In this document: positions 1-64,000 of the stretch, one piece after another
How positions within the stretch are numbered: the first letter of the stretch is position 1
How the letters are laid out: each line of letters opens with the position of its first letter
Virus record (IMG/VR): IMGVR_UViG_3300017917_001342
Coordinates: 62,001-126,000 of that record
From: a virus
Length of the DNA: 64,000 nt
Strand: one strand, 5' to 3'
Position numbers and translations under genes: made by a program
Notes under the pieces: model-generated
What the model saw: the letters and a program-made list of their open reading frames with translations, nothing else
The model's database searches: none
Told to the model about the DNA's origin: nothing

Positions 1-831
1 CATGCCATCGACCATGCAGCCTAGCAGTGCAAGTCGCAGCAGTTCTGCCATAGCAGCACGATCGTCTGCATCTGCTGCACATTCCAGTGTATACTTGAAA
101 TCAAACGCATCCCAATGGTTATGGAATTCCATATGACGTAGATAACGATACAGAAGATTATCGTCTTCTTTAGGCATGATCTGCTGAGCAAGTCGGCGAT
201 ATGCAGGCGATTTCATAAATTCCCAGTATTCATCTGAAATGTTATCAGGTCGGTCTTTTGGTGCTCGCGGCATGTTGTATGCAGCAACGCAGCGATCTAC
301 ATACGCAGGAATCTGTTCAGCCAAACGTGCATAGGTCATATTACGTTCATATGCATCATTTGGATCGCTTGCTTTACCATCGCCTACGTAAACGTCAAAT
401 TTCCAATCAGTCCACAGTTGATCTACAACGTCTTTACGTACCATAGCAAAGTACACAGCTTGATTTTTCTTGCCCCAGCCTTTGACAAACATGCGATTTT
501 CATGCACTGCTTCAAAAAATTTGTCAATGTCAAATCCGTCTTTGACAACAGGAATATCGTGGTATTCGTTCTCACCCTGTTCAAGTTCGACCATACGCTG
601 TTTCAAACCTTCAACAAACAGCGGCAGTGCAGCACCAGTGCAGTCTTCGCCCGCACCATAGTCATTGTACACAGCTTCAAATGGTGTCAACACAGGCTTG
701 TACAATGCATGAGTTTCGCAATGACTGCGATAGTCGCTAAGGTCTTCTTCCTTTACAGGGAACACATATACAGCTTCGCCTGAAATGATAGGAAGGTTAG
801 TAAGTCCGCAAGTGTTATTCCAGCAGCCCAT
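1..831 (-). CDS. Hypothetical protein, C-terminus off the window
   Basis: The minus-strand frame is open from ATG at 831 to the window edge, 277 codons with no stop, so the gene continues to the left. AAGGA lies about 9 nt upstream of the ATG, inside the end of the preceding small gene, which suggests translational coupling. The protein is soluble, acidic and rich in aromatic residues, beginning MGCWNNTCGL, with no catalytic motif I recognise. It is the last visible member of a minus-strand run starting at 1497. Function is unknown; reality of the gene is well supported by length and ribosome binding site. Confidence 0.8.
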   Translation of the reverse strand, partial: MGCWNNTCGLTNLPIISGEAVYVFPVKEEDLSDYRSHCETHALYKPVLTPFEAVYNDYGAGEDCTGAALPLFVEGLKQRMVELEQGENEYHDIPVVKDGFDIDKFFEAVHENRMFVKGWGKKNQAVYFAMVRKDVVDQLWTDWKFDVYVGDGKASDPNDAYERNMTYARLAEQIPAYVDRCVAAYNMPRAPKDRPDNISDEYWEFMKSPAYRRLAQQIMPKEDDNLLYRYLRHMEFHNHWDAFDFKYTLECAADADDRAAMAELLRLALLGCMVDGM

Positions 832-834
832 GAT

Positions 835-990
835 TTAATCCTTTTGAAAAAATACAGAATATCCAACCTGTTTACCTTTGTAGTAAAGAGGTTTGACAGT
901 GACGGCTTTGCAGCCTTCTGCACGTTTTTGTGCAGCGTATCGGTTTGCTTCAGGTAACGTGTTTAGTGAGTATCGTGATATGTTAATCAT
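835..990 (-). CDS. Small hypothetical protein, 51 aa
   Basis: A short ORF starting MINISRYSLN and ending FFQKD fills the gap between two minus-strand genes. Its stop lies 3 nt before the next start and its own start overlaps the upstream membrane-protein gene by 8 nt. The middle is basic (AAQKRAEGCKAVTVK). The packing and the ribosome binding site of the next gene lying inside its end support a real gene. No family recognised. Confidence 0.6.
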   Translation of the reverse strand: MINISRYSLNTLPEANRYAAQKRAEGCKAVTVKPLYYKGKQVGYSVFFQKD

Positions 991-1186
991 TTGTTTTACA
1001 CAACATCATAGCGAAAATTACTATCAGTACAGGCCAACTAAGTGCCAACTTCAATTTATTACTATATTTGATAAATTCGTCAGTTTTGCTCATTGCCAGC
1101 ATCTTTATGTAAAGAACCGCTGCAATTACGATGTATACGACTACAATTATAGCCGCTGTTATTGCTGCTGTGATCACGGCGCCCAA
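983..1186 (-). CDS. Small two-helix membrane protein
   Basis: This 67-residue protein has a hydrophobic segment at about residues 3-28, rich in A, I and V, and a second at about 48-62, joined by a charged loop (MSKTDEFIKYSNKLK). It overlaps the genes on both sides by 8-13 nt, as expected for a tight phage operon. It could be a holin-like or superinfection-exclusion-type protein, but nothing in the sequence decides this. Confidence 0.6.
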   Translation of the reverse strand: MGAVITAAITAAIIVVVYIVIAAVLYIKMLAMSKTDEFIKYSNKLKLALSWPVLIVIFAMMLCKTND

Positions 1187-1497
1187 CCTTCATCATATTC
1201 ATATTCGTATTCATCATTTTCTTCGTCATACTCACCGCGAGCTTCTGCAACCCAATCTCTATAGCTTTGTGTGGGTTCACCTGTGGTAAATCGCAGTTCG
1301 GCATGGCCATTGTCCCAGCGTGCTTCTTTACAAATCACAGGTGTACCATGCAGGATACGAGCAACTTGATCCAGCACCCATGCTTTATGATGAGCACCAT
1401 CGATACCACCGTAATACATAATATACTTTAGAGCCCATTGCTCTCGAGTTAGATCGTTACCTTCGGCTGTGTCAAATTCGCCTAGATAGCCTTGCAT
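1174..1497 (-). CDS. Hypothetical acidic-tail protein
   Basis: A 107-residue soluble protein with a strongly acidic, tyrosine-rich C-terminal tail (EYDEENDEYEYEYDEGW). GAGGC sits about 8 nt upstream of the ATG, and a sigma70-like promoter lies at 1529-1557, so this is the first gene of the minus-strand run to the window start. No known domain recognised. Confidence 0.75.
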   Translation of the reverse strand: MQGYLGEFDTAEGNDLTREQWALKYIMYYGGIDGAHHKAWVLDQVARILHGTPVICKEARWDNGHAELRFTTGEPTQSYRDWVAEARGEYDEENDEYEYEYDEGWAP

Positions 1498-1528
1498 AGT
1501 TGTGCCTCGTGATTGTTATTCAACTGTG

Positions 1529-1557
1529 ACACTAGCAGACTGTTTTGAAAATGTCAA
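1529..1557 (-). promoter_or_regulatory. Early sigma70-type promoter
   Basis: On the minus strand TTGACA (1557-1552), a 17-nt spacer and TAGTGT (1534-1529) precede the gene starting at 1497. It is one of several TTGACA promoters serving minus-strand early genes in this window. Confidence 0.65.
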
Positions 1558-1567
1558 TGTCTGCTAC

Positions 1568-1573
1568 TAAATA
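1568..1573 (+). promoter_or_regulatory. Late promoter box TAAATA
   Basis: CTAAATA ends 5 nt before the ATG at 1579, with no ribosome binding site between. With T4 late-promoter geometry the transcript would begin at or next to the A of the ATG, so the mRNA would be leaderless. Confidence 0.6.
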
Positions 1574-1578
1574 TTCCC

Positions 1579-2271
1579 ATGCGTGTAGATGAATTTTTCA
1601 ATCCTATAATAGCGTTGCTGCATGGTAACATGCTGCTTAGCGAAGCCCCTATTGGCACTGCGATAGTAAATCGCAATTGGCGAGAGTATGACCTAGGTGG
1701 GAAACCCGATCGTGATTTTAAACTGTTAGGAAAACTTGGTAGATTTAAGATCGGTGTACAGCCCGAATGGAGTGATTCCATAGACTATGCAGTTGATGTG
1801 TTGATACTTGGTTCTAAAAATACTGTAGTTGGCAAAATCAACATTACTCGAGACGACCGATCGAATAGAAAGATTGCATTTTGGTCTATACACCAATCAA
1901 TACTACACAAAGACCTGCAAGGTCGAGGCATAATGCCTAAAGTCTATGCGTTTTTAGTAAACCACGGCTATAACCTTCGTGCTGACAGTGAACAAAGTGC
2001 AGGTGGACAAAACATCTGGGCTAAGCTAGCAAGGGATCCCAGTGTCAATGTCTATGCTGCATTGTACAATGAAAAAACAGGTGAAACTGAATTTTCTGAT
2101 GTAGATGGTGCTAGACAGCTACAGGCTAATTTTTATCTCTATCAGGATGAAATGGATGAAGAACTCAAATACATTGAGCACGAAATTGATTCGCTACGTG
2201 ATATCAGAGATCGCATCAATGATGATTATTTGGCTTTACCGAAAGATGATGAAGAAGCTGAAAAAAACTAA
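1579..2271 (+). CDS. GNAT-like protein, possible upstream half of a frameshifted gene
   Basis: The 230-residue product starts MRVDEFFNP, one of several related short leaders in this block. A GNAT-like core is suggested by GRGIMPKVYAFLV followed by LRADSEQSAGGQNIWAKLARDP, around residues 113-155. The C-terminus (about 195-230) is an acidic predicted coiled coil. The frame stops at TAA 2269-2271 directly after A AAA AAC (2262-2268). The -1 frame is then open for 66 codons of coil-like sequence and runs into the repeat protein ending at 2729, so the two halves may be one protein. The acetyltransferase assignment is tentative. Confidence 0.7.
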   Translation: MRVDEFFNPIIALLHGNMLLSEAPIGTAIVNRNWREYDLGGKPDRDFKLLGKLGRFKIGVQPEWSDSIDYAVDVLILGSKNTVVGKINITRDDRSNRKIAFWSIHQSILHKDLQGRGIMPKVYAFLVNHGYNLRADSEQSAGGQNIWAKLARDPSVNVYAALYNEKTGETEFSDVDGARQLQANFYLYQDEMDEELKYIEHEIDSLRDIRDRINDDYLALPKDDEEAEKN

Positions 2272-2729
2272 GTGACGAATACAATAGACTCACTGACCAG
2301 CTAGACAAATTAGACTCTGAATACAGCGAACTGAAATATAAACAGCGCGACGAAGCTCGTAAACAACTCTATCTCTTAGCTATACCCGCAGAACAATCAA
2401 TACCTGTAAATGAAGACGACGACGAAGATGAAGAACTACGTCGCGAAAATCAAAGTGATTTAGAAATGGTGCAAATAGATGGTATGAATATCATGTACCT
2501 ACACAACCCTAGAGAAATCGTACAGCTTGCCGCAGTAAAACAAAATCCCTACGCTATCTATGAAATTGATAATCTAAAATCCAAAACAGTGATATTAACA
2601 GCCATCTTAGGTTTACTAAGACGCGACAGCCTTAGAAATGCAAAACGTCTAACAGTGGAATTTCGTAAGAAATACCCCGATTGGCCAGAATGGGAAACCA
2701 TTACTCGCAGTTTGAAGGCTATACAATAA
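2268..2729 (+). CDS. DUF4116-like protein, -1 frame continuation
   Basis: This frame runs from 2268 without a start codon until ATG 2466, which has no clear ribosome binding site. The first 66 codons (LSDEYNRLTDQLDKLDSEYS and on, then an acidic stretch) look coding and continue the coiled coil of the previous gene. The second part has one repeat unit (REIVQLAAVKQNPYAIYEID) and a C-terminal module with WPEWETITRSLKAI, shared with proteins ending at 3340, 12823 and 15884. Expression is either by -1 frameshifting at 2262-2268 or from ATG 2466. A true indel or a homopolymer base error is the alternative. Confidence 0.6.
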   Translation, partial: LSDEYNRLTDQLDKLDSEYSELKYKQRDEARKQLYLLAIPAEQSIPVNEDDDEDEELRRENQSDLEMVQIDGMNIMYLHNPREIVQLAAVKQNPYAIYEIDNLKSKTVILTAILGLLRRDSLRNAKRLTVEFRKKYPDWPEWETITRSLKAIQ

Positions 2730-3340
2730 TGCGTATAAATGAAATCAACTCCCACAATTTGAATACTGCAAGTGAAGCCGAGCAATTGGCTGCGGTAAAA
2801 AAGGATGGATATGCAATTCAATGGATACACGATCCCAGTGAGGCAGTGCAATTAGCTGCGGTGCAACAGAATGTACGGGCAATCCAAAACATCAAAAATC
2901 CCAGTGAGAGTGCGCAATTAGCTGCTGTGAATCATAATGTATGGGCAATACAAGGCATCAAAAATCCCAGTGAGAGTGCGCAATTAACTGCGGTGCAACA
3001 GAATGTACTGGCAATCCAATACATCAAAAATCCCAGTGAGAGTGCGCAATTAGCTGCTGTGAATCATAATGGATTGGTAATAAAATTCATAAAAAATCCC
3101 AGTGAGGCAGTGCAATTAGCTGCGGTGCAACAGAATGGCGCAGCAATCTTCCACATACTAACTCTCAATTCCACACAGTTAGATGATGCGGATACCAAAC
3201 GCATCATTATGGTTGCAGTTTTAAAATTGATAAAAAGTAATAAGTTATCTGATGCTAAACTACTTACTGACTATCTATCCGAACACCACGTCGACTGGCC
3301 GGAACTGGCAGTAATAAATCGTAGCTTAAAGGCGATATAG
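2729..3340 (+). CDS. DUF4116-like repeat protein
   Basis: The start MRINEINSHN was chosen at 2729 because the ATG overlaps the previous stop (TAATG). The upstream ATG at 2681 lies inside the previous gene. The 203-residue protein carries six 22-residue repeats of the type PSESAQLAAVxQNxxAIxxI at about residues 14-143, resembling DUF4116 repeats. A C-terminal module with DWPELAVINRSLKAI follows. Units alternate between QQN and NHN, a trace of two-unit duplication. The role is unknown. The short leader is shared with neighbouring kinase-like proteins. Confidence 0.75.
   Translation: MRINEINSHNLNTASEAEQLAAVKKDGYAIQWIHDPSEAVQLAAVQQNVRAIQNIKNPSESAQLAAVNHNVWAIQGIKNPSESAQLTAVQQNVLAIQYIKNPSESAQLAAVNHNGLVIKFIKNPSEAVQLAAVQQNGAAIFHILTLNSTQLDDADTKRIIMVAVLKLIKSNKLSDAKLLTDYLSEHHVDWPELAVINRSLKAI
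2768..3157 (+). repeat. 66-bp tandem repeats, six units
   Basis: In-frame units start at 2768, 2834, 2900, 2966, 3032 and 3098, each opening with cccagtgag or a close variant. Units 2, 4 and 6 share caacag and units 3 and 5 share aatcat at the same place, so the array probably grew by duplication of a 132-bp pair. Confidence 0.85.
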
Positions 3341-3342
3341 TA

Positions 3343-3948
3343 ATGCGTATAAACGAGTTAACACCTTATCGCAGAGATCCAAACTACAAAAAGGCTCAGG
3401 AAATATTTGCAGATCCTGAAACTGGATTACCACCTAGACGCAAATCCAAGCTTGCAAAACTAACTGCATGGTTAGATTCGCATGGCTTTAAAGTAGTAGG
3501 ACAAGGTTCGTTCGGTGCTGTATATGAAAAGCCTGGTTACCCTTGGGTATTCAAAGTATTCAACAAAGATCCTGCATACATGCATTTCCTACGTTATGCA
3601 ATGGCACATCAAGGCAACCCACATTTGCCTAAGATACGCGGTGTGATGAAAATAGACAACAACACCTATGTTGTACGTATGGAAAATCTCAAAGAAATAC
3701 CATTGGGATCAGAACCAGCTACTAAGCTGGTAAAGATACTACACAATATGGACAGCTACGGCGACATAGACGAAAAAGATGTAGACTGGATTAAGAAAAC
3801 ACTGCCTGGTATACACAACTTCTTTATGACATTTCCGCTAGGTGGTTACGAATACGATATTCACTATCAGAATCTCATGATGCGCGGCAATACCATAGTA
3901 ATAGTTGATCCACTGTATGATTGGCACGGAATGGAAGGCGACGAATGA
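3343..3948 (+). CDS. Protein-kinase-fold protein 1
   Basis: A 201-residue minimal kinase-like protein. It has a glycine loop GQGSFGAVYE at about residue 53, a candidate ATP-binding lysine in WVFKVF, a catalytic-loop-like segment DIHYQNLMMRG at about 175, and VDPL where kinases have DFG. The loop has the order D-x-H-x-x-N rather than the usual H-x-D. It begins MRINELTPY and starts 2 nt after the previous stop. Two paralogues follow at once. The substrate is unknown; it could act on host proteins or small molecules. Confidence 0.75.
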   Translation: MRINELTPYRRDPNYKKAQEIFADPETGLPPRRKSKLAKLTAWLDSHGFKVVGQGSFGAVYEKPGYPWVFKVFNKDPAYMHFLRYAMAHQGNPHLPKIRGVMKIDNNTYVVRMENLKEIPLGSEPATKLVKILHNMDSYGDIDEKDVDWIKKTLPGIHNFFMTFPLGGYEYDIHYQNLMMRGNTIVIVDPLYDWHGMEGDE

Positions 3949-4580
3949 AACTCAACGACTTATTTGAACGCCATTACCGTACTGTGCCTGCATATCAAAC
4001 TGCTAAGGCTGCGTTTGAACCTGTGACTGATCCAGAGTTAACACCAAATAAACGTAGGCAAGCAGGTGACGCTGCGTTAGCAAAATTCAACAACTACATG
4101 GACGAAAACGGTTTTGAAAAACTAGGGCAAGGTGCATTTGGTGCTGTATATGAAAAGCCTGGTTATCCTTGGGTATTTAAATTGTTTGCCAATGATGCAG
4201 CGTATCTTGCATGGATTAACTACGTTGCCACTCACCAAAACAATGAGCATGTTCCTAAACTCAAAGGCAAACCTTTTAGAATAACTGACGGTGTATTTGC
4301 AGTGCGTATGGAAAAATTGAGTCGCATGCCCGACACTTGGTGGGATGACCCGCTGTTAGATATGACAGTATATGGTGGTATAACCGCAGAGAATAGAAGA
4401 AAATTAAAAGAACTAGGGCATGAAGATCTAGCCGATGTACTAAGTGCAATTCATCAGTTGGCTCACGGTAATCCTAACAATGACTGGAACACTGACATGC
4501 ACGGTGGTAATATACTGATGCGCGGTGATATACCTGTTATTACAGATCCCCTAGTTGATCGCACTACCTTTGGAAAATAG
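3945..4580 (+). CDS. Protein-kinase-fold protein 2
   Basis: Paralogue of the preceding protein, 211 residues, starting MKLNDLFERH at an ATGA overlap. It keeps the glycine loop GQGAFGAVYE, VFKLF, the loop DMHGGNILMRG and TDPL. Its N-terminal half carries the same YRTVPAYQTAKAAF-type helix as the third copy. The tandem arrangement and clear similarity show local duplication. Function inferred only from the fold motifs. Confidence 0.75.
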   Translation: MKLNDLFERHYRTVPAYQTAKAAFEPVTDPELTPNKRRQAGDAALAKFNNYMDENGFEKLGQGAFGAVYEKPGYPWVFKLFANDAAYLAWINYVATHQNNEHVPKLKGKPFRITDGVFAVRMEKLSRMPDTWWDDPLLDMTVYGGITAENRRKLKELGHEDLADVLSAIHQLAHGNPNNDWNTDMHGGNILMRGDIPVITDPLVDRTTFGK

Positions 4581-4589
4581 GCATAGACT

Positions 4590-5291
4590 ATGATACTGGA
4601 AGAGTTATTTTTTGTAGAAAATTACATATTAGATGAGATAACTCACTACAGAAACCTACCTGCATATCAAGCAGCTAAAGACGCATTTACTGGTGTAGGT
4701 CGTACTGGTCATTACGATGCTATGAAAAAGTTCAAGCAGTTTATGCAAGACAACGATTTCAAACGTCTAGGAGGCGGTGCATTTGGTGAAGTCTATGAAA
4801 AGGAAGGCTATCCCTGGGTATTCAAAGTATTTCACGGTGATCCTGCATACTTGGATTTTATACGTTATGCAATTGCACATCAAAGCAATCCACATGTACC
4901 AAAAGTCAAAGGACAGCCGTTTCGTATAGATGATAAAACCTATGCTATACGTATAGAAAAGCTACAGCCGTGGAGTGATTATTTCGACGTTAAAAGTGAA
5001 AACGGCACAACACTAATGGATTTTCTGCGTTGGTGGAACCCGCCATTGAAACAGGAACAAATAGAATTTTTGAAACAACGCAATGTCGAAGGATTAGTAG
5101 AAGTGCTTAACGGGCTCGCAGCACTGTGTCGTAGTAAAAATTACAGATTAGATCTACACTACGGTAATGTCATGCGACGAGGCAATACACCAGTTATTGC
5201 AGATCCTCTGGTTGATGACAAGAGTATGGAAAAAAGCAAGCCGCCGATGACTATGCCTGCAAGACCTGGCCGTGCTACTAGATCTGGATAA
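4590..5291 (+). CDS. Protein-kinase-fold protein 3
   Basis: Third tandem paralogue, 233 residues, start MILEELFFVE. Motifs are GGGAFGEVYE, WVFKVF, DLHYGNVMRRG and ADPL, with a C-terminal basic tail rich in P, R and G. It is the last gene of the plus-strand set; the next gene is convergent and ends 4 nt away. As with its neighbours the aspartate of the DFG position is kept as DP. Confidence 0.75.
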   Translation: MILEELFFVENYILDEITHYRNLPAYQAAKDAFTGVGRTGHYDAMKKFKQFMQDNDFKRLGGGAFGEVYEKEGYPWVFKVFHGDPAYLDFIRYAIAHQSNPHVPKVKGQPFRIDDKTYAIRIEKLQPWSDYFDVKSENGTTLMDFLRWWNPPLKQEQIEFLKQRNVEGLVEVLNGLAALCRSKNYRLDLHYGNVMRRGNTPVIADPLVDDKSMEKSKPPMTMPARPGRATRSG

Positions 5292-5295
5292 GTTT

Positions 5296-5511
5296 TTATT
5301 TTAAGCCGTGCAGTCTACAGAGGCTTTTATGTCCATCTTCGGCTGCGTCTTGAGACTCGTAAAACGCCAAGGTTTCAGTTCCGTTTTCGCTGGACATCAC
5401 TGTGGTATATTTGCCATGTCTGCTAGTAAACTGTAATTCGTAAGTTGATAAACGTATAGTTTCTAAATTAGATAACCCGCCATCACTCGAAGATATTTGC
5501 CACAGTGCCAT
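5296..5511 (-). CDS. Small conserved-type protein, 71 aa
   Basis: Paralogue of the next gene upstream. Both have GGL followed by an arginine-serine-threonine strand (TIRLSTYE here, TVRVSTIE there) and end with a helix A-x-x-GHxSxCRxxG. AAAGG precedes the ATG by about 7 nt. The pattern suggests a small alpha-beta fold of unknown role. Confidence 0.7.
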   Translation of the reverse strand: MALWQISSSDGGLSNLETIRLSTYELQFTSRHGKYTTVMSSENGTETLAFYESQDAAEDGHKSLCRLHGLK

Positions 5512-5534
5512 GTCAGACCTTTCTTAGTACATGC

Positions 5535-5801
5535 TCAGGGATATTTAACACCGTATTCACGACAGATACTAGCATGTCCGGCTGCTGCTTCTGCAACAGT
5601 ATCATAACGTTCTACAACATCACTGTCAGTGACAGTGTAAGTTGCAGCGGTGTCATCAAACTTCAAACCAAACACACAGGTTTCGTAACGGTATCCAAAA
5701 TCAAAATCTTTGATCTTAGGCATTTCAATTGTGCTTACACGAACTGTTGCAGGACGAAGCAGTCCGCCATTGTTAGAATCCAAGTGCCAACGATTATCCA
5801 T
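5535..5801 (-). CDS. Small conserved-type protein, 88 aa
   Basis: Paralogue of the 5296-5511 gene, with GGLLRPATVRVSTIE at about residues 12-26 and AAAGHASICREYGVK at the C-terminus. It lies between that gene and the deaminase in the same orientation, so all three are probably co-transcribed. No known family recognised. Confidence 0.7.
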   Translation of the reverse strand: MDNRWHLDSNNGGLLRPATVRVSTIEMPKIKDFDFGYRYETCVFGLKFDDTAATYTVTDSDVVERYDTVAEAAAGHASICREYGVKYP

Positions 5802-5815
5802 CTCAGTGTCCTCAG

Positions 5816-6124
5816 TTAGGTGTGTACAACTTCTTTGATACCTGCTGCACGAATTGCACTTTCACAAACCGGGCAGGGTTTCGCATTCTTAGGATTGCCT
5901 TCACTGTCATAACGCATTACAACAATTCTGTGTGCTTTGTCAAGACTGCGACATTTAGCAATGGCGTGAATTTCTGCATGAAGAAAAATCTTGTCGCACA
6001 GCCCTACAGCATCTGCATGTTTCTTTTGCAGCGGATGAGTTTTCACATAGGAATTCTTACCTACGCTGATAATACGACCGCGCTTGTCGTAGATAAATGC
6101 AGTGATTTCAAAACGTTTTTTCAT
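5816..6124 (-). CDS. dCMP/cytidine-deaminase-like enzyme
   Basis: Zinc-dependent deaminase motifs are visible: HAEIHAI at about residues 60-66 and PCPVC near the C-terminus, giving the HAE and PCxxC zinc-ligand pattern. In T4-like phages such enzymes convert dCMP to dUMP for dTTP synthesis. The start MKKRFEITAF at 6124 is preferred over the in-frame ATG at 6160 because the promoter -10 lies at 6151-6156 and places the transcript start between them. The 102-residue length is short for dCMP deaminase, so the exact substrate is uncertain. Confidence 0.75.
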   Translation of the reverse strand: MKKRFEITAFIYDKRGRIISVGKNSYVKTHPLQKKHADAVGLCDKIFLHAEIHAIAKCRSLDKAHRIVVMRYDSEGNPKNAKPCPVCESAIRAAGIKEVVHT

Positions 6125-6137
6125 GTTGCACAATATT

Positions 6138-6180
6138 GTTGACAGCGTTGCTAATAGCATGTGTGTGCAACGCTGTCAAC
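6138..6180 (-). promoter_or_regulatory. Early promoter inside a perfect 14-bp inverted repeat
   Basis: GTTGACAGCGTTGC (6138-6151) and GCAACGCTGTCAAC (6167-6180) are perfect inverted copies. The minus-strand promoter has TTGACA at 6179-6174, 17 nt, then TATTAG at 6156-6151, so the -35 lies in one arm. The dyad could be an operator or a symmetric promoter pair. Confidence 0.65.
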
Positions 6181-6184
6181 CAAA

Positions 6185-7381
6185 TTAGTTATCACCCTCA
6201 AAGTGATAGGACCATGCATACCCTCCCCACAGGTGACGCACAGCATCAACTTTGGTTTGAGTATTACAGTTCTTGCGGATAATGTCCAGCAGCATATCCG
6301 AAACCTTACGGCCTTGGAAGCAGCCAAACACAATCTGCGGCGCAACCGGATCATTCTTTTCGATCGTCGGTTTCCATTCAAGTGCATAACGCTTGCGGTC
6401 AAGCCCGCTGGCAACAACAGTGTTGAAGTAGCGTTCGTAGCTATGAACCGATTGGTTAAATCCGCTCCAAAACTCAGCTTCAAACTGTTCAACACGGTGA
6501 CGATCTTCTTCGAGCATGAACGACTTGGTATCGTCAAGTTTTTCGTTGACGATCAAATCGATTACGTTCTTTTCCATCGTGATGTTGTCTTTGGTCTTGT
6601 GGATACGACAGTACCAGTCGCCTTTGACTTTGAGCATTTGCCCATTGTCGAAGCGAATGATCCAACCTTCCATGCCTTCAGTTTCGCGAGTTTCCGCAAT
6701 CAGCATAGCCATGTTAGCAGCAGTGCCTTCATATGCACGGACAATGTCCAAGTCATACTCAGCAGCCACAGCTTGCATGGTTTCATAGCTATCGTAGCTA
6801 CCATTAACATTGTTGCGGATCGCAATCAACACCAACCGATCAGTCGGGTAGTCAATCACAATACGTTGCTTACGGCTGCACCATTCAAATACCATGGTTT
6901 TATCCAGGTCTTGCATTGCTTTAGCAGCACGTTCGTAGTTGACGTGATTAGCTACAAACAGTTCAGCACCCATGCTAACGTCGGTGATGCCCATCTTGGT
7001 ACCCCAACGGATACCAGCAGCAGTGAACACCGGCGTGATCATCGATCCATCCAGCTTTTCAAGAATCACATGCGGCGCAGACCAATCAATTTGATTTTCC
7101 TGCGTTTCATCGCGTTCGTTAACGTTGAAAAACTTGTGCAGTCGACGCGACATCAGTGAGCCATCTTTGTAGAACAGCATCCCGCGGCATTCACGACGAA
7201 TAGCAGCATGCAGGTCGTAAACACCGTCTACAACGACTTGCGGAAAAGTGTCGGGCATGTTAACCATATAGTTAACAACGTAGCCCCAATCACGTTCGGC
7301 AACGATAAATTCGTCGCGACCTTCAATAGCCGGACGCACATCATCAAGATGCTTAATCTTCGGAAATTCATAGTGCAACAT
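6185..7381 (-). CDS. rnlA: RNA ligase, T4 Rnl1 family
   Basis: The 398-residue protein carries nucleotidyltransferase motifs. Motif I is EKLDGSM at about residue 102, with the AMP-accepting lysine. It is preceded by RECRGMLF, and followed by EGWIIRF (motif IV) and LKVKGDWY (motif V). Length is close to T4 RNA ligase 1 (374 aa). The T4 enzyme seals RNA 5-phosphate and 3-hydroxyl ends, classically to repair tRNAs cut by host anticodon nucleases. That fits a phage with a large tRNA cluster. A sigma70-type promoter lies at 7415-7442. Confidence 0.9.
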   Translation of the reverse strand: MLHYEFPKIKHLDDVRPAIEGRDEFIVAERDWGYVVNYMVNMPDTFPQVVVDGVYDLHAAIRRECRGMLFYKDGSLMSRRLHKFFNVNERDETQENQIDWSAPHVILEKLDGSMITPVFTAAGIRWGTKMGITDVSMGAELFVANHVNYERAAKAMQDLDKTMVFEWCSRKQRIVIDYPTDRLVLIAIRNNVNGSYDSYETMQAVAAEYDLDIVRAYEGTAANMAMLIAETRETEGMEGWIIRFDNGQMLKVKGDWYCRIHKTKDNITMEKNVIDLIVNEKLDDTKSFMLEEDRHRVEQFEAEFWSGFNQSVHSYERYFNTVVASGLDRKRYALEWKPTIEKNDPVAPQIVFGCFQGRKVSDMLLDIIRKNCNTQTKVDAVRHLWGGYAWSYHFEGDN

Positions 7382-7414
7382 GTTATCGCCTTTCGGTGTC
7401 TGTGTGTATGATTG

Positions 7415-7442
7415 ACAATAGCAGAAACACTGCTACTGTCAA
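7415..7442 (-). promoter_or_regulatory. Early promoter for RNA ligase
   Basis: Minus-strand TTGACA (7442-7437), 16-nt spacer, TATTGT (7420-7415). The segment is also an imperfect dyad, with TTGACAATAGCAG opposite CTGCTACTGTCAA. Confidence 0.65.
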
Positions 7443-7467
7443 CCAAGTTTTTAAGGGGGTTTAGTGA

Positions 7468-7941
7468 TTATCGACCTGATTTACCAGATACTTTAGGAAT
7501 CTTAGACATAACCTTTTTGCAATAACTGCTAGGCTTTTTGCCTACTCTGGCATTGGTCCCGCGGTTATAGAGTGTAGCAGCCTTACAGAAATCACCCTTG
7601 GCAGTGTCAAGAGCTAGTTTAAGGTATTGCATACTCCAGGTTAGGTTTATTTCTGGGTTGAGCAGCGCCGAACACTTACCCTTAAATCCCAGACCCCTAG
7701 CAGTGCCACAACGGATCTGACCCAGACCGTAGTTACCACTACTATATGCTCGCGGATCGAAATTACTTTCGACCGAAACGATAGCGTATGCCAGCGAGAA
7801 TGGCACGTTTTGGTCCTTGGCCTTGTCAGCTAGAAGCTGAACCAGTGTTGACTTGCTATCATCTTTTTCAACACTGGACCCCCACGCCTTGCAGCTAACG
7901 CATGCAAGTAGCAGGGCTACGACCATGATCTTCAACTTCAT
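7468..7941 (-). CDS. Lytic transglycosylase (SLT type), putative lipoprotein
   Basis: The N-terminus MKLKIMVVALLLAC is a lipoprotein-like signal ending in LLAC. The mature part has the transglycosylase signature: the catalytic glutamate in AIVSVESNFDP, then GNYGLGQIRCGTARGLG and later AATLYNRGTN. Such enzymes cut peptidoglycan glycan strands. A TAAATA box (7954-7949 on the minus strand) ends 7 nt before the ATG, suggesting late expression. The role could be host lysis or local wall opening. Confidence 0.85.
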   Translation of the reverse strand: MKLKIMVVALLLACVSCKAWGSSVEKDDSKSTLVQLLADKAKDQNVPFSLAYAIVSVESNFDPRAYSSGNYGLGQIRCGTARGLGFKGKCSALLNPEINLTWSMQYLKLALDTAKGDFCKAATLYNRGTNARVGKKPSSYCKKVMSKIPKVSGKSGR

Positions 7942-8013
7942 GGTAGTCTATTTAACTACCAAACCGCCACCATTGTCAATACAGTTAATTGTGGCTCAAA
8001 CCACAACATATAG

Positions 8014-8520
8014 TCACTTTGCGAATTTAAAGTAGCAATCTACAGCCTCTTGGTACTTCGGTTCCAGGGTTTTATAGTACTCTGGATCCTTGATACCACG
8101 TAGAATTATCCTTATTTCTTCGTCGGTTATGTCAATTTCGCGCAATCTTGCTTCAAACATTTCCATAAACGGATTGGGAACTGCTTTTGCTTTGGCCACA
8201 AAATCTACTCTGATGACATCAGCGGAATCTTGCTTCTTTGACTTTTGATCAGCGTAATACCGCTTCAAATTGGGAATTCTTGGTACAGAATTAGGATCAT
8301 AACCGATTTTTTCAACAAGATTGTTTTGCGGAACTTCTACAGTTTCCACAGTTACAATTTCAGCTTGCACTTCTACAGTTTCAATTGGTTTAGGAAACAG
8401 TATTGAGCCTTTACGTTCAATACGCTTTTCCCATCGTGACAATCGGTCAAGAGCAATTTTGCTGACGTCTGCCAGCAATTGCTTTTCAAATACAAACAAT
8501 GCTTTTGTAAGCCAACCCAT
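8014..8520 (-). CDS. Hypothetical protein, 168 aa
   Basis: AGGAA lies about 10 nt before the ATG. The N-terminus MGWLTKALFVFEKQLLADVS is amphipathic. A valine- and glutamate-rich linker (about 44-68) leads to a charged helical C-terminal half. No motif recognised. It sits between the transglycosylase and the Pth2-like gene in the minus-strand early block. Confidence 0.7.
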   Translation of the reverse strand: MGWLTKALFVFEKQLLADVSKIALDRLSRWEKRIERKGSILFPKPIETVEVQAEIVTVETVEVPQNNLVEKIGYDPNSVPRIPNLKRYYADQKSKKQDSADVIRVDFVAKAKAVPNPFMEMFEARLREIDITDEEIRIILRGIKDPEYYKTLEPKYQEAVDCYFKFAK

Positions 8521-8606
8521 GTTTTATTTCCTGTTTAAAGTAGTAGAATGCACTGTGCCGCAAAGCGACACAGTACACATTACTTAACACGATTACGATG
8601 CGTTGT

Positions 8607-9083
8607 CTATGGATGAAGTGGGAATTGACCTACAATAGTAAACAATTCTTCTTTGTATCCAAAGATGTAGGCCGCAGTTGCTTCTTTACGGAAGCAGGTA
8701 TAACCACCACTTGCATTAGGAATAGGCTGTGCAGTGTGATTGGTAGGATAGATCAAACTGAAAATTTCAGCATCAACAGTATAGGGATATGTAGGATCGA
8801 TTACTACACCCTGTGCAAATCCCATTTGTTCAGCTTGGTTAACCGCATCTACTACTGCTGCCCATGGCGCTTTGAGGTTAATCTGTGTACCAAATCCTTG
8901 TGACGTAGCAGACATCCATTCTTGTACCAATGGATTGATGTCATCGCCGTGCTTCATAGGTTCGATTACGTTGCGTTGCACAAAAGCATTAGCAGCATGT
9001 CCGCTGTGTGCTTGCGCTTTGCCAGGAGTCATACTGTTCATATCAGTGCGAACAAACACATAGAGGACAGGAATATCTGCCAT
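8607..9083 (-). CDS. Peptidyl-tRNA hydrolase 2-like protein
   Basis: The N-terminal part, YVFVRTDMNSMTPGKAQAHSGHAANAF, matches the Pth2 pattern of a hydrophobic strand, R-x-D, G-K-x-A/Q and a (C/S)-H-A-A helix. Pth2 enzymes release peptides from stalled peptidyl-tRNA. The 158 residues are longer than typical Pth2 (about 120), with extra sequence in the second half. AAGGA precedes the ATG. A tRNA-linked role fits the phage's tRNA and RNA ligase genes; the family call is moderately secure. Confidence 0.6.
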   Translation of the reverse strand: MADIPVLYVFVRTDMNSMTPGKAQAHSGHAANAFVQRNVIEPMKHGDDINPLVQEWMSATSQGFGTQINLKAPWAAVVDAVNQAEQMGFAQGVVIDPTYPYTVDAEIFSLIYPTNHTAQPIPNASGGYTCFRKEATAAYIFGYKEELFTIVGQFPLHP

Positions 9084-9112
9084 AGTTATTTTCCTTGTTA
9101 AATCAGTGCAGG

Positions 9113-9496
9113 TCAGTAAACCCGCACAATGAGGTGTCCGTTGTCAACTTTAACTTCTACTTTGCCGAGTGCAAGCAACGGTCCGTAGAGTTTAGCATTT
9201 TTTTCTGCAAGCGAAACTCGACGAAGTTTGATGCCTGCATCGCTGACTTTCACAGCTTCGAACGGAGTGCGCGAACCAAGACCACGCTTGGTGTAGTAGT
9301 TAGGACGATGCCCAAAAAAGTCTTTGATGATATCGCTCACAGCATTGATACGATCAATATGCGCATCAGTATCAAAAAGCTTGTGGTGTTTTTCGCCTGC
9401 TTCTTCGCTGCGATAGGTTGCATTGAGATACGCACCCAATCCATTACCCATTTTGCGAGTGTTGTTGAGATCTTCTTGAACAAGCTGTGCGGTCAT
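9113..9496 (-). CDS. Hypothetical protein, 127 aa
   Basis: The start MTAQLVQEDL at 9496 was chosen over ATG 9541 because AAGGA lies about 9 nt upstream and the promoter -10 (9532-9537) lies between the two. The protein is basic and helical with a C-terminal beta segment (KVEVKVDNGHLIVRVY). No known domain recognised. Confidence 0.7.
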   Translation of the reverse strand: MTAQLVQEDLNNTRKMGNGLGAYLNATYRSEEAGEKHHKLFDTDAHIDRINAVSDIIKDFFGHRPNYYTKRGLGSRTPFEAVKVSDAGIKLRRVSLAEKNAKLYGPLLALGKVEVKVDNGHLIVRVY

Positions 9497-9531
9497 CGGT
9501 TTGATCCTTTTGCAAATGTTAGTGTGATGCA

Positions 9532-9560
9532 TACATAACATGAGTATGCATCACTGTCAA
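9532..9560 (-). promoter_or_regulatory. Early promoter
   Basis: Minus-strand TTGACA (9560-9555), 17-nt spacer, TATGTA (9537-9532), about 35 nt upstream of the start at 9496. Confidence 0.65.
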
Positions 9561-9567
9561 GTCTATA

Positions 9568-9855
9568 TCAGTTGCACCAGTAGCTTTCGCTAGCAACCGA
9601 GCAGTGCCACGGCGTGTTAACGGATTCTTCAACCAGTTCGCCAGTAAGAGCGTGACGAACCATGTGCGTACCAGCAATCAACATGCTGTACATCTTGTTG
9701 TCTTGCACAGCAAGTTGGTCTTCGGCAATGTTCTTTTTACGGCAAATACGAGTCTTTGCTGCTTTTGCAGCAGCTTCGGTAGCATAGTACTGCTTACCAT
9801 AAGCACGTTCGGTAACAATTGCAGTAGTGTTGACATTGTAAACCACGTAAGCCAT
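9568..9855 (-). CDS. Small hypothetical protein, 95 aa
   Basis: The start MAYVVYNVNT at 9855 has AAGGAG 9 nt upstream; the in-frame ATG at 9918 lies in the promoter. The sequence has KQYYATEAAAKAAKTRICRKK and so resembles small phage proteins with a tyrosine/alanine helix followed by CR. It also recalls the A-x-x-CR end of the 5296 and 5535 proteins. Function unknown. Confidence 0.7.
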   Translation of the reverse strand: MAYVVYNVNTTAIVTERAYGKQYYATEAAAKAAKTRICRKKNIAEDQLAVQDNKMYSMLIAGTHMVRHALTGELVEESVNTPWHCSVASESYWCN

Positions 9856-9886
9856 GTTGTGCGCTCCTTGCTGCGTTATGTTTATA

Positions 9887-9914
9887 TACATAGCATAGGC
9901 ACAGGCAGTGTCAA
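9887..9914 (-). promoter_or_regulatory. Early promoter
   Basis: Minus-strand TTGACA (9914-9909), 16-nt spacer, TATGTA (9892-9887), upstream of the gene starting at 9855. Confidence 0.65.
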
Positions 9915-9927
9915 CCAAAATTTTTGG

Positions 9928-10269
9928 TTAACTTACAGATTCTGTAAAAATAATATGGCTGTCGTATTTGTCTAAAAATCTACTATAATCTTCAACATTA
10001 TCAAAGTAATAGATCACTCGATCGTTGTATGCCATACTGCTGGTAAATCTCACTGCTATGTCACCAATGAGATTGCGTTCACACCATCGACGTATTTCAA
10101 ACATTGTGTTGTGAGTAAACCATTCTGTTTGTGTGTCCATAGATGCAGCATGTGGCCACATGCGATTGGGCCACGGTGGATCCCGCTGATCATACTTTAA
10201 TAGATCAGCGGGCATAATCCACAACACTGTGTTTGGATCTAGACTATCTAAATCAATCCAACGTGCCAT
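9928..10269 (-). CDS. Hypothetical protein, 113 aa
   Basis: Last of four tightly packed unknown genes transcribed from 11411 leftward. It contains EIRRWCERNLIGDIAVRF followed by YYFDNVEDYSRFLDKY. That resembles the pattern of its two upstream neighbours: a W helix, a strand, then an acidic-aromatic segment ending in F. This hints at diverged duplicates. No family recognised. Confidence 0.65.
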   Translation of the reverse strand: MARWIDLDSLDPNTVLWIMPADLLKYDQRDPPWPNRMWPHAASMDTQTEWFTHNTMFEIRRWCERNLIGDIAVRFTSSMAYNDRVIYYFDNVEDYSRFLDKYDSHIIFTESVS

Positions 10270-10271
10270 TA

Positions 10272-10589
10272 TTACATAGGACCGTCATATTCATATTCAT
10301 TTGGTAATGGTACATTATGACACAAACTAAACAATAGTGCATCAGATTTGTCATACAGTTCTATGTATAGGAATTCTCCGTTTCTTAAAGAGAACATAAA
10401 ACTGTCAGTGTCCCATCTACCTGTGCAGTTATCAACTAGCCATTTATACATTGTTGATTGTGTATAGTTTTTATTATCACATTCGCATTCTATCAGCCAT
10501 TTACTTGTATCAGTAATATCGAATGTACCATCTGACCGCACATCGGCGGGTTGGTAGAAGAATTGTTTAATTCTCAAGTTATTATCCAT
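10272..10589 (-). CDS. Hypothetical protein, 105 aa
   Basis: Starts inside the end of the next gene upstream and ends 3 nt before the next start. It has MYKWLVDNCTGRWDTDSFMFSL and LYDKSDALLFSL, a layout like that of its neighbours, suggesting a local family. The acidic C-terminus is NEYEYDGPM. Function unknown. Confidence 0.65.
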   Translation of the reverse strand: MDNNLRIKQFFYQPADVRSDGTFDITDTSKWLIECECDNKNYTQSTMYKWLVDNCTGRWDTDSFMFSLRNGEFLYIELYDKSDALLFSLCHNVPLPNEYEYDGPM

Positions 10590-10905
10590 GTGTTAAAATG
10601 TAATATAGTTTTACTTCTTCAAAATCTTCGTACTTTTTAAAAAACACTTCGTAGTCTTTTGAACTGCATAGCCAACTGGTAAATTTTTCAGGTTCTTTTT
10701 CGTGTTGATACCATTCAAGTGTATATTTGTAAGAACCTTTACCAAGCAACATCTCACAGGATTTTACAAAGCTATAATAACGACCTTTTGGTACAGTTAA
10801 GCGAAATTGATAGCCTCGACCAAATGCAGGATTGCGTTGGTTAATTCTACAGAATGTACCAAATTGGTACCGAGTATTTCGATATGCAATGTTGCTAGGT
10901 TGCAT
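10582..10905 (-). CDS. Hypothetical protein, 107 aa
   Basis: The ATG at 10905 overlaps the upstream stop as TGATG. The TTG one codon earlier is an alternative start. It contains SFVKSCEMLLGKGSYKYTLEW and EVFFKKYEDFEEVKLYYIL, similar in layout to the next two proteins. The base composition is very AT-rich here. Function unknown. Confidence 0.65.
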   Translation of the reverse strand: MQPSNIAYRNTRYQFGTFCRINQRNPAFGRGYQFRLTVPKGRYYSFVKSCEMLLGKGSYKYTLEWYQHEKEPEKFTSWLCSSKDYEVFFKKYEDFEEVKLYYILTHG

Positions 10906-11411
10906 CAAATAGTAACTGATTGTGTTAAAGCAAAATTCAATGCTTTTTTATGATTGTCTATTAGTACTTCACATTTTCCGGAACCAATTGGCAATATTTC
11001 CCAACCATTGCCCATGTATGCATTAACTTGTTCGTCGAGTTCTATTTCTCGGCCTACATTTTTCTTTAACCATTTGATTGAATTAATGAGGTCGCTTGAA
11101 TTGATCACTATTCGTTTAGCATTGCTCCATTTTTTCTTAAATTTTGTGTAGTCTAGTTCTTTAAGAAAAATAAAGCTGAATATCTCATAAAAACAATATT
11201 CTTTTTCTGTAGAATCAGTGTCACTGGATTTAGAGATCTCATCTTCCCAAAGTAAAAAGCATTTGTCAGCTTTAAGCTTTTTTGTAATATAATCTCTATG
11301 ATTTTTATATCGTTTATAATGTTTTTTGTTAGGCCACTCTTTGTTGTATTCAGCAACAGCATTTTCAATATATTTTTGAATTAATTCCGGGTGTGCATAA
11401 AAATTGCTCAT
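10905..11411 (-). CDS. Hypothetical protein, 168 aa
   Basis: The start overlaps the DNA ligase stop (ATGA), so it is probably translated by coupling. The protein is lysine- and tyrosine-rich with a charged N-terminal half and a C-terminal part NAYMGNGWEILPIGSGKCEV. It heads the four-gene unknown group. Nothing identifies a function. Confidence 0.65.
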   Translation of the reverse strand: MSNFYAHPELIQKYIENAVAEYNKEWPNKKHYKRYKNHRDYITKKLKADKCFLLWEDEISKSSDTDSTEKEYCFYEIFSFIFLKELDYTKFKKKWSNAKRIVINSSDLINSIKWLKKNVGREIELDEQVNAYMGNGWEILPIGSGKCEVLIDNHKKALNFALTQSVTI

Positions 11412-12754
11412 TCATCATCTTTCTTTTTGTCGTTACGGAAGCCCATGAATGTAGGAAATCTCACGCTCCATACATCATCGCTATCTTGATTCTTAGTCAG
11501 CGCATCGCCTTTGATTTCAACAATGCGGCCAATAACTGCGTTGCGATTACGCCAAATTTCATCACGCAGCTCTTCACTAAAGCCACTGCCTACACTGACT
11601 TCAATCAGCTTGTCTTGATCAACTCCGCGGCACACAAGGTTACCAAGTGTATGCTTGAAGCGGCTGTCTTCTTTACCAGGTTCAACACCAATCACTTCGA
11701 GATCAACTGTGATAAAAGGCTTCATCTTAAGCCATGCATCGGTGCGCTTAGTACGATAGGTAGCAGCAGGGTCTTTGATCATAATGCCTTCGTAGCCAGC
11801 AGCAACAGTTTCGTTGTTAAACTGTTTGAACTCTGCTTGACCTTCCGGTGTGTCAAGGTCAATGGCTTTTTTAGGAATCACATAAACACGTTCACCGCAG
11901 TGTTCTTTCAGCAGTGGCATGAAACCAACCAGCACATCTTGTCGATCTCTCTGTGACATTTTGCATTCGCCTGCAAGAAAGTCAACCAATGGCACAATAT
12001 CAAACAGCGCCAGTTTGGCATCGCTAGTGTCAACGTTTTCTTTGCGGTTTAGCTGCTTCATTAGATCTTGGAAATTGCGGCTAACCATTTCTCCATCAAG
12101 CACAATGCTCTGCTTGAGGTGCGGAATCAGTTTGGCAAGATCGCTGGAAATCTTATCAAAGCGATCGTTCTGCCGACCATCACGGCTGTATTGCGTAACA
12201 GTTTTGTTGTCGATGTTAACAATGCTGATAATACGAACACCGTCAAGCTTGGGATCGAGATATTTCCAACCTTTCATCTTCTTAGGATGATCATCTGCGT
12301 TCTTAGCAAGTTGGCAGCTAAACACAGGAATAATATAGTCTTCAGTGCCTTCAAGGCTTTCAAGCACTTTGTTAACAGTGCTTTCGGTAATGCCACACTT
12401 GAGATCTTTAAGCAATATGCGACGATACCACCCGTTCCACTCGTCAGTACTTGACACATTTGCAGCATCGCGCAGTGCGTCACGAGCAGCATTGCCTGTG
12501 AGTTCACGTAGTCGCAAACGTTCAAGCAGTGCAGTAAACTTTTCCCAGTTCATACCGCTTACAAAGCCTGGCATGTCAGGATCTTCAATCTGAGGCGCTT
12601 TCTTAACACCAAAGGTAACCATAGCATCATATGCTAGCTTGGCACCTGCAAAAAATTCTACACAACCCTGCTCCCAGGCATTGCGAATGATACGTTCTTT
12701 ATCCAAACGCCCGCTGGTGGATTCAAGCTGGGCAATGACTTCGTAGGGTTTCAT
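11408..12754 (-). CDS. ATP-dependent DNA ligase
   Basis: A 448-residue ligase. Motif I is DPKLDGVR, with the AMP-accepting lysine; it is followed by VLDGEMV (motif III), EGIMIKDP (motif IV), and DAWLKMKP plus the C-terminal OB-fold strands. Length and order match the T4 gp30 type. It seals nicks during replication, recombination and repair. Start MKPYEVIAQL at 12754 was preferred to the upstream in-frame TTG. A strong early promoter lies at 12786-12814. Confidence 0.92.
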   Translation of the reverse strand: MKPYEVIAQLESTSGRLDKERIIRNAWEQGCVEFFAGAKLAYDAMVTFGVKKAPQIEDPDMPGFVSGMNWEKFTALLERLRLRELTGNAARDALRDAANVSSTDEWNGWYRRILLKDLKCGITESTVNKVLESLEGTEDYIIPVFSCQLAKNADDHPKKMKGWKYLDPKLDGVRIISIVNIDNKTVTQYSRDGRQNDRFDKISSDLAKLIPHLKQSIVLDGEMVSRNFQDLMKQLNRKENVDTSDAKLALFDIVPLVDFLAGECKMSQRDRQDVLVGFMPLLKEHCGERVYVIPKKAIDLDTPEGQAEFKQFNNETVAAGYEGIMIKDPAATYRTKRTDAWLKMKPFITVDLEVIGVEPGKEDSRFKHTLGNLVCRGVDQDKLIEVSVGSGFSEELRDEIWRNRNAVIGRIVEIKGDALTKNQDSDDVWSVRFPTFMGFRNDKKKDDE

Positions 12755-12785
12755 GTGATGTCTCAACAGTGTTGGTTACTGTTGA

Positions 12786-12814
12786 GTTATAGCATGCAGA
12801 TCAATGTCTGTCAA
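12786..12814 (-). promoter_or_regulatory. Early promoter with 5' hairpin
   Basis: Minus-strand TTGACA (12814-12809), 17-nt spacer, TATAAC (12791-12786). Directly downstream CTCAACAG and CTGTTGAG form an 8-bp inverted repeat that would place a hairpin at the mRNA 5' end. Confidence 0.75.
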
Positions 12815-12822
12815 TACTGTGT

Positions 12823-13644
12823 TTATTTCTCTATCGGCTGTGCTGCTAAGCTGCGTTCAAATGCAGACAGTTCAGGCCAATTTGCACTGTGCTTGCGCAA
12901 GTGATCAAGTATTCTGGTAACATGGTACACTGCATTTATCTTCATACGTTCTAACATGTATTTGATAATGTAAGGCTTAACTTCTGGATTGTTTAGAATG
13001 GTTGGGTTTTCAATGTAGGTTATGGTTGCAGGATTATCTTTAATAACTGCCCATTGTACAGATTCTGTAGGATTTACTATATGTTGTATACTATATGGAT
13101 CACGGTTAACTGCGGTCATTTGCAGTGTTTCATCAGGATCATCTATATAGCGTATATAATCTGGATCACTCTTTATAGCTTTGAGTTTGGTTTCGTAATC
13201 CATCTTGCCCAAATAATCAAACCAAGCAGCTTCTGCTTGCCCACTGAGATAGTAGCTGCCATAGGTTACATAGACTTCATTACCAGTATATCTGATAAAA
13301 TCTGTAACAGTGGAACGCCGTACATCACCTATATCAAATGGTGCAAACAGTTCTGTAAACAATGGGATTAATGCTGCATCTAAACCTTTAAGTTTATTAT
13401 CAGACGCAATTATACCTGTATCACCTGTGCTAAAGTAAACACGTATAATACCAGTAGCTACATCAAATTCCACTCGCACTACTAGTAGAGTGTTGCCGTT
13501 ATGTAGTTTTACTTTGTAGTTGAGATGATCAAAATACGCAACAGGTCCATTTTCTGACGGAGTAACTAATTCTATCCATTCAGGAGTTGAATCTGAGTTA
13601 TTCATTGATTCTATGAGTTTTATATGATGTCTGATATCTTGCAT
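12823..13644 (-). CDS. DUF4116-like repeat protein with WPE C-terminal module
   Basis: A 273-residue protein. The N-terminal 150 residues look like a beta-rich domain (LLVVRVEFDVATGIIRVYF). Degenerate repeats follow at about 155-215 (KAIKSDPDYIRYIDDPDETL, then NRDPYSIQHIVNPTESVQ), and the C-terminus has NWPELSAFERSLAAQ. It is thus related to the proteins ending at 2729 and 3340 on the other strand. The late box at 13649-13654 ends 4 nt before the ATG, with no ribosome binding site. Function unknown. Confidence 0.75.
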   Translation of the reverse strand: MQDIRHHIKLIESMNNSDSTPEWIELVTPSENGPVAYFDHLNYKVKLHNGNTLLVVRVEFDVATGIIRVYFSTGDTGIIASDNKLKGLDAALIPLFTELFAPFDIGDVRRSTVTDFIRYTGNEVYVTYGSYYLSGQAEAAWFDYLGKMDYETKLKAIKSDPDYIRYIDDPDETLQMTAVNRDPYSIQHIVNPTESVQWAVIKDNPATITYIENPTILNNPEVKPYIIKYMLERMKINAVYHVTRILDHLRKHSANWPELSAFERSLAAQPIEK

Positions 13645-13648
13645 GTGA

Positions 13649-13654
13649 TATTTA
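13649..13654 (-). promoter_or_regulatory. Late promoter box TAAATA
   Basis: Reads AATAAATATCAC then ATG on the minus strand; the box ends 4 nt before the start at 13644, predicting a leaderless mRNA. Confidence 0.6.
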
Positions 13655-13656
13655 TT

Positions 13657-13676
13657 AGTTCGGCGTAAGCCGAACT
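13657..13676. promoter_or_regulatory. 8-bp hairpin with tetraloop
   Basis: AGTTCGGC, GTAA, GCCGAACT forms a perfect stem. It lies just upstream of the late box of the 12823-13644 gene. It has no T-run on either strand, so it is not a standard terminator. It may mark the end of upstream transcripts or an RNA-processing site. The stretch from here to 13771 has no gene I can support. Confidence 0.5.
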
Positions 13677-13771
13677 GCGCCTTTCGTTTATTTCGTTTCG
13701 CAGGCTACACTCATAAACTCAATCGCTGGATTAATATTCTATGATCTTTTATATTTCGCTAGATTCTGTGC

Positions 13772-14051
13772 TCACAAGACGACAGTGTTGCCGTCTTGTA
13801 AAAAAAGGTCCAACATTTCGCTGAGTTCCTTAGCTTGTCCAACTGATCGCAACCTGGTTACAGGAAAGGGGCTGTCATGATTTCCTCCCTTTTACGTTGA
13901 TTTCTGCCCATCTCGTTCAATAGCCTTCGGACTAACAATACCATTGAATGTCATAGATGTAGGGTTACCGTCTACTACCCTAAGTGTCATGTAAAATGAC
14001 TTCGACCGTTGATTGCTTATTCTGATATGCAAAGCTTTTTATTTCAGTCAT
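13772..14051 (-). pseudogene. Broken small gene, two interruptions
   Basis: Frame A begins MTEIKSFAYQ at 14051 and stops at TAG 13982-13980. Frame B, shifted by +1, contains LRVVDGNPTSMTFNGIV and stops at TAA 13894-13892. It then continues in frame with KGGNHDSPFPVTRLRSVGQA to TGA 13774-13772. Joined, the three pieces read like one protein of about 90 residues. GGGAGG precedes an out-of-frame ATG at 13878 that opens a six-codon ORF. Decay of a small conserved gene is the simplest reading; recoding is possible. Confidence 0.45.
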
Positions 14052-14205
14052 GAGACTACGGAACCGGAACGCCGGAAGCTACACATCCACCATCAGTGGG
14101 TAGTGCATACCAGTCATGCTGCCGCCCATGTGCATCCCTCCCTGTCCGAAGGTGAGCAGTCCTAGTCGATCGCTTGGACAAGCTATCGGCAGTGTTCGTA
14201 CATAG
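14052..14205 (-). other. Intergenic stretch with doubtful short ORFs
   Basis: Between the terminator and the broken gene the minus strand has a GGGAGGG-led 19-codon ORF rich in Met, His and Gly (ATG at 14132), ending in TAG. It is too short and isolated to call. A longer in-frame extension without a start code is open upstream. No RNA gene recognised. Confidence 0.3.
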
Positions 14206-14236
14206 TAAAAAAGGGCAAGTAAACTTGCCCTTTTGA
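14206..14236. terminator. Rho-independent terminator, bidirectional
   Basis: AAGGGCAAGT with ACTTGCCCTT forms a strong stem flanked by A-run and T-run (aaaaaa before, tttt after). It lies just downstream of the minus-strand gene ending at 14240. Confidence 0.8.
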
Positions 14237-14239
14237 TGG

Positions 14240-15007
14240 TTATGGTTGCCAGCCAGGCGGCGGCGTTGCACCGCTAGTATAAGCAGGGAATGCACTGTTT
14301 GATGTGCTAGCTGTATATCTGCTCTTTAACACAATGCCTCTACGTTGTAGGTTTTTGCTACTGTCGTAGTATATTGCCATAATAGCATTTGGTATACTGT
14401 GATTTTCGCGTACAAACTGTGTTGGCACTGTATTCCATTGTGTTGCTTGTCCGAAACCTGTGCCAACATTTTGAGATACTGCATTTGTTACTGCTATGTT
14501 GTTTAAACTAGCACTAGATGCAACACCACTTGATATGCTCAGTCCTCGCAGTGCATTTGGATTATATCCACTGCTATGAGGATCTGCTGCATAGGTGTAG
14601 GTGGTATAAACAGGCTGTTGCCATTCTTTAAACACCATAGCACCTATTACACCAGTGTTGCTGACATTGCCACCTATTTTAGCCACATAGCTTTTGTCAC
14701 TGCGACTAAAGTAAAACTCCGCAGCAGTTTGGTTATCTAGCTTCCAACCTGGTATGTCAAGTGTGCTGTTGCCATTTACAACATAGCCTTCACTGAGATG
14801 TCCAGCAGGTTTGCCTTTTAAAACATCTAAGCCGTCTACGCTGAAGATTGCCAGTACTCTGTTAGGACTTCGGTTGGTAAAGCGGATAGTGTAATTACTA
14901 CCCTCTCTACCTTCTATCCAGACCTGACCTTGATGATAGTATTCATCTGCAGGTCTACGTCCTAGTGGGCAGATCTCCAGCTGATATTGTGCGCTGGGAT
15001 CGTACAT
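14240..15007 (-). CDS. Virion-type protein of the SVDG/GVIG family
   Basis: A 255-residue protein. Residues 25-130 match a pattern seen in many uncharacterised bacterial and phage proteins: YTIRFTNRSPNRVLAIFSVDG, then GYVVNGNSTLDIPGW and GVIGAMVFKEW. The second half is serine/alanine-rich, and the end is GATPPPGWQP. It directly follows the vWA gene with a 1-nt gap and is followed by a terminator, so the two form a unit. Late expression from 15852 is likely. Function unknown. Confidence 0.6.
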   Translation of the reverse strand: MYDPSAQYQLEICPLGRRPADEYYHQGQVWIEGREGSNYTIRFTNRSPNRVLAIFSVDGLDVLKGKPAGHLSEGYVVNGNSTLDIPGWKLDNQTAAEFYFSRSDKSYVAKIGGNVSNTGVIGAMVFKEWQQPVYTTYTYAADPHSSGYNPNALRGLSISSGVASSASLNNIAVTNAVSQNVGTGFGQATQWNTVPTQFVRENHSIPNAIMAIYYDSSKNLQRRGIVLKSRYTASTSNSAFPAYTSGATPPPGWQP

Positions 15008-15008
15008 C

Positions 15009-15767
15009 TCACTTTACCTTTGCACGTTCTTCGTCTGTGAAGCTAGCACTGGCGTAGACAGCTTGGGTATCCATACCAGCCATTTTAGCACTGCGCATAC
15101 GAACAGTAGTTGCACTAAGCACATCCATGGTCTGAGCCATGTTAGCTGTGCTGTAGTTAACACTGTTAGACACGTTCATACCAAAACTTGCACCTACAGA
15201 GAACGCATCAATGTTTGCACCTAGGAATACAAAACTCCAGTCTGCTTTTTCAGCAGCAGCAACCATAGCTTTGATCTGCTCGTTGTTGTATTTGCGGCTG
15301 GAATTTTCCTCACCGTCGGTCATAATCAACACGATTACACCCGGACGATCTTTCTTCTTAGACTTCTCAAGAGTAGTGTTAACTTGCTCAATTGTATAAC
15401 CAATGCAGTCAAGTAGGTTGGTACCACCATTGGGTGTGTAGTTGGTTTTGTCAAGTGCAGGTACTTCTGCAAGTGGACGATCAGCAAATACAGTTTTGAT
15501 CTGAGGTGCATCAAACTTGTTCAGCGTAAGCACAGCATCGCCTGCATCTTTTGCAGCACGCTGGCCTTGTACGAATTCATTGAATCCACTGATAGTCTGT
15601 TCCCAGCAGCTATTCATACTGCCGCTTTCGTCTAGTACAACTGCGATAAGGTTACCGTTGGTACCAGCTTTTTTAAATTTGTATTTGGGAGTTGTAGTTG
15701 CAACTGTGGTTGTTACAGTTGTCTGTGCGAGGCCGAGGCCAGGAAACGGATTGGGTAGTGTAGCCAT
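15009..15767 (-). CDS. von Willebrand factor A domain protein
   Basis: The vWA fold is shown by the MIDAS motif DESGSMNSCW at about residue 47, the conserved threonine in NGGTNLLDC, and MTDGEENSS near 150. These bind a metal and protein ligands. The N-terminal 35 residues are low-complexity (TTVTTTVATTT). AAGGAG lies close to the ATG. The gene has a long leader with a perfect TATAAATA box at 15852-15859, so it is probably a late virion protein or assembly factor. Confidence 0.85.
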   Translation of the reverse strand: MATLPNPFPGLGLAQTTVTTTVATTTPKYKFKKAGTNGNLIAVVLDESGSMNSCWEQTISGFNEFVQGQRAAKDAGDAVLTLNKFDAPQIKTVFADRPLAEVPALDKTNYTPNGGTNLLDCIGYTIEQVNTTLEKSKKKDRPGVIVLIMTDGEENSSRKYNNEQIKAMVAAAEKADWSFVFLGANIDAFSVGASFGMNVSNSVNYSTANMAQTMDVLSATTVRMRSAKMAGMDTQAVYASASFTDEERAKVK

Positions 15768-15851
15768 TGTTTTCTCCTTTAGGGTCTTAACTGCCTAGAA
15801 TCACCTCTAGGTCTTTACCGCCCTATTACTGCACCCTGTGTGCATTAAAAC

Positions 15852-15859
15852 TATTTATA
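15852..15859 (-). promoter_or_regulatory. Late promoter TATAAATA
   Basis: A perfect T4-type late box on the minus strand, about 85 nt before the vWA gene. The leader between them holds an inverted repeat, CCTAGA with TCTAGG. Confidence 0.65.
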
Positions 15860-15883
15860 GTGCCTAAAAGCGCAAAACTCAAA

Positions 15884-16201
15884 TCATCCTTGTTCTTTTT
15901 TAATCTGCTGTATACTATTTCTTATAGTATCAATTTCTGGCCAGGCTACACCTAATTCGCTAACTTGCCACGCTAATGCATCTGCTAGATAGAAAGCTTC
16001 TCGTTTAAAGTATGTTAAAATCATACGTATAATTTGCGTTTTATGTGGATCTAACAGTTCTGCATGGTTACCTCGATAACCAATATCTAACAGTTCTAAC
16101 AGAGCAACCCTCACGCCACCCATGTTATCATCGTCAAGAAATTCTTTGAGATATTTCAAATGATTCTTTGGATTGCGTTCTTCAGTGAGTTTGTATGTCA
16201 T
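15884..16201 (-). CDS. Small helical protein with WPE module
   Basis: The start MTYKLTEERN at 16201 was chosen because AAAGGA precedes it and ATGA overlaps the upstream stop. The 105-residue product is helical. It ends with VAWPEIDTIRNSIQQIKK, the same C-terminal module as the DUF4116-like proteins, but lacks their repeats. It seems to be a free-standing version of that module. Function unknown. Confidence 0.65.
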   Translation of the reverse strand: MTYKLTEERNPKNHLKYLKEFLDDDNMGGVRVALLELLDIGYRGNHAELLDPHKTQIIRMILTYFKREAFYLADALAWQVSELGVAWPEIDTIRNSIQQIKKEQG

Positions 16202-17460
16202 TGAGTATCCTTTAACCATTGTTCAAGTTTTGTAGCATTAACTGAATTTAAATCTCTAAATATCATTATCAGTTTTTGTCTGTTTGATATTAATCTATCC
16301 CAATGTTGTGATCGTAATGCTGCAATATCTGTTATGTTACATATCGTTTCTAATTGTTCGCCTATCATGTGTATTCTCTGCCATGGATCTAATTCGGTAT
16401 CGTAAGAATGATCTATTATATCGTCAAACATATCAAATCCATGCCGTCTAAGTTTGTCAACCATACCTGGTACACTTACCATTAATGGGAATTGGCATAG
16501 TAAAAATGCCTTAGATGTTTTTTCTGTGATAAAAGGTTTAGACCATAATATTACACCATCTAACACTTCGTCCTGACTGGTTTCACAAATGACATTGATT
16601 GCAGCTTTGTTAATTTTATCATCGCTTACATCATATTGACGTTTATCTGTGTAATGGACGAAGCCGTCTAATAAAAATGGAAATCTCTGTTTGTGTTTAA
16701 GATCTATATAAGGTGTATTATAAAAATCGTAATCTGGTTGTCCTGCACCACAGCTTAGATTCCCGTACAGTTCTAATTTGCGATTTAAAATTTCGTTTGC
16801 CATCATTAAACGCAATGGCCTTGGATTTTTTGCTAGCATTATAAAATGATACAGTGTTTCATATTCCTGACTGGGTATATTACGTAATCCTATGGTGTAT
16901 CCGCATTTTGTATCTATATTACTAACAGGTATGTCTGGTTCTTCTATACATGCCCAAAACAATATGTCTTTTGAGCGTATACCAGATTCTATCAATTGAT
17001 CACACAGCGGTTTAAGATGATTATAATAATCTGGTGCTTCTAAACTGTTGTCGAGTATTACACTCATACGATCATTGGGATGAGTATTGCGCACTTTATT
17101 GAATTCTTCCCATGGAAATGCACCTGCTATTTCGTAGCCGTATCTATGTCGCCAATCCCAGATAAAAAAATGTCGATTATGTAATAGAGTTTTGTCGTTT
17201 ATTGCACCGAATAAATTGTATTCCCATTGGGGTAAATGTACATATTCACCATATCCGGTTAGATATTGATTAACTGGTATTGGTAATTCAACCGCAGCTC
17301 TTCCGTGATTCAGTTCATGTATAGTACGATGTCCAGTGAATATGTCTCGACACAGGTCATCTGCAAGTTCCGCTATTGATATGTCTGTACCAGTTGGTAA
17401 TTGTGTAGCATTAAATGCCACTGCAATTATAATGTCATTGCGTTTAGCTGCCCATGCCAT
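16198..17460 (-). CDS. Glycosyltransferase-like protein (TEK/SEK motif family)
   Basis: A 420-residue protein, start at ATG 17460 (TGATG overlap). The C-terminal third has PFITEKTSKAFLLCQFPLMV followed by LRRHGFDMFDDIIDHSYD. The same module is in the proteins at 22863-24098 and 32909-34180, as SEKxW-P-PF...GF-TFD...ESYD. The (S/T)EK plus P element recalls GT10-type fucosyltransferases, but the fold call is an inference. It is downstream of the bilin genes in one run. Confidence 0.55.
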   Translation of the reverse strand: MAWAAKRNDIIIAVAFNATQLPTGTDISIAELADDLCRDIFTGHRTIHELNHGRAAVELPIPVNQYLTGYGEYVHLPQWEYNLFGAINDKTLLHNRHFFIWDWRHRYGYEIAGAFPWEEFNKVRNTHPNDRMSVILDNSLEAPDYYNHLKPLCDQLIESGIRSKDILFWACIEEPDIPVSNIDTKCGYTIGLRNIPSQEYETLYHFIMLAKNPRPLRLMMANEILNRKLELYGNLSCGAGQPDYDFYNTPYIDLKHKQRFPFLLDGFVHYTDKRQYDVSDDKINKAAINVICETSQDEVLDGVILWSKPFITEKTSKAFLLCQFPLMVSVPGMVDKLRRHGFDMFDDIIDHSYDTELDPWQRIHMIGEQLETICNITDIAALRSQHWDRLISNRQKLIMIFRDLNSVNATKLEQWLKDTQ

Positions 17461-18083
17461 CAAATATCAACCGTGGGAAACAATACTGTAGTTATAAATT
17501 CTTCAGCTAGTTCGTCGCCTAACAGATTTTTAATAGCTTTAACTGTGTGTTCATTTCTGCGTTGTTGTAGACAATAATGATTTTGTGCGGCAACGACATC
17601 CACAGCATCAGATGTTGCAAATCCTAACGTAGTAAGGTAATTGGTTAATACACGCTTTGCATCGTCTGCAATAGCGTAGAGTTCTTCTCCAGTTGGACGA
17701 CAAGCAATCCAGTGTTCGCCAAATATATCTCCCCATTCAGGTCGCTGCCTTGGACGTTCAATTGGCAATGCAGTAAATGGCTCGCTTGGTAATACTGTGG
17801 GACTTAGATCCCAAAACAAACCTGTGACTTTAGATTCGCCTGCTATCACGTCAAAACCAAATATTGGACTGGGATCTGTTATGTGCGGAAACACGCAACA
17901 GTGAACTACCATAAAACGGTCTTGATTGAAAATTTCCACATGACCTAATCTAAAATTAGGACTTGTCCAACGATGATTTTCCCAACCGTAGTCTTTGGTA
18001 TAGATCGGTGTACTGCTAGGTTGGGAAGCAATTATGCTACAAAAATCTCTTGCAACACTATCCAAATAATCTATGTATGTCAT
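17460..18083 (-). CDS. pcyX: Ferredoxin-dependent bilin reductase (PcyX-like)
   Basis: The 207-residue protein has the bilin-reductase pattern: FRLGHVEIFN, then PIFGFDVIAGESKVTGLFWD around residues 72-92. A C-terminal helix follows (AAQNHYCLQQRRNEHTVKAI) and ends near a LF-P. These enzymes reduce biliverdin to phycobilins using ferredoxin. PcyX, known from oceanic phages, makes phycoerythrobilin by a four-electron reduction. The gene overlaps the heme oxygenase gene by 26 nt, giving a heme-to-bilin pathway. The PcyX subtype is inferred from context; family membership is well supported. Confidence 0.8.
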   Translation of the reverse strand: MTYIDYLDSVARDFCSIIASQPSSTPIYTKDYGWENHRWTSPNFRLGHVEIFNQDRFMVVHCCVFPHITDPSPIFGFDVIAGESKVTGLFWDLSPTVLPSEPFTALPIERPRQRPEWGDIFGEHWIACRPTGEELYAIADDAKRVLTNYLTTLGFATSDAVDVVAAQNHYCLQQRRNEHTVKAIKNLLGDELAEEFITTVLFPTVDI

Positions 18084-18567
18084 CGTAGATTTTCATGGTC
18101 CATTCAAATGCAGCATTGGCTTCGTCGTGGCTTATATCAGTGATATTGCTGCGAACATAACCAATGCAGTCTTTAAGATTTTCAAATTTCAAATGTGCAT
18201 GCGGGCCTGGCAATGATTTACCAATCATCTGTCCACCATACATATTTCCTAGATAATGAACGTAGATGTGCGCCCAGCGATCCTTCTCAGATAACGCACT
18301 GAGATAATTAACATAATTTTTAACTTCTGGTGCAATTTCTGTGTGTTTAACTTCGAAACTATCAATGTCATGAAGTATTAAACTACAACGCAGTACTTCT
18401 ATTTTTTTGATTGTGTCGGTTCTTTCAAGCTCGGCGTATACTTCCAGCATGTTTTTTAAAAACGCTGCATAGAGTTGCTTGCTCATACCACCAGTTATCA
18501 TCAACTGGCTCAGTGCTGTTTGTTCAGCGCGAGTATGACTTTCGCGCACTGCTTCACGTAATTCCAT
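18058..18567 (-). CDS. Heme oxygenase
   Basis: A 169-residue heme oxygenase. The proximal-histidine segment is RESHTRAEQT at about residues 8-17, with a helical core and GGQMIGKSLPGPHAHLKF at about 112-129, the distal-helix region. It opens heme to biliverdin, iron and CO. GAGG precedes the start. It lies upstream of and overlapping the bilin reductase. The FdxA-type ferredoxin gene at 48333 could be an electron source, though bilin enzymes usually use 2Fe-2S ferredoxins. Confidence 0.85.
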   Translation of the reverse strand: MELREAVRESHTRAEQTALSQLMITGGMSKQLYAAFLKNMLEVYAELERTDTIKKIEVLRCSLILHDIDSFEVKHTEIAPEVKNYVNYLSALSEKDRWAHIYVHYLGNMYGGQMIGKSLPGPHAHLKFENLKDCIGYVRSNITDISHDEANAAFEWTMKIYDDIHRLFG

Positions 18568-18570
18568 AAC

Positions 18571-19146
18571 TTATCCTCGAGAAAGTTTAAGGTTTAAGCC
18601 TTCTAATACTCTCAACAGTGTACGGAATCTTTCGCGTTCTTGCACTTTATATTTTTCTGGTAAACTGTCCCAGGGTTGCAGCATAGGATGCTTGCGATTT
18701 CTAGCATCTAATCTATGTCCAAAACTCCAGCCTTCGTTTATCTTGTCTTGTTGCCAACGATTATGATAGGTTTTAGCTGCAACTTCTACAATGCCATCGG
18801 TTATGCGATGCTGTACAGTTTCAATCTTATGGTCTACGCTGTCGCGCTGACTCCAATTGATTACAAAATCACCTTCTGGATATGCTGCTGCCCAGGCTTC
18901 GGCGATTGCATCAGCTTCGCTTTCTTCTAGATCACGACTGAGTGGTATAACATAGTGACAACCGCTAGTGCCTTTTACACAGTAGAACTTTACGTTGCGT
19001 AATTCTCTGCCTTGCAGTATGTCTATTTCGCTCATGACACCATTAGGGCCGTGGTCTTGAACAGTTCTAGCCCACAGGCCCGGAATGCCTTTTGGTAAAG
19101 GTTTTTTGGTTTTGAGTTCTATATGGTGTTGTGATCGATGTTGCAT
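18571..19146 (-). CDS. RyR-domain protein
   Basis: A 191-residue protein. The C-terminal third, INEGWSFGHRLDARNRKHP then PWDSLPEKYKVQERERFRTL, matches the RyR domain pattern (GW-x-G, HP, Lxxxxxxx-R). The N-terminal half has a separate alpha-beta region with YVIPLSRDLEESEADAIAEA. RyR domains occur in phage and bacterial proteins with nucleotide- or signal-related roles, but a function is not known here. It heads the run into the heme oxygenase genes. A late box ends 4 nt before the ATG. Confidence 0.75.
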   Translation of the reverse strand: MQHRSQHHIELKTKKPLPKGIPGLWARTVQDHGPNGVMSEIDILQGRELRNVKFYCVKGTSGCHYVIPLSRDLEESEADAIAEAWAAAYPEGDFVINWSQRDSVDHKIETVQHRITDGIVEVAAKTYHNRWQQDKINEGWSFGHRLDARNRKHPMLQPWDSLPEKYKVQERERFRTLLRVLEGLNLKLSRG

Positions 19147-19150
19147 GAAA

Positions 19151-19156
19151 TATTTA
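19151..19156 (-). promoter_or_regulatory. Late promoter box TAAATA
   Basis: Minus-strand GATAAATATTTC then ATG at 19146; the gap is 4 nt, with no ribosome binding site. It would drive the RyR, heme oxygenase and bilin reductase genes. Confidence 0.6.
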
Positions 19157-19167
19157 TCAATGCAACC

Positions 19168-19746
19168 TCACCATTCCCAGATCCATTGATAGCCGCGATG
19201 TATTTGACGTTTACCCACCATGTTCATCCACTGTGCAACATATGTACCTTTGCCTACATGTTGACCGTTGTCCATTACAAGATTGTCATCGACTGCAATC
19301 AGTGTGCCAGGTGCCAACACACCCTTGACAGCTAGCAGTTCGTAGATGTGATGCTGTGCGCTGGGATGCCAGTTGTTAAGGTCTAGGTCAAAACTGTCTA
19401 GATACAGCACATCAATTTTTCTACCAAGCTTGTCAAAATTAATTTCTGCTTGTTGTAACCAGCGAACACTGTCGCTACAGAATATCTGATGTCGTGGTCC
19501 TGTTAGTGTTTTTGCAAATCTACAGTTGTCTGGATTTATGTCTACACTGTACAGTGTGCCTTCGTGCATCTCAGCCATTTTGTTAAACACCTGTGTACTT
19601 TGTCCGTCGCCGAACCAGTTGTCAGGCTGTCTAGTACATCCAGTTTCTACAATCAACGGCATTTGACTGTTTTTGACTTTTTCGTATAGTATTTCAAATC
19701 CGCTGCGCCGTTTGTCTAATTTGGCGAACATTTCGTCTAATGTCAT
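19168..19746 (-). CDS. Class I SAM-dependent methyltransferase-like protein
   Basis: The start MTLDEMFAKL at 19746 has AGGAG 7 nt upstream. The Rossmann pattern is LIVETGCTRQ (motif I), LYSVDINPDNCRFAKTL (motif II acidic end), IDVLYLDSFDLD (motif IV) and GTLIAVDDNL. It resembles TylF/Methyltransf_24 type enzymes. The substrate is unknown. It has its own early-type promoter at 19761-19789 and so may be expressed earlier than the genes it precedes. Confidence 0.7.
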   Translation of the reverse strand: MTLDEMFAKLDKRRSGFEILYEKVKNSQMPLIVETGCTRQPDNWFGDGQSTQVFNKMAEMHEGTLYSVDINPDNCRFAKTLTGPRHQIFCSDSVRWLQQAEINFDKLGRKIDVLYLDSFDLDLNNWHPSAQHHIYELLAVKGVLAPGTLIAVDDNLVMDNGQHVGKGTYVAQWMNMVGKRQIHRGYQWIWEW

Positions 19747-19760
19747 GTGTTTACTCCTAG

Positions 19761-19789
19761 ATAACACAATATTACCGCAGTTGTGTCAA
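19761..19789 (-). promoter_or_regulatory. Early-type promoter
   Basis: Minus-strand TTGACA (19789-19784), 17-nt spacer, TGTTAT (19766-19761). It lies back to back with the late box of the lysis cassette on the plus strand. Confidence 0.5.
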
Positions 19790-19797
19790 AATGCAAT

Positions 19798-19803
19798 TAA
19801 ATA
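19798..19803 (+). promoter_or_regulatory. Late promoter box TAAATA (lysis cassette)
   Basis: ATTAAATACTGT directly precedes ATG at 19808 (4-nt gap). An almost identical AAATACTGTATG occurs at 45145. Confidence 0.65.
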
Positions 19804-19807
19804 CTGT

Positions 19808-19921
19808 ATGGAAGATAATGTCGTTATCGAAGAATCAACTGTCGCAGTCGATGACAGAGAATTAGAACAGCAAAAAGAACAGCAAACTATTTTGTTATTG
19901 CTGTTGGATGTAATAGAGTGA
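19808..19921 (+). CDS. Small leaderless acidic peptide, 37 aa
   Basis: The start MEDNVVIEES directly follows the late box. The product is acidic with a glutamine-rich middle and a leucine run near the end (QQTILLLLLDVIE). It opens the lysis cassette, 7 nt before the next start. A regulator or small membrane peptide is possible, but the gene may also be only a translated leader. Confidence 0.5.
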   Translation: MEDNVVIEESTVAVDDRELEQQKEQQTILLLLLDVIE

Positions 19922-19928
19922 GTGTGCA

Positions 19929-20378
19929 ATGGGACTTAAAGTAGCAGGAATAGTGAGTATAATACTGTTGGTAGTCGGTGGACTATTTTATTGGTACTTT
20001 GACCATAGCCAAAAAACGATTAGACAGCTCGAAGCCAACGTTGCCAAACTTGAATTGTCTATTAGCGAGCAAAAAGACACAATCAATGCATTGGAAAAAC
20101 ATGCAGAAGATCAAGCTCAACAGGTTGTAGAGTTACAGACTAATCTCAATGCTGCAAATGAGTACAGATCAACTCTAGAAAAGCTGTTAAGGGAACATGA
20201 CCTTACTGCACTTGCTAGATCTAAGCCTGGACTTATTGAAAACCGCATGAACACTGCTACTGCAAAACTCTGGGATGATTTAGAAGCTCTCACTGGCAGT
20301 AAGACAACTGACAATACCACAGAAAACAAATCAACATTTAAAAGTTTGGATGAAGTAAATGCGCAGCCTCTACAGTGA
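19929..20378 (+). CDS. Inner-membrane spanin (i-spanin, Rz-like)
   Basis: A 149-residue protein with one N-terminal transmembrane segment (about 5-25, VAGIVSIILLVVGGLFYWYF). A long coiled coil follows (about 30-100, heptads such as IRQLEANVAKLELSISEQK). The downstream gene overlaps its end and encodes a lipoprotein, the classic overlapping Rz/Rz1 layout. Together they would fuse inner and outer membranes in the last step of lysis. Confidence 0.8.
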   Translation: MGLKVAGIVSIILLVVGGLFYWYFDHSQKTIRQLEANVAKLELSISEQKDTINALEKHAEDQAQQVVELQTNLNAANEYRSTLEKLLREHDLTALARSKPGLIENRMNTATAKLWDDLEALTGSKTTDNTTENKSTFKSLDEVNAQPLQ

Positions 20379-20727
20379 TATGTTCCCTCTTTACGCAGTA
20401 TTAGTTACATTTATGTTGGCTAGCTGTGCAAGTACTACACCAGTTCAAATAGAAACTAAACCGGTCCAGTTAACTGTAATACAACCACCGCCACCTGCAC
20501 CATTGTCGCTCAGTGACGTAAAAGTATCGGTTGTAACTGCTGAAAATATAGACGAGTTCATTTTAGCAGCTAGCAAAGAACAAGGTACAGATAATCCTGT
20601 ATTTGTTGTAGTCAGTATACAGGGCTATGAAAATCTCAGTTTAAACATTGCTGAATTGAAACGCTACATACTGCAACAGCAGGAAATCATTGCGTATTAT
20701 CGCAAAGCTACTACAAAAACCAACTAA
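20359..20727 (+). CDS. Outer-membrane spanin lipoprotein (o-spanin, Rz1-like)
   Basis: The N-terminus MRSLYSDMFPLYAVLVTFMLASC is a lipoprotein signal with lipobox LASC at about residues 20-23. A proline-rich linker follows (IQPPPPAPLSL). The gene overlaps the i-spanin gene by 20 nt in another frame. The 122-residue length is longer than lambda Rz1, like embedded or overlapped spanins of larger phages. Confidence 0.75.
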   Translation: MRSLYSDMFPLYAVLVTFMLASCASTTPVQIETKPVQLTVIQPPPPAPLSLSDVKVSVVTAENIDEFILAASKEQGTDNPVFVVVSIQGYENLSLNIAELKRYILQQQEIIAYYRKATTKTN

Positions 20728-20761
20728 CAATAAATATCATACATATTAACTGTGTGATATT

Positions 20762-21316
20762 ATGGCTCAATCAGATTCTGACTCAACTGGCGACACTGAC
20801 TTTTATCAAGGATCTGACCAAACTGGTACTGATACAACTGCACCTGCTACTGCAACACCAAGACCGCTGGTTACTACTAATCTAGATTCTATACCAAATA
20901 CCAGCAAAAGTATTGTTGCTAGAAAAATGGCGTTGGAAGAAGCTAAATTCAGATTAGAAGAGTCTAGGGCTAATCATGACATGTTTATGGAACTGCGTCG
21001 AGAAGATTTTCGCGAACGTCAAGTATTAATAGAACAAGAAATCAACAATAGCAAATCTTCCGAACATTGGATGAAAGCCTATTGGCGTCCTGCAATGGGA
21101 TGGCTATACATGGCAATCTGCGCATTTGATTTTATAATAGGCCCTGTACTATCTTTGACTATGCCAGCAGTTCTTGCAGCTATCGGTGTAGATAGTGTTA
21201 CCTACACTCCTTGGGAAAGCCTTACATTAAGCAACGGCGGACTTATACATCTTGCATTTGGTGCAATATTAGGTGTTGCAGCATGGACAAGAGGTCAGGA
21301 AAAAATAAACAAATAA
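20762..21316 (+). CDS. Holin, 3-TM (GTA-holin-like)
   Basis: A 184-residue protein. The N-terminal 40 residues are T/D-rich. A charged helix follows (RKMALEEAKFRLEESRANHD), then the motif YWRPAMGWLYMAICAFDF at about 103-120 and two or three hydrophobic segments, ending AWTRGQEKI. This matches the 3-TM holin family (WRP motif and R-x-x-EK end). It would permeabilise the inner membrane to release endolysin. Position after the two spanins supports this. Confidence 0.75.
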   Translation: MAQSDSDSTGDTDFYQGSDQTGTDTTAPATATPRPLVTTNLDSIPNTSKSIVARKMALEEAKFRLEESRANHDMFMELRREDFRERQVLIEQEINNSKSSEHWMKAYWRPAMGWLYMAICAFDFIIGPVLSLTMPAVLAAIGVDSVTYTPWESLTLSNGGLIHLAFGAILGVAAWTRGQEKINK

Positions 21317-21317
21317 C

Positions 21318-22811
21318 TCAAGCGTTGGTAAAAACTTTTATGCCGTATTCTTTTTCAAACGCCGCAGCATCGGCTTCGTCATTTACTATAGGTTGGCCTT
21401 TGATATTGAGACTGGTGTTTACCAGCATCGGGCAACCAGTTTCGCTATACCAACGCCGTAACAATTGATATAATCCCACATGCTGTTTGACATTTACCGT
21501 TTGTACTCTGCTTGTTCCGTCTACATGCACTATACCTGGAAAACGTTCTGGGTATTTACATTTAAGAGTGTATTGCATATAGCTAAGATCTTGTCCGTTG
21601 GTTTCAAAGTATTGATCAACATACTCTTCAAGAATCACCGGAGCAAAAGGTCTGAATGACTCGCGCTTTTTGACCACGTTGAGACGATCTTGAATATCTA
21701 CTATTCGCGGATCAGCTAACAGACTTCTATTACCCAATGCACGTGGTCCAAATTCTGCTCGACCGTTTGCTACACCTACAATGCCAGTTTGGTGTAGTTG
21801 ATGTATCACAGCACCAACTGGATACAGACCTTTGATATTGTGTCCTAGATAAGGGCCTTCCCATTTAACTGGTGTTTTTAAATAGGCCAATGCTGCACCT
21901 AGACTGTTTCCTGCATCACCAGGGTTTGGCATTATCCATATTTTATCCCATATGCCTTGTTGTGCAATAGCAGTGTTGGTTACGCAATTCAATGCACACC
22001 CTCCGCTTAATACAAGATTACTAGACTTTGCTGTAGCTTTTAGCCATTTACTGAGTTCCAGCATAATATCAGTAAACACTTCTTGTGCTGCTGCTGCAAG
22101 GTTTTCTACATCTGTTATTTCTGGATGCCAATTGATTATACCACGATGCATGTTAACTCGGCAACGGTAAAACGGCCATGTTGGTAAAACTTCTATCAAC
22201 TCATCTAAGATGAGATGTTTGTATTTCCATGAATAGCCGCATGCAGATAAACCCATCATAATGTATTCTTCTTCATTGGGTTTAAATCCGCAACGCTGTG
22301 TCATTGCAGTATAAAACAATCCTAGACTGTTTGGATATCTAGCACTAGCTATTTTTTTAAGGCTGTTACCCTGTCCTTTCCATGCAGTAGTAGTATCCCA
22401 TTCTCCGATTGCATCTATTACCAATATTGCAGCAGAATCGAATCCGCTTGTGTAATAACCACCTGCTGCATGACTGTGATGATGACTAACTGTGTGTACT
22501 GGTACATTGATAAAACCAATGTTGTTTAATAGTTTCTTAGGATTTGGCTCAAATACATCTCGCCACTGTCCTGCCCAGAGTTCTCTAGTGCGTTTTAAAA
22601 ACGGTTTTTCATGCCACACAATAACATTAGGATAACCAGCCGACCTGATTGATAATGCATCAATTAGCATTTGACGATTTATAGTATCGTCATTTTTAAT
22701 TTTACTGTAGCGTTCACTGTGACTGGCCCATTGTATTTTACCATTTTTAACAACGCTTACAGCAGCATCGTGACCGCCAGCGGAAAACCCCCAAACATTG
22801 ATATTTTGCAT
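21318..22811 (-). CDS. Carbamoyltransferase (NodU/TobZ type)
   Basis: A 497-residue protein with the two-domain carbamoyltransferase pattern. It has an ASKHA-like N-terminus (GFSAGGHDAAVSVV), metal-binding HHHSHAAGGYY and LVIDAIGEWDTT. Then come LSGGCALNC, a phosphate loop, and the YrdC-like C-terminal part with GRAEFGPRALGNRSLLADPR. Such enzymes carbamoylate sugars or antibiotics from carbamoyl phosphate. Beside sugar genes, glycan carbamoylation is likely. It is separate from the radical SAM run but in the same island. Confidence 0.88.
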   Translation of the reverse strand: MQNINVWGFSAGGHDAAVSVVKNGKIQWASHSERYSKIKNDDTINRQMLIDALSIRSAGYPNVIVWHEKPFLKRTRELWAGQWRDVFEPNPKKLLNNIGFINVPVHTVSHHHSHAAGGYYTSGFDSAAILVIDAIGEWDTTTAWKGQGNSLKKIASARYPNSLGLFYTAMTQRCGFKPNEEEYIMMGLSACGYSWKYKHLILDELIEVLPTWPFYRCRVNMHRGIINWHPEITDVENLAAAAQEVFTDIMLELSKWLKATAKSSNLVLSGGCALNCVTNTAIAQQGIWDKIWIMPNPGDAGNSLGAALAYLKTPVKWEGPYLGHNIKGLYPVGAVIHQLHQTGIVGVANGRAEFGPRALGNRSLLADPRIVDIQDRLNVVKKRESFRPFAPVILEEYVDQYFETNGQDLSYMQYTLKCKYPERFPGIVHVDGTSRVQTVNVKQHVGLYQLLRRWYSETGCPMLVNTSLNIKGQPIVNDEADAAAFEKEYGIKVFTNA

Positions 22812-22862
22812 GCAATGTATCTCCAGTTACACTAGCTATATATTACAGTAATAGCAGCAGTT

Positions 22863-24098
22863 ATGACAATTTATATTCTTTATCACAACACTAGAAATAA
22901 CAGTGTACCGCAGTGGAATTACATACCAACTCCGGACCTAGCTAGAAGCTGTGATGATGTAGATGATCAATTTGATTTAACGTTAGTTGAATCTATGCCA
23001 AACACTGACATAGCCTATGCAAAAATAGAAGCTGTGCCGCAAGGTAGCAAATGGCTATATGCCATTAACAATCTCTACAGTAACGATGTCTATACACAAA
23101 ACGGGTTGGATGTGTTAGATCATTTTTGCTCGGATGAGAGACTTATGTCGGATTTACTATCGGGCCATGGTCGAATACTATTTGATGACAGACGAGAAGG
23201 GTACTTGTATGACAATTATATTGGTGGACAAATCAGTCAGTTCTTCTCTAATAGAAACATACCGTTGGATAAAGTTGTATTTGCTACGGGTACAGCCAAT
23301 GCCGAACAGATTTTCAATTATAGAAACTATGAGATTAAGCCATTTTATGTAAGACAGTTTGAGTTAGAAGCCAGTAAACTCTGCGACACTGTACCTTATC
23401 AGTCAAATAGATTACCTGTTAAACGTTTTTTATGTTTCAATCGCAGATATGCTTATCGACTACATAGATTACAATTTTTATCATTGATATATCAACACAA
23501 CCTATTACCACTGTTTTATTACAGTATGCTGGATGGTGTTGATCATGTAAGTGTAGTAGATGCTGCAAAAAGTCTAATAGGCAATGAACCACAGCATTTT
23601 AAAACCTATGAAACTATGTTAAAGTTACATGATAAAATGCCAATGTCGATAGATACAGATGACCTGCAAACAAATTTAGCAACTACACACTATTTGCCAA
23701 CTGTACAGGATTTTTACAATCAATCTGCAATCAGTGTAGTAGTAGAAACACTGTTTTATGACAGTGAAATATTTTTAAGTGAAAAAATTTGGCATCCTAT
23801 TAGAATGTCGCAGCCCTTTATTTTAGTTGGTGGTGCAGGATCTCTACAGCATCTGCGTGATTTAGGATACAAGACCTTTGATCATTGGTGGGACGAAAGC
23901 TACGATAACATCGCTGATCCATACGATAGAATGATGTCAATCGTGTCGATTATTAAACAGATATCAAATTGGTCTGAATTCCAACTGTCTTTATTTTTAA
24001 TAGAATCGGCAGAAATATGTAAACACAATTTCAATCATTTAATGTCTGCAAAACATAGAATATCGTATGATTCACAAATAACACAGTTATTTTTATAA
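22863..24098 (+). CDS. Glycosyltransferase-like protein (SEK motif family)
   Basis: A 411-residue protein. The C-terminal module IFLSEKIWHPIRMSQPFILV, then LRDLGYKTFDHWWDESYD, is shared with proteins at 16198 and 32909. The N-terminal 200 residues are variable between the three, as in transferases with different acceptors. A divergent promoter region of about 50 nt separates it from the carbamoyltransferase. The exact enzyme class is not proven by sequence alone. Confidence 0.6.
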   Translation: MTIYILYHNTRNNSVPQWNYIPTPDLARSCDDVDDQFDLTLVESMPNTDIAYAKIEAVPQGSKWLYAINNLYSNDVYTQNGLDVLDHFCSDERLMSDLLSGHGRILFDDRREGYLYDNYIGGQISQFFSNRNIPLDKVVFATGTANAEQIFNYRNYEIKPFYVRQFELEASKLCDTVPYQSNRLPVKRFLCFNRRYAYRLHRLQFLSLIYQHNLLPLFYYSMLDGVDHVSVVDAAKSLIGNEPQHFKTYETMLKLHDKMPMSIDTDDLQTNLATTHYLPTVQDFYNQSAISVVVETLFYDSEIFLSEKIWHPIRMSQPFILVGGAGSLQHLRDLGYKTFDHWWDESYDNIADPYDRMMSIVSIIKQISNWSEFQLSLFLIESAEICKHNFNHLMSAKHRISYDSQITQLFL

Positions 24099-24995
24099 AT
24101 TGAAATTTGTCTTTATATATGGAATTAGATATTCACTTGCAAAATGTTCGTGTGAATATCTAGATGGATGGCCTAACAATGCTCTACCATAGACATTGTT
24201 TTCTTTTGCGTGCAATAGAGAATGATTCATAGTATATGCAAATGTGTTGGCATTAAAAAAGTCTTGCAAATCTTTTACTATACTTGGATAGTATATGTTG
24301 TCTCCAATTTTTTGTATAGCTCGTTCTATAGTGTCGTCTAAAACCCAATCATCTAACAGTTTACGGTTCAGTTCAGGATTTTCTCTGTATATGTTTACAG
24401 GGTCAATGATAATATGAGGCACATCCTTAAGGATCTGTTTTATTGCAATGATGTGATTTTTTACATGCAGGTATTTGGTCAGCACATCATCACCATACAT
24501 ATCAGACAACTCTATATACTGTTTGTGCAATTTACTTTTGTTATGTGGTGCATAATTGTTATGCGTTCTAATCTTGTCGTGCCCTGTTTGTTCATTTAAT
24601 TTTGTAGTCCTATATGGAAAAGTAAGACCTACTATAACCAATGTGTCTGACGATATGTCATTTTTATGTAATATAAGTTCTGACATTATTGCATCGTTAC
24701 TGTATCCAGCCCACGCATAATTTTTGTAACTACTAAATTTAAAATGCCTTGAAATAATACCAGATATGCAGTAGCTATGGCAACGTTCTTCATAGTCTGC
24801 TGTTTGCATCTCAATGTCCCATAGTGCGTCAAAATGTGAACCTTTTAAAAGTTCAACTGGCACTGCACCAGAAATTTTATCTCTAGGTAAATCTTTAACT
24901 ATATGTTCTATTCTATGTTTTAAATCAGCATCGTCTTGTGGTAATTCAGTGCCGTACATATAACTGTCGCCAAATGTCAATAGCTTAGTAATCAT
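24093..24995 (-). CDS. SGNH/GDSL-type hydrolase
   Basis: A 300-residue protein. The catalytic-serine block is LTFGDSYMYGTE at residues 6-17. A glycine/asparagine block is NYAWAGYSNDAIMSE, and the C-terminal His block is HPSRYSHEHFA. These match SGNH esterases, which remove or add acyl groups on sugars. It ends convergently with the preceding gene (6-nt overlap) and starts inside the radical SAM gene, so it is part of that run. Confidence 0.7.
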   Translation of the reverse strand: MITKLLTFGDSYMYGTELPQDDADLKHRIEHIVKDLPRDKISGAVPVELLKGSHFDALWDIEMQTADYEERCHSYCISGIISRHFKFSSYKNYAWAGYSNDAIMSELILHKNDISSDTLVIVGLTFPYRTTKLNEQTGHDKIRTHNNYAPHNKSKLHKQYIELSDMYGDDVLTKYLHVKNHIIAIKQILKDVPHIIIDPVNIYRENPELNRKLLDDWVLDDTIERAIQKIGDNIYYPSIVKDLQDFFNANTFAYTMNHSLLHAKENNVYGRALLGHPSRYSHEHFASEYLIPYIKTNFNL

Positions 24996-26115
24996 TTAGA
25001 AACTCTTTTAATTTTGGAAATGTTGCAGTGTAATCGGTTTTTCTAATGCTATCTAACGCAGTCAGATAATCTTTCATTTTACGTGCAAGCTGTTCGCTGT
25101 CGTCTGCTGTATCATATTGCATTATAGTGTCAAGTGTTACGCCGTTGAATTTAACACCTGTACAATCAATTGCAGACAGATATTCGTGTAATTGGTCTTT
25201 TGGTAATATATTAAATTTCAAAAAATCTGGCGATACTAATAGATTCAAATGTAAAAACAAATCATGGTCTTTAGAAAATTTTACAGCATCACCGATATTA
25301 AAAACGCTCATTGCATTTACTGTGTAAGTTAATGACAATGATACACTAGACGGTTTGTTACGAATTACATATTGCAAATTATCCATTACAGAATCGAAAT
25401 TTGCAGGGAATCGCTGGTATTCAAATTCTTCTTTAACTAAACTGTCTATACTCCAATTTAAACCTACATACTTAAATTTAGAATACGTATCTAATAATTC
25501 GTCTGTGATTTTAACTGTTCCGTTAGTATTAGTTCTTATCTTTTGATTTTTGCTTGTGCCAATATCAACGCAAAAGTTTAATATATCGTAATGATATTTG
25601 ATTAATAACGGTTCGCCGCCGTAGAATTCTAATAGTTCTACTTCCTGTATATAGGGTTTAATAGTGTTGAATACATCGACATTGTGTATCCATTTATATT
25701 TTGATGTATTGAATTTATAGCCATTCAATTTTTCAAAATCTGAATACCACATACTACTATTACCGGGAGCACACATAACACACTTTAAATTACAAACGTT
25801 GTTAAATTTAATGTCTAAACTGCGAGGTGTTGATTTTACTAATAGTCCTCGATCATCTTGTTCAAACAAACGCTTACTGTAGCCATTGTTGGCTTCTACT
25901 TCCCAGCAGTGATTACAACTTGGTATATTATAGCTGTCAACATCATTTGCATGACGTATACGGTCAGTTGAATTCCATACAGATTCTGGGGTATCTGTTG
26001 CAATATTATATTCGGTGCCGTCATCTTTTACATAGACATGTGTACTGAGACAGCAAGGCGCAAATGTGCCATCATTTCGTATTTCTAAATTAGTATGAGG
26101 CATGATGCAGCGCAT
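24985..26115 (-). CDS. Radical SAM protein 1 (twitch/SPASM-like N-terminus)
   Basis: A 376-residue protein. The 4Fe-4S/SAM motif is CNLKCVMC at about residue 110 (CxxxCxxC). The N-terminus has extra cysteines (CIMPHTN, CCLS, and CNHCWEVE), as in radical SAM proteins with an auxiliary cluster domain. EFYGGEPLLIK is the GGEP SAM-binding motif. Substrate unknown. The start overlaps the upstream gene's stop, so the run is coupled. Confidence 0.88.
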   Translation of the reverse strand: MRCIMPHTNLEIRNDGTFAPCCLSTHVYVKDDGTEYNIATDTPESVWNSTDRIRHANDVDSYNIPSCNHCWEVEANNGYSKRLFEQDDRGLLVKSTPRSLDIKFNNVCNLKCVMCAPGNSSMWYSDFEKLNGYKFNTSKYKWIHNVDVFNTIKPYIQEVELLEFYGGEPLLIKYHYDILNFCVDIGTSKNQKIRTNTNGTVKITDELLDTYSKFKYVGLNWSIDSLVKEEFEYQRFPANFDSVMDNLQYVIRNKPSSVSLSLTYTVNAMSVFNIGDAVKFSKDHDLFLHLNLLVSPDFLKFNILPKDQLHEYLSAIDCTGVKFNGVTLDTIMQYDTADDSEQLARKMKDYLTALDSIRKTDYTATFPKLKEFLNDY

Positions 26116-27587
26116 TATTGTTCAGCTTCTCTTTTTGTATTGTAATAATGCAACAGCTCGCGTTCCATGTAACTCATATAGGCTTCTTCGTTGAATGTTT
26201 TCCAATTCAATCGTTTACATTCTTCACTCATACGCTGTCGTCGACGAAAAATTTCTGGGAAGTCTAACGTGCTGATGTGTTTACTTTTCCAAAACGTGCC
26301 AACATCGTTTACTACTAACTCGTCTTTTTGATCTGCAAAATCTGTTCCCGGTAAAAATGCAATATAGTGTTGCAAATTCAATGATGCAATCGTACCGTCA
26401 TCACTTGCCCATTTGTAATCATGTAGAAACTTGATGTTTTCTTCGAAATCTTCTTCGGTTTCTAATGGGTGGCCAAACAGCACGTTGAACATTACAAAAA
26501 TACGACTTTTACTTAGATTATGAATAGTATCACGCAGAGCTTCATTATCAAACCCTTTTCTCATAATTTTACGCATACGTTCACTTGCATGTTCGAGTCC
26601 AATGCCCACGTTTTCTAAACCGGCTTCTGCTGCTCGCATATAATCATCTAGTGACATCTGACTGTTTGATCGTGCTATGAACTGGCCGCCCCATCTAAAT
26701 TTCACACCGTTGCGACTTTGATAATCTAACAGCACATCGACTAGTTCTCTAAATGCTTTCATGCTGCCATTGATTAAACTGTCACTTAGATAAAATGTGT
26801 CAACACCTTTCTGCTCATAGTGATATATCATTTCCATTGCAATGTGTTCACCGCCACGAGTTTTAAATTTGGGCCATAGTCTGTACACATCGCAGAAATC
26901 GCAGCGTCTAACGCAACCGCGACTACCAGTTAATATATAAGTCGGCTTGCCAGAATCATATTTTTCAAACGGATATAACTTGTGATCACATTCTTCGTAA
27001 TTTGCAAATGCTAGACCTTCTAGGTTTTGTATTTGTCTATTTGCTCGATTGATGCCTACAGCAGTTGGGTTGTTTTTGCAGATTAATTCAACTACTGCTA
27101 CTTCACCTTCACCTGTTATGTAGTAGTCAATTAATCCGTCGTCTAGCAGTTTTTTAGCAAACTCGAATGATGTATCTCCCAATGCATCGCCTAGTCCTGC
27201 GCCACCTATTAGTATCTTTTTATCGGGCCAATTTGCTCTAATGAATTTGATAATATCTACACCAACTCTTCTACTGTTGAGACTGAAAATGCTTATACCG
27301 ATCCATGTTGGATTGTGTTTTGTAATATAGTCGTTGAAAATTTCTTTAAGACGATGAATTACTTTGTCATACAATTCCTGCATGGGATCATAGGTATGCC
27401 AGTGCAACATATATACGATGTCGTCCCAGTGTTCCTTAAACGAGTTGTATATCAGTATATTGGTATCAACTGCTGCACAGGTTACAGTGCCACTGGCTTC
27501 TATTTGACCTTTTAAATGGTAAATGGCCGGTGCCGGCCATTTGATTTCCATAAGAGGTATTGCAAATAATATTACGTCTTTTTTCAT
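26115..27587 (-). CDS. B12-binding-type radical SAM protein
   Basis: A 490-residue protein with two domains. The N-terminal 170 residues form a Rossmann-like cobalamin-binding domain (WIGISIFSLNSRR, KILIGGAG, YYITGEGEVAVVEL). A radical SAM domain follows with SRGCVRRCDFCDVY at about 225. Class B methyltransferases and ring-forming enzymes share this build. It differs from its nine neighbours. A role in methylation of a sugar, peptide or lipid is possible. Confidence 0.88.
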   Translation of the reverse strand: MKKDVILFAIPLMEIKWPAPAIYHLKGQIEASGTVTCAAVDTNILIYNSFKEHWDDIVYMLHWHTYDPMQELYDKVIHRLKEIFNDYITKHNPTWIGISIFSLNSRRVGVDIIKFIRANWPDKKILIGGAGLGDALGDTSFEFAKKLLDDGLIDYYITGEGEVAVVELICKNNPTAVGINRANRQIQNLEGLAFANYEECDHKLYPFEKYDSGKPTYILTGSRGCVRRCDFCDVYRLWPKFKTRGGEHIAMEMIYHYEQKGVDTFYLSDSLINGSMKAFRELVDVLLDYQSRNGVKFRWGGQFIARSNSQMSLDDYMRAAEAGLENVGIGLEHASERMRKIMRKGFDNEALRDTIHNLSKSRIFVMFNVLFGHPLETEEDFEENIKFLHDYKWASDDGTIASLNLQHYIAFLPGTDFADQKDELVVNDVGTFWKSKHISTLDFPEIFRRRQRMSEECKRLNWKTFNEEAYMSYMERELLHYYNTKREAEQ

Positions 27588-27590
27588 ATG

Positions 27591-28841
27591 TCATATTACT
27601 TTTTTATAGTGATCAATCAGTTCAGGGAATGTATCAGCAAAACTTTCGGATCTAATCCTATCTAGTGAATCTGTCATAAAAATAAATTTGTCATGTATTT
27701 CTTTTAGTTCTTCTGCACTTCTATCTTTACCAGTGTACATATAAGAAATTATTCCGTCGTAATAGAATTTTAGTTTTTCACGAGTTTCGACACAGTCAAA
27801 TGTATTTAAATGATTAGAAAACTTTTCTTTTACCCTAGCTTTGTAATCGTCATTTAGTGTATTGATATGATACCATTTTGGATCGGTTAATACATTACCA
27901 AGATGCATATTATGTATTTTCATCCCGCAGGAGAATAGATAGTCTAAAAAGTCTGGCAAATGTAAGATATTAAACACCTGTATAGTCGGACTAACATTAA
28001 ATTGTACGTTTGGACTTTTTATCAACAGATGAATGTTTTTATCAATTACATTCCACTTGGTACCTTTTCTAATGTATTCTGCACGACTGCCCATGCCATC
28101 TAGACTTGCCATTACCTGCACTAAATGAAAATTCTTCCATAGATCTACATTGTTCCAATGCTTGTATTTGATTTTCAATAGATTGGTGTTATAACGCAGC
28201 TTGACGTCGAATCGTTTCTTCTCTATTAACTTTTCAAGTATGTAATAGTGTTCGTCCATTATCAGCGGTTCGCCACCGGCAAAATAGATTTCTTCTACAT
28301 TGTCTATCTGATCGTCTAGAATTTTATACATGTCTTCGATACTGTGGTCTTTGGTATTGACTACAGGGACTTTTTCACTTGTTGCACCGTATAGTTCTTT
28401 TTCGTCGTTGAACCACAAACTGCTGAGATGACCACCGCACATTCTGCATTTCATGTTACAGAGGTTGCTAAATCTAAAATCCCAGTATCGCAGTTTCATT
28501 TCATCCAATGAACCATCTGGATTGGTCTTTTTAACAGACTCTTCTATATGATGTTCAAATGTCCAGTTGGCATTGTGCCTAAAACTAACAATGTCATTGT
28601 CTTCTTGTTCGAAACATTTAGTGCAGAGTTTTGGCTTTTCACCATTTAGAAACTGCAATCGTAGATTTTTCATGTGTTCGCTATTCCATAGTTCGAATAG
28701 CGTATTGTCTTTGAGATTGCCGATTGATGATTTGTAATTTGTAATACAGCATTGATAAACATTGCCATTTGGCCAAGTGTTTAAATGTATCCACGGTATA
28801 ATACAAAATGTCGGTGTTGGTATTTTATCAGTTTTGTTCAT
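27591..28841 (-). CDS. Radical SAM protein 3 (CCxx/CxxCxxxE type)
   Basis: A 416-residue protein. The N-terminal auxiliary cysteine region is FCIIPWIHLNTWPNG, CC, and LCTKCFEQE. The core is CNMKCRMC at about 133, followed by YFAGGEPLIM. It is close in layout to proteins at 34177 and 37628, its likely paralogues. It overlaps the upstream gene by 14 nt. Confidence 0.88.
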   Translation of the reverse strand: MNKTDKIPTPTFCIIPWIHLNTWPNGNVYQCCITNYKSSIGNLKDNTLFELWNSEHMKNLRLQFLNGEKPKLCTKCFEQEDNDIVSFRHNANWTFEHHIEESVKKTNPDGSLDEMKLRYWDFRFSNLCNMKCRMCGGHLSSLWFNDEKELYGATSEKVPVVNTKDHSIEDMYKILDDQIDNVEEIYFAGGEPLIMDEHYYILEKLIEKKRFDVKLRYNTNLLKIKYKHWNNVDLWKNFHLVQVMASLDGMGSRAEYIRKGTKWNVIDKNIHLLIKSPNVQFNVSPTIQVFNILHLPDFLDYLFSCGMKIHNMHLGNVLTDPKWYHINTLNDDYKARVKEKFSNHLNTFDCVETREKLKFYYDGIISYMYTGKDRSAEELKEIHDKFIFMTDSLDRIRSESFADTFPELIDHYKKVI

Positions 28842-30183
28842 TTATTGTATTCCACCATTGACTGAATTCTTCGTTATTAACAGCATTTACTATATTTAAA
28901 TTTCTACGAGATGCATAGCTTTTAAAGAAATTAACAAAGTCGTTAACTTTGTCTTGATATTGATCAACATCTTCGTAACTTTTGTCTACACTACGCAAAT
29001 AAGAAACTACTCTCATAAATTGATCTAATTCGCTGGGACTTAAAAATCCTTTTCTCGTAGCTAACCAATCATCGAACTTAGTTACCAATGCTTGTTTAAT
29101 GCTCGGTGGTAATATATTAACACTTTGAAAACTTGGGAATCTTAAAATGTTAAGAGACATACTGTACAATCCGGGTGGACTATTAGCTTCTCGTCTTAGA
29201 TCTATTATGTCATCCATGAATTCAGTAATACCAAATACAGACAACGCACTGATGGTCATCATTATGGTTATGCGACGATATTTGGCATTTGCTGTAAACA
29301 GTTTAAGATTGCGTTTCCATTGTTCATAGTCTAAACCATGACGTACAAACTCTGCCAATTCTCCGGTTGCTTCACAGCTTGTATACAGATCAAAATTTTC
29401 AAACTTGTTTGTGCAGTCTATTAGATTTTGCAATCTTTGATTGTCCATGATTAGGTTAGAGTTAACTGCAAATCTAAACTTTTCACCTTGACACTTTTCA
29501 ACTAATTTCCAAAAGTCTGGGCTTCTTGTAGGTTCGCCTCCGGTGACACGAAGTTCTTGAAGATTGTACTTCAAACTGTCATCAAACCACTTAAAAAAGC
29601 TTTTCACAAAAAAGTTGTTGTCGGACTTTGGGTCAAACGCATATGCATGACTTCCGTCATTTTGATAGGTTTGACCGCCGCCTGTGTTCATGTTTTCATA
29701 AATGCCATTTGTTTTAATGTCATTTGACCATGTGCTAGAAAATTCCGGATTGCAATATGTACAACTGAGATTACATAGGTTATCAAAACTGATTTCTAAA
29801 GTCTTGGGATCTACGTTTTCTTGCCAGTTGAGTGTTTTTAGATAATTGATTTCTTCTTCTGTGTAAATTGCACTTTTGTATGTGCGATCACTGTTTACAT
29901 TACTGTCAGCATCTTCAACACGCCAGCAGTAGCTACATTCTTCAGGACGCTTGCCTTCTAGCATTAGTCTGCGCTGTTCTTTTTTGAACTCTGTATTGTG
30001 TAATGCAGTTGGATTTTTGAATAGTTCTCCAGGCGGTACATAATGTGCAGCAGGGTGGTGGCAACTAGCCGTGCGACCATTGCTTAGCCATATAGTTGCG
30101 TTGTACCATTTTGCTGCACAGAAACTTGGACTTATTGAGTTTATGTGTGTTTTTACATTATCTAAATGTTTATTATTGCTCAT
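28828..30183 (-). CDS. Radical SAM protein 4 (CHHP subfamily)
   Basis: A 451-residue protein. The N-terminal block SPSFCAAKWYNATIWLSNG is followed by CHHP and CSYCWRVED. The core is CNLSCTYCNPEFSSTW at about 137, with RVTGGEPTRS. With the proteins at 30173 and 38833 it forms a subfamily marked by CHHP or CYHP and YCWxxE, and a C-terminal FFKSYxxRRNLN end. The insertion around residues 160-185 is glycine/asparagine-rich. Confidence 0.88.
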   Translation of the reverse strand: MSNNKHLDNVKTHINSISPSFCAAKWYNATIWLSNGRTASCHHPAAHYVPPGELFKNPTALHNTEFKKEQRRLMLEGKRPEECSYCWRVEDADSNVNSDRTYKSAIYTEEEINYLKTLNWQENVDPKTLEISFDNLCNLSCTYCNPEFSSTWSNDIKTNGIYENMNTGGGQTYQNDGSHAYAFDPKSDNNFFVKSFFKWFDDSLKYNLQELRVTGGEPTRSPDFWKLVEKCQGEKFRFAVNSNLIMDNQRLQNLIDCTNKFENFDLYTSCEATGELAEFVRHGLDYEQWKRNLKLFTANAKYRRITIMMTISALSVFGITEFMDDIIDLRREANSPPGLYSMSLNILRFPSFQSVNILPPSIKQALVTKFDDWLATRKGFLSPSELDQFMRVVSYLRSVDKSYEDVDQYQDKVNDFVNFFKSYASRRNLNIVNAVNNEEFSQWWNTINEQN

Positions 30184-31594
30184 TTATTTTGGCCTGTTCG
30201 CAGATATCGTAGAATCGTTTTAGATTTGGAAATGTGGAATGAAAATCTGTGTTTCGACGCTTGTCGTATTCGTCGACAAACTTCTTAAAATTGTAACGGT
30301 TTTCGTTGACATCGCCTACAGTGTCTTCGTTCATAAATTTTATAAAGCGTTCAATCTGATTGATTTCATCTTCCCATAGTATGTCAGTTGTGTCTATCAC
30401 ACCAACACGATGATTAACCATTATGTCTGTTAGACTGTTTTTTACTTCTAGTTTAGTTTCTTCATCTAAGTTGGTTACTGCTAATTTTTGAGGCCATCGC
30501 AGATAGTTTGTCATACATGGTAGTACATTGCCTTGTGTCATAGAATTAGTAATGTACTTTTTTCTTAATTTAAGTACATCATGTAAAAACAAGTTAAATG
30601 TGCCAACACTGAAAATATTAACAGTGGTCATAAAACCAAAGACCAAATTGAATTTGTTGAACAACGCTGTTAAAATTTTATCGCAGTTTTTATACCATCT
30701 GTCATAGTTCAATCCGTATCTGGTATATTCTGCTTGCGCACCAGTTGCTTCACCGCTTGTGAAGATCTGCACTTCTTTGATGTTGGGACCTATTTTACTA
30801 AGAACACGTATAAGACGATCAATCATATCATCTTGCACATCTAGGTTTGTATTGATTGCCAGCGTGAGATTTTCTCTAGGATTTTTAGCTATAGCATCAA
30901 GTACTTTCCAACAGTCTTTACTCATCAGTGGCTCACCACCTGTTAATCGTATAGTGTGTAAATTGTTATACAATTCAGGCCACCATTGCCAAAATGCATC
31001 TACATAGGGATTTTTCTCTCTATGTGGAATAGGCATCTTACCAGTTTCTTTTAAAGTGTCAAAATTGTTGTACAACGTAGTTGTTGGATAAGGACCATGC
31101 TTTTTGATTTCGTCATACCATTTGCTGCTTAGGTCCGGACTGCAATACGCACATTTCAAATTGCATACGTTACTGAATGAAATTTCCATGTATGTGGGAT
31201 TGATATCTTTTGTGCCTGTTTCTAACACATCAAACAGGTGAGGTTTACTCCATGTTACTTTGCTTTTGTAGACTCTGTCACTGAAATAGTCATCACCCAT
31301 GTCTTCTACACGCCAGCAGTAATCACACTCTGCTGGACGTTTACCATCTAACATCATTTGCATTTGCTGTTTTTTATGACTTGTGTTATGCAATGCTTTG
31401 AAATTGTTAGCAATTTCGTCAACTGGTATTTTATGAGTAGGTGGGTGATGACAACTATGGTTCATACCATTCTGTAGATAAATGGTATGCTGTAACCATT
31501 TAGCCAAACAAAAACTTGGACTTATACTGTTTAACTGGTCACGTTCTCTACGCAATTCGTCAATCTGTGATTGTTTTGTCATGTGATATACCAT
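30173..31594 (-). CDS. Radical SAM protein 5 (CHHP subfamily)
   Basis: A 473-residue protein. SPSFCLAKWLQHTIYLQNG, CHHP and CDYCWRVED are in the N-terminal auxiliary region. The core is CNLKCAYCSPDLSSKWYDEI, and the SAM motif is RLTGGEPLMS. The start at 31594 overlaps the dehydrogenase stop (TAATG). It is a close paralogue of the next gene downstream and of the protein at 38833. Confidence 0.88.
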   Translation of the reverse strand: MVYHMTKQSQIDELRRERDQLNSISPSFCLAKWLQHTIYLQNGMNHSCHHPPTHKIPVDEIANNFKALHNTSHKKQQMQMMLDGKRPAECDYCWRVEDMGDDYFSDRVYKSKVTWSKPHLFDVLETGTKDINPTYMEISFSNVCNLKCAYCSPDLSSKWYDEIKKHGPYPTTTLYNNFDTLKETGKMPIPHREKNPYVDAFWQWWPELYNNLHTIRLTGGEPLMSKDCWKVLDAIAKNPRENLTLAINTNLDVQDDMIDRLIRVLSKIGPNIKEVQIFTSGEATGAQAEYTRYGLNYDRWYKNCDKILTALFNKFNLVFGFMTTVNIFSVGTFNLFLHDVLKLRKKYITNSMTQGNVLPCMTNYLRWPQKLAVTNLDEETKLEVKNSLTDIMVNHRVGVIDTTDILWEDEINQIERFIKFMNEDTVGDVNENRYNFKKFVDEYDKRRNTDFHSTFPNLKRFYDICEQAKINEQ

Positions 31595-32766
31595 TAAAAT
31601 GCTGTGTTAGTGCGACGAGTATTACCGTAATGAATTACTTTAACGGCACCTGATTTTGATATTGCAGTTCGCCATGGATCTATTACAACACTGCCATTTG
31701 CCATTGCAGTTAGATCATAGTCAACGTTGTGACCTAGCAGATACACTGCTGGTACAGCTAATGCCGTGTCATAGCTAGGTGTTGAGCCCAGTTGGTCACA
31801 GTAATATCCAACCAACATACCATAGCTACCATCTGTATATGGTACGCCTGGTTTGAAGCTTTTACCTAGTATTACAATAGGTAACTGATGCTTATGCAAC
31901 TCGACTGCTAGGTTTTTAGCTTGAACTTCTCTAGCAGTCATTATTGCATCAAACAAATCATAACCAAGATCTAAACGTTCTGCTAACCATCGCAATGCAA
32001 TATTGTCTCGTGGATGGCATGGTCCGCCGTCGCCCATGCCAGGTTTCATATATGCCGGTCCCATGATGCGATAGGTGCTGTCCGACAGCGCAGTTGCTAC
32101 TATATCAACATTCATATTGCCAATACGTTCGGCTACATCTTGAATCATATTAACAAGACTTAATTTTGCAGATATAAAAGTGTTGTAGAATATTTTGATA
32201 CTTTCGACTTCTTCCCAAGTACCTGTGATAATTCTTGGATTATTTTGCATCAATGGAGCATAGAGATTTTTCAATGCTGTAACAGCATTGGTATTTGCTC
32301 CCGTGCTGTTACCTATCATTATCATTTCTGGGTTCACCATATCAGATGCAACCGATCCCATTGCTATGAGATATGGATTGTAAATCAATTCGCCCTGAGT
32401 AATCAGGTTTGCTAGTTCTCGTCTAGTTGTACCAGGTAACACTGTGCTTATTAATACTATGATATGAGATGCAGTTGCAACACTGTTAATTTGCTGCAAC
32501 ACAGCTTTTACATAGGAATAATCAAAGTCTTTGTTATCCAAGTGACTGCTAGGTGTGCTGCCATCATATTTTGGATCATGCGGTGTTTGCACAGCTATAA
32601 AAACAATGTCACTGTTTTTCACAGTGTCCTGTACACTATCTACTATGTTAACGGTGTTGCTTTTTACAGCAGGATTTACATCGTAGCCGTATACCGTGTA
32701 GTGTGTAGCCATTGCTTCTGCAACAGGTAACCCAAGTTTACCCAGGCCGATCATTCCTATTTTCAT
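31594..32766 (-). CDS. UDP-glucose/GDP-mannose dehydrogenase family protein
   Basis: A 390-residue protein. The NAD-binding N-terminus is MKIGMIGLGKLGLPVAEAMA. Then come VFIAVQTPHD, STVLPGTTRREL and GGPCHPRDN, where the catalytic cysteine of the family sits (GxCxxKD usually). ILGKSFKPGVPYTDGS follows. The family oxidises NDP-hexoses to uronic acids. The change of K-D to R-D after the cysteine is unusual, so the substrate may differ. It sits in the radical SAM run and is probably part of the same pathway. Confidence 0.82.
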   Translation of the reverse strand: MKIGMIGLGKLGLPVAEAMATHYTVYGYDVNPAVKSNTVNIVDSVQDTVKNSDIVFIAVQTPHDPKYDGSTPSSHLDNKDFDYSYVKAVLQQINSVATASHIIVLISTVLPGTTRRELANLITQGELIYNPYLIAMGSVASDMVNPEMIMIGNSTGANTNAVTALKNLYAPLMQNNPRIITGTWEEVESIKIFYNTFISAKLSLVNMIQDVAERIGNMNVDIVATALSDSTYRIMGPAYMKPGMGDGGPCHPRDNIALRWLAERLDLGYDLFDAIMTAREVQAKNLAVELHKHQLPIVILGKSFKPGVPYTDGSYGMLVGYYCDQLGSTPSYDTALAVPAVYLLGHNVDYDLTAMANGSVVIDPWRTAISKSGAVKVIHYGNTRRTNTAF

Positions 32767-32804
32767 CAGTAAAACTCCGTTTCAACATTGTACTAGTTGT
32801 TGTA

Positions 32805-32915
32805 TTATTTGTATATAAACGGATCGCGTTTTCTAAGTTCTGCTAACCTTTTTTTGAGTTTCTTCTTATCCAAGTACCATTTAACTAGTCGTAGCTTTTT
32901 GAACCAATTTAACAT
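32805..32915 (-). CDS. Small very basic peptide, 36 aa
   Basis: MLNWFKKLRLVKWYLD begins a lysine/arginine-rich amphipathic peptide ending RDPFIYK. GGAG lies 8 nt upstream of the ATG and the start overlaps the upstream stop by 7 nt. That indicates coupled translation. It lies between the dehydrogenase and the SEK-motif gene. It could bind membrane or nucleic acid; function unknown. Confidence 0.5.
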   Translation of the reverse strand: MLNWFKKLRLVKWYLDKKKLKKRLAELRKRDPFIYK

Positions 32916-34180
32916 GTTGTGTCTCCGTTGTAAATTTTCATAAACTGTGAATATGCAGGTGTTTTAAACCAGTTTCTACTTAAAAACCATTGTTGGTTGT
33001 GCATACATATTTCTTTTACCTGTTCTAACCAACTCCATTTATCTCGTACAAACGATAAATTTTGCAAGTTACTTAATATAATAGCAACCCTATCTGCAAA
33101 TGGCGCAGTGTCATAACTTTCGTCGAATACAGAGTCAAATGTTTCAAACCCCCAGGACTTTAATTTTGCAAGTGTACCTTGATGACCTAATACCATGAAT
33201 GGTTGTTGCGCCCACAGGGGTTTCCATAGTTTTTCGCTAATGAACAAGTTGTAAGGCTCATCAAATGCATGAGTTTCTGTAATAACACTTGCCCAGCTTT
33301 TTAAATAAATGCTGCGATTAATTTGCATTGCTTTGTTATTGTTAAAATCAGAATCATCTATTACAAGCGGCAATACAGTTTTAGCTTTATCAACTACTTC
33401 TTGTGGTACACCATGTGCAGTCCAATTGTCGTAAACCAATGTGTTATGGCTTATCATCCCTTTTAAATGAAGGTCGTGTTCTATTAAACGCATTACCATA
33501 ACTTCTCTGTGATGGCGGCTTACTCTGTTTAGACAATTAAACAGTTTGACATTGTAGTTGTTTGATTTTGAAACTTTATGATCGTTCCATTCTACTGCGT
33601 TGCTTCTACGTAAATTCAATTGTTGCATATACATTAAATGTGGAAACCCTATTATGCTTATGCGATCATTGATTTTATGAATATCACACCATTGTTTATA
33701 ACCATCAGCATCTAATTCGTTACCAGTTAGAAACAAAAAACTTTTTGGCGGAATATGGTGTTCTGCACACAGCTTATGAAAATATTCATACAGTTTTGTA
33801 TCGTAGAATCCTTCGTTAAGGTTGTCAACTACTAATAGTGCTTTACCAGTCTTGGCATCATCTAACACGGCCGATGGTATGAAATTGACAAATGGTTCGT
33901 AACCATAGCTGTTACCGGGCCAACCAGTCCAGTAGTCTGCATCATTCCATGTGCCTATATTATACGCATATCTATCTGGTCTATTTTCCACACCGCTGTG
34001 GCACCAATTGTGATTATCTCGATTCCACCAATTTAATCGCCAATAGTGAAACATATTAGCAACGGGAAATCTACCAGACGACAACTCCCATCTTGGCCCG
34101 TGAGTTGTGTGCGGACATGCAGTCATTGTTCTGAATCTTTTTGGGTCATCAAAAACCCAATGTACATTGTCGGTGTTCAT
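32909..34180 (-). CDS. Glycosyltransferase-like protein (SEK motif family)
   Basis: A 423-residue paralogue of the proteins at 16198 and 22863. It carries LFISEKLWKPLWAQQPFMVL and LKSWGFETFDSVFDESYD in the C-terminal third, and LFNCLNRVSRHHREVMVMRL in the middle. It overlaps its upstream radical SAM gene by 4 nt. It is likely to transfer a sugar onto the same product as the enzymes around it. Confidence 0.6.
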   Translation of the reverse strand: MNTDNVHWVFDDPKRFRTMTACPHTTHGPRWELSSGRFPVANMFHYWRLNWWNRDNHNWCHSGVENRPDRYAYNIGTWNDADYWTGWPGNSYGYEPFVNFIPSAVLDDAKTGKALLVVDNLNEGFYDTKLYEYFHKLCAEHHIPPKSFLFLTGNELDADGYKQWCDIHKINDRISIIGFPHLMYMQQLNLRRSNAVEWNDHKVSKSNNYNVKLFNCLNRVSRHHREVMVMRLIEHDLHLKGMISHNTLVYDNWTAHGVPQEVVDKAKTVLPLVIDDSDFNNNKAMQINRSIYLKSWASVITETHAFDEPYNLFISEKLWKPLWAQQPFMVLGHQGTLAKLKSWGFETFDSVFDESYDTAPFADRVAIILSNLQNLSFVRDKWSWLEQVKEICMHNQQWFLSRNWFKTPAYSQFMKIYNGDTTC

Positions 34181-35412
34181 GGTTTCAGCTTTGCCAAACG
34201 TGGTAGGTAATCTTGTATGTTGCGGTTCTTTAGTTTATCAACCTGTTCAACATCATACCAAAATTGGGCCCAAGAATCAGTTGGCCAGTTGTCAAATTCA
34301 TACTCTGCTCCCTGTGTAGCAGGACTGTCCATATAATTTAATGCACCTACCCAACTGTTGTAGTTTTGGTATTGTTCTAAACCTGCTATTGCAGCTTCAA
34401 CGTCTCTGCGTATTTCGTTTTTAGCATGCTGCGGCAACAATCTTACATCTTGATATGTAGGATGATAGACTAGATTTACAAATGGTAACGATGAAAAATA
34501 CGGCTGTTGAATTGTCCAGTTGATCAGTTCAGCAACATTGTAACAGTTGTACAACCCAAATGTTGTATGCAGTTCTAATTTTATGTTAGGTGCATCTAAT
34601 GCAGCAATGCGTATAAGGTTGCTGTAAATTGTGTTCCAGTCGCTGTTTTGGCGTATGTAGTCATTTGCTTCACCAATGGCTTCTATGCTGACATTTATGT
34701 TAACATGTGCAAATGATTGCCACATGTTCAGCAGTTCCTGTGGAAGAGTAGTGAGATTGGTGTTGTAGCTTATCTGCTGTTTGTTTGATAATTTTTGATC
34801 TATACACTCTCGCAGAATATCCATATGTTGTTTAACAATAAGTGGCTCGCCGCCAAGGAAGTTCATGTGTGTTACATGCTTCAAACTGTTTTTGATTACA
34901 GAGATTGCATGTGGATCTTCGAACCACAGTTGTCTTACACTGCGAGGATCTGCATTGATAGTTTTCCATCTGTCTAGTTTGCTAAGATCGTGCATCCATA
35001 GATGACTGTTCATCCAGTTGCACATTCTACAGACTAGATTGCACTTGTTACCAAATGTAATATCCAAGTATTCTATTGTTGCATCAGACAACAATGTACC
35101 ATCGGTATCTATGCTACCTGGTACACTGTTTTTGTATACGTCATTCCATATCTGTCGAAAACTTGTACCACCGCTGTCTTCTATCTTCCAACACTTGCTG
35201 CATGTTGGATGTCTTTGGCCTTTTGCTATAGCAAGTCTAACTTCTTTATGTAATTTGCTGTTTAAAACGTCAAGCGGTTCGTTGCTTTCTGTGATAAAAG
35301 GTTGACTGTAATCTTCCCAATGTCCGTGATTATTACAACACAGCCTCGGTCGTCCAGGGCCATCTAAACTAAGACTGTTGTAAGGCAATATGCAAAACGC
35401 ATCATTGGTCAT
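34177..35412 (-). CDS. Radical SAM protein 6
   Basis: A 411-residue protein. The start MTNDAFCILPYN at 35412 was chosen for the ATGA overlap with the upstream stop and AAGG 9 nt upstream; an in-frame ATG 45 nt upstream exists. The auxiliary cysteines are FCILPYN, RLCCNN and CSKCWKIED. The core is CNLVCRMCNWMNSHLW at about 130, and NFLGGEPLIV is the SAM motif. Confidence 0.87.
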   Translation of the reverse strand: MTNDAFCILPYNSLSLDGPGRPRLCCNNHGHWEDYSQPFITESNEPLDVLNSKLHKEVRLAIAKGQRHPTCSKCWKIEDSGGTSFRQIWNDVYKNSVPGSIDTDGTLLSDATIEYLDITFGNKCNLVCRMCNWMNSHLWMHDLSKLDRWKTINADPRSVRQLWFEDPHAISVIKNSLKHVTHMNFLGGEPLIVKQHMDILRECIDQKLSNKQQISYNTNLTTLPQELLNMWQSFAHVNINVSIEAIGEANDYIRQNSDWNTIYSNLIRIAALDAPNIKLELHTTFGLYNCYNVAELINWTIQQPYFSSLPFVNLVYHPTYQDVRLLPQHAKNEIRRDVEAAIAGLEQYQNYNSWVGALNYMDSPATQGAEYEFDNWPTDSWAQFWYDVEQVDKLKNRNIQDYLPRLAKLKP

Positions 35413-36395
35413 GTCATACGCCTTTTGGTAATACTCATGTCTGTGCCACAGTGACAATGTGTTCTGGGACAGACAATTGTACCAGATCTGTTGCTTAGAT
35501 TTAAATGTGAGTCGTTGATATTACCTATAACACCAGAAACACCGCAACTGCCTAGCGTTATATCGCCATTGATTGCGATGTTTATGCTTGTGCCTATATC
35601 ACAGTGCCAGTCTAAGAAAAAGTTACGGCGTTCAGCAGTTAGTCTATTGCTGTTAACTGGTTGTGTTGTACCATCATCGTATCGTTCTATTACCATGCTG
35701 TGTCCAACACGATTATCTGGCTTTGGAAGAGATTGTTTAGATCTATTGCTATTTTGCATTAACCATTCGATCTTGCTTTTGTCTTTGTAATCATAGGGAT
35801 CTGCGTTAACACTCATTTCGTCTAGTATCGGTACATACTCCATAGTGACATTTTGCATTGCTGCCCATATAACATCTGCTTTGTCAAGCATTTGATCCCA
35901 ATGGTCCTCAGCCATCATCATTCTCACAGCAAGATAATTTACTTTGTCCTGAAGAAACACAGCATTTTCTAAGAACCGATCATGCTTTACCCATCCAGGA
36001 TGATAGCTTGCAACCACATCGTCAAATAAATGATAGTTGTGTTCCCACCAGTGCAATGGTCTAGACAGGTTAGTGTTGATTGCAACAGTTACTTTGCCTG
36101 GCAGTAGAGCCGAAACATAGTTGCAAACGTCTACTAGTATTGGCCAATGTGTGGGTTCACCTCCACTTAAAAATAGTTTTACTTTGTCATAGTGTTGACC
36201 TGTAAATCCGTTTAACAGTTTGTCCAGGTTACGCTTATATACTTCTATATTTAGATTTGGTATATCCCCGCCCCAGTTACCAGGGTTGCAATAGCCGCAG
36301 CGGAAATTGCAGGTATTACTGGTTTGCCAAGTTATGTTTAGCGTTTTACCGTTTAAGGCTTCTATAGCAATTAGGTTTTTATTGTCTAGCAGCAT
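35409..36395 (-). CDS. Radical SAM protein 7 (short, C-terminal cysteine cluster)
   Basis: A 328-residue protein with a different build. The core CNFRCGYCNPGNWGGDIP is near the N-terminus (about 28) and the extra cysteines are C-terminal (WHCDIGTS, GSCGVSG, and CPRTHCHCGTD), like SPASM-type tails. FLSGGEPTHW is the SAM motif. It may do a different step from the N-cluster enzymes around it. Confidence 0.87.
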   Translation of the reverse strand: MLLDNKNLIAIEALNGKTLNITWQTSNTCNFRCGYCNPGNWGGDIPNLNIEVYKRNLDKLLNGFTGQHYDKVKLFLSGGEPTHWPILVDVCNYVSALLPGKVTVAINTNLSRPLHWWEHNYHLFDDVVASYHPGWVKHDRFLENAVFLQDKVNYLAVRMMMAEDHWDQMLDKADVIWAAMQNVTMEYVPILDEMSVNADPYDYKDKSKIEWLMQNSNRSKQSLPKPDNRVGHSMVIERYDDGTTQPVNSNRLTAERRNFFLDWHCDIGTSINIAINGDITLGSCGVSGVIGNINDSHLNLSNRSGTIVCPRTHCHCGTDMSITKRRMT

Positions 36396-37638
36396 TTTGT
36401 AACTGATCTATTAAGTTTGGCCATATAACAGTATGATCTAAATTACGTAATTTGTCATTAACTAATAGCCAATCAACTAGTCTTGATTGCAGTTCAGTAT
36501 TGGTTGGATTTTTAAGCATCGCAGTTTTCATGTAGTCTACACCGTCGTGAAAATTACACAGCGTTCCACGTGGTATAGGTCTCAGTGTATTACGTAGTTT
36601 TTTCATTGCATCCTGACGCAGTTCAATTGGAATAACATCTACGCTGAGATATTGTGGATAGTCTAATATGATAGGATACCAAATTATGTTTTTAACGTAG
36701 TCTTCGGCAAGATAAACAAGCCATTGAATCAATGAATCTATACGATCGTAGTTTAATGCATTTACAACAGTATAGACCTTTAATGTTTTAGCTACATTAT
36801 GTTTTAGATACTGTGTAAAATTATGTGTTTTAGTTTGCCATTTAGTTGGATATCTGATATATTCGTCAACTTCATTTAAACCATCTATACTTATCTGTAT
36901 TTCAGTGTTGCTAAATTGTGCAAGACGATGTAGCAGTTTGTAATTCCAAACAGTGCAATTGGTAGTGAAACTAACGTGGCAAGAGTCATTGCCAGCATCT
37001 AACAGCATATCCAAGTATTGATAGATATTTGTGTCCATAGTTGGCTCACCACCAGTTATGTACAAACGCTTCAATGTTGGTGCTAGTTTTTTAAAGTTTT
37101 CTTTGCTAGATTCGTCCACAATATAGTTTGTGTTGACAAACTCAGTGCTGAGTTCGTTACGCCATGCATCTAACAACCATTGTGGTAACTCAGCAGACGC
37201 TACAGCTTCTGCTCGTTCTTCTGCAATTTTACTGCTGCTGCCACTCCAACAACCAACACATTTCAAGTTACAAGTTGTGCTTAGTCTCAAATCAAAACTG
37301 TTTGGTAACACTGTTGCCACAGTGCTTAGATCTAACATTTGGTCTATGTTATAGTCTCGATTAGCATGTGTTCTCGGACTGGGATTGCCTGCAGATTCAA
37401 TATCGTAACAGATTTTACAGTCATCTACAGGTTCACTATTGAGCATACGTCTACGCACATTTTGCATGTATGTGCCATTCCAGATGTCTTCAATCGGCTG
37501 CTTATTCCACAATACAGGTTTGTTATCGGCATCTTTGATCACAATGTTGTCGCTGATATTGCAACAGAGTTTGCATTGCCCTTGCGGTGTAGTATTGATG
37601 TTATGCCATGCTAATGCGCACAAGCTATTAGATTGCAT
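36379..37638 (-). CDS. Radical SAM protein 8
   Basis: A 419-residue protein. The N-terminal cysteines are LCALAWHN, CKLCCNI and CKICYDIES. The core is CNLKCVGCWSGSSSKI at about 117, and YITGGEPTMD is the SAM motif. It is a diverged member of the CC-type group, overlapping both neighbours by 11-17 nt. Confidence 0.87.
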   Translation of the reverse strand: MQSNSLCALAWHNINTTPQGQCKLCCNISDNIVIKDADNKPVLWNKQPIEDIWNGTYMQNVRRRMLNSEPVDDCKICYDIESAGNPSPRTHANRDYNIDQMLDLSTVATVLPNSFDLRLSTTCNLKCVGCWSGSSSKIAEERAEAVASAELPQWLLDAWRNELSTEFVNTNYIVDESSKENFKKLAPTLKRLYITGGEPTMDTNIYQYLDMLLDAGNDSCHVSFTTNCTVWNYKLLHRLAQFSNTEIQISIDGLNEVDEYIRYPTKWQTKTHNFTQYLKHNVAKTLKVYTVVNALNYDRIDSLIQWLVYLAEDYVKNIIWYPIILDYPQYLSVDVIPIELRQDAMKKLRNTLRPIPRGTLCNFHDGVDYMKTAMLKNPTNTELQSRLVDWLLVNDKLRNLDHTVIWPNLIDQLQNAARQ

Positions 37639-38851
37639 GATCTATACCTCTGAGTTCAGGAAACACATCTCTCCAACTTTCTTTGCGTATCTTGTCTAGT
37701 TTTGCAGTTTGGTGTGCCCATAATGGTAATAGGTCACTGTCATCGCTTTCATTCATAAATGAAACAATACCTTTAAATGCAGATACTGTATTGGAATTTG
37801 CATGGTTTTCTGTTAGCCATTCACAGTGTTTTTCAATTTTATCTGTAATTCGTTGTTTTATAGAAACAGGCAAAATTCTAGTACTGAAGTATTTTGGACT
37901 GGTTAGTTGATTAATTCTAATATTGTCAATATCCACATAGTCGTGCTGTACCCAGTCTTTGTGAAAGTCAGATAAGTGTTTGGCATTCCACATGCTTACG
38001 GTAGGTGTTATTTCAAAATACGCATTGGGCAATTCCTGCATCATGCGTTTTCTATTATTAACAACGTCTTTCCAAATCATGTTTTTACGAATGTATTCGC
38101 CGCGGTCGCCCATACCATCTAAACTAGCTGCGACTCGCAAATTTGGAAACTGTCTCCACAACTCAAAGAGATTACGTTGCTTGTAATCTAACTTTGTAAA
38201 ATTTGTAGTGTAGTTCAATTGTACGTCTGTTTTACCTATGCTTATCCAATAGTCTAATATGCGATAATGTTCATCTGTCATTAGACTTTCGCCGCCTGCA
38301 AAGTACACTTCTTCGGTATTTTGCAAATGCGGTAACAGTTGTTCCCAAAAATCGCCTGATTGATTTATGTTTAAAATTCTAGGCGATTTATAACTTGCAT
38401 CCATCATTAGTGAATCATCATACCAACTGCTGCTCAATTGTGGTCCGCAGGTTCTACAACGCAAATTGCATATGTTACTAAAACGAACATCCAGATAAAC
38501 CAAATTGACTTTTTCAACTGTGCCGTCCATTTGAGTAGTGTTTACTAAATTGCTGTGATGTGCATAGGCTTCGTTGGCATGATTTCTCAGGGTAAATGTG
38601 CCGTGCCGCTCAACATCGTAACATCTACTGCATGCAGGAGTTTCTTTACCTTCTAACATATTTTTACGCAGCTCTCGCATGCGTTCGCTGTTCCAAATTT
38701 CGTTTAAACGCTGTTGGTTGGTATTGCCAACAGTCCAATTGGTATCACTCATACAGCAGGGAAACACATCACCATTTGGCCACATATGCATGTGTACCCA
38801 TGGCATCATGCAAAATACTTTATTGTCGGGTATCATATCAATTTTCCGCAT
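37628..38851 (-). CDS. Radical SAM protein 9
   Basis: A 407-residue protein. VFCMMPWVHMHMWPNG, CCMSD and CSRCYDVE are in the auxiliary region. The core is CNLRCRTCGPQLSSSWYDD at about 131, and YFAGGESLMT replaces the usual GGEP with GGES. It is most like radical SAM protein 3. It overlaps the next gene upstream by 19 nt. Confidence 0.87.
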   Translation of the reverse strand: MRKIDMIPDNKVFCMMPWVHMHMWPNGDVFPCCMSDTNWTVGNTNQQRLNEIWNSERMRELRKNMLEGKETPACSRCYDVERHGTFTLRNHANEAYAHHSNLVNTTQMDGTVEKVNLVYLDVRFSNICNLRCRTCGPQLSSSWYDDSLMMDASYKSPRILNINQSGDFWEQLLPHLQNTEEVYFAGGESLMTDEHYRILDYWISIGKTDVQLNYTTNFTKLDYKQRNLFELWRQFPNLRVAASLDGMGDRGEYIRKNMIWKDVVNNRKRMMQELPNAYFEITPTVSMWNAKHLSDFHKDWVQHDYVDIDNIRINQLTSPKYFSTRILPVSIKQRITDKIEKHCEWLTENHANSNTVSAFKGIVSFMNESDDSDLLPLWAHQTAKLDKIRKESWRDVFPELRGIDHAI

Positions 38852-40212
38852 TCGTTATAGAACTCAATTAGTTCTGGGAATGTCTTTACAAAATCAGTGG
38901 CCCTACGACGGTCGTGTTCGTTGAACCATGCGTAAAAGTCTCTGCGTCCTGTATACAATTTATCATTGTCGTAGTGTGTGGTTTCCATGTAGTGTACAAC
39001 ACGCCTAAACTTGTCTACTTCTAAACTACCAAAGAGATTCTTATCTAAATCATCTTCGTTTACTTCCATAAACTCTAGACATTCTTTGAGATAAGGTAGA
39101 AACTGTTCTTTTGGCAATAGATTTATGTCATACTGCAATGGTTCTCTTAGATACGGTGTGTCGAATCGCACGTTGCGCATAGTGCGTCTTTCACCAGATG
39201 GCTTTGGTGCAAAACGTTTACGCCATTCCAACATTTTGATCAACAGCAATTTAAAGTTGGGAACACTGAGTATGTTATAGGTCATCATCATACTAACTGA
39301 TTGTCCACTCAGTGTCATGTAAGTATCTAGGTTTTTCTCCCATTGACCAAGATCAAGCCCGGTTCGTATGTACTCGGCCTGCGGTCCCCAAGTGTCAATA
39401 CTGGTGAACAGTGTAAAATCTTTAATACACTTGTTGTCTATAAGTTCTCGTATCTTAGTAGCAAGGCGGTTGACAAGTATCGGCTTAACGCCTAAGTTGC
39501 TGTTTATGTTAAGTTCCAGTTTTGGCATAGGGTTAGCAGCGAGGTCGTCAAGCAATGTCCAGGTACTTTTATGTAGCAGTGGTTCGCCGCCAGTTATGCG
39601 CAGTATGTTTACACTGTCTCGCACAGTTGGCCACCATCGCCACCACGCATCTACAAATGGGTTATCAGCTTCTTCATAGATTTTTAACCAATCTATATCA
39701 CATTTGTGATTCACAACCATGTCATACGGACCGTGATCGCGTATTTCATTATAGAATTTGCTAGATGCTTTGGGATGGCAGTATCCGCATTTGAAATTGC
39801 ATTCATTGCCGAAACTGACTTCTATGTATTCTGGCGCTACTGGAAAATCTGCACCCTTGGCTTTGATTTCATCATATCGGTCTTGTCTAAAAATACTGCT
39901 GTTACGTATATGTCTATCGCTTATTAAATCTCTGTTGAGATTTTCAATGTTCCAGCAGTATTGGCATCCACTAGGCTGTCGACCATTTAACAATGCTCGT
40001 CGTTCTGCTTTTTTGTGTTCAGTATTGTGTAATGCACTGGGATCCCAACCTATACGCTTTTCGTCTATCTTATGCGGAGCAGGATGATAACAGCTATGTG
40101 TTTCACCAGTTTGAAGATATATAGTTGTATGATGCCATTTAGCCATACAAAATGTAGGACTAATAGCATCCATCAACGGTCTGAGTTCATCTATTTTTTT
40201 ACGATCTACCAT
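38833..40212 (-). CDS. Radical SAM protein 10 (CYHP subfamily), first of the run
   Basis: A 459-residue protein. SPTFCMAKWHHTTIYLQTG, CYHP and CQYCWNIEN are in the N-terminal region. The core is CNFKCGYCHPKASSKFYNEI, and RITGGEPLLH is the SAM motif. It is the promoter-proximal gene of a minus-strand run to 24093. The genes overlap or lie within a few bases of each other, except for about 40-nt and 60-nt gaps. Confidence 0.87.
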   Translation of the reverse strand: MVDRKKIDELRPLMDAISPTFCMAKWHHTTIYLQTGETHSCYHPAPHKIDEKRIGWDPSALHNTEHKKAERRALLNGRQPSGCQYCWNIENLNRDLISDRHIRNSSIFRQDRYDEIKAKGADFPVAPEYIEVSFGNECNFKCGYCHPKASSKFYNEIRDHGPYDMVVNHKCDIDWLKIYEEADNPFVDAWWRWWPTVRDSVNILRITGGEPLLHKSTWTLLDDLAANPMPKLELNINSNLGVKPILVNRLATKIRELIDNKCIKDFTLFTSIDTWGPQAEYIRTGLDLGQWEKNLDTYMTLSGQSVSMMMTYNILSVPNFKLLLIKMLEWRKRFAPKPSGERRTMRNVRFDTPYLREPLQYDINLLPKEQFLPYLKECLEFMEVNEDDLDKNLFGSLEVDKFRRVVHYMETTHYDNDKLYTGRRDFYAWFNEHDRRRATDFVKTFPELIEFYNECGKLI

Positions 40213-40249
40213 CTTGTTAGTATAAGAAGTTATTGCGGTTTACGCTAGT

Positions 40250-40305
40250 CTGTTAATAATATTTTAACAGCACCCTTGAAAAAACATAGTTATATATGCA
40301 TATAT
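40250..40305. promoter_or_regulatory. Divergent control region with two palindromes
   Basis: CTGTTAATAATATTTTAACAG (40250-40270) is a near-perfect inverted repeat, and ATATATGCATATAT (40292-40305) is a perfect palindrome. They lie between the radical SAM run (start 40212) and the plus-strand small gene at 40329. They are candidate operators; no clear sigma70 or late box was found for the radical SAM run. Confidence 0.45.
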
Positions 40306-40328
40306 AGTATGTAGAAATGGAGTTTGCA

Positions 40329-40499
40329 ATGAGTGACGGCACTGCGCCAACTGGCAAGTCAAAAGCTACTATCATACTTCCGCAAGTCAAAAAACCAAAC
40401 CTTGCAGAAATTCGCAAAGGACCAAATGGATTTGGTCAAAACAAACCCCAACAGACATTTAAAAATTCTATACGGCGGTCCGGACCGCGCGGCGGTTAA
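40329..40499 (+). CDS. Small basic peptide, 56 aa
   Basis: The start MSDGTAPTGK was chosen because GGAG lies 6 nt upstream; an in-frame ATG is 12 nt earlier. The peptide has a hydrophobic strand (KATIILPQVK), a basic C-terminus and ends RRSGPRGG. It is divergent from the ten-gene radical SAM run and followed by the sigma factor. Function unknown; a RiPP precursor role is only a speculation from its position and GG end. Confidence 0.55.
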   Translation: MSDGTAPTGKSKATIILPQVKKPNLAEIRKGPNGFGQNKPQQTFKNSIRRSGPRGG

Positions 40500-40504
40500 T
40501 TTAC

Positions 40505-40533
40505 TTGACAGTACCGTAAAGGTATGTTAATGT
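40505..40533 (+). promoter_or_regulatory. Early promoter for sigma factor
   Basis: TTGACA (40505-40510), 17-nt spacer, TAATGT (40528-40533). The position rules out the ATGs at 40524 and 40530 as starts of the sigma gene. Confidence 0.55.
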
Positions 40534-40574
40534 GTCTTCGGCTATATCTCTCACCAACAATGGAGCAACGTTAC

Positions 40575-42029
40575 ATGATAAAGAGCAATAAATCCAAACC
40601 TATTGAACAGCAAACAATGAAAGATTTAGACCCTGTACGAATTTATCTAAAGGACGTTGGTAAAACTCCTCTGCTAAATCACGCTAAAGAAATTGAACTT
40701 AGCAAAACTATTGAAAGCAGTAACCAAACCATTATGGATACACTGTTTGCTATTCCGATGTCTGCGCAGACTGTTAACGATTGGATTACAGAAATTCTCA
40801 ATGGTGTTAAAACCGCAGATGAAGTATTTGATATTGAACTTCAAAGCGATGGTACCATACCTGATTCATTAATGACTAATCTGCAAGATATTAAAAATAT
40901 CTGCGACGCATATGTAAAAAATACCTCTGACAAACAACTCAAAATTCAATTGATTGATGCATTTAACAACACACCACTGTTGACATCTAGTATTGCAATT
41001 ATGATGGACAAAATCCAAGAAATTAACAAAAAGCTACTAGAAGGCGACGGTGCAATTATGCGCTTAGCAATTGATAGCGGCATTAATCGCAATGAATTTA
41101 TCAATTGCTATGTTGGACACGAAGATCTATTGTGGCTTGGTGATAAACAGGGTCCTGCTTGGGAAAAACTACAACGTAAACACAATCAGTTGATGATGCA
41201 TGTGGGTGCAATGCAAGAGCAAGCTGCAAACGCAGGTCTTACTATTAATGAATTGCGTACAGCAGTGAGAGTACTTCGCGCACAGGCAAAGATAAAAGAA
41301 GAAGCAATCAGTCATATGGTAAATGCAAACCTGCGACTGGTAGTTAGTATTGCTAAGAAATATAATCAAAATGGCAATACACAACTGTTAGATTTGATTC
41401 AAGAAGGCAACATCGGTCTTATCAAAGCAGTTGAAAAGTTCAAGTGGCAACTTGGCTATCGCTTTAGTACCTACGCAACTTGGTGGATCAGGCAAGCAAT
41501 TATCAAAACTGCAACTGAAAATAATCGTACTATTCGTATTCCAAGTCATGTGCTTGACACTATCAAAAAGATCAACACAGTCAGCAAAGAGTACATGTAC
41601 AGAACTGGTCGCGAACCGAGCAATGCAGAACTTGCAAAACTGTTGGATTGCGATGAAGAAAAAATTGCAAGAACTATGCGTGTTGCAAAAGATCCAATCA
41701 GTTTAGAAACACCAGTTGGCAACGACGAAGAAGGCAAACTTGGCAATCTCATTGAAGATGTTGAATCAGAAAACGCATTTGATCAAATTTCTCGTGCAGA
41801 TATCAACAAAGTTATCAGTGATGCACTTGAAGGTCTTAGCAGCCGTGAAGAACGTGTATTGCGTATGCGATTTGGCATCGGTACAATGCGCGAATACACA
41901 CTAGAAGAAATTGGTAACAAATTCAATGTTACCAGAGAACGTGTGCGTCAAATTGAAAACAAAGCACTTAGCAGGCTTAAACATCCGCAACGTGCTAAAG
42001 AGTTGCTAAACGCAATAACAGATCAATAA
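40575..42029 (+). CDS. RNA polymerase sigma factor, RpoD-like
   Basis: A 484-residue sigma70-family protein with the primary-sigma layout. The region 1.2-like start is [17 protein letters not shown] long non-conserved insert follows. Region 2 is [31 protein letters not shown] and [13 protein letters not shown]. Region 3 is [13 protein letters not shown]. Region 4 has [12 protein letters not shown] and the helix-turn-helix [20 protein letters not shown]. Full RpoD-like sigmas are rare in phages, whose sigmas are usually short. It would redirect host polymerase to phage promoters. Start [10 protein letters not shown] chosen by promoter position and GGAG. Confidence 0.88.
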
Positions 42030-42033
42030 TAAC

Positions 42034-42062
42034 AAAAAAGCCCTGCATTGCAGGGCTTTTTT
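42034..42062. terminator. Bidirectional Rho-independent terminator
   Basis: AAAAAAGCCCTGC with GCAGGGCTTTTTT forms a strong hairpin between the convergent sigma and superoxide dismutase genes. Confidence 0.9.
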
Positions 42063-42600
42063 ATGTACCAGCTAGTCTGTGATTTATCACTGACCAATCT
42101 ATTATTTGCCAAATCTTTTTGAGATATTCGTCTTTGTCCCACTTGTAATCCAACGCCCAACTGTGTTCCCACATATCAATTGGTAACAGTACATCTTTGA
42201 CTATCTTGTGGTTTTTTATAGTTTTTATCTCGCCATTCTTAGCAAGATACACCCAGCCGGAACCTTGTATAGTTTTTGCAGCAGCAGTTACCGCACGCTT
42301 AAAGTCTGCAAAATCGTTGTGTTTGTTTTCAATTAATTCCAAGCTAGCACCGTGCGGCTTGTTATTTGTTTTTGGTGCAGCAAATTGTGACCAATAGATG
42401 GCATGTAAAAATGCACCTGCTTCGTTGAAGTCTGGATCACCTTCACCTTTGTTAAATTTGTCTACATAGGCCTTGGTAAGATGATCATAATGATAAACCA
42501 CGGTGTCTTTACTCAACACAGGTTCAAGTGCATCTCGTGCATATGGTAATGGATCTAGTGTTAATTTTTTATTAGATTCTGTTAATTGTGCAAGTTTCAT
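42061..42600 (-). CDS. Iron/manganese superoxide dismutase
   Basis: A 179-residue protein. The SOD pattern is LPYARDALEPVLSKDTVVYHYDHL (first metal His), FLHAIYWSQF (second His), GSGWVYLAKNGE, and the DxWEH end LPIDMWEHSWALDY (Asp and His ligands) with WQIIDWSVINHR. It removes superoxide. The N-terminal 12 residues (MKLAQLTESNKK) are extra to the family and resemble leaders of other proteins here. The start at 42600 was chosen because a late box ends 5 nt upstream; ATG 42618 lies within the box. Confidence 0.85.
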   Translation of the reverse strand: MKLAQLTESNKKLTLDPLPYARDALEPVLSKDTVVYHYDHLTKAYVDKFNKGEGDPDFNEAGAFLHAIYWSQFAAPKTNNKPHGASLELIENKHNDFADFKRAVTAAAKTIQGSGWVYLAKNGEIKTIKNHKIVKDVLLPIDMWEHSWALDYKWDKDEYLKKIWQIIDWSVINHRLAGT

Positions 42601-42605
42601 AACAA

Positions 42606-42611
42606 TATTTA
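42606..42611 (-). promoter_or_regulatory. Late promoter TATAAATA
   Basis: TTTATAAATATTGTT then ATG at 42600 on the minus strand; 5-nt gap predicts a leaderless SOD mRNA. Confidence 0.65.
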
Positions 42612-42682
42612 TAAACAAAATTTGGCATTATGCAAAGTCATCTAACATAATGATTGCAATGCAATATTTTGGAGACCCTTGC

Positions 42683-42898
42683 ATGATAAAATCACAGACT
42701 AAAAACAGAGTTTATGTTGAGTGCAGTGAAACAGAACGCAAAGTAAAAGGTCGTATCATACTAAAAGAAGACGCTAAGCTTGAAGTAGAAATGCCAACTG
42801 GACATGTGTTAGTTATGAATCGTAAAAACAAACGCAGCCCGTTTGTTATGCGAATGGGACAGTTAGAATTTTACAGCGACGGTAAAGAAATCAGCTAG
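42683..42898 (+). CDS. Small hypothetical beta protein, 71 aa
   Basis: The start MIKSQTKNRV has GGAGA about 8 nt upstream; in-frame ATGs further up lack one. Alternating hydrophobic strands (RVYVECSETE, KGRIILKEDAKLEVEM, HVLVMNRKNKR) suggest a small beta barrel. It is convergent with the next gene (8-nt overlap). Function unknown. Confidence 0.65.
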   Translation: MIKSQTKNRVYVECSETERKVKGRIILKEDAKLEVEMPTGHVLVMNRKNKRSPFVMRMGQLEFYSDGKEIS

Positions 42899-43256
42899 GA
42901 TTATATGCGAATCCGGTGAACACAAAACTGCATTGACCTTTTTTGCTTTCGACAATAATAGTTTCACCAGTTGCTATACAGATTTCCTGCCACTGAGCCA
43001 TATGGTTCGGTGGCATTACTGTTTCGTATGAAATATAACTGGCAATACCAGAACCCGTAGTTTGACCTAATGCAATAGTAACAAAATCAGTGTCGCGTCC
43101 GTAATCTGCTACAATGTTACCAGAAATAACTTCTGAGTTGCCTTGATTAACAACTAACAACTGACCCATTACACCTACATTAGATGCAGGTACAGTGTAC
43201 ATAATAGTAGGGTCTCTTGGACTTGGTTTATTTTCTATTAGAACAGCCTGTGACAT
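42891..43256 (-). CDS. Putative virion protein, 121 aa
   Basis: A beta-rich protein with MYTVPASNVGVMGQLLVVNQG and TIIVESKKGQCSFVFTGFAY, as in small phage fibre or head-decoration proteins. It has TAAATA 15 nt and GAGG 9 nt before the ATG. It ends a minus-strand run of fibre-region genes. The structural role is inferred from composition and position. Confidence 0.6.
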   Translation of the reverse strand: MSQAVLIENKPSPRDPTIMYTVPASNVGVMGQLLVVNQGNSEVISGNIVADYGRDTDFVTIALGQTTGSGIASYISYETVMPPNHMAQWQEICIATGETIIVESKKGQCSFVFTGFAYNPS

Positions 43257-43283
43257 GTGTATCCTCTACTATATTTAACACAG

Positions 43284-43946
43284 TTAAATCAATCCAGGCT
43301 TTACCAAATCATGTGTAAATGCAAATGTACCCAGGTGTGATAGTTTGTCACTTAACTCTGTATCAATCCAAACTTTATGACCCAGAGATCTAGCTTGTTT
43401 ACAAAAATAAAAATCCTCGCCCATATGATCTTGTGTTTCGGCAACCCATACTGTTTGAAAATATGGTTTTGTCATTTGTTTAAGAACTTGTATTTCTACT
43501 AACATACAACCCATGCCAACTGCTTCCACTTCTACTAGATCTCTAGATGTGTCATTGATCAAATAGCTGCGCCAGTCGTGAAGTTTAGAATACGCAACAG
43601 TTTTATGAGGATATTGCCTTGTTACATAATTGCCAGCTACGATTGACTGGTTGTGATTTAACAACCGCTGTATTGTGTCAGGTGGGAACATCATGTCACT
43701 ATCCAACCATAATGCATGAGTACTACCAGCTTCCAATGCCATATCGGCTAGCTGATCTCTTTGGTTAACAATTAACGTACCCATGCAAAAATGTGGCAAC
43801 ACATCAATACCTATAGATTGACTGTATTGTATAAGCTTTGACAAATCAAACGCAAATGCACTGTGTACCATATCTCTACACGGTACACAGATACTGACCT
43901 GTGCATTTTTTGCCTTGGCAGTGGCTTGTTTTAACATACTGCTCAT
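43284..43946 (-). CDS. Glycosyltransferase, GT-A fold
   Basis: A 220-residue protein. QVSICVPCRDMVHSAFA is the nucleotide-binding strand, HALWLDSDMMFPPDTI at about 77 holds the DxD metal motif, and ITDGEDFYFC-like MGEDFYFCKQARSLG at about 172 is the acceptor/base region. It transfers a sugar from an NDP-sugar, possibly to a virion or surface glycan. It overlaps the coiled-coil gene by 4 nt. Confidence 0.8.
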   Translation of the reverse strand: MSSMLKQATAKAKNAQVSICVPCRDMVHSAFAFDLSKLIQYSQSIGIDVLPHFCMGTLIVNQRDQLADMALEAGSTHALWLDSDMMFPPDTIQRLLNHNQSIVAGNYVTRQYPHKTVAYSKLHDWRSYLINDTSRDLVEVEAVGMGCMLVEIQVLKQMTKPYFQTVWVAETQDHMGEDFYFCKQARSLGHKVWIDTELSDKLSHLGTFAFTHDLVKPGLI

Positions 43947-44530
43947 GTGTTATTCGTATCTTCCGCAGGTTGATTTTCTGCATCTTCTGTTACAGATTTA
44001 AGAAAGTCTGCAAATTTTGTCGCAGCGATTACAGTATTTTTATAATCGTTTAATGGCAATAATGCAAGCTTAGACATGGTTTCTTTACTGGATTTGCCAT
44101 CTACTAACAGTTCTATACCAAGTTCTCTACCAAGAGTTTCACACCAGTGTGCGTCTTCTGCAACATCAACTGTATTGATAGTATCTTCTAACTCTTCATC
44201 TGAAAACGCCGACAACCAATCATTGATCTGTGCTTGCATGGCTTCTAAATCTTTGATTTGACGTTCTAGTTGTTTGATTTTAGAAAATGCAATGCGTTGT
44301 CTGATTGCCAATTCTAAATGATCATCATACTTTGTCAGTTCGTGATTTATTAGATCTATTTCGGCGTGTAGTATCTGAGTTTGGTCATGCAGTTCTTCTA
44401 GTTGTCGAAGTGCATATCGCAACTGACGGTGTAATTTGCCCTGCATATCCAACTCAAAATGCACAAACTCATAGTGAGTACGCACTGGCATTTTATTAAT
44501 AAGTTGTCTGACTACATTGATGTTTAACAT
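43943..44530 (-). CDS. Coiled-coil protein
   Basis: A 195-residue protein. Residues 25-115 are a long predicted coiled coil (RQLRYALRQLEELHDQTQIL, IKQLERQIKDLEAMQAQI), then a helical acidic tail. It could be a fibre-assembly chaperone or scaffold given its neighbours, but no motif supports that directly. Confidence 0.6.
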   Translation of the reverse strand: MLNINVVRQLINKMPVRTHYEFVHFELDMQGKLHRQLRYALRQLEELHDQTQILHAEIDLINHELTKYDDHLELAIRQRIAFSKIKQLERQIKDLEAMQAQINDWLSAFSDEELEDTINTVDVAEDAHWCETLGRELGIELLVDGKSSKETMSKLALLPLNDYKNTVIAATKFADFLKSVTEDAENQPAEDTNNT

Positions 44531-44584
44531 GATGCGATTCCTACTAGGTTAAAATTGTGTAGCAGAAATACTGTTGGTTCAATA

Positions 44585-44794
44585 TCAAACGTAGTTTGCA
44601 GGACCAGTTCTACCACCAAATGTACTGCTAAGTGGTGTAATTTGACCGGCAGTTCGTAAACCAGATTTAGTAACACCTAGCACTGAGTTCAAGCTAACAG
44701 TTGTACCTGCAGGTGGTTCTACACCTGCTGTATACGCAGCCCAGACACCGCCCATCTTAATGGCCGTACCTGTCGCTGGGATTGCTGTTACCAT
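44585..44794 (-). CDS. Small fibre-type protein, 69 aa
   Basis: The sequence resembles short repeated elements of T4-like fibre proteins (IPATGTAIKMGGVWAAY, GTTVSLNSVLGVTKSG). Such short domains form beta structure in receptor-binding tips. It lies among fibre genes with an identical orientation. Confidence 0.6.
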   Translation of the reverse strand: MVTAIPATGTAIKMGGVWAAYTAGVEPPAGTTVSLNSVLGVTKSGLRTAGQITPLSSTFGGRTGPANYV

Positions 44795-44864
44795 TGATGC
44801 CTCGTGTTGTGCTAAGCTCTAGCATACTTAGTTGCGTCGTAAAAGTCTACTTTTAACTGAGATT

Positions 44865-45101
44865 TTACCAAGATGATAGACTTACACGTCTCCAAGTGTT
44901 TGTTGCAATACAAACATAAAGATATGTGCTGTCGTAGGCTAATTCTCCAGGTATACCTGGGCTAGAAGTGTTTAACGGTGCATTATTTGATATTGCGCCA
45001 GTTGGCCCGATAGGACCAGTTGCGCCAGTTGGTCCACCGTTGGGACCAGTTGGACCCGTAGGGCCTTGTAAATCTACTACAGGATACGTATACACGCTCA
45101 T
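44865..45101 (-). CDS. Mini collagen-like fibre protein, 78 aa
   Basis: Residues 12-36 are Gly-Pro-Thr type triplets (GPTGPTGPNGGPTGATG), followed by a short domain with YDSTYLYVCIATNTWRRV, a sequence common at the end of phage fibre proteins. It is a small version of the large collagen-like fibre at 52416-54845. Confidence 0.75.
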   Translation of the reverse strand: MSVYTYPVVDLQGPTGPTGPNGGPTGATGPIGPTGAISNNAPLNTSSPGIPGELAYDSTYLYVCIATNTWRRVSLSSW

Positions 45102-45142
45102 ATCTTGCTCACTAAGTTATAAAATGCTGTGATATTTAGCCA

Positions 45143-45148
45143 TAAATA
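45143..45148 (+). promoter_or_regulatory. Late promoter box TAAATA
   Basis: CATAAATACTGT directly precedes ATG at 45153 (4-nt gap). Confidence 0.65.
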
Positions 45149-45152
45149 CTGT

Positions 45153-45641
45153 ATGGCACTTTACAACAATCTTATCACTCCATATGGTGTAAACATTCGC
45201 ACTGATTACAGTGCAACGTACAATTATGCCATTCCGTTAATGCAAACAGATTGCTGGCCGATGCAGTTGCAGATGCCTAATCTGTTGCCATGGCAACAGG
45301 TTGTAATTACCAGTCAACAAAACTCCTTTTGGTCACAACAACAGGGTACTATGCGTGCTTGGTTAAGTATCAATCCCAATGGTATTAATGTTATACCAAG
45401 TGTTATTAGAAACAGAACTGTGAATCTGCAAGGTATTGGTACAAGCTGGTGTTTTTATGATGTCAACTTGCCTCAGGATCAAATCAAACCAGCACAACTT
45501 CAATTTGGTATAGATCTCAACGTGCAAGGTGATGGTGGTAACCAAGGTTATTTCTTTAACATTCAAAATCTAAGCGGCCAGGAAAATGCATATTATCTGC
45601 GATTTGAATACAGTGGCCACGGTGGCACATACATAATCTGA
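45153..45641 (+). CDS. Putative virion protein, 162 aa
   Basis: The start MALYNNLITPYG directly follows the late box. The protein is beta-rich and glutamine/asparagine-rich (LLPWQQVVITSQQNSFWSQQ, NGINVIPSVIRNRTVNLQG), with a C-terminus rich in aromatics (YYLRFEYSGHGGTYII). A tail or fibre component is likely from its composition and late promoter. Confidence 0.6.
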   Translation: MALYNNLITPYGVNIRTDYSATYNYAIPLMQTDCWPMQLQMPNLLPWQQVVITSQQNSFWSQQQGTMRAWLSINPNGINVIPSVIRNRTVNLQGIGTSWCFYDVNLPQDQIKPAQLQFGIDLNVQGDGGNQGYFFNIQNLSGQENAYYLRFEYSGHGGTYII

Positions 45642-45682
45642 TTTAGGTTGACTGATTGCGTATGATGCAATACAGTTGCATT

Positions 45683-46498
45683 ATGACAAATATAAACACA
45701 TTTTTAGAAACCGTAACAGTATTAGATACTGAAACTACACATCTGCTACCAGAACAAGCAGAGATTGTGGAAGTAGCAGGTGCTAGATTTGATAATAATC
45801 AATGGGTAGTAGAATCTAAACTGCTAAATGCACGAAATGGTATACCACCAGAAGCCAGTGCTAAAAACAATATTGGTCCCAGAGACATACAAAATCAGCC
45901 ATATTGGGATCAATACAGCAATGAAATCAAACAGTTACTAAACTGGAATACCAGCAAGTACTTCGTAGCACATAACGCAGCTTATGACAGGGCTGTTATT
46001 GCTACTGCATGGCGCAACATGGATAGTGCAAGCGACGTAGCGATTTGCGAAGACCAAAATCGTTGGATTTGTACATGGCGTCTAAGTAGGCAGATCTTAG
46101 GTCATACATTTGGCGATATCGAATACGGCCTCAATTATCTGCGCTTTTTGCTTGACTTAGATGTTCCATCTGGGCATGGTGTACATAGAGCAGGCGATGA
46201 CACACTTACCTGTGCGCTGTTGTTTCAAACACTCATATACTTTGCATTAGAGCTTGAACTAGTAACAGATGATGCAGACCTAGGTGATCAAATTCACGCA
46301 CTGTGTTGGAAACCCATTGACATTAAAACTTGGCCATTTGGTAAACACAGAGGAACACTGCTTGAAGACATACCAAACGATTATTATGTTTGGGCATTGA
46401 AAAATGTAAACAGTCTGCAAGAAGGAACATTGGATTTTGATCCTGATCTTGCAGACAGCGTTACGCGACTTCTAGAGAAGCGACTCCAACAGGCATAA
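45683..46498 (+). CDS. DnaQ-like exonuclease fused to DUF3820-like domain
   Basis: A 271-residue protein. The DEDDh motifs are TVLDTETTHL (Exo I), FVAHNAAYDRA (Exo II) and HRAGDDTLTC (Exo III). A C-terminal segment WPFGKHRGTLLEDIPNDYYVWAL matches the DUF3820 pattern. It would trim DNA or RNA 3' ends. A TTGACT, 17 nt, TACAGT promoter ends a few bases before the chosen ATG. Confidence 0.8.
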   Translation: MTNINTFLETVTVLDTETTHLLPEQAEIVEVAGARFDNNQWVVESKLLNARNGIPPEASAKNNIGPRDIQNQPYWDQYSNEIKQLLNWNTSKYFVAHNAAYDRAVIATAWRNMDSASDVAICEDQNRWICTWRLSRQILGHTFGDIEYGLNYLRFLLDLDVPSGHGVHRAGDDTLTCALLFQTLIYFALELELVTDDADLGDQIHALCWKPIDIKTWPFGKHRGTLLEDIPNDYYVWALKNVNSLQEGTLDFDPDLADSVTRLLEKRLQQA

Positions 46499-46985
46499 TA
46501 AAATCTGTATAGCGTGTTAACAGCTTATGCATGTGAACACGCTCTCCCCACGGATACAGTTCTCGATGTGTTTCATCAAACCCCCATTGAGAATATATGC
46601 GTAGGTTGCGTTCCATTAAACTATTGGTATATAGACGCAATTCTGTTAGGTTCAAACTGTTTGCATAATCCTCTGCAAACTGCAATGCCATGCGACCCAA
46701 TCCCTGACCTTGAGATCTAGGATCTACACACAACGCTTGTATTGTAACAGAATCATTAGCAGGTGTTAACACTACCATTGCATTGGGTTCTTCGCAGTTG
46801 ATTAACCATAGATTACCTTTGGCAATGTGACTGTCAAAATCTTCAAAAAATGTAGGAGGTGTACGTCCTAACAATGGGATATATGCACTATAGGCGTGAT
46901 AAACTATACGCCAGACATGTGTTATATCAGCTGCGGTTGCCCTACGAAATTGTGAGAAAGAGTTAGATAGAGGTATGTTGTACAC
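46461..46985 (-). CDS. GNAT acetyltransferase
   Basis: A 174-residue protein. The acetyl-CoA motif is ALCVDPRSQGQGLGRMAL at about 86-103, after VVLTPANDSVTI. LRIYSQWGFDETHRE is the usual C-terminal strand-helix. It acetylates an amine on an unknown substrate. It overlaps the convergent exonuclease gene by 38 nt. Confidence 0.82.
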   Translation of the reverse strand: MYNIPLSNSFSQFRRATAADITHVWRIVYHAYSAYIPLLGRTPPTFFEDFDSHIAKGNLWLINCEEPNAMVVLTPANDSVTIQALCVDPRSQGQGLGRMALQFAEDYANSLNLTELRLYTNSLMERNLRIYSQWGFDETHRELYPWGERVHMHKLLTRYTDFIMPVGVASLEVA

Positions 46986-47091
46986 GGCATAATAAACCCC
47001 TTATCCTGGATCACGCTTATACCCAGGTCCTATTAAATTGATCTATTTATAATAGATCATACAATATAATGCTGTACAAAAGAAGGTCAAT
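46986..47091. other. Intergenic region with two inverted repeats
   Basis: CCTGG with CCAGG around 47008-47030, and GATCTAT with ATAGATC around 47041-47060. The second is just upstream of the plus-strand gene at 47092. No clear promoter box; possible operator or mRNA hairpin. Confidence 0.35.
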
Positions 47092-47757
47092 ATGTCTGAT
47101 CGAAAATTAAAAGTTGCTGTGTTGTTTAGAGGACCTGTTAGGCCGGACGTACAAAATGCATCTGCTCGCTGTAGAGAATTTATGAGTCAATTCGGCAATG
47201 TACAAAATGTAGAATTCACTACCTATCTTGCAACATGGCGCAACTGGAAAGATCAAAAAGCCAGTGACTTGCTTGCATTGGATCAGTTTGATAATGTAAT
47301 CATGCAAACCGAACCAATTGATGCACAGATAGAACGTTGTACTAAAATTAAAAATCTGCCAAACGGCGCACAGATAAGACCTGTGTTTAACATGTATTAT
47401 CAAAGCAAAACTGCGTTAGACGTAATACATGCCGCAGATGATTACGATTACATCATACATAGCAGAACCGATATACGCATGTTCATGGGGCAACATATGC
47501 CACAGTGGTTTGATCCTAACGCATACACTGCGCCACATGTGCATCCTCATCCTTGGATGTGTGATCAATTTGGTATTGCACCCGCAGCAATGATGTATGC
47601 AGCGTGGAACTATGGTAGTATTGTGCAGTTAGGTCGAGATATCGAAGCCGCAGACATACCCGAACGAGTATTACAAAACCGTATGGATCTGTTAGGTATT
47701 CCTGTTAAGGCACCACAGTATATAATTTGGGACTTAGATCCCCGCCGTAATCATTAA
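47092..47757 (+). CDS. Glycosyltransferase-like protein (WavE-like)
   Basis: A 221-residue protein. VAVLFRGPVRPD at the N-terminus, YLATWRNW at about 44, FNMYYQSKTALD and YDYIIHSRTDIRMF at about 125 match the pattern of LPS-type transferases of the WavE kind, with RTD as the acidic site. GAAGG lies 7 nt upstream. The activity is inferred from these motifs only. Confidence 0.6.
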   Translation: MSDRKLKVAVLFRGPVRPDVQNASARCREFMSQFGNVQNVEFTTYLATWRNWKDQKASDLLALDQFDNVIMQTEPIDAQIERCTKIKNLPNGAQIRPVFNMYYQSKTALDVIHAADDYDYIIHSRTDIRMFMGQHMPQWFDPNAYTAPHVHPHPWMCDQFGIAPAAMMYAAWNYGSIVQLGRDIEAADIPERVLQNRMDLLGIPVKAPQYIIWDLDPRRNH

Positions 47758-48215
47758 CCATAACTGTGCTTTCTGGTATTTTCATCTGTATGGTAATCGT
47801 AGTCTGGACGAAATTTGCTCATTTCTGTTACAACATATTCAGGGTTGATCAGTTTGAACATGGCCATGTCTGATTCCAATTCAAAATTGATAATCCAATA
47901 GTGGTGCTGAACCTGTTTATAATCCAACTCATATTGGCTTTTAACTAAGCCGTGATTCCATGCATACCAATAATTCTTTTCAGCTTTACGGTATACTGCA
48001 TCACCGCTGGCTTGTCGTTGCACGAACCGGCGAAGCTCAAGTATAAAAGACGGGTTGAGTTCATCTGTTGTTTCTACATGAACATACACTTCGAACGGAT
48101 AAGTTTCTTCTACCTTATACACATAACGTTGCCTACTACCATCGTAGTAAACATCGTGGAAATACTCTCTAGCTGGAAAGTCTGGCCCATTGTATAGATT
48201 TAGAAGAACTGGCAT
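47754..48215 (-). CDS. Hypothetical protein, 153 aa
   Basis: A tyrosine- and glutamate-rich protein (RQRYVYKVEETYPFEVYVHV), with YWYAWNHGLVKSQYELDYKQ. No known domain recognised. It is convergent with the preceding gene and divergent from the ferredoxin gene. Confidence 0.65.
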   Translation of the reverse strand: MPVLLNLYNGPDFPAREYFHDVYYDGSRQRYVYKVEETYPFEVYVHVETTDELNPSFILELRRFVQRQASGDAVYRKAEKNYWYAWNHGLVKSQYELDYKQVQHHYWIINFELESDMAMFKLINPEYVVTEMSKFRPDYDYHTDENTRKHSYG

Positions 48216-48332
48216 GTGTCACTCCGATGAATCGCAACAGCAATACTATAAACAAATCACAATGTCAACTCACTTGATAAAACAGCTATATAGCAGTATA
48301 CTTGCACTATTGATAACAAGGGATTTCTATTC

Positions 48333-48677
48333 ATGCCATATGTGGTAACAGATAATTGCATTCGTTGCAAATACACTGACTGTGTCGCAGTATGTCCAGT
48401 GGACTGTTTTTACGAAGGCGAAAACATGTTGGTCATTGATCCTGTACAGTGCATTGACTGCGGCGTATGTGAACCCGAATGCCCAGCTGATGCAATCAAA
48501 CCTGTTACAGAATATACACCAGAATTAAAACCATGGCTAGCACTTAACACCAGATACAGTGCAATCTGGCCCAATATTACAAAGATGCGACCACACGCCC
48601 CAGACGCAGAAGACTATGATGGTGAACCAGGTAAGCTCAACAAGTACTTTTCGCCTAAGCCAGGAACTGGAGATTAA
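48333..48677 (+). CDS. fdxA: Ferredoxin, 7Fe FdxA type
   Basis: A 114-residue protein. The cluster cysteines are [20 protein letters not shown] and [17 protein letters not shown], typical for 3Fe-4S plus 4Fe-4S ferredoxins. The tail [13 protein letters not shown] matches bacterial FdxA, especially alphaproteobacterial ones. High family likeness suggests recent capture from a host. It may supply electrons to bilin or radical SAM enzymes, but this is inference. AAGGGA lies upstream. Confidence 0.88.
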
Positions 48678-51600
48678 CTCCAGTTCCCAATCGACACATT
48701 GCTGCCTACTACACTGATATTACCAATCGGATACAGTTTCATCCATGTACCAGGTGTTACGTTGTATACAGTAGGCGTACCAGTATCTAAACTGATCTGT
48801 GGTGTCAGTGTGCCACCTGTACCTACTCCGATTGTACCAACAATACGGAACATAAAGTTATATGGACCGTTTCCTGGGTTAGCAATGAATGTTGTCAGAG
48901 TACTAAAGTTTGAGTATATTGTAGCACCCATCATTGTTGCAGTTGCAATAACAACATTACTAGCTGCTACCTTACCTGTTGTGATATAATCGTGTTCTGT
49001 CAACACTGCTGTACCACCTAATGAAAACTGCAAACCGGAACCATTTGCACCATCTCTGTTAACACTGCCTGCAATTTCATACTTGTATCTGGTACCACCG
49101 GATACTGCAACACTTTGTCCAAACAAACTCACTGCACTTGGTTGTGCGACTAGCGGTAGATTGCGAACGCTGCCTAATTGGAATATCTGCTCTGTTGGTA
49201 TAACACCGCGTTGACTGTCGCTAGGTGTACCATAGAACATGTAACCATCATAGTTAACAACCCCTGCTTGAGTTGGAGTAAGTAATGAAGTTGCTGCTGT
49301 AAACTTCAATGGATACTGCGACGCAGTGCCTGCACTTAATGTAATTGACTGTGCATAGACATTGCCACTTATACCAACACCGCCGGCAACTGTTAATGCA
49401 CCTGTTGTAGTAGATGTTGCAGTATTTGTGCTATTGATAACAACATTCTGACCAAATACACCATAGACATTTGATACTAGTGCATTTACTGTTGCAGTGC
49501 CTATGGAATTAACAGTACCACTAGTGATAATAGTGTTACTGATCATACTGCCAGCTTGAACAAATGTACCAACAGTTACATTGTTTGCATATGCGCTGGC
49601 ATTGGTTACTAAGCTATTGACTCTAGCTTGACCTACGGCTTGTATTGTACTGTTACTGTTAACTACTGCACCTTGCAGTATAGTAGTTGCAGATACAGTT
49701 GGCGCAGTAACGCTGGTATTTCCTGTGACTGAATCAGCAATAACACTACCAACAGCTTGAATGCTAGTGTTGCTGTTAATCGCAGCACCAACTATTCTAG
49801 TAGTACCTTGAACTGTTGTACCAGTTACAACACCGTTGCTTATCACACTGGCAAACTGTGCAACGCCACTGGTATTAACTGTTGAACCAAATATATTTGC
49901 ATTGCTTATGAGACTTGCAACTGTTGTTAAGCCTGTTGATTGCAAGTTGGTTGCAACTACATTGGTGTTGCTGTTCAAACTGTTTACAACTGCAATACCA
50001 GTTACATTTAAGCTTGGAGTTGTAACAATTGTATTACTTACAAAACTATCCACCAACGCTAAATCAGTTGTATTGAGAGTTTGAGTTGTAATACCCAGAT
50101 TATTAACCATTGTGCTGATTCTAGCAATGCCTGTTACTTGCATTGTAGATGTAGTAGCAGTTGTATTAACAACCATACTCTGTGCAGTCAGTGTTGCAAT
50201 GCTCTGTATTGCAGTATTAGCAACGAGTTTATCGGTTCTAACTGTATCTAGTATGTTGACCCTTGATGTAGTAATATCTAGATTACTGACAATACTGTTT
50301 GCCTGTGCAGCACCTGCTACGTTGAGAGTTTGACCAAATATAGTGCTGTTTGTAATAGAATTTTGCGCATAGGCAACACCTATCACATTTAAATTATTCT
50401 GAATGCCTGCACTGCCTGCAACATTGAGATTAGTCAATGCACCTAATGTAGTAATACTAGTCTGGCTAGCTTGTGCAACAGTACCGTTAAATCTTAACGC
50501 TGTTACAGTAACAGCATTTAAGTTACCTGCGTTGACATTGCCAGTAGCAGACACTGTACCTGATACTTGTACTTTGTCTGTACCATTATCTGCGCCGCCA
50601 AATACCCAACGACCACCTTGTGTAACAAACGCTGCAATATTACCTGCATAGGATCCGCCTGTGTGGAATTTTATCTGCTTGCCTACAGTATCAGTACCAA
50701 TTGTTAGGTTACCGCCGTTATTATAAACATATGCATCTAACGGACCACCTATACCATATTCTGTGACGTTATAGGTACTGCTGTTAACACCTATGTCTAT
50801 ATAGTTAACAGTGTCATCACCAGTATCTGCGGTTGCAACAATGTCAGAACTAGACTGGCTATCGTTACTGATATTTTGTATTGTAAGCTGTTGTGTACCA
50901 ATAACATCGCCTGTTATCTGTAATAACGCATTTTGGAATATAACCGGCGGTGCTGTGCCTATTAACACATTGCTAGATACATATGCAGTAGTACTATGTA
51001 AATCACCAGATACAAATATGTTACCCGGTTCTATAATGTCTTTGTTAAAGTTCCAGCTATCGTTGCTAGCAGTATACAGCATGCTAGCAGCAACTTGGCT
51101 ATTACCTAGCACAAATCCGCCTAAATTCATAGAGCTTGTGTTAGTAGCGCCGTTTGCTGCGTAAATTACTCGGTTAGTAACTTGCAAATCTGTAGATGTT
51201 GTAGCGGTGATGTTACCAGTTACTGTAAGGTTGCCAACTGTTAAGTTTCCAAAGAATGGATTACTAGTTGGTGCAAGATCCTGTGGTAGACTAAGTTGTA
51301 CGTTGCCAGTATTACCACTTACTGTGATTTGATTAGGTGCACCGTATATCTGTCTGACACCTGTGTTGTTAATACTAACTGAATAATTTGGTCCTGGAAT
51401 TACACTGATACCGGCACCCGCCGAAACATTACTGACCCCTGCTGTGGTAATGTTACTACCGTCGCTGAACACAATGCCTTTTAGTGCAACAACATTACCT
51501 GAGAACTGTGTAGCACCATATATCTGCGTGTTACCATATGTAGCAAGTGAACCTTGAGTAACAGTGTTACCGTAGCTAATTAAATTACCAAACGTAATTA

Positions 51601-52414
51601 AATTACCATAACTTGTACCAGTTCCGTATACAATAGAATTACCATTAACGGTTATGTCTGTACTAATGTTGACATTTGAAATTAATCTAATACCGTCGTT
51701 GTCAAATGCTGCAATTTTTGCAATTATGTTACTACCTTTTGGAGTAGTCCATATTTCTACATTACTACCGCGTGTAGTACCTGTTTGATTTTCACTTGCT
51801 AGAAAATCAATTCTAGCAGTGCTTAAGGGTGCAAAGCCCGGTCCATTACCCGGTCCGCCACTACTGGCATAGGGATTAGCACCAACTCTTGCAACAATTT
51901 CACCTGCTAATACCTGTAATGGTACTGTTGCTGTACCGTTAGCGCCTCGACCTATAAATGCAGAGTATGTACCAGTACCATAACTGTCGTTATAAATTCT
52001 ACTAGTAGAACCATCGTTACCTGTTACTTGTAACATAACACCTGTGTTAAGTGGTGATACAGTAGCACCGCTTTGATTTCCTATTATTGTAACGGCCGGT
52101 GTGTTGGGATTTAGTGTAACATTACTGCGAACTCTTACAGTACCAATTGGGTCAATTTGGAATATGTCATATAAACCAGTTGAATTGTTAACAGCTAACC
52201 CACCTCGATTAATAGTAAACAAGTTGCTGCTGTTTATCGATATTTCAGTTGGTGGTACAGAATTATTAGGGTTGCTTAATATTATACTATGGCTTCCTAT
52301 ATACAGGTTACCAAATGTATTTGTGTTGCTGCCTAGGTTAGCAACGTTGCTTGTTGGTACAATGTCACCGTTGAGCGAAACAGTCCCTACAAGTTTGTTG
52401 GTTATGTAGCTCAT
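48674..52414 (-). CDS. Large beta-repeat fibre protein
   Basis: A 1246-residue protein. The middle (about 640-1050) is made of degenerate repeats of about 23 residues with the form VNSLxSNTxVxxTxLxxTGxA, probably a long beta helix or fibre shaft. The N-terminal part has [18 protein letters not shown]-type segments as in phage fibres. The C-terminus ends [16 protein letters not shown]. It lies downstream of and in line with the collagen-like fibre, 1 nt from it. It is probably a tail fibre. Confidence 0.8.
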
Positions 52415-52415
52415 G

Positions 52416-54845
<2,430 letters not shown>

Positions 54846-54850
54846 GTCAA

Positions 54851-54856
54851 TATTTA
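54851..54856 (-). promoter_or_regulatory. Late promoter box TAAATA (fibres)
   Basis: GCATAAATATTGAC then ATG at 54845 on the minus strand; 5-nt gap. Back to back with the next box. Confidence 0.65.
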
Positions 54857-54872
54857 TGCGGAGGACAGTTTA

Positions 54873-54878
54873 TAAATA
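54873..54878 (+). promoter_or_regulatory. Late promoter TATAAATA
   Basis: TTTATAAATATTACC then ATG at 54884; 5-nt gap. Drives the methyltransferase and SGNH genes. Confidence 0.65.
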
Positions 54879-54883
54879 TTACC

Positions 54884-55552
54884 ATGGCAGCTATATTCAA
54901 CGACACACAACCGCTTTATACCACTCCTGCATTAGAATGGTTAAATGAAAATCTAGACCCAACCTGGACTGTATTCGAATACGGCGGAGGTGGTAGTACA
55001 GAATACTGGAGTAAAAACTGTGCAGAAGTTTTTACTGTTGATCACAGCGACAATTGGTACAATAGTCTCTATCGAGCAGACAACACCGATGCAGCTCTAG
55101 TAAAATCTAATGAACCGATTCATCCGGACGCAGAGGAATTAGACAGACAATTCTGGGAACAGAATTTCTCATTGCCGATTAAAGAAAATGAATCTCCGAT
55201 GTACAACGAATTTCATGGTCTGTTGAATCATGAATTTCGCGGATACGCCAGCACAATTTGCCGTTTTCCACATGCGTATTTTGATGTCATAGTAGTAGAC
55301 GGCCTTGCTAGAAGTCTTTGCCTGTGGTATGCGTATCATATGATAGAATTAAGAGGCACAATAATATTAGATAACAGTTGTAGGCCAGCTTATAATGATT
55401 TACAATGCTGGTTAATACAACAGGGATTTAATAGAATTGATTTTTGGCAACCTGGTCATCACGGATACTGTACAAGCATATTCAATAGGTCATTCCCACA
55501 GACTCCGGAACCTTATCGTAGAGAACCAGGCACAGGTGACCTCGGATGGTAA
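54884..55552 (+). CDS. Class I SAM methyltransferase-like protein
   Basis: A 222-residue protein. TVFEYGGGGSTEYW is motif I, VFTVDHSDNWYNSL the acidic-end strand, FDVIVVDGLARSLC motif IV, and LRGTIILDNS the next strand. The start MAAIFNDTQP at 54884 was chosen by the late box; the upstream ATG 54827 lies in the divergent gene. The C-terminus is a proline-rich tail. Substrate unknown. Confidence 0.7.
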   Translation: MAAIFNDTQPLYTTPALEWLNENLDPTWTVFEYGGGGSTEYWSKNCAEVFTVDHSDNWYNSLYRADNTDAALVKSNEPIHPDAEELDRQFWEQNFSLPIKENESPMYNEFHGLLNHEFRGYASTICRFPHAYFDVIVVDGLARSLCLWYAYHMIELRGTIILDNSCRPAYNDLQCWLIQQGFNRIDFWQPGHHGYCTSIFNRSFPQTPEPYRREPGTGDLGW

Positions 55553-55555
55553 TCA

Positions 55556-56278
55556 ATGATATTGATTACCAGCGGTTGCAGCTTTAGCGAGTGCATTAGC
55601 AGTCACATAACAACTTGGCCCGGACATCTTGCAGAAAAATTACACTGCGAGCATGTGTCTCTTGGGTTAGGGTCACAGGGCAACGGATTAATCAGCAGAA
55701 AACTGTTGTACCAAGTACATCAACTGCTCAAAACACACAGCCCAGACGATTTACTAGTAGGTGTTATGTGGTCTCATCCAAACAGATGGGAATATTATCA
55801 AGACGTTAGACAAGAGTTTGAGTCTAATATAGACGGCTGGCAGTACAATCCAACCAGTGTAGCTGACTACAGCAATGGCGGATGGGTTATAACCAATCAT
55901 CATTGGCGGCATAAACTTTCTAATACCTATTACAAACTATATTACAATCACGTTTATGCACAGTTGCAGACACTTGAGCATATTTTACGTGTACAATGGT
56001 ATCTTAAACAGCAGAACATTCGTTACTTTATGAGTAACATAACTTCGCATGTGTTTGATGAACAAAGTATGCAAGATACAGAATGCCAACATCTTAGAGA
56101 AATGATAGATTGGACTAAATTTTTACCGTGCGACGGTGAATACGAATGGTGTAGAGACAACACTATCTATTCATTTAAACCGGGCGACAATCATCCCACT
56201 ACAAAAATGCATGAAGAATTTGTAAACCGTATGATTGTACCGTGGTTAGATACAACCTACGATATCAAGTGTGCATAG
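55556..56278 (+). CDS. SGNH-type hydrolase-like protein
   Basis: A 240-residue protein. LITSGCSFSECISS at the N-terminus is the GCSF-type nucleophile block, GSQGNGLISRKL the second block, and NHPTTKMHEEFVNRM the C-terminal His block. It resembles phage proteins that may modify glycans by acyl removal. It starts 3 nt after the methyltransferase stop and is likely co-expressed. Confidence 0.65.
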   Translation: MILITSGCSFSECISSHITTWPGHLAEKLHCEHVSLGLGSQGNGLISRKLLYQVHQLLKTHSPDDLLVGVMWSHPNRWEYYQDVRQEFESNIDGWQYNPTSVADYSNGGWVITNHHWRHKLSNTYYKLYYNHVYAQLQTLEHILRVQWYLKQQNIRYFMSNITSHVFDEQSMQDTECQHLREMIDWTKFLPCDGEYEWCRDNTIYSFKPGDNHPTTKMHEEFVNRMIVPWLDTTYDIKCA

Positions 56279-56492
56279 CAACAGCCATCTTGTATGCATC
56301 GTAGGCAAGTTTAACTTCGGGATTGGAATCACGTAATAGTTGTTCTTGTAATTCGCGGGCTCGGTGATCATCAATCCATTTGATAAGATTTTTAAAATGT
56401 TCTGTGTGTGATATATTCAATGTTTGACCGCCATAGGTGTCGCTAAGAGTTACTGTTAAATATTCGTCACCGTATACAGTCTTTATTGTCAT
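56265..56492 (-). CDS. Hypothetical protein, 75 aa
   Basis: A small protein with an N-terminal beta pair (TVYGDEYLTVTLSDTYGG) and C-terminal helices (FKNLIKWIDDHRARELQEQL). It overlaps the convergent SGNH gene by 14 nt. AGGG lies close upstream. No family recognised. Confidence 0.6.
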   Translation of the reverse strand: MTIKTVYGDEYLTVTLSDTYGGQTLNISHTEHFKNLIKWIDDHRARELQEQLLRDSNPEVKLAYDAYKMAVAMHT

Positions 56493-56578
56493 AATGCCCT
56501 CATTGTATTACACAGTTTAAAGACTGTGTTTATGGTAGTCAATAACACTAAATATCTCACGAATATAATGGATTTAGC

Positions 56579-57550
56579 ATGCGTTACTATGAGATTGCAA
56601 CAACTGAAAGTTTTCAAGAGTTAGATGAAGACTTAAAAAGCAAACTAGCAAAGTTAGCTAAACTAGGGGCCGCTGCCGGTACAGCAGCAACTCTTGGCTA
56701 TGGTGCAGGTGTTGCCACAAACCAACCCAGAGTAATACAGCAAACTCCTGCAAGTATAATGCGTGACATGCCTGCTGGACCAGATGAACCTGCTGGCTAC
56801 ACTGTAGACAAAAAAGACACTGCATTGTCAACTTCGCTTAGACCTAAACCACGACCTGCAGATTTGTCAGCACCTGCTGGCAAAGGTACAGCAGCAAAGC
56901 CAGCAGATAACAAAGTTAACGTTCTTACACCTGGTCCGGATACCGTTCGTCCACAGCCAAGACCTTGGACCAAAGATATGATGACGGTTGATCCAAAACT
57001 ACAAGCCGCTGCCGATGCTGCAAATGCACCTAACATGGTAGATAATGTAAGCGACAATGTCGAAGTTGAAAACATGCTAAGAGACGCAGCCAAAAAAGCA
57101 GGTATGACGGACGTTGAAATACGTGCATTTTTAGCACAGGCAAATCACGAAAGCCATAATTTCAACAGTACTAAAGAATATGGCACTAAACGCTACTTTA
57201 GACACAACTATGATATCAGGCACAATCCGCGAGTAGCTAAACTATTAGGGAACACCGAACCAGGTGATGGTGTAAAATATCACGGCCGCGGATACCTACA
57301 GATCACAGGTCGTTACAACTATGCGGCTGCTGGAGAAGCACTGGGATTACCTCTGTTAGATCAACCAGAACTGCTAGAAGATCCAAAAATAGCAGCCGAA
57401 GCATCTGTATGGTTCTGGATGTGGAGAGTTCATCAAAATGTACGTAACATGTATGATGTTAAAGAAGTAACCTACATGATAAACAAAGAGTTAACCGATC
57501 TTGAGAAGCGCGAAGAACTGTTTGACCTTTACAAAAATCTCAAAGTTTGA
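56579..57550 (+). CDS. GH19 chitinase-type endolysin
   Basis: A 323-residue protein. The GH19 catalytic domain is at about 160-323: FLAQANHESHNFNSTKEYG (catalytic Glu in HES), PGDGVKYHGRGYLQITGRYN, then LGLPLLDQPELLEDP and WFWMW. It cuts the sugar backbone of peptidoglycan. The N-terminal 25-45 segment is alanine-rich and hydrophobic and may anchor it, followed by a proline-rich linker to about 150. The N-terminus MRYYEIATTE resembles the leaders of other proteins here. A late box lies at 56549-56554. Confidence 0.85.
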   Translation: MRYYEIATTESFQELDEDLKSKLAKLAKLGAAAGTAATLGYGAGVATNQPRVIQQTPASIMRDMPAGPDEPAGYTVDKKDTALSTSLRPKPRPADLSAPAGKGTAAKPADNKVNVLTPGPDTVRPQPRPWTKDMMTVDPKLQAAADAANAPNMVDNVSDNVEVENMLRDAAKKAGMTDVEIRAFLAQANHESHNFNSTKEYGTKRYFRHNYDIRHNPRVAKLLGNTEPGDGVKYHGRGYLQITGRYNYAAAGEALGLPLLDQPELLEDPKIAAEASVWFWMWRVHQNVRNMYDVKEVTYMINKELTDLEKREELFDLYKNLKV

Positions 57551-57597
57551 TGTTGACATTGAGATAATATTCAACTAAGTTATACACATAACGGTTT

Positions 57598-57674
57598 GGG
57601 GGGTTAGCTCAATTGGTTAGAGCGTCGGACTCATAATCCGCAGGTTATCGGTTCGAGTCCGGTACCCCCTACCA
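57598..57674 (+). tRNA. tRNA with CAU anticodon
   Basis: All arms are canonical, with D-loop GG, T-loop TTCGAGT and encoded CCA. The anticodon loop is CTCATAA. It could be elongator Met or Ile2 (if modified to lysidine); acceptor features do not settle which. Confidence 0.93.
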
Positions 57675-57679
57675 AAACT

Positions 57680-57754
57680 GCGTATGTGGTCCAGACAGAT
57701 GGGCACAGGATTCTAAACCCTAGGAGGCAGGCGCAATACCTGTCATGCGCACCA
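57680..57754 (+). tRNA. Aberrant tRNA with CUA anticodon (candidate amber suppressor)
   Basis: A full cloverleaf can be drawn. The acceptor GCGTATG/CATGCGC has 7 pairs, the D-stem GTCC/GGGC 4 and the T-stem GCAGG/CCTGT 5, with CCA encoded at 57752-57754. The anticodon loop is TTCTAAA (57711-57717), giving CUA. Odd points: the D-loop AGACAGAT lacks GG. The T-loop is CGCAATA, not TTCRANY. The anticodon stem has only three Watson-Crick pairs plus two A-C positions. It is 33 nt upstream of a gene with UAG at codon 3. Confidence 0.55.
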
Positions 57755-57760
57755 TAAATA
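57755..57760 (+). promoter_or_regulatory. Late promoter box TAAATA
   Basis: Directly abuts the CCA of the aberrant tRNA and lies 27 nt before ATG 57788. Confidence 0.5.
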
Positions 57761-57787
57761 AAACAGTGTTTAAGGAGATATAACACC

Positions 57788-58420
57788 ATGTCGTAGATTG
57801 AAATTGCCTGTAACGATTTAGTATTCCACTTTAATAAAAAACACTTAGAAGATCCCACTATTCCTATGTGGGTTGTCAAGGCCAAAGGCGAAACCTATTA
57901 CGTTCATCATGTCACTAGCGACATGCCTTGGTCTACTAAAGAAACTCCAAACAACGCCAGTACCAAAGGCAGCATCAAATTTAAAAAGTGTCATCTTATC
58001 ATTGATGACAACAACGAAGCTACAATTAAGCCGTTGACTATGCTTAATGCAATGCGCCTCAAAAAAACCGAGCCTAAGAAGATTCGGTTGATTATGGACT
58101 ATCGTAAGCACATAGACGAATTTATCGAATATTGCGACGAACAAAATATTCAACACGACGGTGTACATATACTTCCTGGCAGTTGCGGTTCTAGATACTA
58201 TGCAACAGAAATCAAAGAAGATGATCTATTGCTGTTGCGTATGTGGTTCCCACCGAAGATGTTTAGAGAATTGATGCCTAACGAGTATCTCTACAGCTAC
58301 TACGATAAGCATGCTGCGGGTGTTGAACCACCAGACTACGACGATGATGACTACGAAGATGATCTCGATGACGATACAGACGAAACGGTCACATCATACG
58401 AAGATCTCTATGAAAACTAA
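57788..58420 (+). CDS. Conserved-type phage protein with in-frame UAG at codon 3
   Basis: AAGGAG sits 8 nt before ATG 57788. The frame reads M S, then TAG (57794-57796), then an open frame IEIACNDLVFHFNKKHLED into the rest of the gene. The first in-frame ATG after it, at 57866, has no ribosome binding site. The product of about 210 residues has VVKAKGETYYVHHVTSDMPWS and KGSIKFKKCHLIIDDNN, an alpha-beta protein with an acidic tail. Similar proteins exist in T4-like cyanophages as far as I recall, but function is unknown. Expression needs UAG readthrough or reinitiation. Confidence 0.7.
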
Positions 58421-58468
58421 GTAAAATCTGTCAACCAAAGAAAAAATTGTAAAAATTCCAGTATTTGG

Positions 58469-58498
58469 TTGACATATTTGTTATCGGCTGTATAAATA
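58469..58498 (+). promoter_or_regulatory. Early promoter overlapping a late box
   Basis: TTGACA (58469-58474), 16-nt spacer, TATAAA (58491-58496), which is also TATAAATA (58491-58498). It may serve the RNA island both early and late. Confidence 0.7.
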
Positions 58499-58541
58499 GA
58501 ATTGTTGACGCAGATAATTGCGTTGACCAAATAGGTTGGAA

Positions 58542-58685
58542 ATGAAACAAGAACTACTCATTAAAAGTTTATTGCAATGCGGTTATTGCGCCAAGCCACA
58601 GGCATGGCATGCGTATCCTCGTAGCATTATGACAAATAATGATCGCGTGGAGTTTTCAACAAGTGGGGTGGGGCGGATGGCCTAG
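58542..58685 (+). CDS. Small protein with CxxC, 47 aa
   Basis: MKQELLIKSLLQCGYCAKPQ begins a short protein with one CxxC, ending in VGRMA before TAG. It is 40 nt downstream of the promoter, but has only a poor ribosome binding site (GGTTGGAA). Short length and overlap with a hairpin near its end lower confidence. Confidence 0.4.
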   Translation: MKQELLIKSLLQCGYCAKPQAWHAYPRSIMTNNDRVEFSTSGVGRMA

Positions 58686-58715
58686 CAGCGTAAGCAGCAA
58701 AGTAATCCAAAGCAC

Positions 58716-58745
58716 CCCGGGAATCGAAAGATTTCCGGGTTTTTT
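58716..58745 (+). terminator. Rho-independent terminator
   Basis: CCCGGGAATC, GAAA, GATTTCCGGG then TTTTTT; 10-bp stem with one wobble and a tetraloop. Confidence 0.88.
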
Positions 58746-58987
58746 AATGAAACAAGGGAAGTATACTCCCTTCTTACTGTAGGTAAGTGTTGCGAAAGCA
58801 GCGTCCCATATAGGGAAAAAGCGTAGCTGACATTGAGTTGTGGTGATTGTATACTGTGCATGTGGATAAACCCCAGTGGCGATAACGCAGGGGAGAATAC
58901 ATGTGGTAGGTAAAAGACTACCTTGCGCCAACTCCCGAATTGCTGGGGCTTATAGGCGCGATTACAAATGGCAACCTTATTTTTTAC
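58746..58987 (+). other. Non-coding stretch with tRNA-like segment
   Basis: No supported gene. Around 58871-58952 CCCCAG and CTGGGG could close a tRNA-like form, with a GCG/CGC D-stem-like element and a hairpin GGTAG/CTACC, but no canonical T-loop. Other hairpins include GGGAAG with CTTCCC-like pairing at 58755-58773. Long minus-strand ORFs here look spurious. Confidence 0.35.
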
Positions 58988-59071
58988 GCCCAGATGGTGG
59001 AACGGTAGACACACTGTCTTCAGGTGGCAGCGCCGAAAGGCATGTGAGTTCGAATCTCACTCTGGGCACCA
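58988..59071 (+). tRNA. tRNA-Leu (CAG)
   Basis: Class II tRNA with acceptor GCCCAGA/TCTGGGC, anticodon loop TTCAGGT, a long variable arm (GCC/GGC), T-loop TTCGAAT and encoded CCA. Confidence 0.93.
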
Positions 59072-59129
59072 AATTTGACAATAGCAAACACATAACACAC
59101 TATGTTAATGTAATTGCTGAGTAGATGTA

Positions 59130-59717
59130 ATGATTGAAAAATACATTCCTAAGTTTCTAGATACACTGTATGACAAACCTATACTGGATTTTTTCACACT
59201 TGAAGAGATTCGTGATGCGTTTCATTCAAATCAGATCATTAGCAAGAAACAAGCTGCAATTGCATTCAAGCATCTGCCTAAACAGACAAGAAATGTTCTG
59301 TATATAGGTTCGTGGATAGGGTTTTTAACGCATTACATTTGCGATAATTATCCGGATACATCAGTAACCGAACTAGACTTAGATGAACGGTGCAAACCAA
59401 TAAGCAAACGCTTTAATCAACAGTTTAGTAACTATATAGAATCATACACAGGTGATGTGTTTGACTTCGATAAGTTTGTTGACTATGACACAGTTATTAA
59501 CTTAAGCTGTGAACACATGTCTACAGACTGGTTTGATTTAATACCCGATGGTACAGACGTTGTGTTGCAATCAAATAACTTTGAAATACCACAACATACA
59601 AATACCTGCAAAACACTAAAAGAAATGTGTTGCAAGTATCCATTGTCGACTGTATATTACATAGACGAAATTGAACTTAACGTATACAGTCGTTTTACGT
59701 TAGCTGGCAAGAAATAA
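59130..59717 (+). CDS. Methyltransferase-like protein
   Basis: A 195-residue protein with a Rossmann pattern. NVLYIGSWIGFLTHYICDN at about 56 is motif I, SVTELDLDERCKPISKRF the acidic strand, and YDTVINLSCEHMS motif IV. The substrate is unknown. It lies between two tRNAs in the RNA island and may modify tRNA or another phage target. Confidence 0.6.
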   Translation: MIEKYIPKFLDTLYDKPILDFFTLEEIRDAFHSNQIISKKQAAIAFKHLPKQTRNVLYIGSWIGFLTHYICDNYPDTSVTELDLDERCKPISKRFNQQFSNYIESYTGDVFDFDKFVDYDTVINLSCEHMSTDWFDLIPDGTDVVLQSNNFEIPQHTNTCKTLKEMCCKYPLSTVYYIDEIELNVYSRFTLAGKK

Positions 59718-59724
59718 ACAAAAT

Positions 59725-59798
59725 GGCCCGGTGGCGGAAAGGCTACGCACCGGATTGCAAATCCGAGTATGGGGGTTCGATTCCCTCCCGGGCCTCCA
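59725..59798 (+). tRNA. tRNA-Cys (GCA)
   Basis: Acceptor GGCCCGG/CCGGGCC, anticodon loop ATTGCAAAT region giving GCA, T-loop TTCGATT, discriminator U and encoded CCA. Confidence 0.93.
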
Positions 59799-59901
59799 AT
59801 CGTACAGTAGTTGTAGAGACCATTCAGCGTATGCCGAGTAGTAAGGGCACAGCGGGAATGAGACACGGCTACTGTGCATGACGTTTTGATAAGTTAAAAG
59901 C

Positions 59902-60077
59902 AATTTGCGTGCCGGAACTGGTATACGGCGGTGTGGTCTAAGCCAATATGGATAGGGTGTGTAATGCTAATAAACACCTTTGCGCTCGTTGATGTACAAA
60001 CATCCGATGGCGATAACTACCGGTGCTGAACAGCGCAACGTAACAGCACAGTGTTGGTTCGATCCCAACTGCAAATT
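59902..60077 (+). ncRNA. tRNA-like RNA with about 120-nt central insert
   Basis: AATTTGC (59902-59908) pairs with GCAAATT (60071-60077). A D-arm GCCG/CGGC with loop GAACTGGTATA and a canonical T-arm GTTGG-TTCGATC-CCAAC are present. No CCA is encoded. Instead of the anticodon and variable arms there are about 120 nt with own helices (GGTGT/ACACC, GATGT/ACATC, GCGCT/AGCGC). It is too short for tmRNA or a group I intron. Function unknown. Confidence 0.5.
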
Positions 60078-60103
60078 GTTTTTAACTTAACAAAAAAATG
60101 CTG

Positions 60104-60132
60104 TTGACAAGCCAAACATACGGTGCTAAGTT
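60104..60132 (+). promoter_or_regulatory. Early promoter for structured RNA
   Basis: TTGACA (60104-60109), 17-nt spacer, TAAGTT (60127-60132). Confidence 0.6.
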
Positions 60133-60156
60133 AACAATATGAAAACAAAACAAATG

Positions 60157-60190
60157 GTTAGCAGTTGCTAACAAGCTCTTTGAAAATTAA
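60157..60190 (+). promoter_or_regulatory. boxB-like hairpin and boxA-like antitermination site
   Basis: GTTAGCA, GT, TGCTAAC (60157-60172) is a short hairpin. It is followed at once by GCTCTTTGAAAATTAA (60175-60190), which resembles the boxA of bacterial rRNA leaders. It suggests Nus-type antitermination of the downstream non-coding transcript. Confidence 0.55.
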
Positions 60191-60213
60191 ATTCGGAAAC
60201 AGATGAAATAATT

Positions 60214-60450
60214 CTGTTTTCAACAGTACAAGGGTTTTAAATTCATACCGGCCTTGGTAAGCTTGTATGAAGACCTGCTACAACCGGACGCCTACCAAGA
60301 GGTGACAAGGGAGAAGGTGCAACATAGGTGCGTTGCAATTGTACTGCTGAAAACAGAGTTAATGGTAGTTTGCTGTTAGTTCTAACAGCATTTGGTGATT
60401 AGACCTTGTAGATATAAGGTTACTAATAGCTAAACCAAAGTTAACTATGA
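60214..60450 (+). ncRNA. Large multi-helix noncoding RNA
   Basis: Part 1 is closed by an 18-position helix, 60214-60231 with 60339-60356 (one A-C mismatch). Inside are CTTGGTA/TACCAAG and TGCAAC/GTTGCA. Part 2 (60357-60446) is closed by AGTTAA/TTAACT and contains nested TTTGGT/ACCAAA, ATTAG/CTAAT and ACCTT/AAGGT, plus hairpin TGCTGTTA/TAACAGCA. No ORF runs through it. The structured stretch may continue to about 60780. It recalls giant phage RNAs near tRNAs (GOLLD/ROOL type) in setting, but I could not match it to any family. Confidence 0.6.
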
Positions 60451-60513
60451 TTATAAAAGGTAATAGAATAGACCAAAGCTTTTTTAGCATTGTCTATTTA
60501 TAGGTTCAGACAG

Positions 60514-60608
60514 AATGCATGAGTTCACAGCGTTCTCTAGCGTAGGTATGTGGATACTACTGTGATTACTTAACCGTTCGAATCGGTGAGTCGACTAGGG
60601 CATGCATT
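60514..60608 (+). ncRNA. Small structured RNA with T-loop-like element
   Basis: AATGCATG (60514-60521) pairs with CATGCATT (60601-60608). Inside are GTAT/ATAC and ACCG-TTCGAAT-CGGT, which looks like a tRNA T-arm but is not next to the closing stem. Possibly a domain of the larger noncoding RNA. Around 60725-60775 CTTATAG/CTATAAG and CTATC/GATAG add further helices. Confidence 0.4.
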
Positions 60609-60788
60609 TTGTTTGTTAGAATTGTGAGCGAGAGAAAGGCTGCATTGAGAGAACAGTTGTCTTTTACGGCATGTGGCAACACATTAGCTTAGGTTAGGCA
60701 TATGCTGTAGAAGGTGCAGTGGCTAGCTATCGAGCAAGTAAGCCTTATAGTTCAGCTATAAGCGTTAGATAGACACATAAAAATTTGT

Positions 60789-60827
60789 TGCGGGGTAGAG
60801 CAGTCTGGTAGCTCGCTTGGCTCTGAA
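60789..60827 (+). pseudogene. 5' half of a tRNA, interrupted in the anticodon loop
   Basis: TGCGGGG, D-arm GTAGAGCAGTCTGGTAGCTC and the 5' anticodon stem CTTGG are intact, with loop CTCTGAA. This would fit tRNA-Gln (CUG) or a Met-like tRNA cut within the anticodon. The 3' half is missing; the late box and ATG of the homing endonuclease follow at once. Confidence 0.7.
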
Positions 60828-60831
60828 ATGA

Positions 60832-60837
60832 TAAATA
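60832..60837 (+). promoter_or_regulatory. Late promoter box TAAATA
   Basis: GATAAATACACT directly precedes ATG 60842; 4-nt gap. Confidence 0.6.
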
Positions 60838-60841
60838 CACT

Positions 60842-61378
60842 ATGAAATATACAATTTATCAAATTACAAACACATTAAACGGTAAGATTTACATAGGTAA
60901 ACATCAAACCAAAAACATCAATGATGGATATTTTGGTAGTGGTGTAGCGTTAAGGAACGCTGTAAAGAAATATGGCAAAGAACACTTTGTAAAAGAAATA
61001 CTGTTTGTATTTGATTCTGAAAAAGAAATGAATGCAAAAGAACGAGAACTTATTACAGAAGAATTTGTAAACCGTGCAGATACTTATAATTTAGGTGTTG
61101 GCGGCGAAGGTGGCCCACACTTTAAAGGTAAGTCGCATTCTACAGAAAGCATTGCCAAGAGGACTGAAAGCCGAAAAGGCTTAAAATTGTCAGACGATGC
61201 AAGACAAAAGATATCCGAGTCTAATAGGCGTAGAACTATTAGCGATGAAACTAGAAAGAAACTTGCTGAAAAAGCAAGATTACGTAAACAAACAGACGAA
61301 ACTAAAAAGAAGCTATCAGAAATAGCTAAACGCAAATTATTGCGGGGTGGAGAAGAGGTTATCTCGTCGGGCTCATAA
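60842..61378 (+). CDS. GIY-YIG homing endonuclease with NUMOD3 repeats
   Basis: A 178-residue protein. IYQITNTLNGKIYIGKHQ is the GIY-YIG core, FGSGVALRNAVKKYGKEHF the next helix, and ELITEEFVNR holds the catalytic Glu region. NUMOD3-like DNA-binding repeats follow (HFKGKSHSTESIAKR, GLKLSDDARQKISESNRR, ISDETRKKLAEK). The 3' 38 nt overlap the following tRNA gene. It begins at a broken tRNA, so it looks like a free-standing homing gene that invaded the tRNA cluster. Confidence 0.88.
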   Translation: MKYTIYQITNTLNGKIYIGKHQTKNINDGYFGSGVALRNAVKKYGKEHFVKEILFVFDSEKEMNAKERELITEEFVNRADTYNLGVGGEGGPHFKGKSHSTESIAKRTESRKGLKLSDDARQKISESNRRRTISDETRKKLAEKARLRKQTDETKKKLSEIAKRKLLRGGEEVISSGS

Positions 61379-61416
61379 CTCGAAGATCAGTGGTTCAAAT
61401 CCACTCCCCGCAACCA
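61341..61416 (+). tRNA. tRNA-fMet-like (CAU)
   Basis: Acceptor TGCGGGG/CCCCGCA, anticodon loop CTCATAA, stem TCGGG/CTCGA, T-loop TTCAAAT, CCA encoded. It is close to bacterial initiator tRNA in the anticodon region, but has a T1-A72 pair and one G-U in the three GC pairs. The D-arm differs from the half tRNA upstream. Confidence 0.85.
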
Positions 61417-61460
61417 AAGAAAACTAGCGCAGGATGATGAATCCGTAAGACGCAAGCAAC

Positions 61461-61541
61461 ACGGTACTGCATAAGCGAGGCTTAAGCATAAATGCAGTTA
61501 AATCGCTAACGGGCAGCGGTTAGTAGAGCCAAACACTTAAT
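61461..61541 (+). repeat. tRNA-leader repeat, copy A
   Basis: Contains CGGTACTGC, GCAGTTAAATCGC and GTAGAGCCAAACACTTAAT in that order. The same blocks recur at 61576-61645 and 62247-62314. Between blocks the copies differ but keep small inverted repeats (CTAAC/GTTAG here). Confidence 0.65.
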
Positions 61542-61575
61542 CTATTACGTTGCCGGGTTTCCGGCCATATTTAAT

Positions 61576-61645
61576 CACGGTACTGGCCTAGACCTAGGGC
61601 GCAGTTAAATCGCAGAGTGACGGATCTGTAGAGCCAAACACATTA
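61576..61645 (+). repeat. tRNA-leader repeat, copy B
   Basis: CGGTACTGG, GCAGTTAAATCGC and GTAGAGCCAAACACATTAT; CAGA/TCTG pairing replaces that of copy A. It ends 1 nt before the aberrant tRNA-like RNA at 61647. Confidence 0.65.
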
Positions 61646-61646
61646 T

Positions 61647-61726
61647 GGGGTCGTAGCTTAACACGACAAAAGCGGGGCGCTTGCGGCCCGAGATACGGGT
61701 ATGCGTTAGTCCCGTCGATTCCACCA
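61647..61726 (+). ncRNA. Aberrant tRNA-like RNA, possible UUG anticodon
   Basis: Acceptor GGGGTCG/CGATTCC (two wobbles), T8, D-stem GCTT/AAGC, stem GGGC/GCCC with loop GCTTGCG, and encoded CCA. The T-arm is ACGGG/CCCGT with an 11-nt loop, TATGCGTTAGT. The D-loop AACACGACAA lacks GG and position 33 would be C. The anticodon would read UUG (Gln), but the fold is poor enough that function as a tRNA is open. Confidence 0.5.
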
Positions 61727-61802
61727 AGTTAGCCGAAGCCCGCCGGCATAGAAAGCGTTTAAGGTTAAGTCCGATAACGTGGACAGTACGGGCACTACAT
61801 GT

Positions 61803-61878
61803 TCCTGGGTAGCTCAGTTGGTAGAGCGGCGAGCTGTTAACTCGTTGGTCGGGGGATCGTAACCCTCCTCAGGAGCCA
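61803..61878 (+). tRNA. tRNA-Asn (GUU)
   Basis: Acceptor TCCTGGG/CTCAGGA, D-loop with GG, anticodon loop CTGTTAA, CCA encoded. The T-loop is ATCGTAA, departing from the consensus at positions 54 and 58. Confidence 0.88.
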
Positions 61879-61984
61879 AAATAATGCTATACATTCTGCG
61901 GTGTGTATGGCAGGGTAGGTGACGCAACGCTGTATAAAAATATAAGAACGAATACTTATAGCGGTGTCCCTACCTATAATATAC
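61879..61984 (+). other. Inter-tRNA spacer with long hairpin
   Basis: GGTAGG/CCTACC with CGCT/AGCG and ATAAG/CTTAT form a bent hairpin at about 61915-61975. No ORF. Possibly a processing spacer. Confidence 0.4.
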
Positions 61985-62076
61985 GGAGCGTTGGCTGAGA
62001 GGCTTAAAGCAGCGGTTTGCTAAACCGTCGAGGGTCGAAAGGCCCTCCACTGGTTCGAATCCAGTACGCTCCGCCA
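61985..62076 (+). tRNA. tRNA-Ser (GCU)
   Basis: Class II tRNA with acceptor GGAGCGT/ACGCTCC, anticodon loop TTGCTAA, long variable arm (GAGGG/CCCTC), T-loop TTCGAAT and encoded CCA. Confidence 0.93.
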
Positions 62077-62152
62077 ATAAAGTTGTCATTAACCGGTTGA
62101 CACTGTAACCTAAACCATATAGTAATATGGCTGTAGCAAACGGAGAACTGCA

Positions 62153-62239
62153 ATGGATATGGACTTTGAAGACTATCTGAACTATGTTCGTCAACTGCTT
62201 GAGCAAGCCGAAGAAGACGGCTTTGAGATTGACGGATAA
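62153..62239 (+). CDS. Tiny acidic peptide, 28 aa
   Basis: MDMDFEDYLNYVRQLLEQAE is an amphipathic acidic helix. GGAG lies 7 nt upstream. It is between two tRNAs in the same orientation and would be made from the same transcript. Reality moderate. Confidence 0.45.
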   Translation: MDMDFEDYLNYVRQLLEQAEEDGFEIDG

Positions 62240-62246
62240 CTGACAC

Positions 62247-62314
62247 TCGGTACTGCTTGGCGGTTAAAGCAGCTAAGTCGCCTTTGTTCCTAGAGGTAGA
62301 GCCACACACTTAAT
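62247..62314 (+). repeat. tRNA-leader repeat, copy C
   Basis: CGGTACTGC, GCGGTTAAAGCAGC and GTAGAGCCACACACTTAAT, ending exactly where tRNA-Tyr begins. Most diverged of the three copies. Confidence 0.6.
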
Positions 62315-62398
62315 GGGTCGTACCCCGCAAGGTGCGGGAGCGGACTGTAACTCCGTCGGGGAAACCCACGCTTGGTTCGATTCCAAGACGACCCACCA
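62315..62398 (+). tRNA. tRNA-Tyr (GUA)
   Basis: Class II tRNA with acceptor GGGTCGT/ACGACCC, anticodon loop CTGTAAC, variable arm, T-loop TTCGATT and encoded CCA. Confidence 0.92.
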
Positions 62399-62486
62399 AA
62401 TACTAGGTAAGGCCCAAGGTTGGATACACGGTTGTGTGAAGGTTTGGGAGAAGCAGCAGAGCGAGAGGATGGGGCTGCGTGCTGTA

Positions 62487-62765
62487 TTACTTTGCTTCTA
62501 ATGTATCGAGACGATGCTCTAACACTGCAATGGCTTGTGAATTAGCTGCAATTAGTTCTTTGAGGTCAGCTCTAAGCTTTTCTCGTTCTAATTCGCTGTT
62601 AACATTCATTGCCGGTTGATTGTCGTCTGTTACTACTACAGTGACTTTTGCTTTGAGATTGAGTATTTCTTCTTGCATGCTAATCATTGAGGATATAACG
62701 TAGATAACACCCGATGTTAGCACTGGCAGAAATGCAAATACTACTTTTTCTAAAATACTACTCAT
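62487..62765 (-). CDS. Small membrane protein with coiled coil, 92 aa
   Basis: The start MSSILEKVVF at 62765 has GGAG 6 nt upstream. One transmembrane segment (about 8-30, VVFAFLPVLTSGVIYVISSM) and a C-terminal coiled coil (LRADLKELIAANSQAIAVLE) are seen. It is antisense to the tRNA transcript. Possibly a holin-like or spanin-like accessory; unproven. Confidence 0.65.
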   Translation of the reverse strand: MSSILEKVVFAFLPVLTSGVIYVISSMISMQEEILNLKAKVTVVVTDDNQPAMNVNSELEREKLRADLKELIAANSQAIAVLEHRLDTLEAK

Positions 62766-62801
62766 GCTATGCTCCAAATTGCATACATATTTAAAGATTT
62801 T

Positions 62802-62878
62802 TGTCCCTTAGCTCAGGTGGTTAGAGCGAAGAGCTGATAACTCTTAGGTCGGTGGTTCGAGTCCACCAGGGACAACCA
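62802..62878 (+). tRNA. tRNA-Ile (GAU)
   Basis: Acceptor TGTCCCT/AGGGACA, D-loop with GG, anticodon loop CTGATAA, T-loop TTCGAGT, CCA encoded. Confidence 0.94.
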
Positions 62879-62893
62879 AACTAGGAGATGTCA

Positions 62894-63097
62894 ATGCCAC
62901 AATTTAACTGTGATAGAGAATGGTGGTCTACTTTAACCAAAGAAGAACAAGATCACTGGCTTGATTTTGCAGAAAGTTGTGGTGCGCCTAGAGAACCGTT
63001 TTTAGTTGATCGCAATCCGGATTATCCAGATTTGGTTTGCATGCCCTGTGTTACTGTTGATATAGACGATGACGAATTAATAGAATTACTCCCGTAG
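62894..63097 (+). CDS. Small acidic protein, 67 aa
   Basis: The start MPQFNCDREW has AGGAG 7 nt upstream; the ATG 6 nt earlier is too close to it. The product is acidic with NPDYPDLVCMPCVTVDIDDDE, and ends inside the next tRNA. The stop codon TAG lies in the acceptor/D-arm junction of tRNA-Glu, an 9-nt overlap. Function unknown. Confidence 0.65.
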   Translation: MPQFNCDREWWSTLTKEEQDHWLDFAESCGAPREPFLVDRNPDYPDLVCMPCVTVDIDDDELIELLP

Positions 63098-63165
63098 GAC
63101 TACTCGGTGATGGTCGCTGGCCTTTCAAGTCGGAGAAATGGGTTCGAAACCCATACGGGGGACCA
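63089..63165 (+). tRNA. tRNA-Glu (UUC)
   Basis: Acceptor CTCCCGT/ACGGGGG, anticodon loop CTTTCAA, T-loop TTCGAAA, CCA encoded. Position 8 is A rather than U. It overlaps the end of the preceding small gene. Confidence 0.88.
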
Positions 63166-63178
63166 AAATTACTATGTG

Positions 63179-63335
63179 CCTGCGATGGCGAAATTGGAGA
63201 GACGCACCGGCAGGTGAGGCCGGCGGGCTCTAAGGAGTAGCAGTGAGCGAATGGGAGTAGGTCCGGAACGAAACCGCTAGCAATAGAATGCGAAAGTTAC
63301 CCCACATGTAGGTTCAAATCCTACTCGCAGCACCA
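63179..63335 (+). ncRNA. tRNA-like RNA with about 100-nt central insert
   Basis: Acceptor CCTGCGA/TCGCAGC (C-C mismatch at the end), U8, D-stem GCG/CGC with an AAATTGG loop, canonical T-arm GTAGG-TTCAAAT-CCTAC and encoded CCA. The anticodon and variable arms are replaced by about 100 nt that includes hairpin CCGGC/GCCGG. The layout matches the RNA at 59902-60077. Function unknown. Confidence 0.55.
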
Positions 63336-63342
63336 TTATTAT

Positions 63343-63440
63343 TGTCGTGTAACCTCTGTACGCTGTCGACATACGGGGGTATAGATAGGCTAGCGCAAGC
63401 CTGAAAGTGTATGTGGGTGCAACTCCTACCACGACAGCCA
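63343..63440 (+). ncRNA. tRNA-like RNA without clear anticodon arm
   Basis: Perfect acceptor TGTCGTG/CACGACA with U8 and encoded GCCA. The T-arm is GTGGG/CCTAC with loop TGCAACT. In between are a GGCT/AGCC hairpin and an ATAC/GTAT pairing, but no 7-nt loop with U33. 98 nt in total. Confidence 0.5.
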
Positions 63441-63456
63441 AACAAAAGGTTCGAGA

Positions 63457-63621
63457 ATGAATGAAGAATTATTAAAACAAGCAGAAATTGCATTGGGATC
63501 GTCATTCCGTCTTATGGAACAATATTACTTCTTAAAAAAACGCGGCTGGCATTGTTATTGGAATCTAGATACTGCTATTGCGCATGCAGCAAAAAATGTT
63601 AAATCATTGATTTGGTGTTAA
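63457..63621 (+). CDS. Small hypothetical protein, 54 aa
   Basis: MNEELLKQAEIALGSSFRLM begins a helical protein with KKRGWHCYWNLDTAIAHAAK. A GGTTCGAG sequence precedes the ATG as weak ribosome binding site. It lies between two RNA genes. No family recognised. Confidence 0.55.
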   Translation: MNEELLKQAEIALGSSFRLMEQYYFLKKRGWHCYWNLDTAIAHAAKNVKSLIWC

Positions 63622-63631
63622 TACCAATCAT

Positions 63632-63707
63632 CCCTAGGTAGCTCAGTTGGTAGAGCACGTGCCTGAAGAGCATGGTGTCGGCGGTTCGATCCCGTCCCTA
63701 GGGGCCA
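63632..63707 (+). tRNA. tRNA-Phe (GAA)
   Basis: Acceptor CCCTAGG/CCTAGGG, D-loop with GG, anticodon loop CTGAAGA, T-loop TTCGATC, CCA encoded. Confidence 0.94.
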
Positions 63708-63746
63708 TTAGATCAAGTCTAGCTGATCTCGAAATAAGCTAGACCC

Positions 63747-63811
63747 GCTCCTGCAAGAGGATATACAGTTGTTCGAGCGACTGTATGTGGGATCGTTCCC
63801 CACCAGGAGTA
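63747..63811 (+). ncRNA. D-armless tRNA-like RNA, 65 nt
   Basis: Acceptor GCTCCTG/CAGGAGT has 7 pairs. After a 9-nt linker comes one 9-bp hairpin, ATACAGTTG/CGACTGTAT, with loop TTCGAG, then at once the T-arm GTGGG-ATCGTTC-CCCAC. There is no D-arm, no variable loop, and TCA instead of CCA at the end. A hairpin GTCTAGCT/AGCTAGAC lies just upstream (63718-63745). Confidence 0.5.
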
Positions 63812-63820
63812 TCAAATATC

Positions 63821-63903
63821 GCGGGCGTGGTGGAATGGTAGACACAGGAGACTTAAAATCTCCCGCTTGATGCATGTCGGTTCGAGTCCGACCGCCCGCA
63901 CCA
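63821..63903 (+). tRNA. tRNA-Leu (UAA)
   Basis: Class II tRNA with acceptor GCGGGCG/CGCCCGC, anticodon loop CTTAAAA region giving UAA, T-loop TTCGAGT and encoded CCA. Confidence 0.93.
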
Positions 63904-63948
63904 AAATATAAGGTACGATAAATACTCACATAATTGGGAGTATTGGTT

Positions 63949-64000
63949 ATGCCTAGTAGAGAATTGCCGTGGATAGCAGAAGGTAAAACTGTTTTTGGTT
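63949..64000 (+). CDS. Hypothetical protein, N-terminus only
   Basis: GGGAG 9 nt upstream of ATG 63949 and a TAAATA box at 63919-63924. The visible start is MPSRELPWIAEGKTVFG. Too short to classify. Confidence 0.45.
   Translation, partial: MPSRELPWIAEGKTVFG

Follow-up and report, generated by a model that had tools for sequence, protein, structure and literature searches.

The ten radical SAM (rSAM) genes at 24985-40212 of the window (the whole 64,000-nucleotide stretch of viral DNA analysed) probably encode a pathway in which sugars are edited for a glycan on a surface or on the virion; one phage cassette would be present here in two diverged copies. This reading draws on gene content, intact motifs, orthologous classes, gene order, purifying selection, glycan-related neighbours, a GT-B model of the 'SEK' protein and a BtrN-type twitch domain. 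A preliminary description had reported ten rSAM enzymes in one orientation, mostly overlapping, and this is borne out: all ten open reading frames are on the minus strand, most overlap or abut, and each protein hits Radical_SAM (PF04055) with an E-value between 4.8e-16 and 1.2e-4; when scanned as proteins six of them clear the Pfam cut-off, and in the genome search nine do.

The virus record is 518,643 bases long, is T4-like and contains at least 23 rSAM genes. It has a match to the gp23-type major capsid protein (PF07068, E 3.5e-93; 405127-406071 of the record) and one to the tail sheath C-terminal domain (E 1.1e-16), and the gp23-type capsid match places the virus with T4-like myoviruses. 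Elsewhere in the record there are three tandem rSAM duplicates (49-55%), and another rSAM cluster is adjoined by genes that by eye are thymidylate-synthase-like and DHFR-like. The motif TATAAATA, which we take to be the T4 late-promoter motif, occurs 6 times in the window with 6.3 expected and is thus uninformative here.

Eight of the ten proteins pass the curated cut-off (170 bits) of NF033640, the NCBIfam 'twitch domain-containing radical SAM protein' (N_Twi_rSAM), with 266-411 bits, and are members of a family whose name states no reaction. The two that miss it, 26115-27587 and 35409-36395, are a B12-binding rSAM and an rSAM with C-terminal cysteines whose nearest family, well below its cut-off, is STM4011-like. 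The N_Twi, B12-binding and C-terminal-cysteine types are thus real, as first proposed, while the 'CC' and 'CHHP' proteins are variants of one N-terminal twitch.

Nearest-virus and class matches divide what had been described as a single array of ten into two related tandem cassettes, A being closest to locus L013 and B to L084. Cassette A contains, from right to left, a class P1 N_Twi gene (38833..40212; NF033640 302.7 bits; 88% to L013; class P1 368.9 bits), a class P3 gene (37628..38851; 406.7 bits; 80% to L013; class P3 455.6 bits), a P4-like gene (36379..37638; 280.7 bits; 68% to L013; closest to class P4, though with a mere 148 bits), the STM4011-like gene (35409..36395; NF038073 E 9.2e-13, with 48 bits where the cut-off is 200; 77% to L013) and a second P4-like gene (34177..35457; NF033640 312.8 bits; 71% to L013; best class P4, 175 bits). 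Cassette B contains a class P1 gene (30173..31594; NF033640 335.9 bits; 81% to L084; class P1 380.4 bits), a class P2 gene (28828..30183; 298.4 bits; 77% to L084; class P2 413.8 bits), a class P3 gene (27591..28841; 411.4 bits; 79% to L084; class P3 411.3 bits; model pLDDT 87.5), the B12-binding gene (26115..27587; PF04055 E 4.8e-16; PF02310 E 1.2e-5, below cut-off; 84% to L084) and a P4-like gene (24985..26115; NF033640 266.5 bits; 55% to L084; class P4 166 bits). The closest pair of N_Twi proteins in the window is about 38% identical.

Between the cassettes are a glycosyltransferase whose model has the GT-B fold and a UDP-glucose dehydrogenase, in agreement with the interleaved SEK-motif protein and nucleotide-sugar dehydrogenase noticed earlier. 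They are the SEK protein (32909..34180, minus strand; model pLDDT 80.7) and the dehydrogenase (31594..32766, minus strand; PF03721 E 8.9e-19, phrog_9148 E 4.2e-93), with a 36-aa mini-protein ending in RKRDPFIYK (32805..32915, minus strand) separating them. To the left of cassette B are an SGNH-like hydrolase (24093..24995, minus strand), for which a GDS motif is visible by eye although Pfam and PHROGs give no SGNH match, a second SEK family gene (22863..24098, plus strand) and the expected carbamoyltransferase, which is NodU/Nol-like (21318..22811, minus strand; PF16861 E 6e-52, phrog_1601 E 2.6e-100). The SEK, dehydrogenase and carbamoyltransferase genes constitute a glycosyltransferase with sugar-nucleotide enzymes in one gene run, the pattern of a glycan cassette. 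A scan of island genes revealed no recognisable flippase, polymerase or ligase, which counts against the glycan reading.

The CxxxCxxC motif, a GGE motif and four N-terminal cysteines are invariant in all 16 aligned NF033640-type proteins of the record (8 from the window and 8 from the rest), and the N-terminal auxiliary cysteines and CxxxCxxC are likewise invariant in 49/49 rows of a P3-type alignment. Lost clusters, which would have spoken against the array as first read, were looked for and none was found among the 16, so no family member looks inactivated. The P3-type profile aligns the twitch domain of BtrN (E 2.6e-5) with all four cysteines in register (C169, C187, C232 and C235, counted in the alignment); the match is weaker with a profile of all 16 record members (E 5.8e-4). 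BtrN is a cyclitol dehydrogenase that acts on 2-deoxy-scyllo-inosamine. The likeness is a four-cysteine twitch domain and the match spans the twitch only, whereas the domain order differs: in BtrN the twitch follows the rSAM core, and in the N_Twi proteins it precedes it (profile positions 7-80, with core matches from about residue 118). By analogy with this shared twitch, the N_Twi enzymes may also work like BtrN. In the structure comparison of the N_Twi model, which barely covers residues 1-90, the best match of the core is BlsE (Z 12.8), which acts on a sugar acid, and the sugar enzyme DesII gives Z 11.0; anSME (Z 12.1) and SkfB (Z 11.9), which act on peptides or proteins, tie with BlsE within 1 Z.

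Several gene families around N_Twi enzymes in other viruses favour a glycan role. In 43 viral loci, from among the 55 that remained once loci with identical N_Twi sequences had been removed, 34/40 SEK genes have an N_Twi gene no more than 1.5 kb away (16.6 expected on shuffling within loci), as do 36/56 members of the SGNH-like family (24.5 expected) and 20/30 of a ~306-aa family (12.1 expected), while carbamoyltransferase genes (5/20; 8.3 expected) and GT8-like genes (11/52; 21.0 expected) are no nearer than chance. Clustering places 32909-34180, 22863-24098 and proteins of the array contigs in one SEK family. The SEK model has a GT-B glycosyltransferase fold, with T4 beta-glucosyltransferase (VIA Z 13.8) and an alpha1,3-fucosyltransferase (Z 13.3) tying and other GT-B enzymes close behind. 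A PDB sequence search with profiles of the SEK, ~306-aa and ~362-aa families gave no match at E 0.1; for a ~273-aa family it returned weak hits to glycogenin (best E 0.0043). Around bacterial N_Twi genes, 87 same-strand neighbours, hand-picked from 157 without a control and excluding the phage-like layouts of L090, L094, L095, L100, L122, L150 and L154, include only 6 GT2, 4 GDSL and 2 carbamoyltransferase matches.

It is possible, though unlikely, that the enzymes instead modify amino-acid side chains directly on a phage or host protein, such as tail fibres or a small precursor, as SPASM/twitch enzymes of RiPP and sulfatase maturation do. The N-terminal domain of the N_Twi proteins is hit by SPASM (PF13186), and the structures most like the model include those of anSME, SkfB and sactipeptide enzymes; that many twitch/SPASM enzymes act on peptides counts against a sugar substrate. 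Virion or tail-fibre-like genes are found a few kb upstream in array contigs (about 4 kb in L069, from a family seen in 36 loci), and a tail-fibre gene in the window (52416-54845) is about 12 kb from the array. The 36-aa peptide gene of the island could likewise be a precursor. N_Twi domains also occur in fusions, with TPR domains in Elusimicrobia, which would equally suit a protein substrate, and in L150 with a second rSAM core resembling the STM4011-like 35409-36395. The recognised neighbours, however, are glycosyltransferases and sugar-nucleotide enzymes, and the small peptide gene noticed in the island tracks the carbamoyltransferase: among 49 loci of at least 8 kb found by the mini-protein motif, 47 have a carbamoyltransferase, 39 an SGNH-like gene and 26 N_Twi, although these loci are no independent sample because the motif itself came from rSAM loci (it is present in 29 viral loci selected for their rSAM genes).

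Two candidate substrates were considered in this connection. The mini-protein as an obligate rSAM substrate was rejected because its companion is the carbamoyltransferase, also in phage loci where N_Twi was not found. A conserved ~120-aa protein beside the arrays was dropped as a precursor, its alignment being without a leader/core pattern by eye.

Comparison of viral contigs reveals related arrays with a fixed order. Among dereplicated IMG/VR contigs, 26 have four or more of the five rSAM classes, and all 26 keep the order P1-P2-P3-P4-P5, 9 of them having themselves seeded the class models; cassette-A contigs (L014 to L024, L032, L038 and L074) have fewer than four classes each and are outside this count. 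In a quick tree of 111 proteins (15 from the record, the others from 15 viral loci and 5 genome loci) each class mostly keeps to its own clade whichever virus it comes from, so that grouping is largely by position and not by virus. All ten rSAM genes and SEK are under purifying selection (11/11 pairs; pN 0.09-0.29 and pS 0.70-0.90). Fixed order, a position-wise tree and purifying selection together favour a multi-step pathway over a diversifying paralogue set that varies a surface structure in escape from recognition by hosts or competitors. Such a set had also been proposed, and the two divergent cassettes with different nearest viruses and the tandem duplicates elsewhere in the record are in its favour, but pN far below pS, orthology largely by position and the distance between even the closest N_Twi pair make it very improbable. 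A phage DNA hypermodification pathway is scarcely credible: the SEK model does match T4 beta-glucosyltransferase best, and nucleotide-metabolism-like genes adjoin another rSAM cluster, but the fucosyltransferase ties with that enzyme and further GT-B enzymes are close, the scan of island genes revealed none recognisable as base-modifying, and all five classes also occur, reshuffled, on one Bacteriovoracaceae contig with chromosome-like flanks.

The earlier suggestion of stepwise building of one complex glycan or peptide is supported by context in its glycan half (ordered orthologous classes with glycosyltransferase and SGNH-like neighbours), and a peptide product is less likely. For this glycan pathway we infer the substrate class, reaction type, pathway logic, acceptor and role in infection as follows. 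The eight N_Twi enzymes would each abstract hydrogen from a sugar-like carbon with a 5'-deoxyadenosyl radical, the second electron going to the cysteine-ligated auxiliary cluster in BtrN fashion, giving dehydrogenation or epimerisation, and the B12-binding rSAM may add a methyl group or rearrange the carbon skeleton. UDP-glucose dehydrogenase would supply UDP-glucuronate, SEK and other glycosyltransferases would attach the product to an acceptor, and the SGNH-like and carbamoyltransferase products may trim it or add acyl or carbamoyl decorations. The acceptor would most likely be a host surface glycan, with superinfection exclusion or serotype conversion as the outcome, or the phage tail fibres.

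More tentatively, the arrays may represent an undescribed, widespread rSAM glycan pathway of T4-like phages, with 4-7 N_Twi enzymes in fixed order and five position-specific core steps, whose sugar, beyond ordinary nucleotide-sugar chemistry, would mark phage or host surfaces. Enzymes of the rSAM type perform chemistry beyond that of ordinary enzymes, and to our knowledge few from phages have known products. Five orthologous enzymes in fixed order make of phage genes without an assigned role a pathway open to reconstitution gene by gene, and if the product is a surface glycan it would partly explain the hypervariable islands for host recognition in aquatic T4-like phages.

Relatives in INPHARED are few. 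By tblastn the SEK protein has no match there, two N_Twi proteins match 2 and 8 records at 20-26% identity, all Vibrio phages except one marine virus (the Vibrio phages K566/K567 being hit at three places each), and the B12-binding rSAM matches 2 records of one Streptomyces phage. Record-level searches left out 23 of the 72 viral loci, mostly short contigs and near-duplicates. No description of an ordered N_Twi array was found in the literature searched, as judged by titles and the beginnings of abstracts.

Phages with many rSAM genes are already known in print (PMC5332604, PMC7029224), and by the same criterion of titles and abstract beginnings these are the only two papers with a bearing on the array. 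TARA_ERS488813_N000010, a T4-like genome of 183 kb with 12 rSAM genes (PMC5332604), contradicts the earlier statement that phages carry single rSAM genes. It is similar by description in having many rSAM genes in a single T4-like genome, but in the available portion of that paper these are counted as Fe-S proteins, without family, order or partners. The pelagimyophage host recognition cluster contains tail fibres, glycosyltransferases and LPS-related genes including UDP-glucose dehydrogenase, with added rSAM cassettes (PMC7029224). Both systems belong to T4-like aquatic phages and share the same mix of glycan-related genes and rSAM cassettes, whereas rSAM classes and order are not resolved in the available portion of that account, and the present virus has a much larger record with two cassettes.

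The minus strand from 24985 to 40212 is filled by ten radical SAM (rSAM) genes, mostly overlapping when read as ORFs, and the preliminary description of ten such genes in a single orientation is sound. Eight of the proteins score above the NF033640 threshold ('twitch domain-containing radical SAM protein'; here N_Twi, for the N-terminal twitch); the other two are B12-binding and STM4011-like, so named from below-cut-off matches, and with that proviso the three builds first described are all present. In an alignment of 16 NF033640-type proteins of the record (eight from the window), the CxxxCxxC and GGE motifs and the four cysteines near the N terminus never vary, so no loss of clusters is seen among them and the enzymes look intact.

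The window covers bases 62001–126000 of an IMG/VR record that is 518,643 bases long. The whole record has 22 PF04055 matches, and one further rSAM gene (record 454516–455922) appears both among the ORFs and among the N_Twi matches; the record therefore contains at least 23 rSAM genes, spread over five places. Its gp23 capsid gene, of T4 type, and its tail sheath domain mark it as a T4-like jumbo phage. Another stretch of the record (L009, 3730–7461) has three tandem N_Twi genes that are 49–55% identical, the closest paralogues among 23 rSAM proteins compared. A second rSAM island of five genes (L010, record bases 372001–391000) adjoins the tail sheath gene and includes QueC-like and Asn-synthase-like PP-loop genes as well as weak hydroxylase, nitroreductase and methyltransferase matches. 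Beside the window island are a sigma-70-type factor with regions 1.2 to 4 (40524–42029, plus strand) and an Fe/Mn superoxide dismutase (42061–42618, minus strand).

The ten genes are organized as two cassettes, each matching a different contig, rather than as the single array first described. Cassette A (34177–40212) contains, in transcription order and all on the minus strand, genes of classes P1 (38833) and P3 (37628), a P4-like gene (36379), the STM4011-like gene (35409) and a second P4-like gene (34177), where P1–P5 are five rSAM classes by array position. A putative glycosyltransferase with an SEK motif (32909–34180, minus strand), a 36-aa mini-protein and a UDP-glucose dehydrogenase follow in that order. 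Cassette B (24985–31594), also on the minus strand, contains P1 (30173), P2 (28828), P3 (27591), the B12 rSAM (26115) and a P4-like gene (24985) next to an SGNH-like gene. The P4-like genes are weakly assigned, with class-profile scores of 148–175 bits versus 369–456 for the P1–P3 genes, and no P5 was seen in the island with its class profile. The rSAM genes of cassette A are 68–88% identical to those of contig L013 and those of cassette B 55–84% identical to those of contig L084, with the same gene order in each. Within the window no N_Twi pair exceeds about 38% identity, so these are old paralogues.

Three window proteins were used to scan IMG/VR, which yielded 72 loci. In a tree of 111 proteins (quick method) the genes group largely by array position, not by virus. 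With one profile per class and loci with identical N_Twi sequences removed, four or five of the five classes are present in 31 of the 131 remaining viral and genome loci. Of these 31, the 26 from IMG/VR all show the order P1-P2-P3-P4-P5 (nine of the 26 supplied the profiles, and genes without a clear class were ignored in scoring). P4 and P5 are swapped in L094, L095 and L100, which are filed under bacterial MAGs with a phage-like layout; judged by array layout, these and L090, L122, L150 and L154 are probably misbinned phage contigs. A Bacteriovoracaceae contig (L101), with flanks that appear chromosome-like by eye, has all five classes in reshuffled order, and a short contig filed under a Flavobacterium MAG (L097) has four in another order. 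An Elusimicrobia MAG contig (L091) encodes six long N_Twi proteins in a row, with TPR-rich front parts (Pfam confirms the TPR in one of them). Of 50 virus records, made up of the one that holds the window and the records of 49 of the 72 loci, 45 show four or more N_Twi matches at E 0.001, which gives no prevalence because the records were chosen for array-gene matches; gp23 is present in 13 of the 50, many of which are fragments.

Pfam gives no match for the SEK protein, but its model (pLDDT 80.7) is that of a GT-B glycosyltransferase, resembling T4 beta-glucosyltransferase (Z 13.8) and alpha1,3-fucosyltransferase (Z 13.3). Across 43 viral loci, four families lie within 1.5 kb of N_Twi genes more closely than shuffles within loci predict: SEK (34/40), SGNH-like (36/56), and families of ~306 aa (20/30) and ~362 aa (24/24). 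Carbamoyltransferase (5/20) and GT8-like genes (11/52) are not nearer than in the shuffles. One SGNH-like member matches DUF6071 above and GDSL below cut-off, the ~306-aa family is GT-like by eye only, and a ~273-aa family has weak glycogenin matches. The ~362-aa family (L069 17508–18584 and 18 further aligned members) is strongly conserved and adjoins arrays; neither Pfam nor PHROG matches the one member scanned, and a PDB search with the family profile found nothing. A gene that lies about 4 kb upstream of the L069 array matches Peptidase_G2 as well as virion families, tail fibres among them; members of its family are present in 36 loci, the annotation being that of the L069 member. Of 87 same-strand neighbours in bacterial loci, six are GT2, four GDSL and two carbamoyltransferase, a modest signal without a control. 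The C-terminal part of one N_Twi protein (L123) is GT2-like by eye and not confirmed by Pfam. In L150, N_Twi is fused to a second rSAM core resembling the 35409 type, which suggests that the two kinds act together.

The mini-protein (32805–32915, minus strand) belongs to a 33–40 aa family ending RKRDPFIYK that recurs elsewhere (e.g. L013 15946–16050; L069 18587–18688), with this type of motif in 29 rSAM-chosen viral loci. Of 27 carbamoyltransferase genes in rSAM-chosen viral loci, 25 have its ORF no more than 1.5 kb upstream, as does one of five in genome-collection loci. The DNA pattern of its C-terminal end, scanned against IMG/VR, hit 82 loci (peptide recovered by ORF pattern in 75), of which 73 have carbamoyltransferase and 33 an N_Twi profile match, a sample biased in that the motif itself came from rSAM-chosen loci. 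Because of these counts and the 25/27 proximity, the putative partner of the mini-protein is the phage carbamoyltransferase, not the rSAM genes; mini-protein and carbamoyltransferase are ~10 kb apart in the window. For three members neither Pfam nor PHROG gives a convincing match, and a literature search for DPFIYK found no paper.

Structural matches of the rSAM core are led by BlsE (Z 12.8), followed by MoaA (11.7) and DesII (11.0) after two peptide or protein enzymes, anSME (12.1) and SkfB (11.9), and their substrates are mixed (sugar, peptide or protein, nucleotide). Sugar redox or epimerisation is the somewhat probable chemistry of the island N_Twi enzymes. That the rSAM enzymes modify protein directly is unlikely; in its favour, anSME and SkfB tie with BlsE. 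Diversification, also raised in the preliminary description, is spoken against by selection on eleven ortholog pairs (the ten rSAM genes and SEK, window against L013 or L084), which is purifying (pN 0.09–0.29; pS 0.70–0.90, saturated in 10 of 11, the single computable ratio being 0.18). Between a pathway and a DIVERSIFYING set, purifying selection, fixed order and positional orthology fit distinct, retained steps. Stepwise glycan building, as first suggested, is likely; the product itself remains a proposal, with host surface or tail fibre as its candidate acceptor.

Two papers describe 12 rSAM genes in a T4-like genome of 183 kb (PMC5332604) and a pelagimyophage host recognition cluster containing rSAM cassettes, the LPS-related genes of these phages including glycosyltransferases and UDP-glucose dehydrogenase (PMC7029224); to that extent both an abundance of rSAM genes in one phage and their proximity to glyco genes are already known. 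The fixed order, positional orthology and bacterial set were not found described in the open-licence PMC papers searched; what makes the island interesting is that its genes belong to an ordered set of orthologues, more than that there are ten of them. All four cysteines of the N-terminal twitch align with those of BtrN (E 2.6e-5), an enzyme that oxidises a cyclitol alcohol, its auxiliary cluster taking an electron. The twitch of BtrN lies after the rSAM core, whereas that of the island N_Twi enzymes lies before it.

Follow-up and report, generated by a model that had tools for sequence, protein, structure and literature searches.

The expression of a viral gene whose third codon is UAG is very probably controlled by a single-codon translational gate that would be opened by a dedicated suppressor tRNA of the phage, a reading drawn from comparison with related loci. 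The gene lies in a stretch of 64,000 nucleotides, here called the window, which corresponds to G000:C1:62001-126000 of a 518,643-base virus record (G000). A preliminary description of the window had suggested that the gene might be switched on by a tRNA with a CUA anticodon located directly upstream, and the comparison supports such a switch in that relatives keep both the TAG and the CUA tRNA and the stop codon matches the anticodon. A check for relatives that lack the tRNA and have a sense codon in place of the TAG showed instead that the two elements were overwhelmingly retained together. The description can be refined in two respects, as the genome has a second CUA tRNA and the gate is part of a two-gene module that includes a Pth2-like protein.

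The window locus

The elements of the locus, all on the plus strand, were as follows.

57598..57674 (+): tRNA-Met(CAU) (ARAGORN; Rfam, 68.6 bits; same order in L001)
57680..57754 (+): amber suppressor tRNA, CUA anticodon, encoded CCA (RF00005; covariance model R1; covariation in 45 relatives)
57772..57777 (+): Shine-Dalgarno sequence AAGGAG (sequence; position shared with L001 and the majority of relatives)
57788..57790 (+): ATG start codon (sequence and relatives)
57794..57796 (+): UAG as the third codon, in frame, the putative gate, next base A (kept in 90 of 100 distinct homologues)
57788..58420 (+): putative gated gene, 210 residues with the UAG read, TAA end (reading frame and alignment)
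57797..58042 (+): beta-rich N-terminal domain, motif VFHFNKKHLEDPTIPMW (alignments; AlphaFold)
58716..58745 (+): hairpin resembling an intrinsic terminator, 3' of the gated gene (sequence)

The tRNA-like element had been described as having a seven-pair acceptor stem, an encoded CCA and a CUA loop, with its end at 57754. The assignment was upheld by Infernal, since cmscan matched positions 57680-57751 (+) to RF00005 with 32.6 bits, above the gathering cut-off of 29 (E 1.5e-4 to 6e-4); ARAGORN, run on the window, made no call for 57680-57754. The family covariance model R1, constructed from the CUA tRNAs of 45 relatives with 21 pairs, gave 56.3 bits, the window tRNA being one of its 45 sequences. 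All seven acceptor pairs were formed, the D and T stems were GUCC/GGGC and GCAGG/CCUGU, and the anticodon loop, UUCUAAA, had seven nucleotides with U33 and A37. The weak points raised in the preliminary description are real, as C27-A43 and A31-C39 in the anticodon stem are mismatched and the T loop reads CGCAAUA. The folding energy of the single sequence was unexceptional (z -0.9). The tRNA-Met and the suppressor tRNA, 5 nt apart, probably share one transcript.

The gene reads ATG TCG TAG, followed by the reported 207 codons up to the TAA at 58420, and the next ATG, GTG or TTG after the TAG is indeed residue 27. The AAGGAG was found upstream of the ATG, but the spacer is 10 nt rather than the 8 nt described.

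A second CUA tRNA of G000 was located outside the window, about 10 kb downstream (C1:129519-129593; L089:3619-3693), so the CUA tRNA adjacent to the gene may not act alone. The second tRNA has G73 and D and T arms of canonical form, and two of its acceptor pairs are mismatched. About 17 bases after it is the sequence ATG AGA TAG with about 40 open codons but no evident ribosome site. The same record has a further tRNA-like element at 61647-61723 (+) of the window (Rfam, 26.3 bits against a gathering cut-off of 29; no ARAGORN call) and a candidate phage-encoded tmRNA (L098:6343-6751) with the tag peptide ANDNVAPSYALAA. It also encodes an ungated, divergent Pth2-like protein (MADIPVLYVFVRTDMNSMTPGKAQ...) at 8796-9065 (-) of the window and a canonical Pth2 at G000:C1:161224.

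Conservation of the early TAG

The window protein with the TAG read as Gln (P0001) was used as the query, and the best 80 of 240 IMG/VR stretches were pooled with two later scans and cultured phages to give 100 distinct proteins, with identity down to about 40%. The codon-3 comparison proposed earlier gave the following picture: 1) in 90 of the 100 homologues an in-frame TAG occurred 1-5 codons after the ATG and 8-11 codons ahead of the FHFN motif, and loci lacking it carried the stop in a Pth2-like gene or a leader, 2) the TAG was present in 48 of 57 representatives with less than 85% identity over the domain, 3) neither TAA nor TGA was found at the TAG position among the 100 homologues, 4) the ATG was two codons ahead of the TAG in 67 homologues and 5) the base after the TAG was a purine in 90/90 (A in 82, G in 8). 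On this comparative evidence, the TAG at codon 3 is not there by chance.

Residues V12, F13, H14, F15, N16, K17, H19, D22 and P26 were invariant in 55 aligned full-length proteins, and the invariant columns between the TAG and residue 27 argue that this segment is translated. The distance from the TAG to the conserved motif differed among homologues, and 76 of the 90 had no ATG, GTG or TTG from the TAG to the FHFN motif. The codon directly after the TAG was ATT in 61 of the 90; ATC, GTA, ACT, GTT, AAC and AAA also occurred. In three loci (L007, L051 and L149) the ATG of the gene coincides with or adjoins the position of the TAG codon, so that the leader residues themselves are dispensable. The TGA of L252 lies upstream of the gene, which starts at a separate ATG; the contig is cut within its Pth2-like gene.

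Two GIY-YIG endonuclease genes (L055:4476 and L153:3125) open with an ATG-n-TAG-IEYS leader that resembles the one of the beta-domain gene, and look as if a homing endonuclease had been inserted beside the gate.

The suppressor tRNA in related loci

Of the 80 best loci, 78 had a CUA tRNA nearby when all calls were combined. ARAGORN detected it in most of them, labelled tRNA-Pyl from the anticodon only, and the covariance model added nine, including that of L001, the nearest relative of the window. For L008 and L059 the tRNA was located at another place on the contig. In the remaining two, the gene was at the contig edge (L039) or the contig was short (L060). Among the 90 TAG loci, 17 had no CUA tRNA within the stretch examined, many of these being short or at contig ends.

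The typical distance between gene and CUA tRNA was 15-900 bases, and in loci with several tRNAs the nearest was CUA in 21 of 24 cases, compared with 5.9 expected. The tRNA was mostly upstream of the gene, although the order varied, and it was immediately downstream in Rhizobium phage RHph_I1_18.

In the alignment of 45 CUA tRNAs, 93.6% of the cells were paired, as opposed to 68.8% after shuffling, with covariation scores of 0.73 and 0.23, respectively. The acceptor stem was re-paired even in close relatives (GCGUGUA/UAUACGC in L001, GCGCCUU/AGGGCGC in L023), and U33, C34, U35, A36 and A37 were invariant in the 45 aligned relatives. The acceptor end was also well conserved, with G1-C72 in 82 of 83 and C2-G71 in 75 of 83 sequences and a discriminator that was A in 68 and G in 14; the variable loop was short. 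The isotype suggested by the nearest sequence was Val in 21 cases, Lys in 20 and others in the rest, and we presume that the acceptor end together with U35 would best suit LysRS and thus lysine. Pair 27-43 or 31-39 was absent in many of these tRNAs, and the degenerate anticodon stem may aid suppression because loss of pair 27-43 can raise the read-through of CUA tRNAs (review, PMC13092985).

A Pth2-like gene as the alternative site

In L007, L149 and the L164-L174 group the beta-domain gene lacks the TAG, which is carried by a Pth2-like gene (PF01981) directly upstream. Its start reads ATG ACT TAG in L165, ATG AAG TAG in L170 and ATG AAA TAG in L007, and in L149 an ATG GCA-type leader is followed by TAG (MA*). 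In Sinorhizobium phage Phosso the domain is fused to another protein and is free of stops, and the Pth2 opens with ATG AAG TAT TAG, ahead of the start given in the annotation. The four examples tested exceeded the PF01981 cut-off of 23 bits (L165, 24.8; L170, 30.7; Phosso, 60.6; Agrobacterium phage Atu_ph07, 59.2).

A scan with the L170-type Pth2 gave 18 loci, most with ATG-n-TAG and a nearby CUA tRNA, while viral scans with the Atu_ph07-type and the L007-type Pth2, one each, returned only the query itself. In all, 25 distinct genes of the divergent Pth2-like subfamily were gated near the start by an automatic rule, in addition to those of ScoobyDoobyDoo, which has a GTG start, and L260. In the latter (L260:2999-3292) the TAG is codon 33, within the Pth2-like domain, and a CUA tRNA is directly downstream, which suggests that the gate can lie inside the protein. 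The canonical, GK-type Pth2 genes of L224, L090, L226, L273, L220 and L269 were ungated, and in L258 and L259 a CUA tRNA adjoins a Pth2-like gene that contains no in-frame TAG. Since L127 and L158 gate the beta-domain gene and leave the Pth2-like gene ungated, and other loci gate only the Pth2-like gene, one gate per module is the rule. Some carriers that are uncultured or Lak-type (LR756501, Lak-B1) may be recoded throughout the genome and were left out of the evidence.

L051 has the TAG in neither gene. In L051:5794-6000 a CUA tRNA is followed by a leader reading ATG TTA AAA GAG CAC TAG, a hairpin resembling an intrinsic terminator and then the beta-domain gene, which has a plain ATG. From this arrangement, the leader could be a suppressor-controlled attenuator in which read-through acts by antitermination.

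Cultured phages and the match between stop and anticodon

The published tRNA set of Atu_ph07 lacks a CUA tRNA, its sole suppressor having the anticodon UCA (PMC6102473), and ARAGORN likewise found a UCA suppressor tRNA. The Pth2 gene of this phage reads ATG ATT GGC GAA CAC TTT TGA ATT AAT, with no start codon ahead of the annotated, truncated one. The pairing of TGA with UCA, although a single case, is precisely what the gate model would predict.

In the mycobacteriophages Alice and Cane17 an in-frame ATG TAG GTG, and in Myrna and ScoobyDoobyDoo an in-frame GTG TAG GTG, was found ahead of Pth2; in Alice, Myrna and ScoobyDoobyDoo a CUA tRNA is located just downstream. The RTG-TAG sits six to seven bases past a good -10 box, a spacing that would result in a leaderless mRNA starting at the RTG codon. 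The annotated start of these genes is the GTG after the TAG, and translation may truly begin there. Phabba, which has the other type of Pth2, was examined and had no RTG-TAG feature. XacN1 has two CUA tRNAs, beside which no gated gene was recognised. There (L271:16047-19050) the suppressor tRNAs are in tandem and are followed by one open reading frame and 2.5 kb devoid of annotated genes, a stretch that seems to contain further tRNA-like sequence. Taken over all loci, the sequences indicate that the gate is present in phages of very different hosts, the cultured examples being phages of rhizobia, Agrobacterium and mycobacteria.

The encoded proteins

Residues 4-85 of the window protein were predicted by AlphaFold to form a beta-rich domain with high confidence (pLDDT 93.8). 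Neither the protein nor the domain had a significant family or fold match in Pfam, PHROGs or the PDB, and the one strong match in BFVD was an uncharacterised phage homologue. The C-terminal half was predicted to have a ferredoxin-like fold, with weak likeness to S10/NusE or ACT domains and an acidic tail. The beta domain stands alone in RHph_I1_18 (76 aa) and is fused to other sequence in Phosso and Atu_ph07. The collection of bacterial and archaeal genomes gave a single match, an ungated beta domain in a tRNA array of Paenibacillus sp. FSL H7-0326 (L118:4965-5219). The best reading of these comparisons is a module consisting of a Pth2-like protein and a new 75-aa domain, and the tRNA arrays and peptidyl-tRNA hydrolase relatives near the domain suggest that it may help to handle tRNAs or ribosomes.

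Absence of genome-wide recoding

The preliminary description had held that TAG is not recoded throughout the genome, and the full record agreed. TAG is the rarest terminator in G000 and ends 26 of 399 open reading frames of at least 150 aa. When the 518 kb of G000 were scanned for an ATG-n-stop with a long open frame behind it, two TAG cases emerged, of which only one is a convincing gated gene; the other (C1:227684, minus strand) was rejected as antisense to a MazG-like reading frame. Eight candidates for ordinary read-through after TAG were also rejected, since they did not exceed the expectation based on TAA and TGA and resembled antisense or low-complexity sequence. Applied to all loci, the same scan returned 66 TAG genes of the beta-domain family, two small Pth2-like TAG sets and the GIY-YIG pair. 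The remaining matches were singletons, about as many with TAG as with TAA or with TGA, and the TAA and TGA versions gave unrelated singletons only. No excess of TAG-split open reading frames was found outside the gated families over the loci as a whole. Genetic code 15, with genome-wide recoding of TAG, was rejected for G000, where TAG still terminates genes.

Proposed mechanism and alternatives

Ribosomes would begin at the ATG, in the window at 57788, and reach the UAG after one to four residues. When only host tRNAs are available, RF1 would release the chain as a di- to pentapeptide, leaving the gene off. Once transcribed, processed and charged, the phage CUA tRNA would compete with RF1 at the UAG, allowing the downstream protein to be made. 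Within the small module of the tRNA region, the gate would be confined to a single gene, that of either the beta-domain or the Pth2-like protein. Read-through of the UAG, the amino acid inserted and a role in timing are all inferred from the comparison. Points that weigh against the gate are the aberrant structure of the window tRNA, the second CUA tRNA of G000, the ungated Pth2-like genes of L258 and L259, the 17 TAG loci with no CUA tRNA in the stretch examined and the two CUA tRNAs of XacN1.

The main rival is that translation truly initiates after the TAG, either at residue 27 or at a codon other than AUG, for example ATT, with termination and reinitiation at the mini-ORF and no part for the CUA tRNA; it is considered improbable. 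AUU is a rare start codon, known from IF3, and the high frequency of ATT after the TAG is what such a mechanism would favor, as are the TAG-less homologues with ATG at or beside that position. However, any stop would then suffice, yet the rarest terminator of G000 was used 90 times and TAA and TGA not at all, and TGA occurs just where the tRNA is UCA. In addition, both the codon after the TAG and its distance from the conserved motif vary, the TAG of L260 is codon 33 inside the conserved Pth2-like domain and a start at residue 27 would forfeit the invariant residues 12-26. It is less probable again that the mini-ORF is itself the product, AUG-n-UAG serving by peptidyl-tRNA drop-off as a signal or trap, like the lambda bar minigene, that is handled by the linked hydrolase, with read-through secondary. 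A gate of 2-6 codons and a linked gene of the PTH2 family would fit, but the downstream frame is always in register, mostly with no other start before the motif, the gate of L260 is again at codon 33 and the conserved CUA tRNA is left unexplained.

The tRNA could also serve chiefly to perturb host termination, or be a relic of past recoding, in which case the TAG gene is a by-product. Anti-host roles have been proposed for phage suppressor tRNAs that have no apparent target (PMC12386605) and Lak-type phages are among the Pth2-like carriers; the tight linkage to one module in very distant phages and the matching of stop and anticodon are nevertheless unexpected for a by-product, and the idea is judged slightly more doubtful than the mini-ORF product. 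Hardly any weight is given to two ideas for which no support was found: a sequencing or assembly error, which is opposed by the agreement of independent contigs and cultured phages, and genome-wide reassignment of TAG, which is opposed by the 26 long reading frames that TAG ends in G000, the one convincing gated gene there and the lack of excess TAG-split frames outside the families.

If the UAG is read only by the tRNA of the phage, a suppressor-opened gate reports the supply of phage tRNA. Its purpose may, tentatively and with somewhat less than an even chance, be a checkpoint by which the module stays inactive until functional phage tRNAs are present; late timing or host restriction would look identical in sequence. 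The broader proposition is about evenly balanced: that an early stop and a matching suppressor form a widespread AND-gate of tRNA-rich phages, which would check that phage tRNAs are made and charged before a translation-acting Pth2-like or beta-domain module is produced, and might be a door to genome-wide recoding.

Comparison with known systems

If the gate is real, it would explain the purpose of the long-puzzling suppressor tRNAs of giant phages and name a conserved target for the class. The question can be tested in the cultured phages RHph_I1_18, Phosso and Atu_ph07 and the mycobacteriophages Alice and Myrna. It would also expose a systematic annotation error, in which gated genes are missed (RHph_I1_18) or truncated (the Pth2 of Phosso and Atu_ph07), and a natural gene-specific amber switch would serve as a tool and as a model for the onset of stop reassignment. 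A literature search, mostly of open-access papers, yielded no account of a one-codon gate near the N-terminus that is served by its own tRNA, and priority is accordingly uncertain.

The autoregulation of RF2 (prfB), in which an early in-frame UGA and a +1 frameshift sense the level of RF2, is similar in that an early stop senses decoding against termination, whereas the gate would use a matching phage suppressor tRNA and need no frameshift. The pyrrolysine system likewise has a dedicated CUA tRNA and reads UAG in a few genes. However, tRNA-Pyl has a single base before the D stem and a small D loop, while the gate tRNAs have an ordinary cloverleaf and D arm with two bases (U8, R9) before the D stem, and the UAG of the gate is in a dispensable leader rather than an active site. 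The linked gene resembles canonical PTH2 (PF01981) in that the four tested examples passed the Pfam cut-off, but the gated putative hydrolases mostly lack the 'GK' motif and keep Q..Q..HA and EPDxxNxxTA.

Suppressor tRNAs of the same kind (CUA; UCA in Atu_ph07) occur in XacN1, Atu_ph07 and clade-8 Zeta crAss phages, which use the standard code as here; PMC5852040 and PMC12386605 report no target for them and PMC6102473 names no particular one, whereas a target is now proposed for the class, Atu_ph07 included and XacN1 excepted. In the recoding phages (code 15 or code 4; crAss-like, Lak, phAss-1), for which a part in timing has been suggested (PMC9523058, PMC10607447, PMC10879173, PMC12386605), a phage suppressor tRNA also reads an in-frame stop in a standard-code host, but the proposed gate is a single codon near the start of one module, and TAG still ends other genes.

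What the first reader, a model, noticed from the sequence alone, without database searches (positions are those of the whole stretch)
60104..60780. Promoter-boxB-boxA-led multi-helix noncoding RNA in the tRNA cluster
Seen: TTGACA promoter, a short hairpin, then GCTCTTTGAAAATTAA like an rRNA-leader boxA. After that come about 600 nt without an ORF but with nested long helices (18-position closing stem; four nested stems in the second domain). Antitermination signals before a long structured RNA imply an abundant transcript. The setting is like that of GOLLD and ROOL RNAs, but no match could be made here.
Basis: partly seen in the sequence, partly recalled or inferred. Interest (0 to 1): 0.86.

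Follow-up and report, generated by a model that had tools for sequence, protein, structure and literature searches.

The report
Ribosomal-RNA-style leader on phage tRNA operon
A very large phage starts this tRNA gene cluster, and its giant GOLLD RNA gene, with a header built like the one bacteria use for ribosomal RNA, followed here by structured RNA modules of unknown function, which gives a testable idea of how phages make such long untranslated RNAs.

Summary
Window 60104-60789 has a TTGACA-17-TAAGTT promoter, a 6-bp hairpin ending 2 nt before a boxA word (GCTCTTTGAAA), and about 600 nt without a plausible ORF but with strong helices. Rfam has no match; it is not GOLLD or ROOL. It is best read as the composite leader of a tRNA operon in a 518-kb phage. 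The header has the order of the E. coli rrnB leader. It recurs in 16 of 16 compared units from tRNA clusters of this phage and others, and in 7 of 8 distinct GOLLD genes found, including this phage's own. After it come a long stem with a hypervariable cap, a domain with four relatives, a pseudoknot shared at 83% identity with Synechococcus phage BUCT-ZZ01 (28 of 28 pairs kept, 9 changed on both sides), and about 170 nt without relatives found. The tRNA-Met downstream is split by a homing endonuclease gene. Recruitment of host Nus factors and high abundance are inferred, not shown. Against: the header is missing from two related phages' tRNA clusters and from the giant RNA of phage ICP1. No held paper contains both GOLLD and boxA.

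The parts
60104..60132 (+). sigma-70-type promoter TTGACA-17-TAAGTT
   Evidence: a 17-nt spacer is best or tied for best in 16 of 16 tRNA-cluster units compared
60157..60172 (+). boxB-like hairpin GTTAGC[AGTT]GCTAAC
   Evidence: 6 of 2000 shuffles
60175..60185 (+). boxA GCTCTTTGAAA
   Evidence: compared with the E. coli rrnB leader
60197..60203 (+). strand A (AAACAGA), an alternative partner of the 5' arm of the capped stem
   Evidence: the three-strand arrangement is in 9 of 18 units, weak here (5 of 100 shuffles)
60212..60358 (+). long stem (60212-60231 with 60339-60358); after its first 11 pairs a variable cap of 125 nt (60223-60347), whose ends continue the stem
   Evidence: z -4.07; same architecture with different caps in relatives
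60363..60508 (+). domain 3: hairpins and conserved GGTARTA..TTTTTTANCAT element
   Evidence: relatives in L005, L142, L168, L173
60509..60617 (+). domain 2: pseudoknot with closing stem, two crossing 6-bp helices, one hairpin and a T-loop-like hairpin CCGTTCGAATCGG
   Evidence: BLAST E 7e-14 to BUCT-ZZ01; 28/28 pairs kept, 9 changed on both sides
60618..60789 (+). structured stretch without relatives found
   Evidence: (z -1.48)
60790..60823 (+). 5' half of a tRNA-Met, cut in the anticodon by the endonuclease insert
   Evidence: intact in L005
60842..61378 (+). GIY-YIG homing endonuclease gene; its last codons run into tRNA-Met 61341-61416

Best explanation
The region is the 5' leader of a phage tRNA operon that uses the ribosomal-RNA design. 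Host RNA polymerase starts at the TTGACA promoter. The first RNA out includes a hairpin followed 2 nt later by boxA, which would load the host NusB-S10 complex (with NusA, NusG and SuhB) onto the polymerase. The modified polymerase then carries the long untranslated tRNA transcript past Rho and/or holds the 5' end while distant parts pair. The capped stem and the two following domains are structured leader modules, most likely processing or folding elements removed before the tRNAs mature. The same header is used for the phage's GOLLD gene and two other noncoding stretches of its tRNA cluster. Shown: the anatomy, its recurrence in order and spacing, and pair-keeping changes in the pseudoknot. 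Inferred: Nus binding, antitermination or folding help, and processing.
For: Order and spacing match E. coli rrnB (TTGACT-16-TATTAT, 6-bp hairpin, 3 nt, GCTCTTTAACAATTT). 16 of 16 tRNA-cluster units have TTGACN-17-TANNNT and a hairpin 2 nt (15) or 3 nt (1, L169) before boxA. That script favoured 17; scored without the bonus, 17 is best in 9 and tied in 7. Ten of the 16 were found with a pattern that holds the 3' hairpin arm and boxA, so only their 5' arm and promoter are independent. The exact word GYTWACANGYTCTTTRAMA occurs 4 times in the 518-kb genome, all on + strand inside the tRNA cluster; a fifth copy with 1 mismatch lies outside it (281922); the reversed control pattern at up to 2 mismatches gives 1. 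In IMG/VR 12 of 43 pattern matches have tRNAs within -2/+4 kb, and 11 of those 12 have TTGA(C/T) upstream, against 1 of 31 of the rest. 7 of 8 distinct GOLLD genes found carry promoter, hairpin and boxA, with boxA 516-714 nt before the Rfam match. Hairpin arms change but still pair: GTTAGC/GCTAAC here, GTAAGC/GCTTAC, ATAAGC/GTTTAT, GTAAC/GTTAC.
Against: The boxA here differs at one position (G for A at position 8) from the gamma-proteobacterial consensus GYTCTTTAANA (PMC5725501, passages). Scans of 84,980 species genomes for two long forms of the header gave 0 matches, so no host rrn leader with those words was found; this window's own form was not scanned there. Related phages G021 and G042 have tRNA clusters with no match on the tRNA strand at up to 2 mismatches, and the weak GOLLD match in G042 has a promoter but no boxA after it. 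L003 14122 has a boxA word without a promoter at the right distance and only a weak hairpin. A boxA-like word with a 6-bp hairpin (4 Watson-Crick) also lies at window 14321, outside the cluster. BUCT-ZZ01's hairpin is 8 nt from its boxA-like word. The header also stands before regions without annotated tRNAs in Vibrio phages, and ICP1's giant RNA lacks it. No expression data.
Confidence: 0.66

Rival explanations
1. A stand-alone giant structured RNA of a new class that works like GOLLD or ROOL (for example an RNA cage), only located in a tRNA cluster.
For: Strong folding, no ORF, same header as GOLLD, Rfam-negative.
Against: The domains are separable: L005, L142 and L173 have header, capped stem and domain 3, yet no domain 2 in their records, nor does the L168 contig; BUCT-ZZ01 has domain 2 with another leader. 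In these units tRNA genes follow.
Confidence: 0.14
2. A regulatory switch: three strands A, B, A' compete, so that the tRNA operon is read or stopped depending on the state of the cap (tRNA-like caps could sense tRNA handling).
For: A/B/A' repeats in 9 of 18 units, 8 of them with 0 of 100 shuffles as long; hypervariable caps, 9 of 14 with a T-arm-like hairpin by eye.
Against: The simple scan lists no intrinsic terminator on the + strand in 59720-61420; the cap is not conserved; in the window the A strand is short (7 nt, 5 of 100 shuffles); 9 of 18 units lack the repeat.
Confidence: 0.13
3. A mosaic of inserted hairpins and tRNA debris at a permissive site; only the promoter and boxA matter, the rest is neutral.
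For: Several caps look like rearranged tRNA pieces; 60618-60789 has no relatives found; endonuclease insertion next door; covariation term for domain 3 as a whole is not favourable (+0.4).
Against: Changes on both sides of pairs in the pseudoknot (9 of 28 pairs) and in domain 3 (7 of 46 pairs); the stem is kept while its sequence changes.
Confidence: 0.15

Closest known systems
Bacterial rrn leader (promoter-boxB-boxA), E. coli rrnB
   Same: Order, distances and boxA word.
   Different: Phage genome; followed by tRNAs or GOLLD rather than 16S rRNA; hairpin sequence differs; boxC not looked for; Nus binding not shown.
GOLLD RNA (RF02032)
   Same: Same phage, same tRNA cluster, same kind of header and a capped stem at the 5' end.
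   Different: No GOLLD match in 59700-61000 even at E up to 10.
Lambda nut sites
   Same: boxA plus a hairpin in phage RNA.
   Different: In lambda boxA comes before boxB and needs phage protein N (recalled); here the hairpin comes first.
Leader of Synechococcus phage BUCT-ZZ01 tRNA cluster
   Same: Promoter, hairpin, boxA-like word, and the same pseudoknot domain directly before the first tRNA.
   Different: Hairpin is 8 nt from the boxA-like word; domain 3 not found by the word search; different sequence between.

Membership tests
rrn-type boxBA leader | promoter, then hairpin, then boxA within about 40 nt | tested here: met
   (42 nt from the second hexamer to boxA here, 38 in rrnB)
rrn-type boxBA leader | boxA fits GYTCTTTAANA | tested here: inconclusive
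   one mismatch (G at position 8); consensus from PMC5725501 passages
rrn-type boxBA leader | binds NusB-S10 and alters the polymerase | not testable with these tools
   needs binding and reporter assays; no NusB family match (E up to 0.001) in 7 phage records, so the host's would be needed
GOLLD | match to RF02032 above 150 bits | tested here: not met
   positive control in the same genome 234.1 bits
ROOL | match to a ROOL family in Rfam 15 | tested here: not met
   no such match at E up to 10; that ROOL is in this release is recalled, and no positive control was run
lambda nut | boxA before boxB | tested here: not met
   hairpin precedes boxA; the lambda order is recalled

The most novel reading that the evidence does not exclude
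Large phages run a ribosomal-RNA-like production line for long noncoding RNA: a shared promoter-boxB-boxA header recruits the host Nus complex to tRNA operons and to GOLLD. The strand-exchange stem with an interchangeable tRNA-like cap acts as a co-transcriptional folding or processing device.
Probability: 0.25. Interest if true: 0.85.

Novelty: new variant of a known kind. Interest (0 to 1): 0.72.

Why it matters
GOLLD is still described as a molecule of unknown function (PMC12286853, passages). Finding that GOLLD genes and tRNA operons of these phages share an rRNA-style header says how they are probably transcribed, predicts their 5' ends, and makes a direct test possible (boxA mutation, nusB deletion). 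It also provides new structured RNA modules, one of them a pseudoknot with pair-keeping changes between distant phages.

Tried and rejected
GOLLD/ROOL identity: no Rfam match.

Other known RNA classes: at E up to 10 the region 59700-61000 gives only tRNA-Cys (and weak matches to the same stretch) and four hits at E 4.8-9, which I take as chance.

First scan for the pseudoknot (CAGCGTTCNNTNNCGTAGGT) gave 12 stretches, all judged chance: no T-arm seen and no tRNA in any of the 12 loci. A second pattern gave 0. The covariance model found it only in the two records it was built from, of 21; over 26 loci two further matches had E 1.3 and 1.7.

Scan for the stem word gave 2 stretches: one is L005's own contig, the other (L021) has no tRNA.

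Tail-fibre protein as a way to relatives: 20 stretches, 0 relatives. Portal protein gave 66 loci; 50 of the 66 went into, which found one strong match, to the neighbouring tRNA-like element and not to this RNA.

Vibrio phage ICP1's abundant giant RNA (PMC7567579, passages) was checked as a test case: its ORF-less space has a promoter-like TTGACA, no boxA word on the strand read (one ATTCTTTAATCT on the other), and no Rfam match above a curated threshold. This counts against generality.

Caps as tRNAs: ARAGORN finds a tRNA in 1 of 14 caps (L173), in circular order. One of the 14 (L144b) stands free, without boxA. The permuted-tRNA reading of the second cap of L005 is by eye only.

Similarity of this phage's GOLLD to named phages: no match.

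Full report
Setting. The window is bases 62001-126000 of a 518,643-base IMG/VR virus record. The genome has a T4-type portal gene, and its tRNA cluster runs over more than 30 kb. The finding lies inside that cluster, between tRNA-Cys and a tRNA-Met.

Observation. The promoter, hairpin, boxA, lack of ORFs and strong folding are all there. The promoter by itself is not above chance. What makes it convincing is that the same arrangement recurs elsewhere.

The header recurs. In this genome the exact word covering the hairpin's 3' arm and boxA occurs four times, all + strand, all in the tRNA cluster: 122167, 139924, 140440 and 152849; one more copy with 1 mismatch lies at 281922, outside it. The related record G001 has one exact and one 1-mismatch copy, both in its tRNA cluster. 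A scan of IMG/VR gave 43 stretches; 12 have tRNAs near, and 11 of these have an upstream TTGA(C/T), against 1 of the 31 others. L140 and L160 are near-duplicates. In the table, 16 of 16 units from tRNA clusters have a 17-nt promoter spacer and a hairpin 2 nt (15) or 3 nt (1) before boxA; without the script's preference 17 is best in 9 and tied in 7. Of the 22 rows asked for, two (Vibrio phages) were not found by that script and were read and measured. The other four are the E. coli control and three exceptions: L003 14122 has no promoter at the right distance, BUCT-ZZ01 has an 8-nt gap, and L163 has a weaker promoter and no tRNA in the stretch around it. E. coli rrnB, fetched as control, has the same order and similar spacing.

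The link to GOLLD. Rfam finds GOLLD in this genome at 153462-153918 (234.1 bits). Of 23 records searched, 9 match at E up to 0.001 (8 distinct, since G064 repeats G052); 7 of the 9 (6 distinct) are above the curated score. Below it are G061 (126.2 bits, cut by the contig end) and G042 (81.8 bits). Promoter, hairpin and boxA stand upstream in 7 of the 8 distinct cases (G000, G001, G052, G053, G055, G061, G063), boxA 516-714 nt before the match; the spacer is 16 in G053 and the hairpin gap 3 in G061. The exception is G042, which has a promoter and no boxA. G052, G053, G055 and G063 were chosen by the header pattern; G000, G001 and G061 were not. No paper in the held library contains both GOLLD and boxA; a search for boxA, boxB, phage, tRNA cluster and jumbo phage with at least four of the terms gave none.

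The capped stem. By eye, 9 of the 14 caps carry a T-arm-like hairpin; the cap in this window does not. In 9 of 18 units a further upstream copy of the 3' arm could compete for the 5' arm.

Domain 3 has relatives in four other phage contigs. RNAalifold gives 46 pairs, 7 with a change on both sides in at least one sequence, but a covariation term of +0.4, so support for the whole structure is modest.

Domain 2 is the best-supported structure. It matches BUCT-ZZ01 at 83% over 81 nt, E 7e-14, directly before that phage's first tRNA. All 28 pairs of the pseudoknot are kept in both sequences, 9 by changes on both sides. Shifting the partners by 1-3 columns drops pairing to 24-50%, and 2 of 500 shuffles reach the observed score. 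With two sequences this is strong but not final. A covariance model found it in 2 of 21 records, the two it was built from.

Mechanism. The anatomy is that of an rRNA leader. In E. coli the Nus complex at boxA is reported to aid rRNA folding, while its role against Rho depends on context (PMC5725501, passages). For the phage either use fits: protecting long untranslated tRNA transcripts, or helping giant RNAs fold. I commit to recruitment of host Nus factors at about two in three. None of 7 phage records holds a NusB family match.

Limits. There are no expression data. The viral scans use exact patterns, so absence is weak evidence. Of the 16 units, 10 were found with part of the motif. The header is not found on the tRNA strand of the clusters of relatives G021 and G042. 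ICP1's abundant giant RNA lacks boxA, so the header is not universal for such RNAs.

Noticed in passing
window 60790-61416: A GIY-YIG homing endonuclease gene sits in the anticodon loop of a tRNA-Met: the 5' half is left at 60790-60823, and a complete tRNA-Met follows at 61341-61416, into which the endonuclease ORF runs. L005 has the intact tRNA-Met without insert.
   Followed up: partly
window 59884-60095: tRNA-like element with D-arm and T-arm separated by about 100 nt, closed by a 25-nt inverted repeat (92% complementary); relatives in L005 (85% over 163 nt) and in G042 at 92% identity over 50 nt. No Rfam match.
   Followed up: partly
L005 9009-9089; L173 6805-6919: Caps that look like circularly permuted tRNAs: T-arm, closed acceptor hairpin and D-arm in that order in L005 (by eye); L173 by ARAGORN in circular mode.
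   Followed up: partly
L003 14122-14260; L005 first cap; L140 leader; L144 second cap: A recurrent tRNA-like cap with GGCGTAGGCCRCGCC, a tiny arm around TGT(T)ATGG, and a T-arm.
   Followed up: no
L178 2450-2530; L179 1985-2225: Vibrio phages VspSw_1 (before a DNA-binding protein gene and A1) and Vc1 (two copies about 170 nt apart) have a promoter-hairpin-2 nt-boxA header without tRNA genes annotated in the stretch.
   Followed up: partly
window 61523-61544, 61628-61649, 62296-62317: Repeated spacer word GTAGAGCCAAACAC and similar between tRNAs, three copies.
   Followed up: no
window 40524-42029: The phage encodes an RNA polymerase sigma factor (phrog_351).
   Followed up: no
L163 (IMGVR_UViG_3300022822_000032): Several boxA-like words in tandem in a stretch without tRNA genes nearby.
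   Followed up: no
window 14321: A further boxA-like word (GCTCTTTAACA) with a 6-bp hairpin (4 Watson-Crick) 2 nt before it, outside the tRNA cluster.
   Followed up: no
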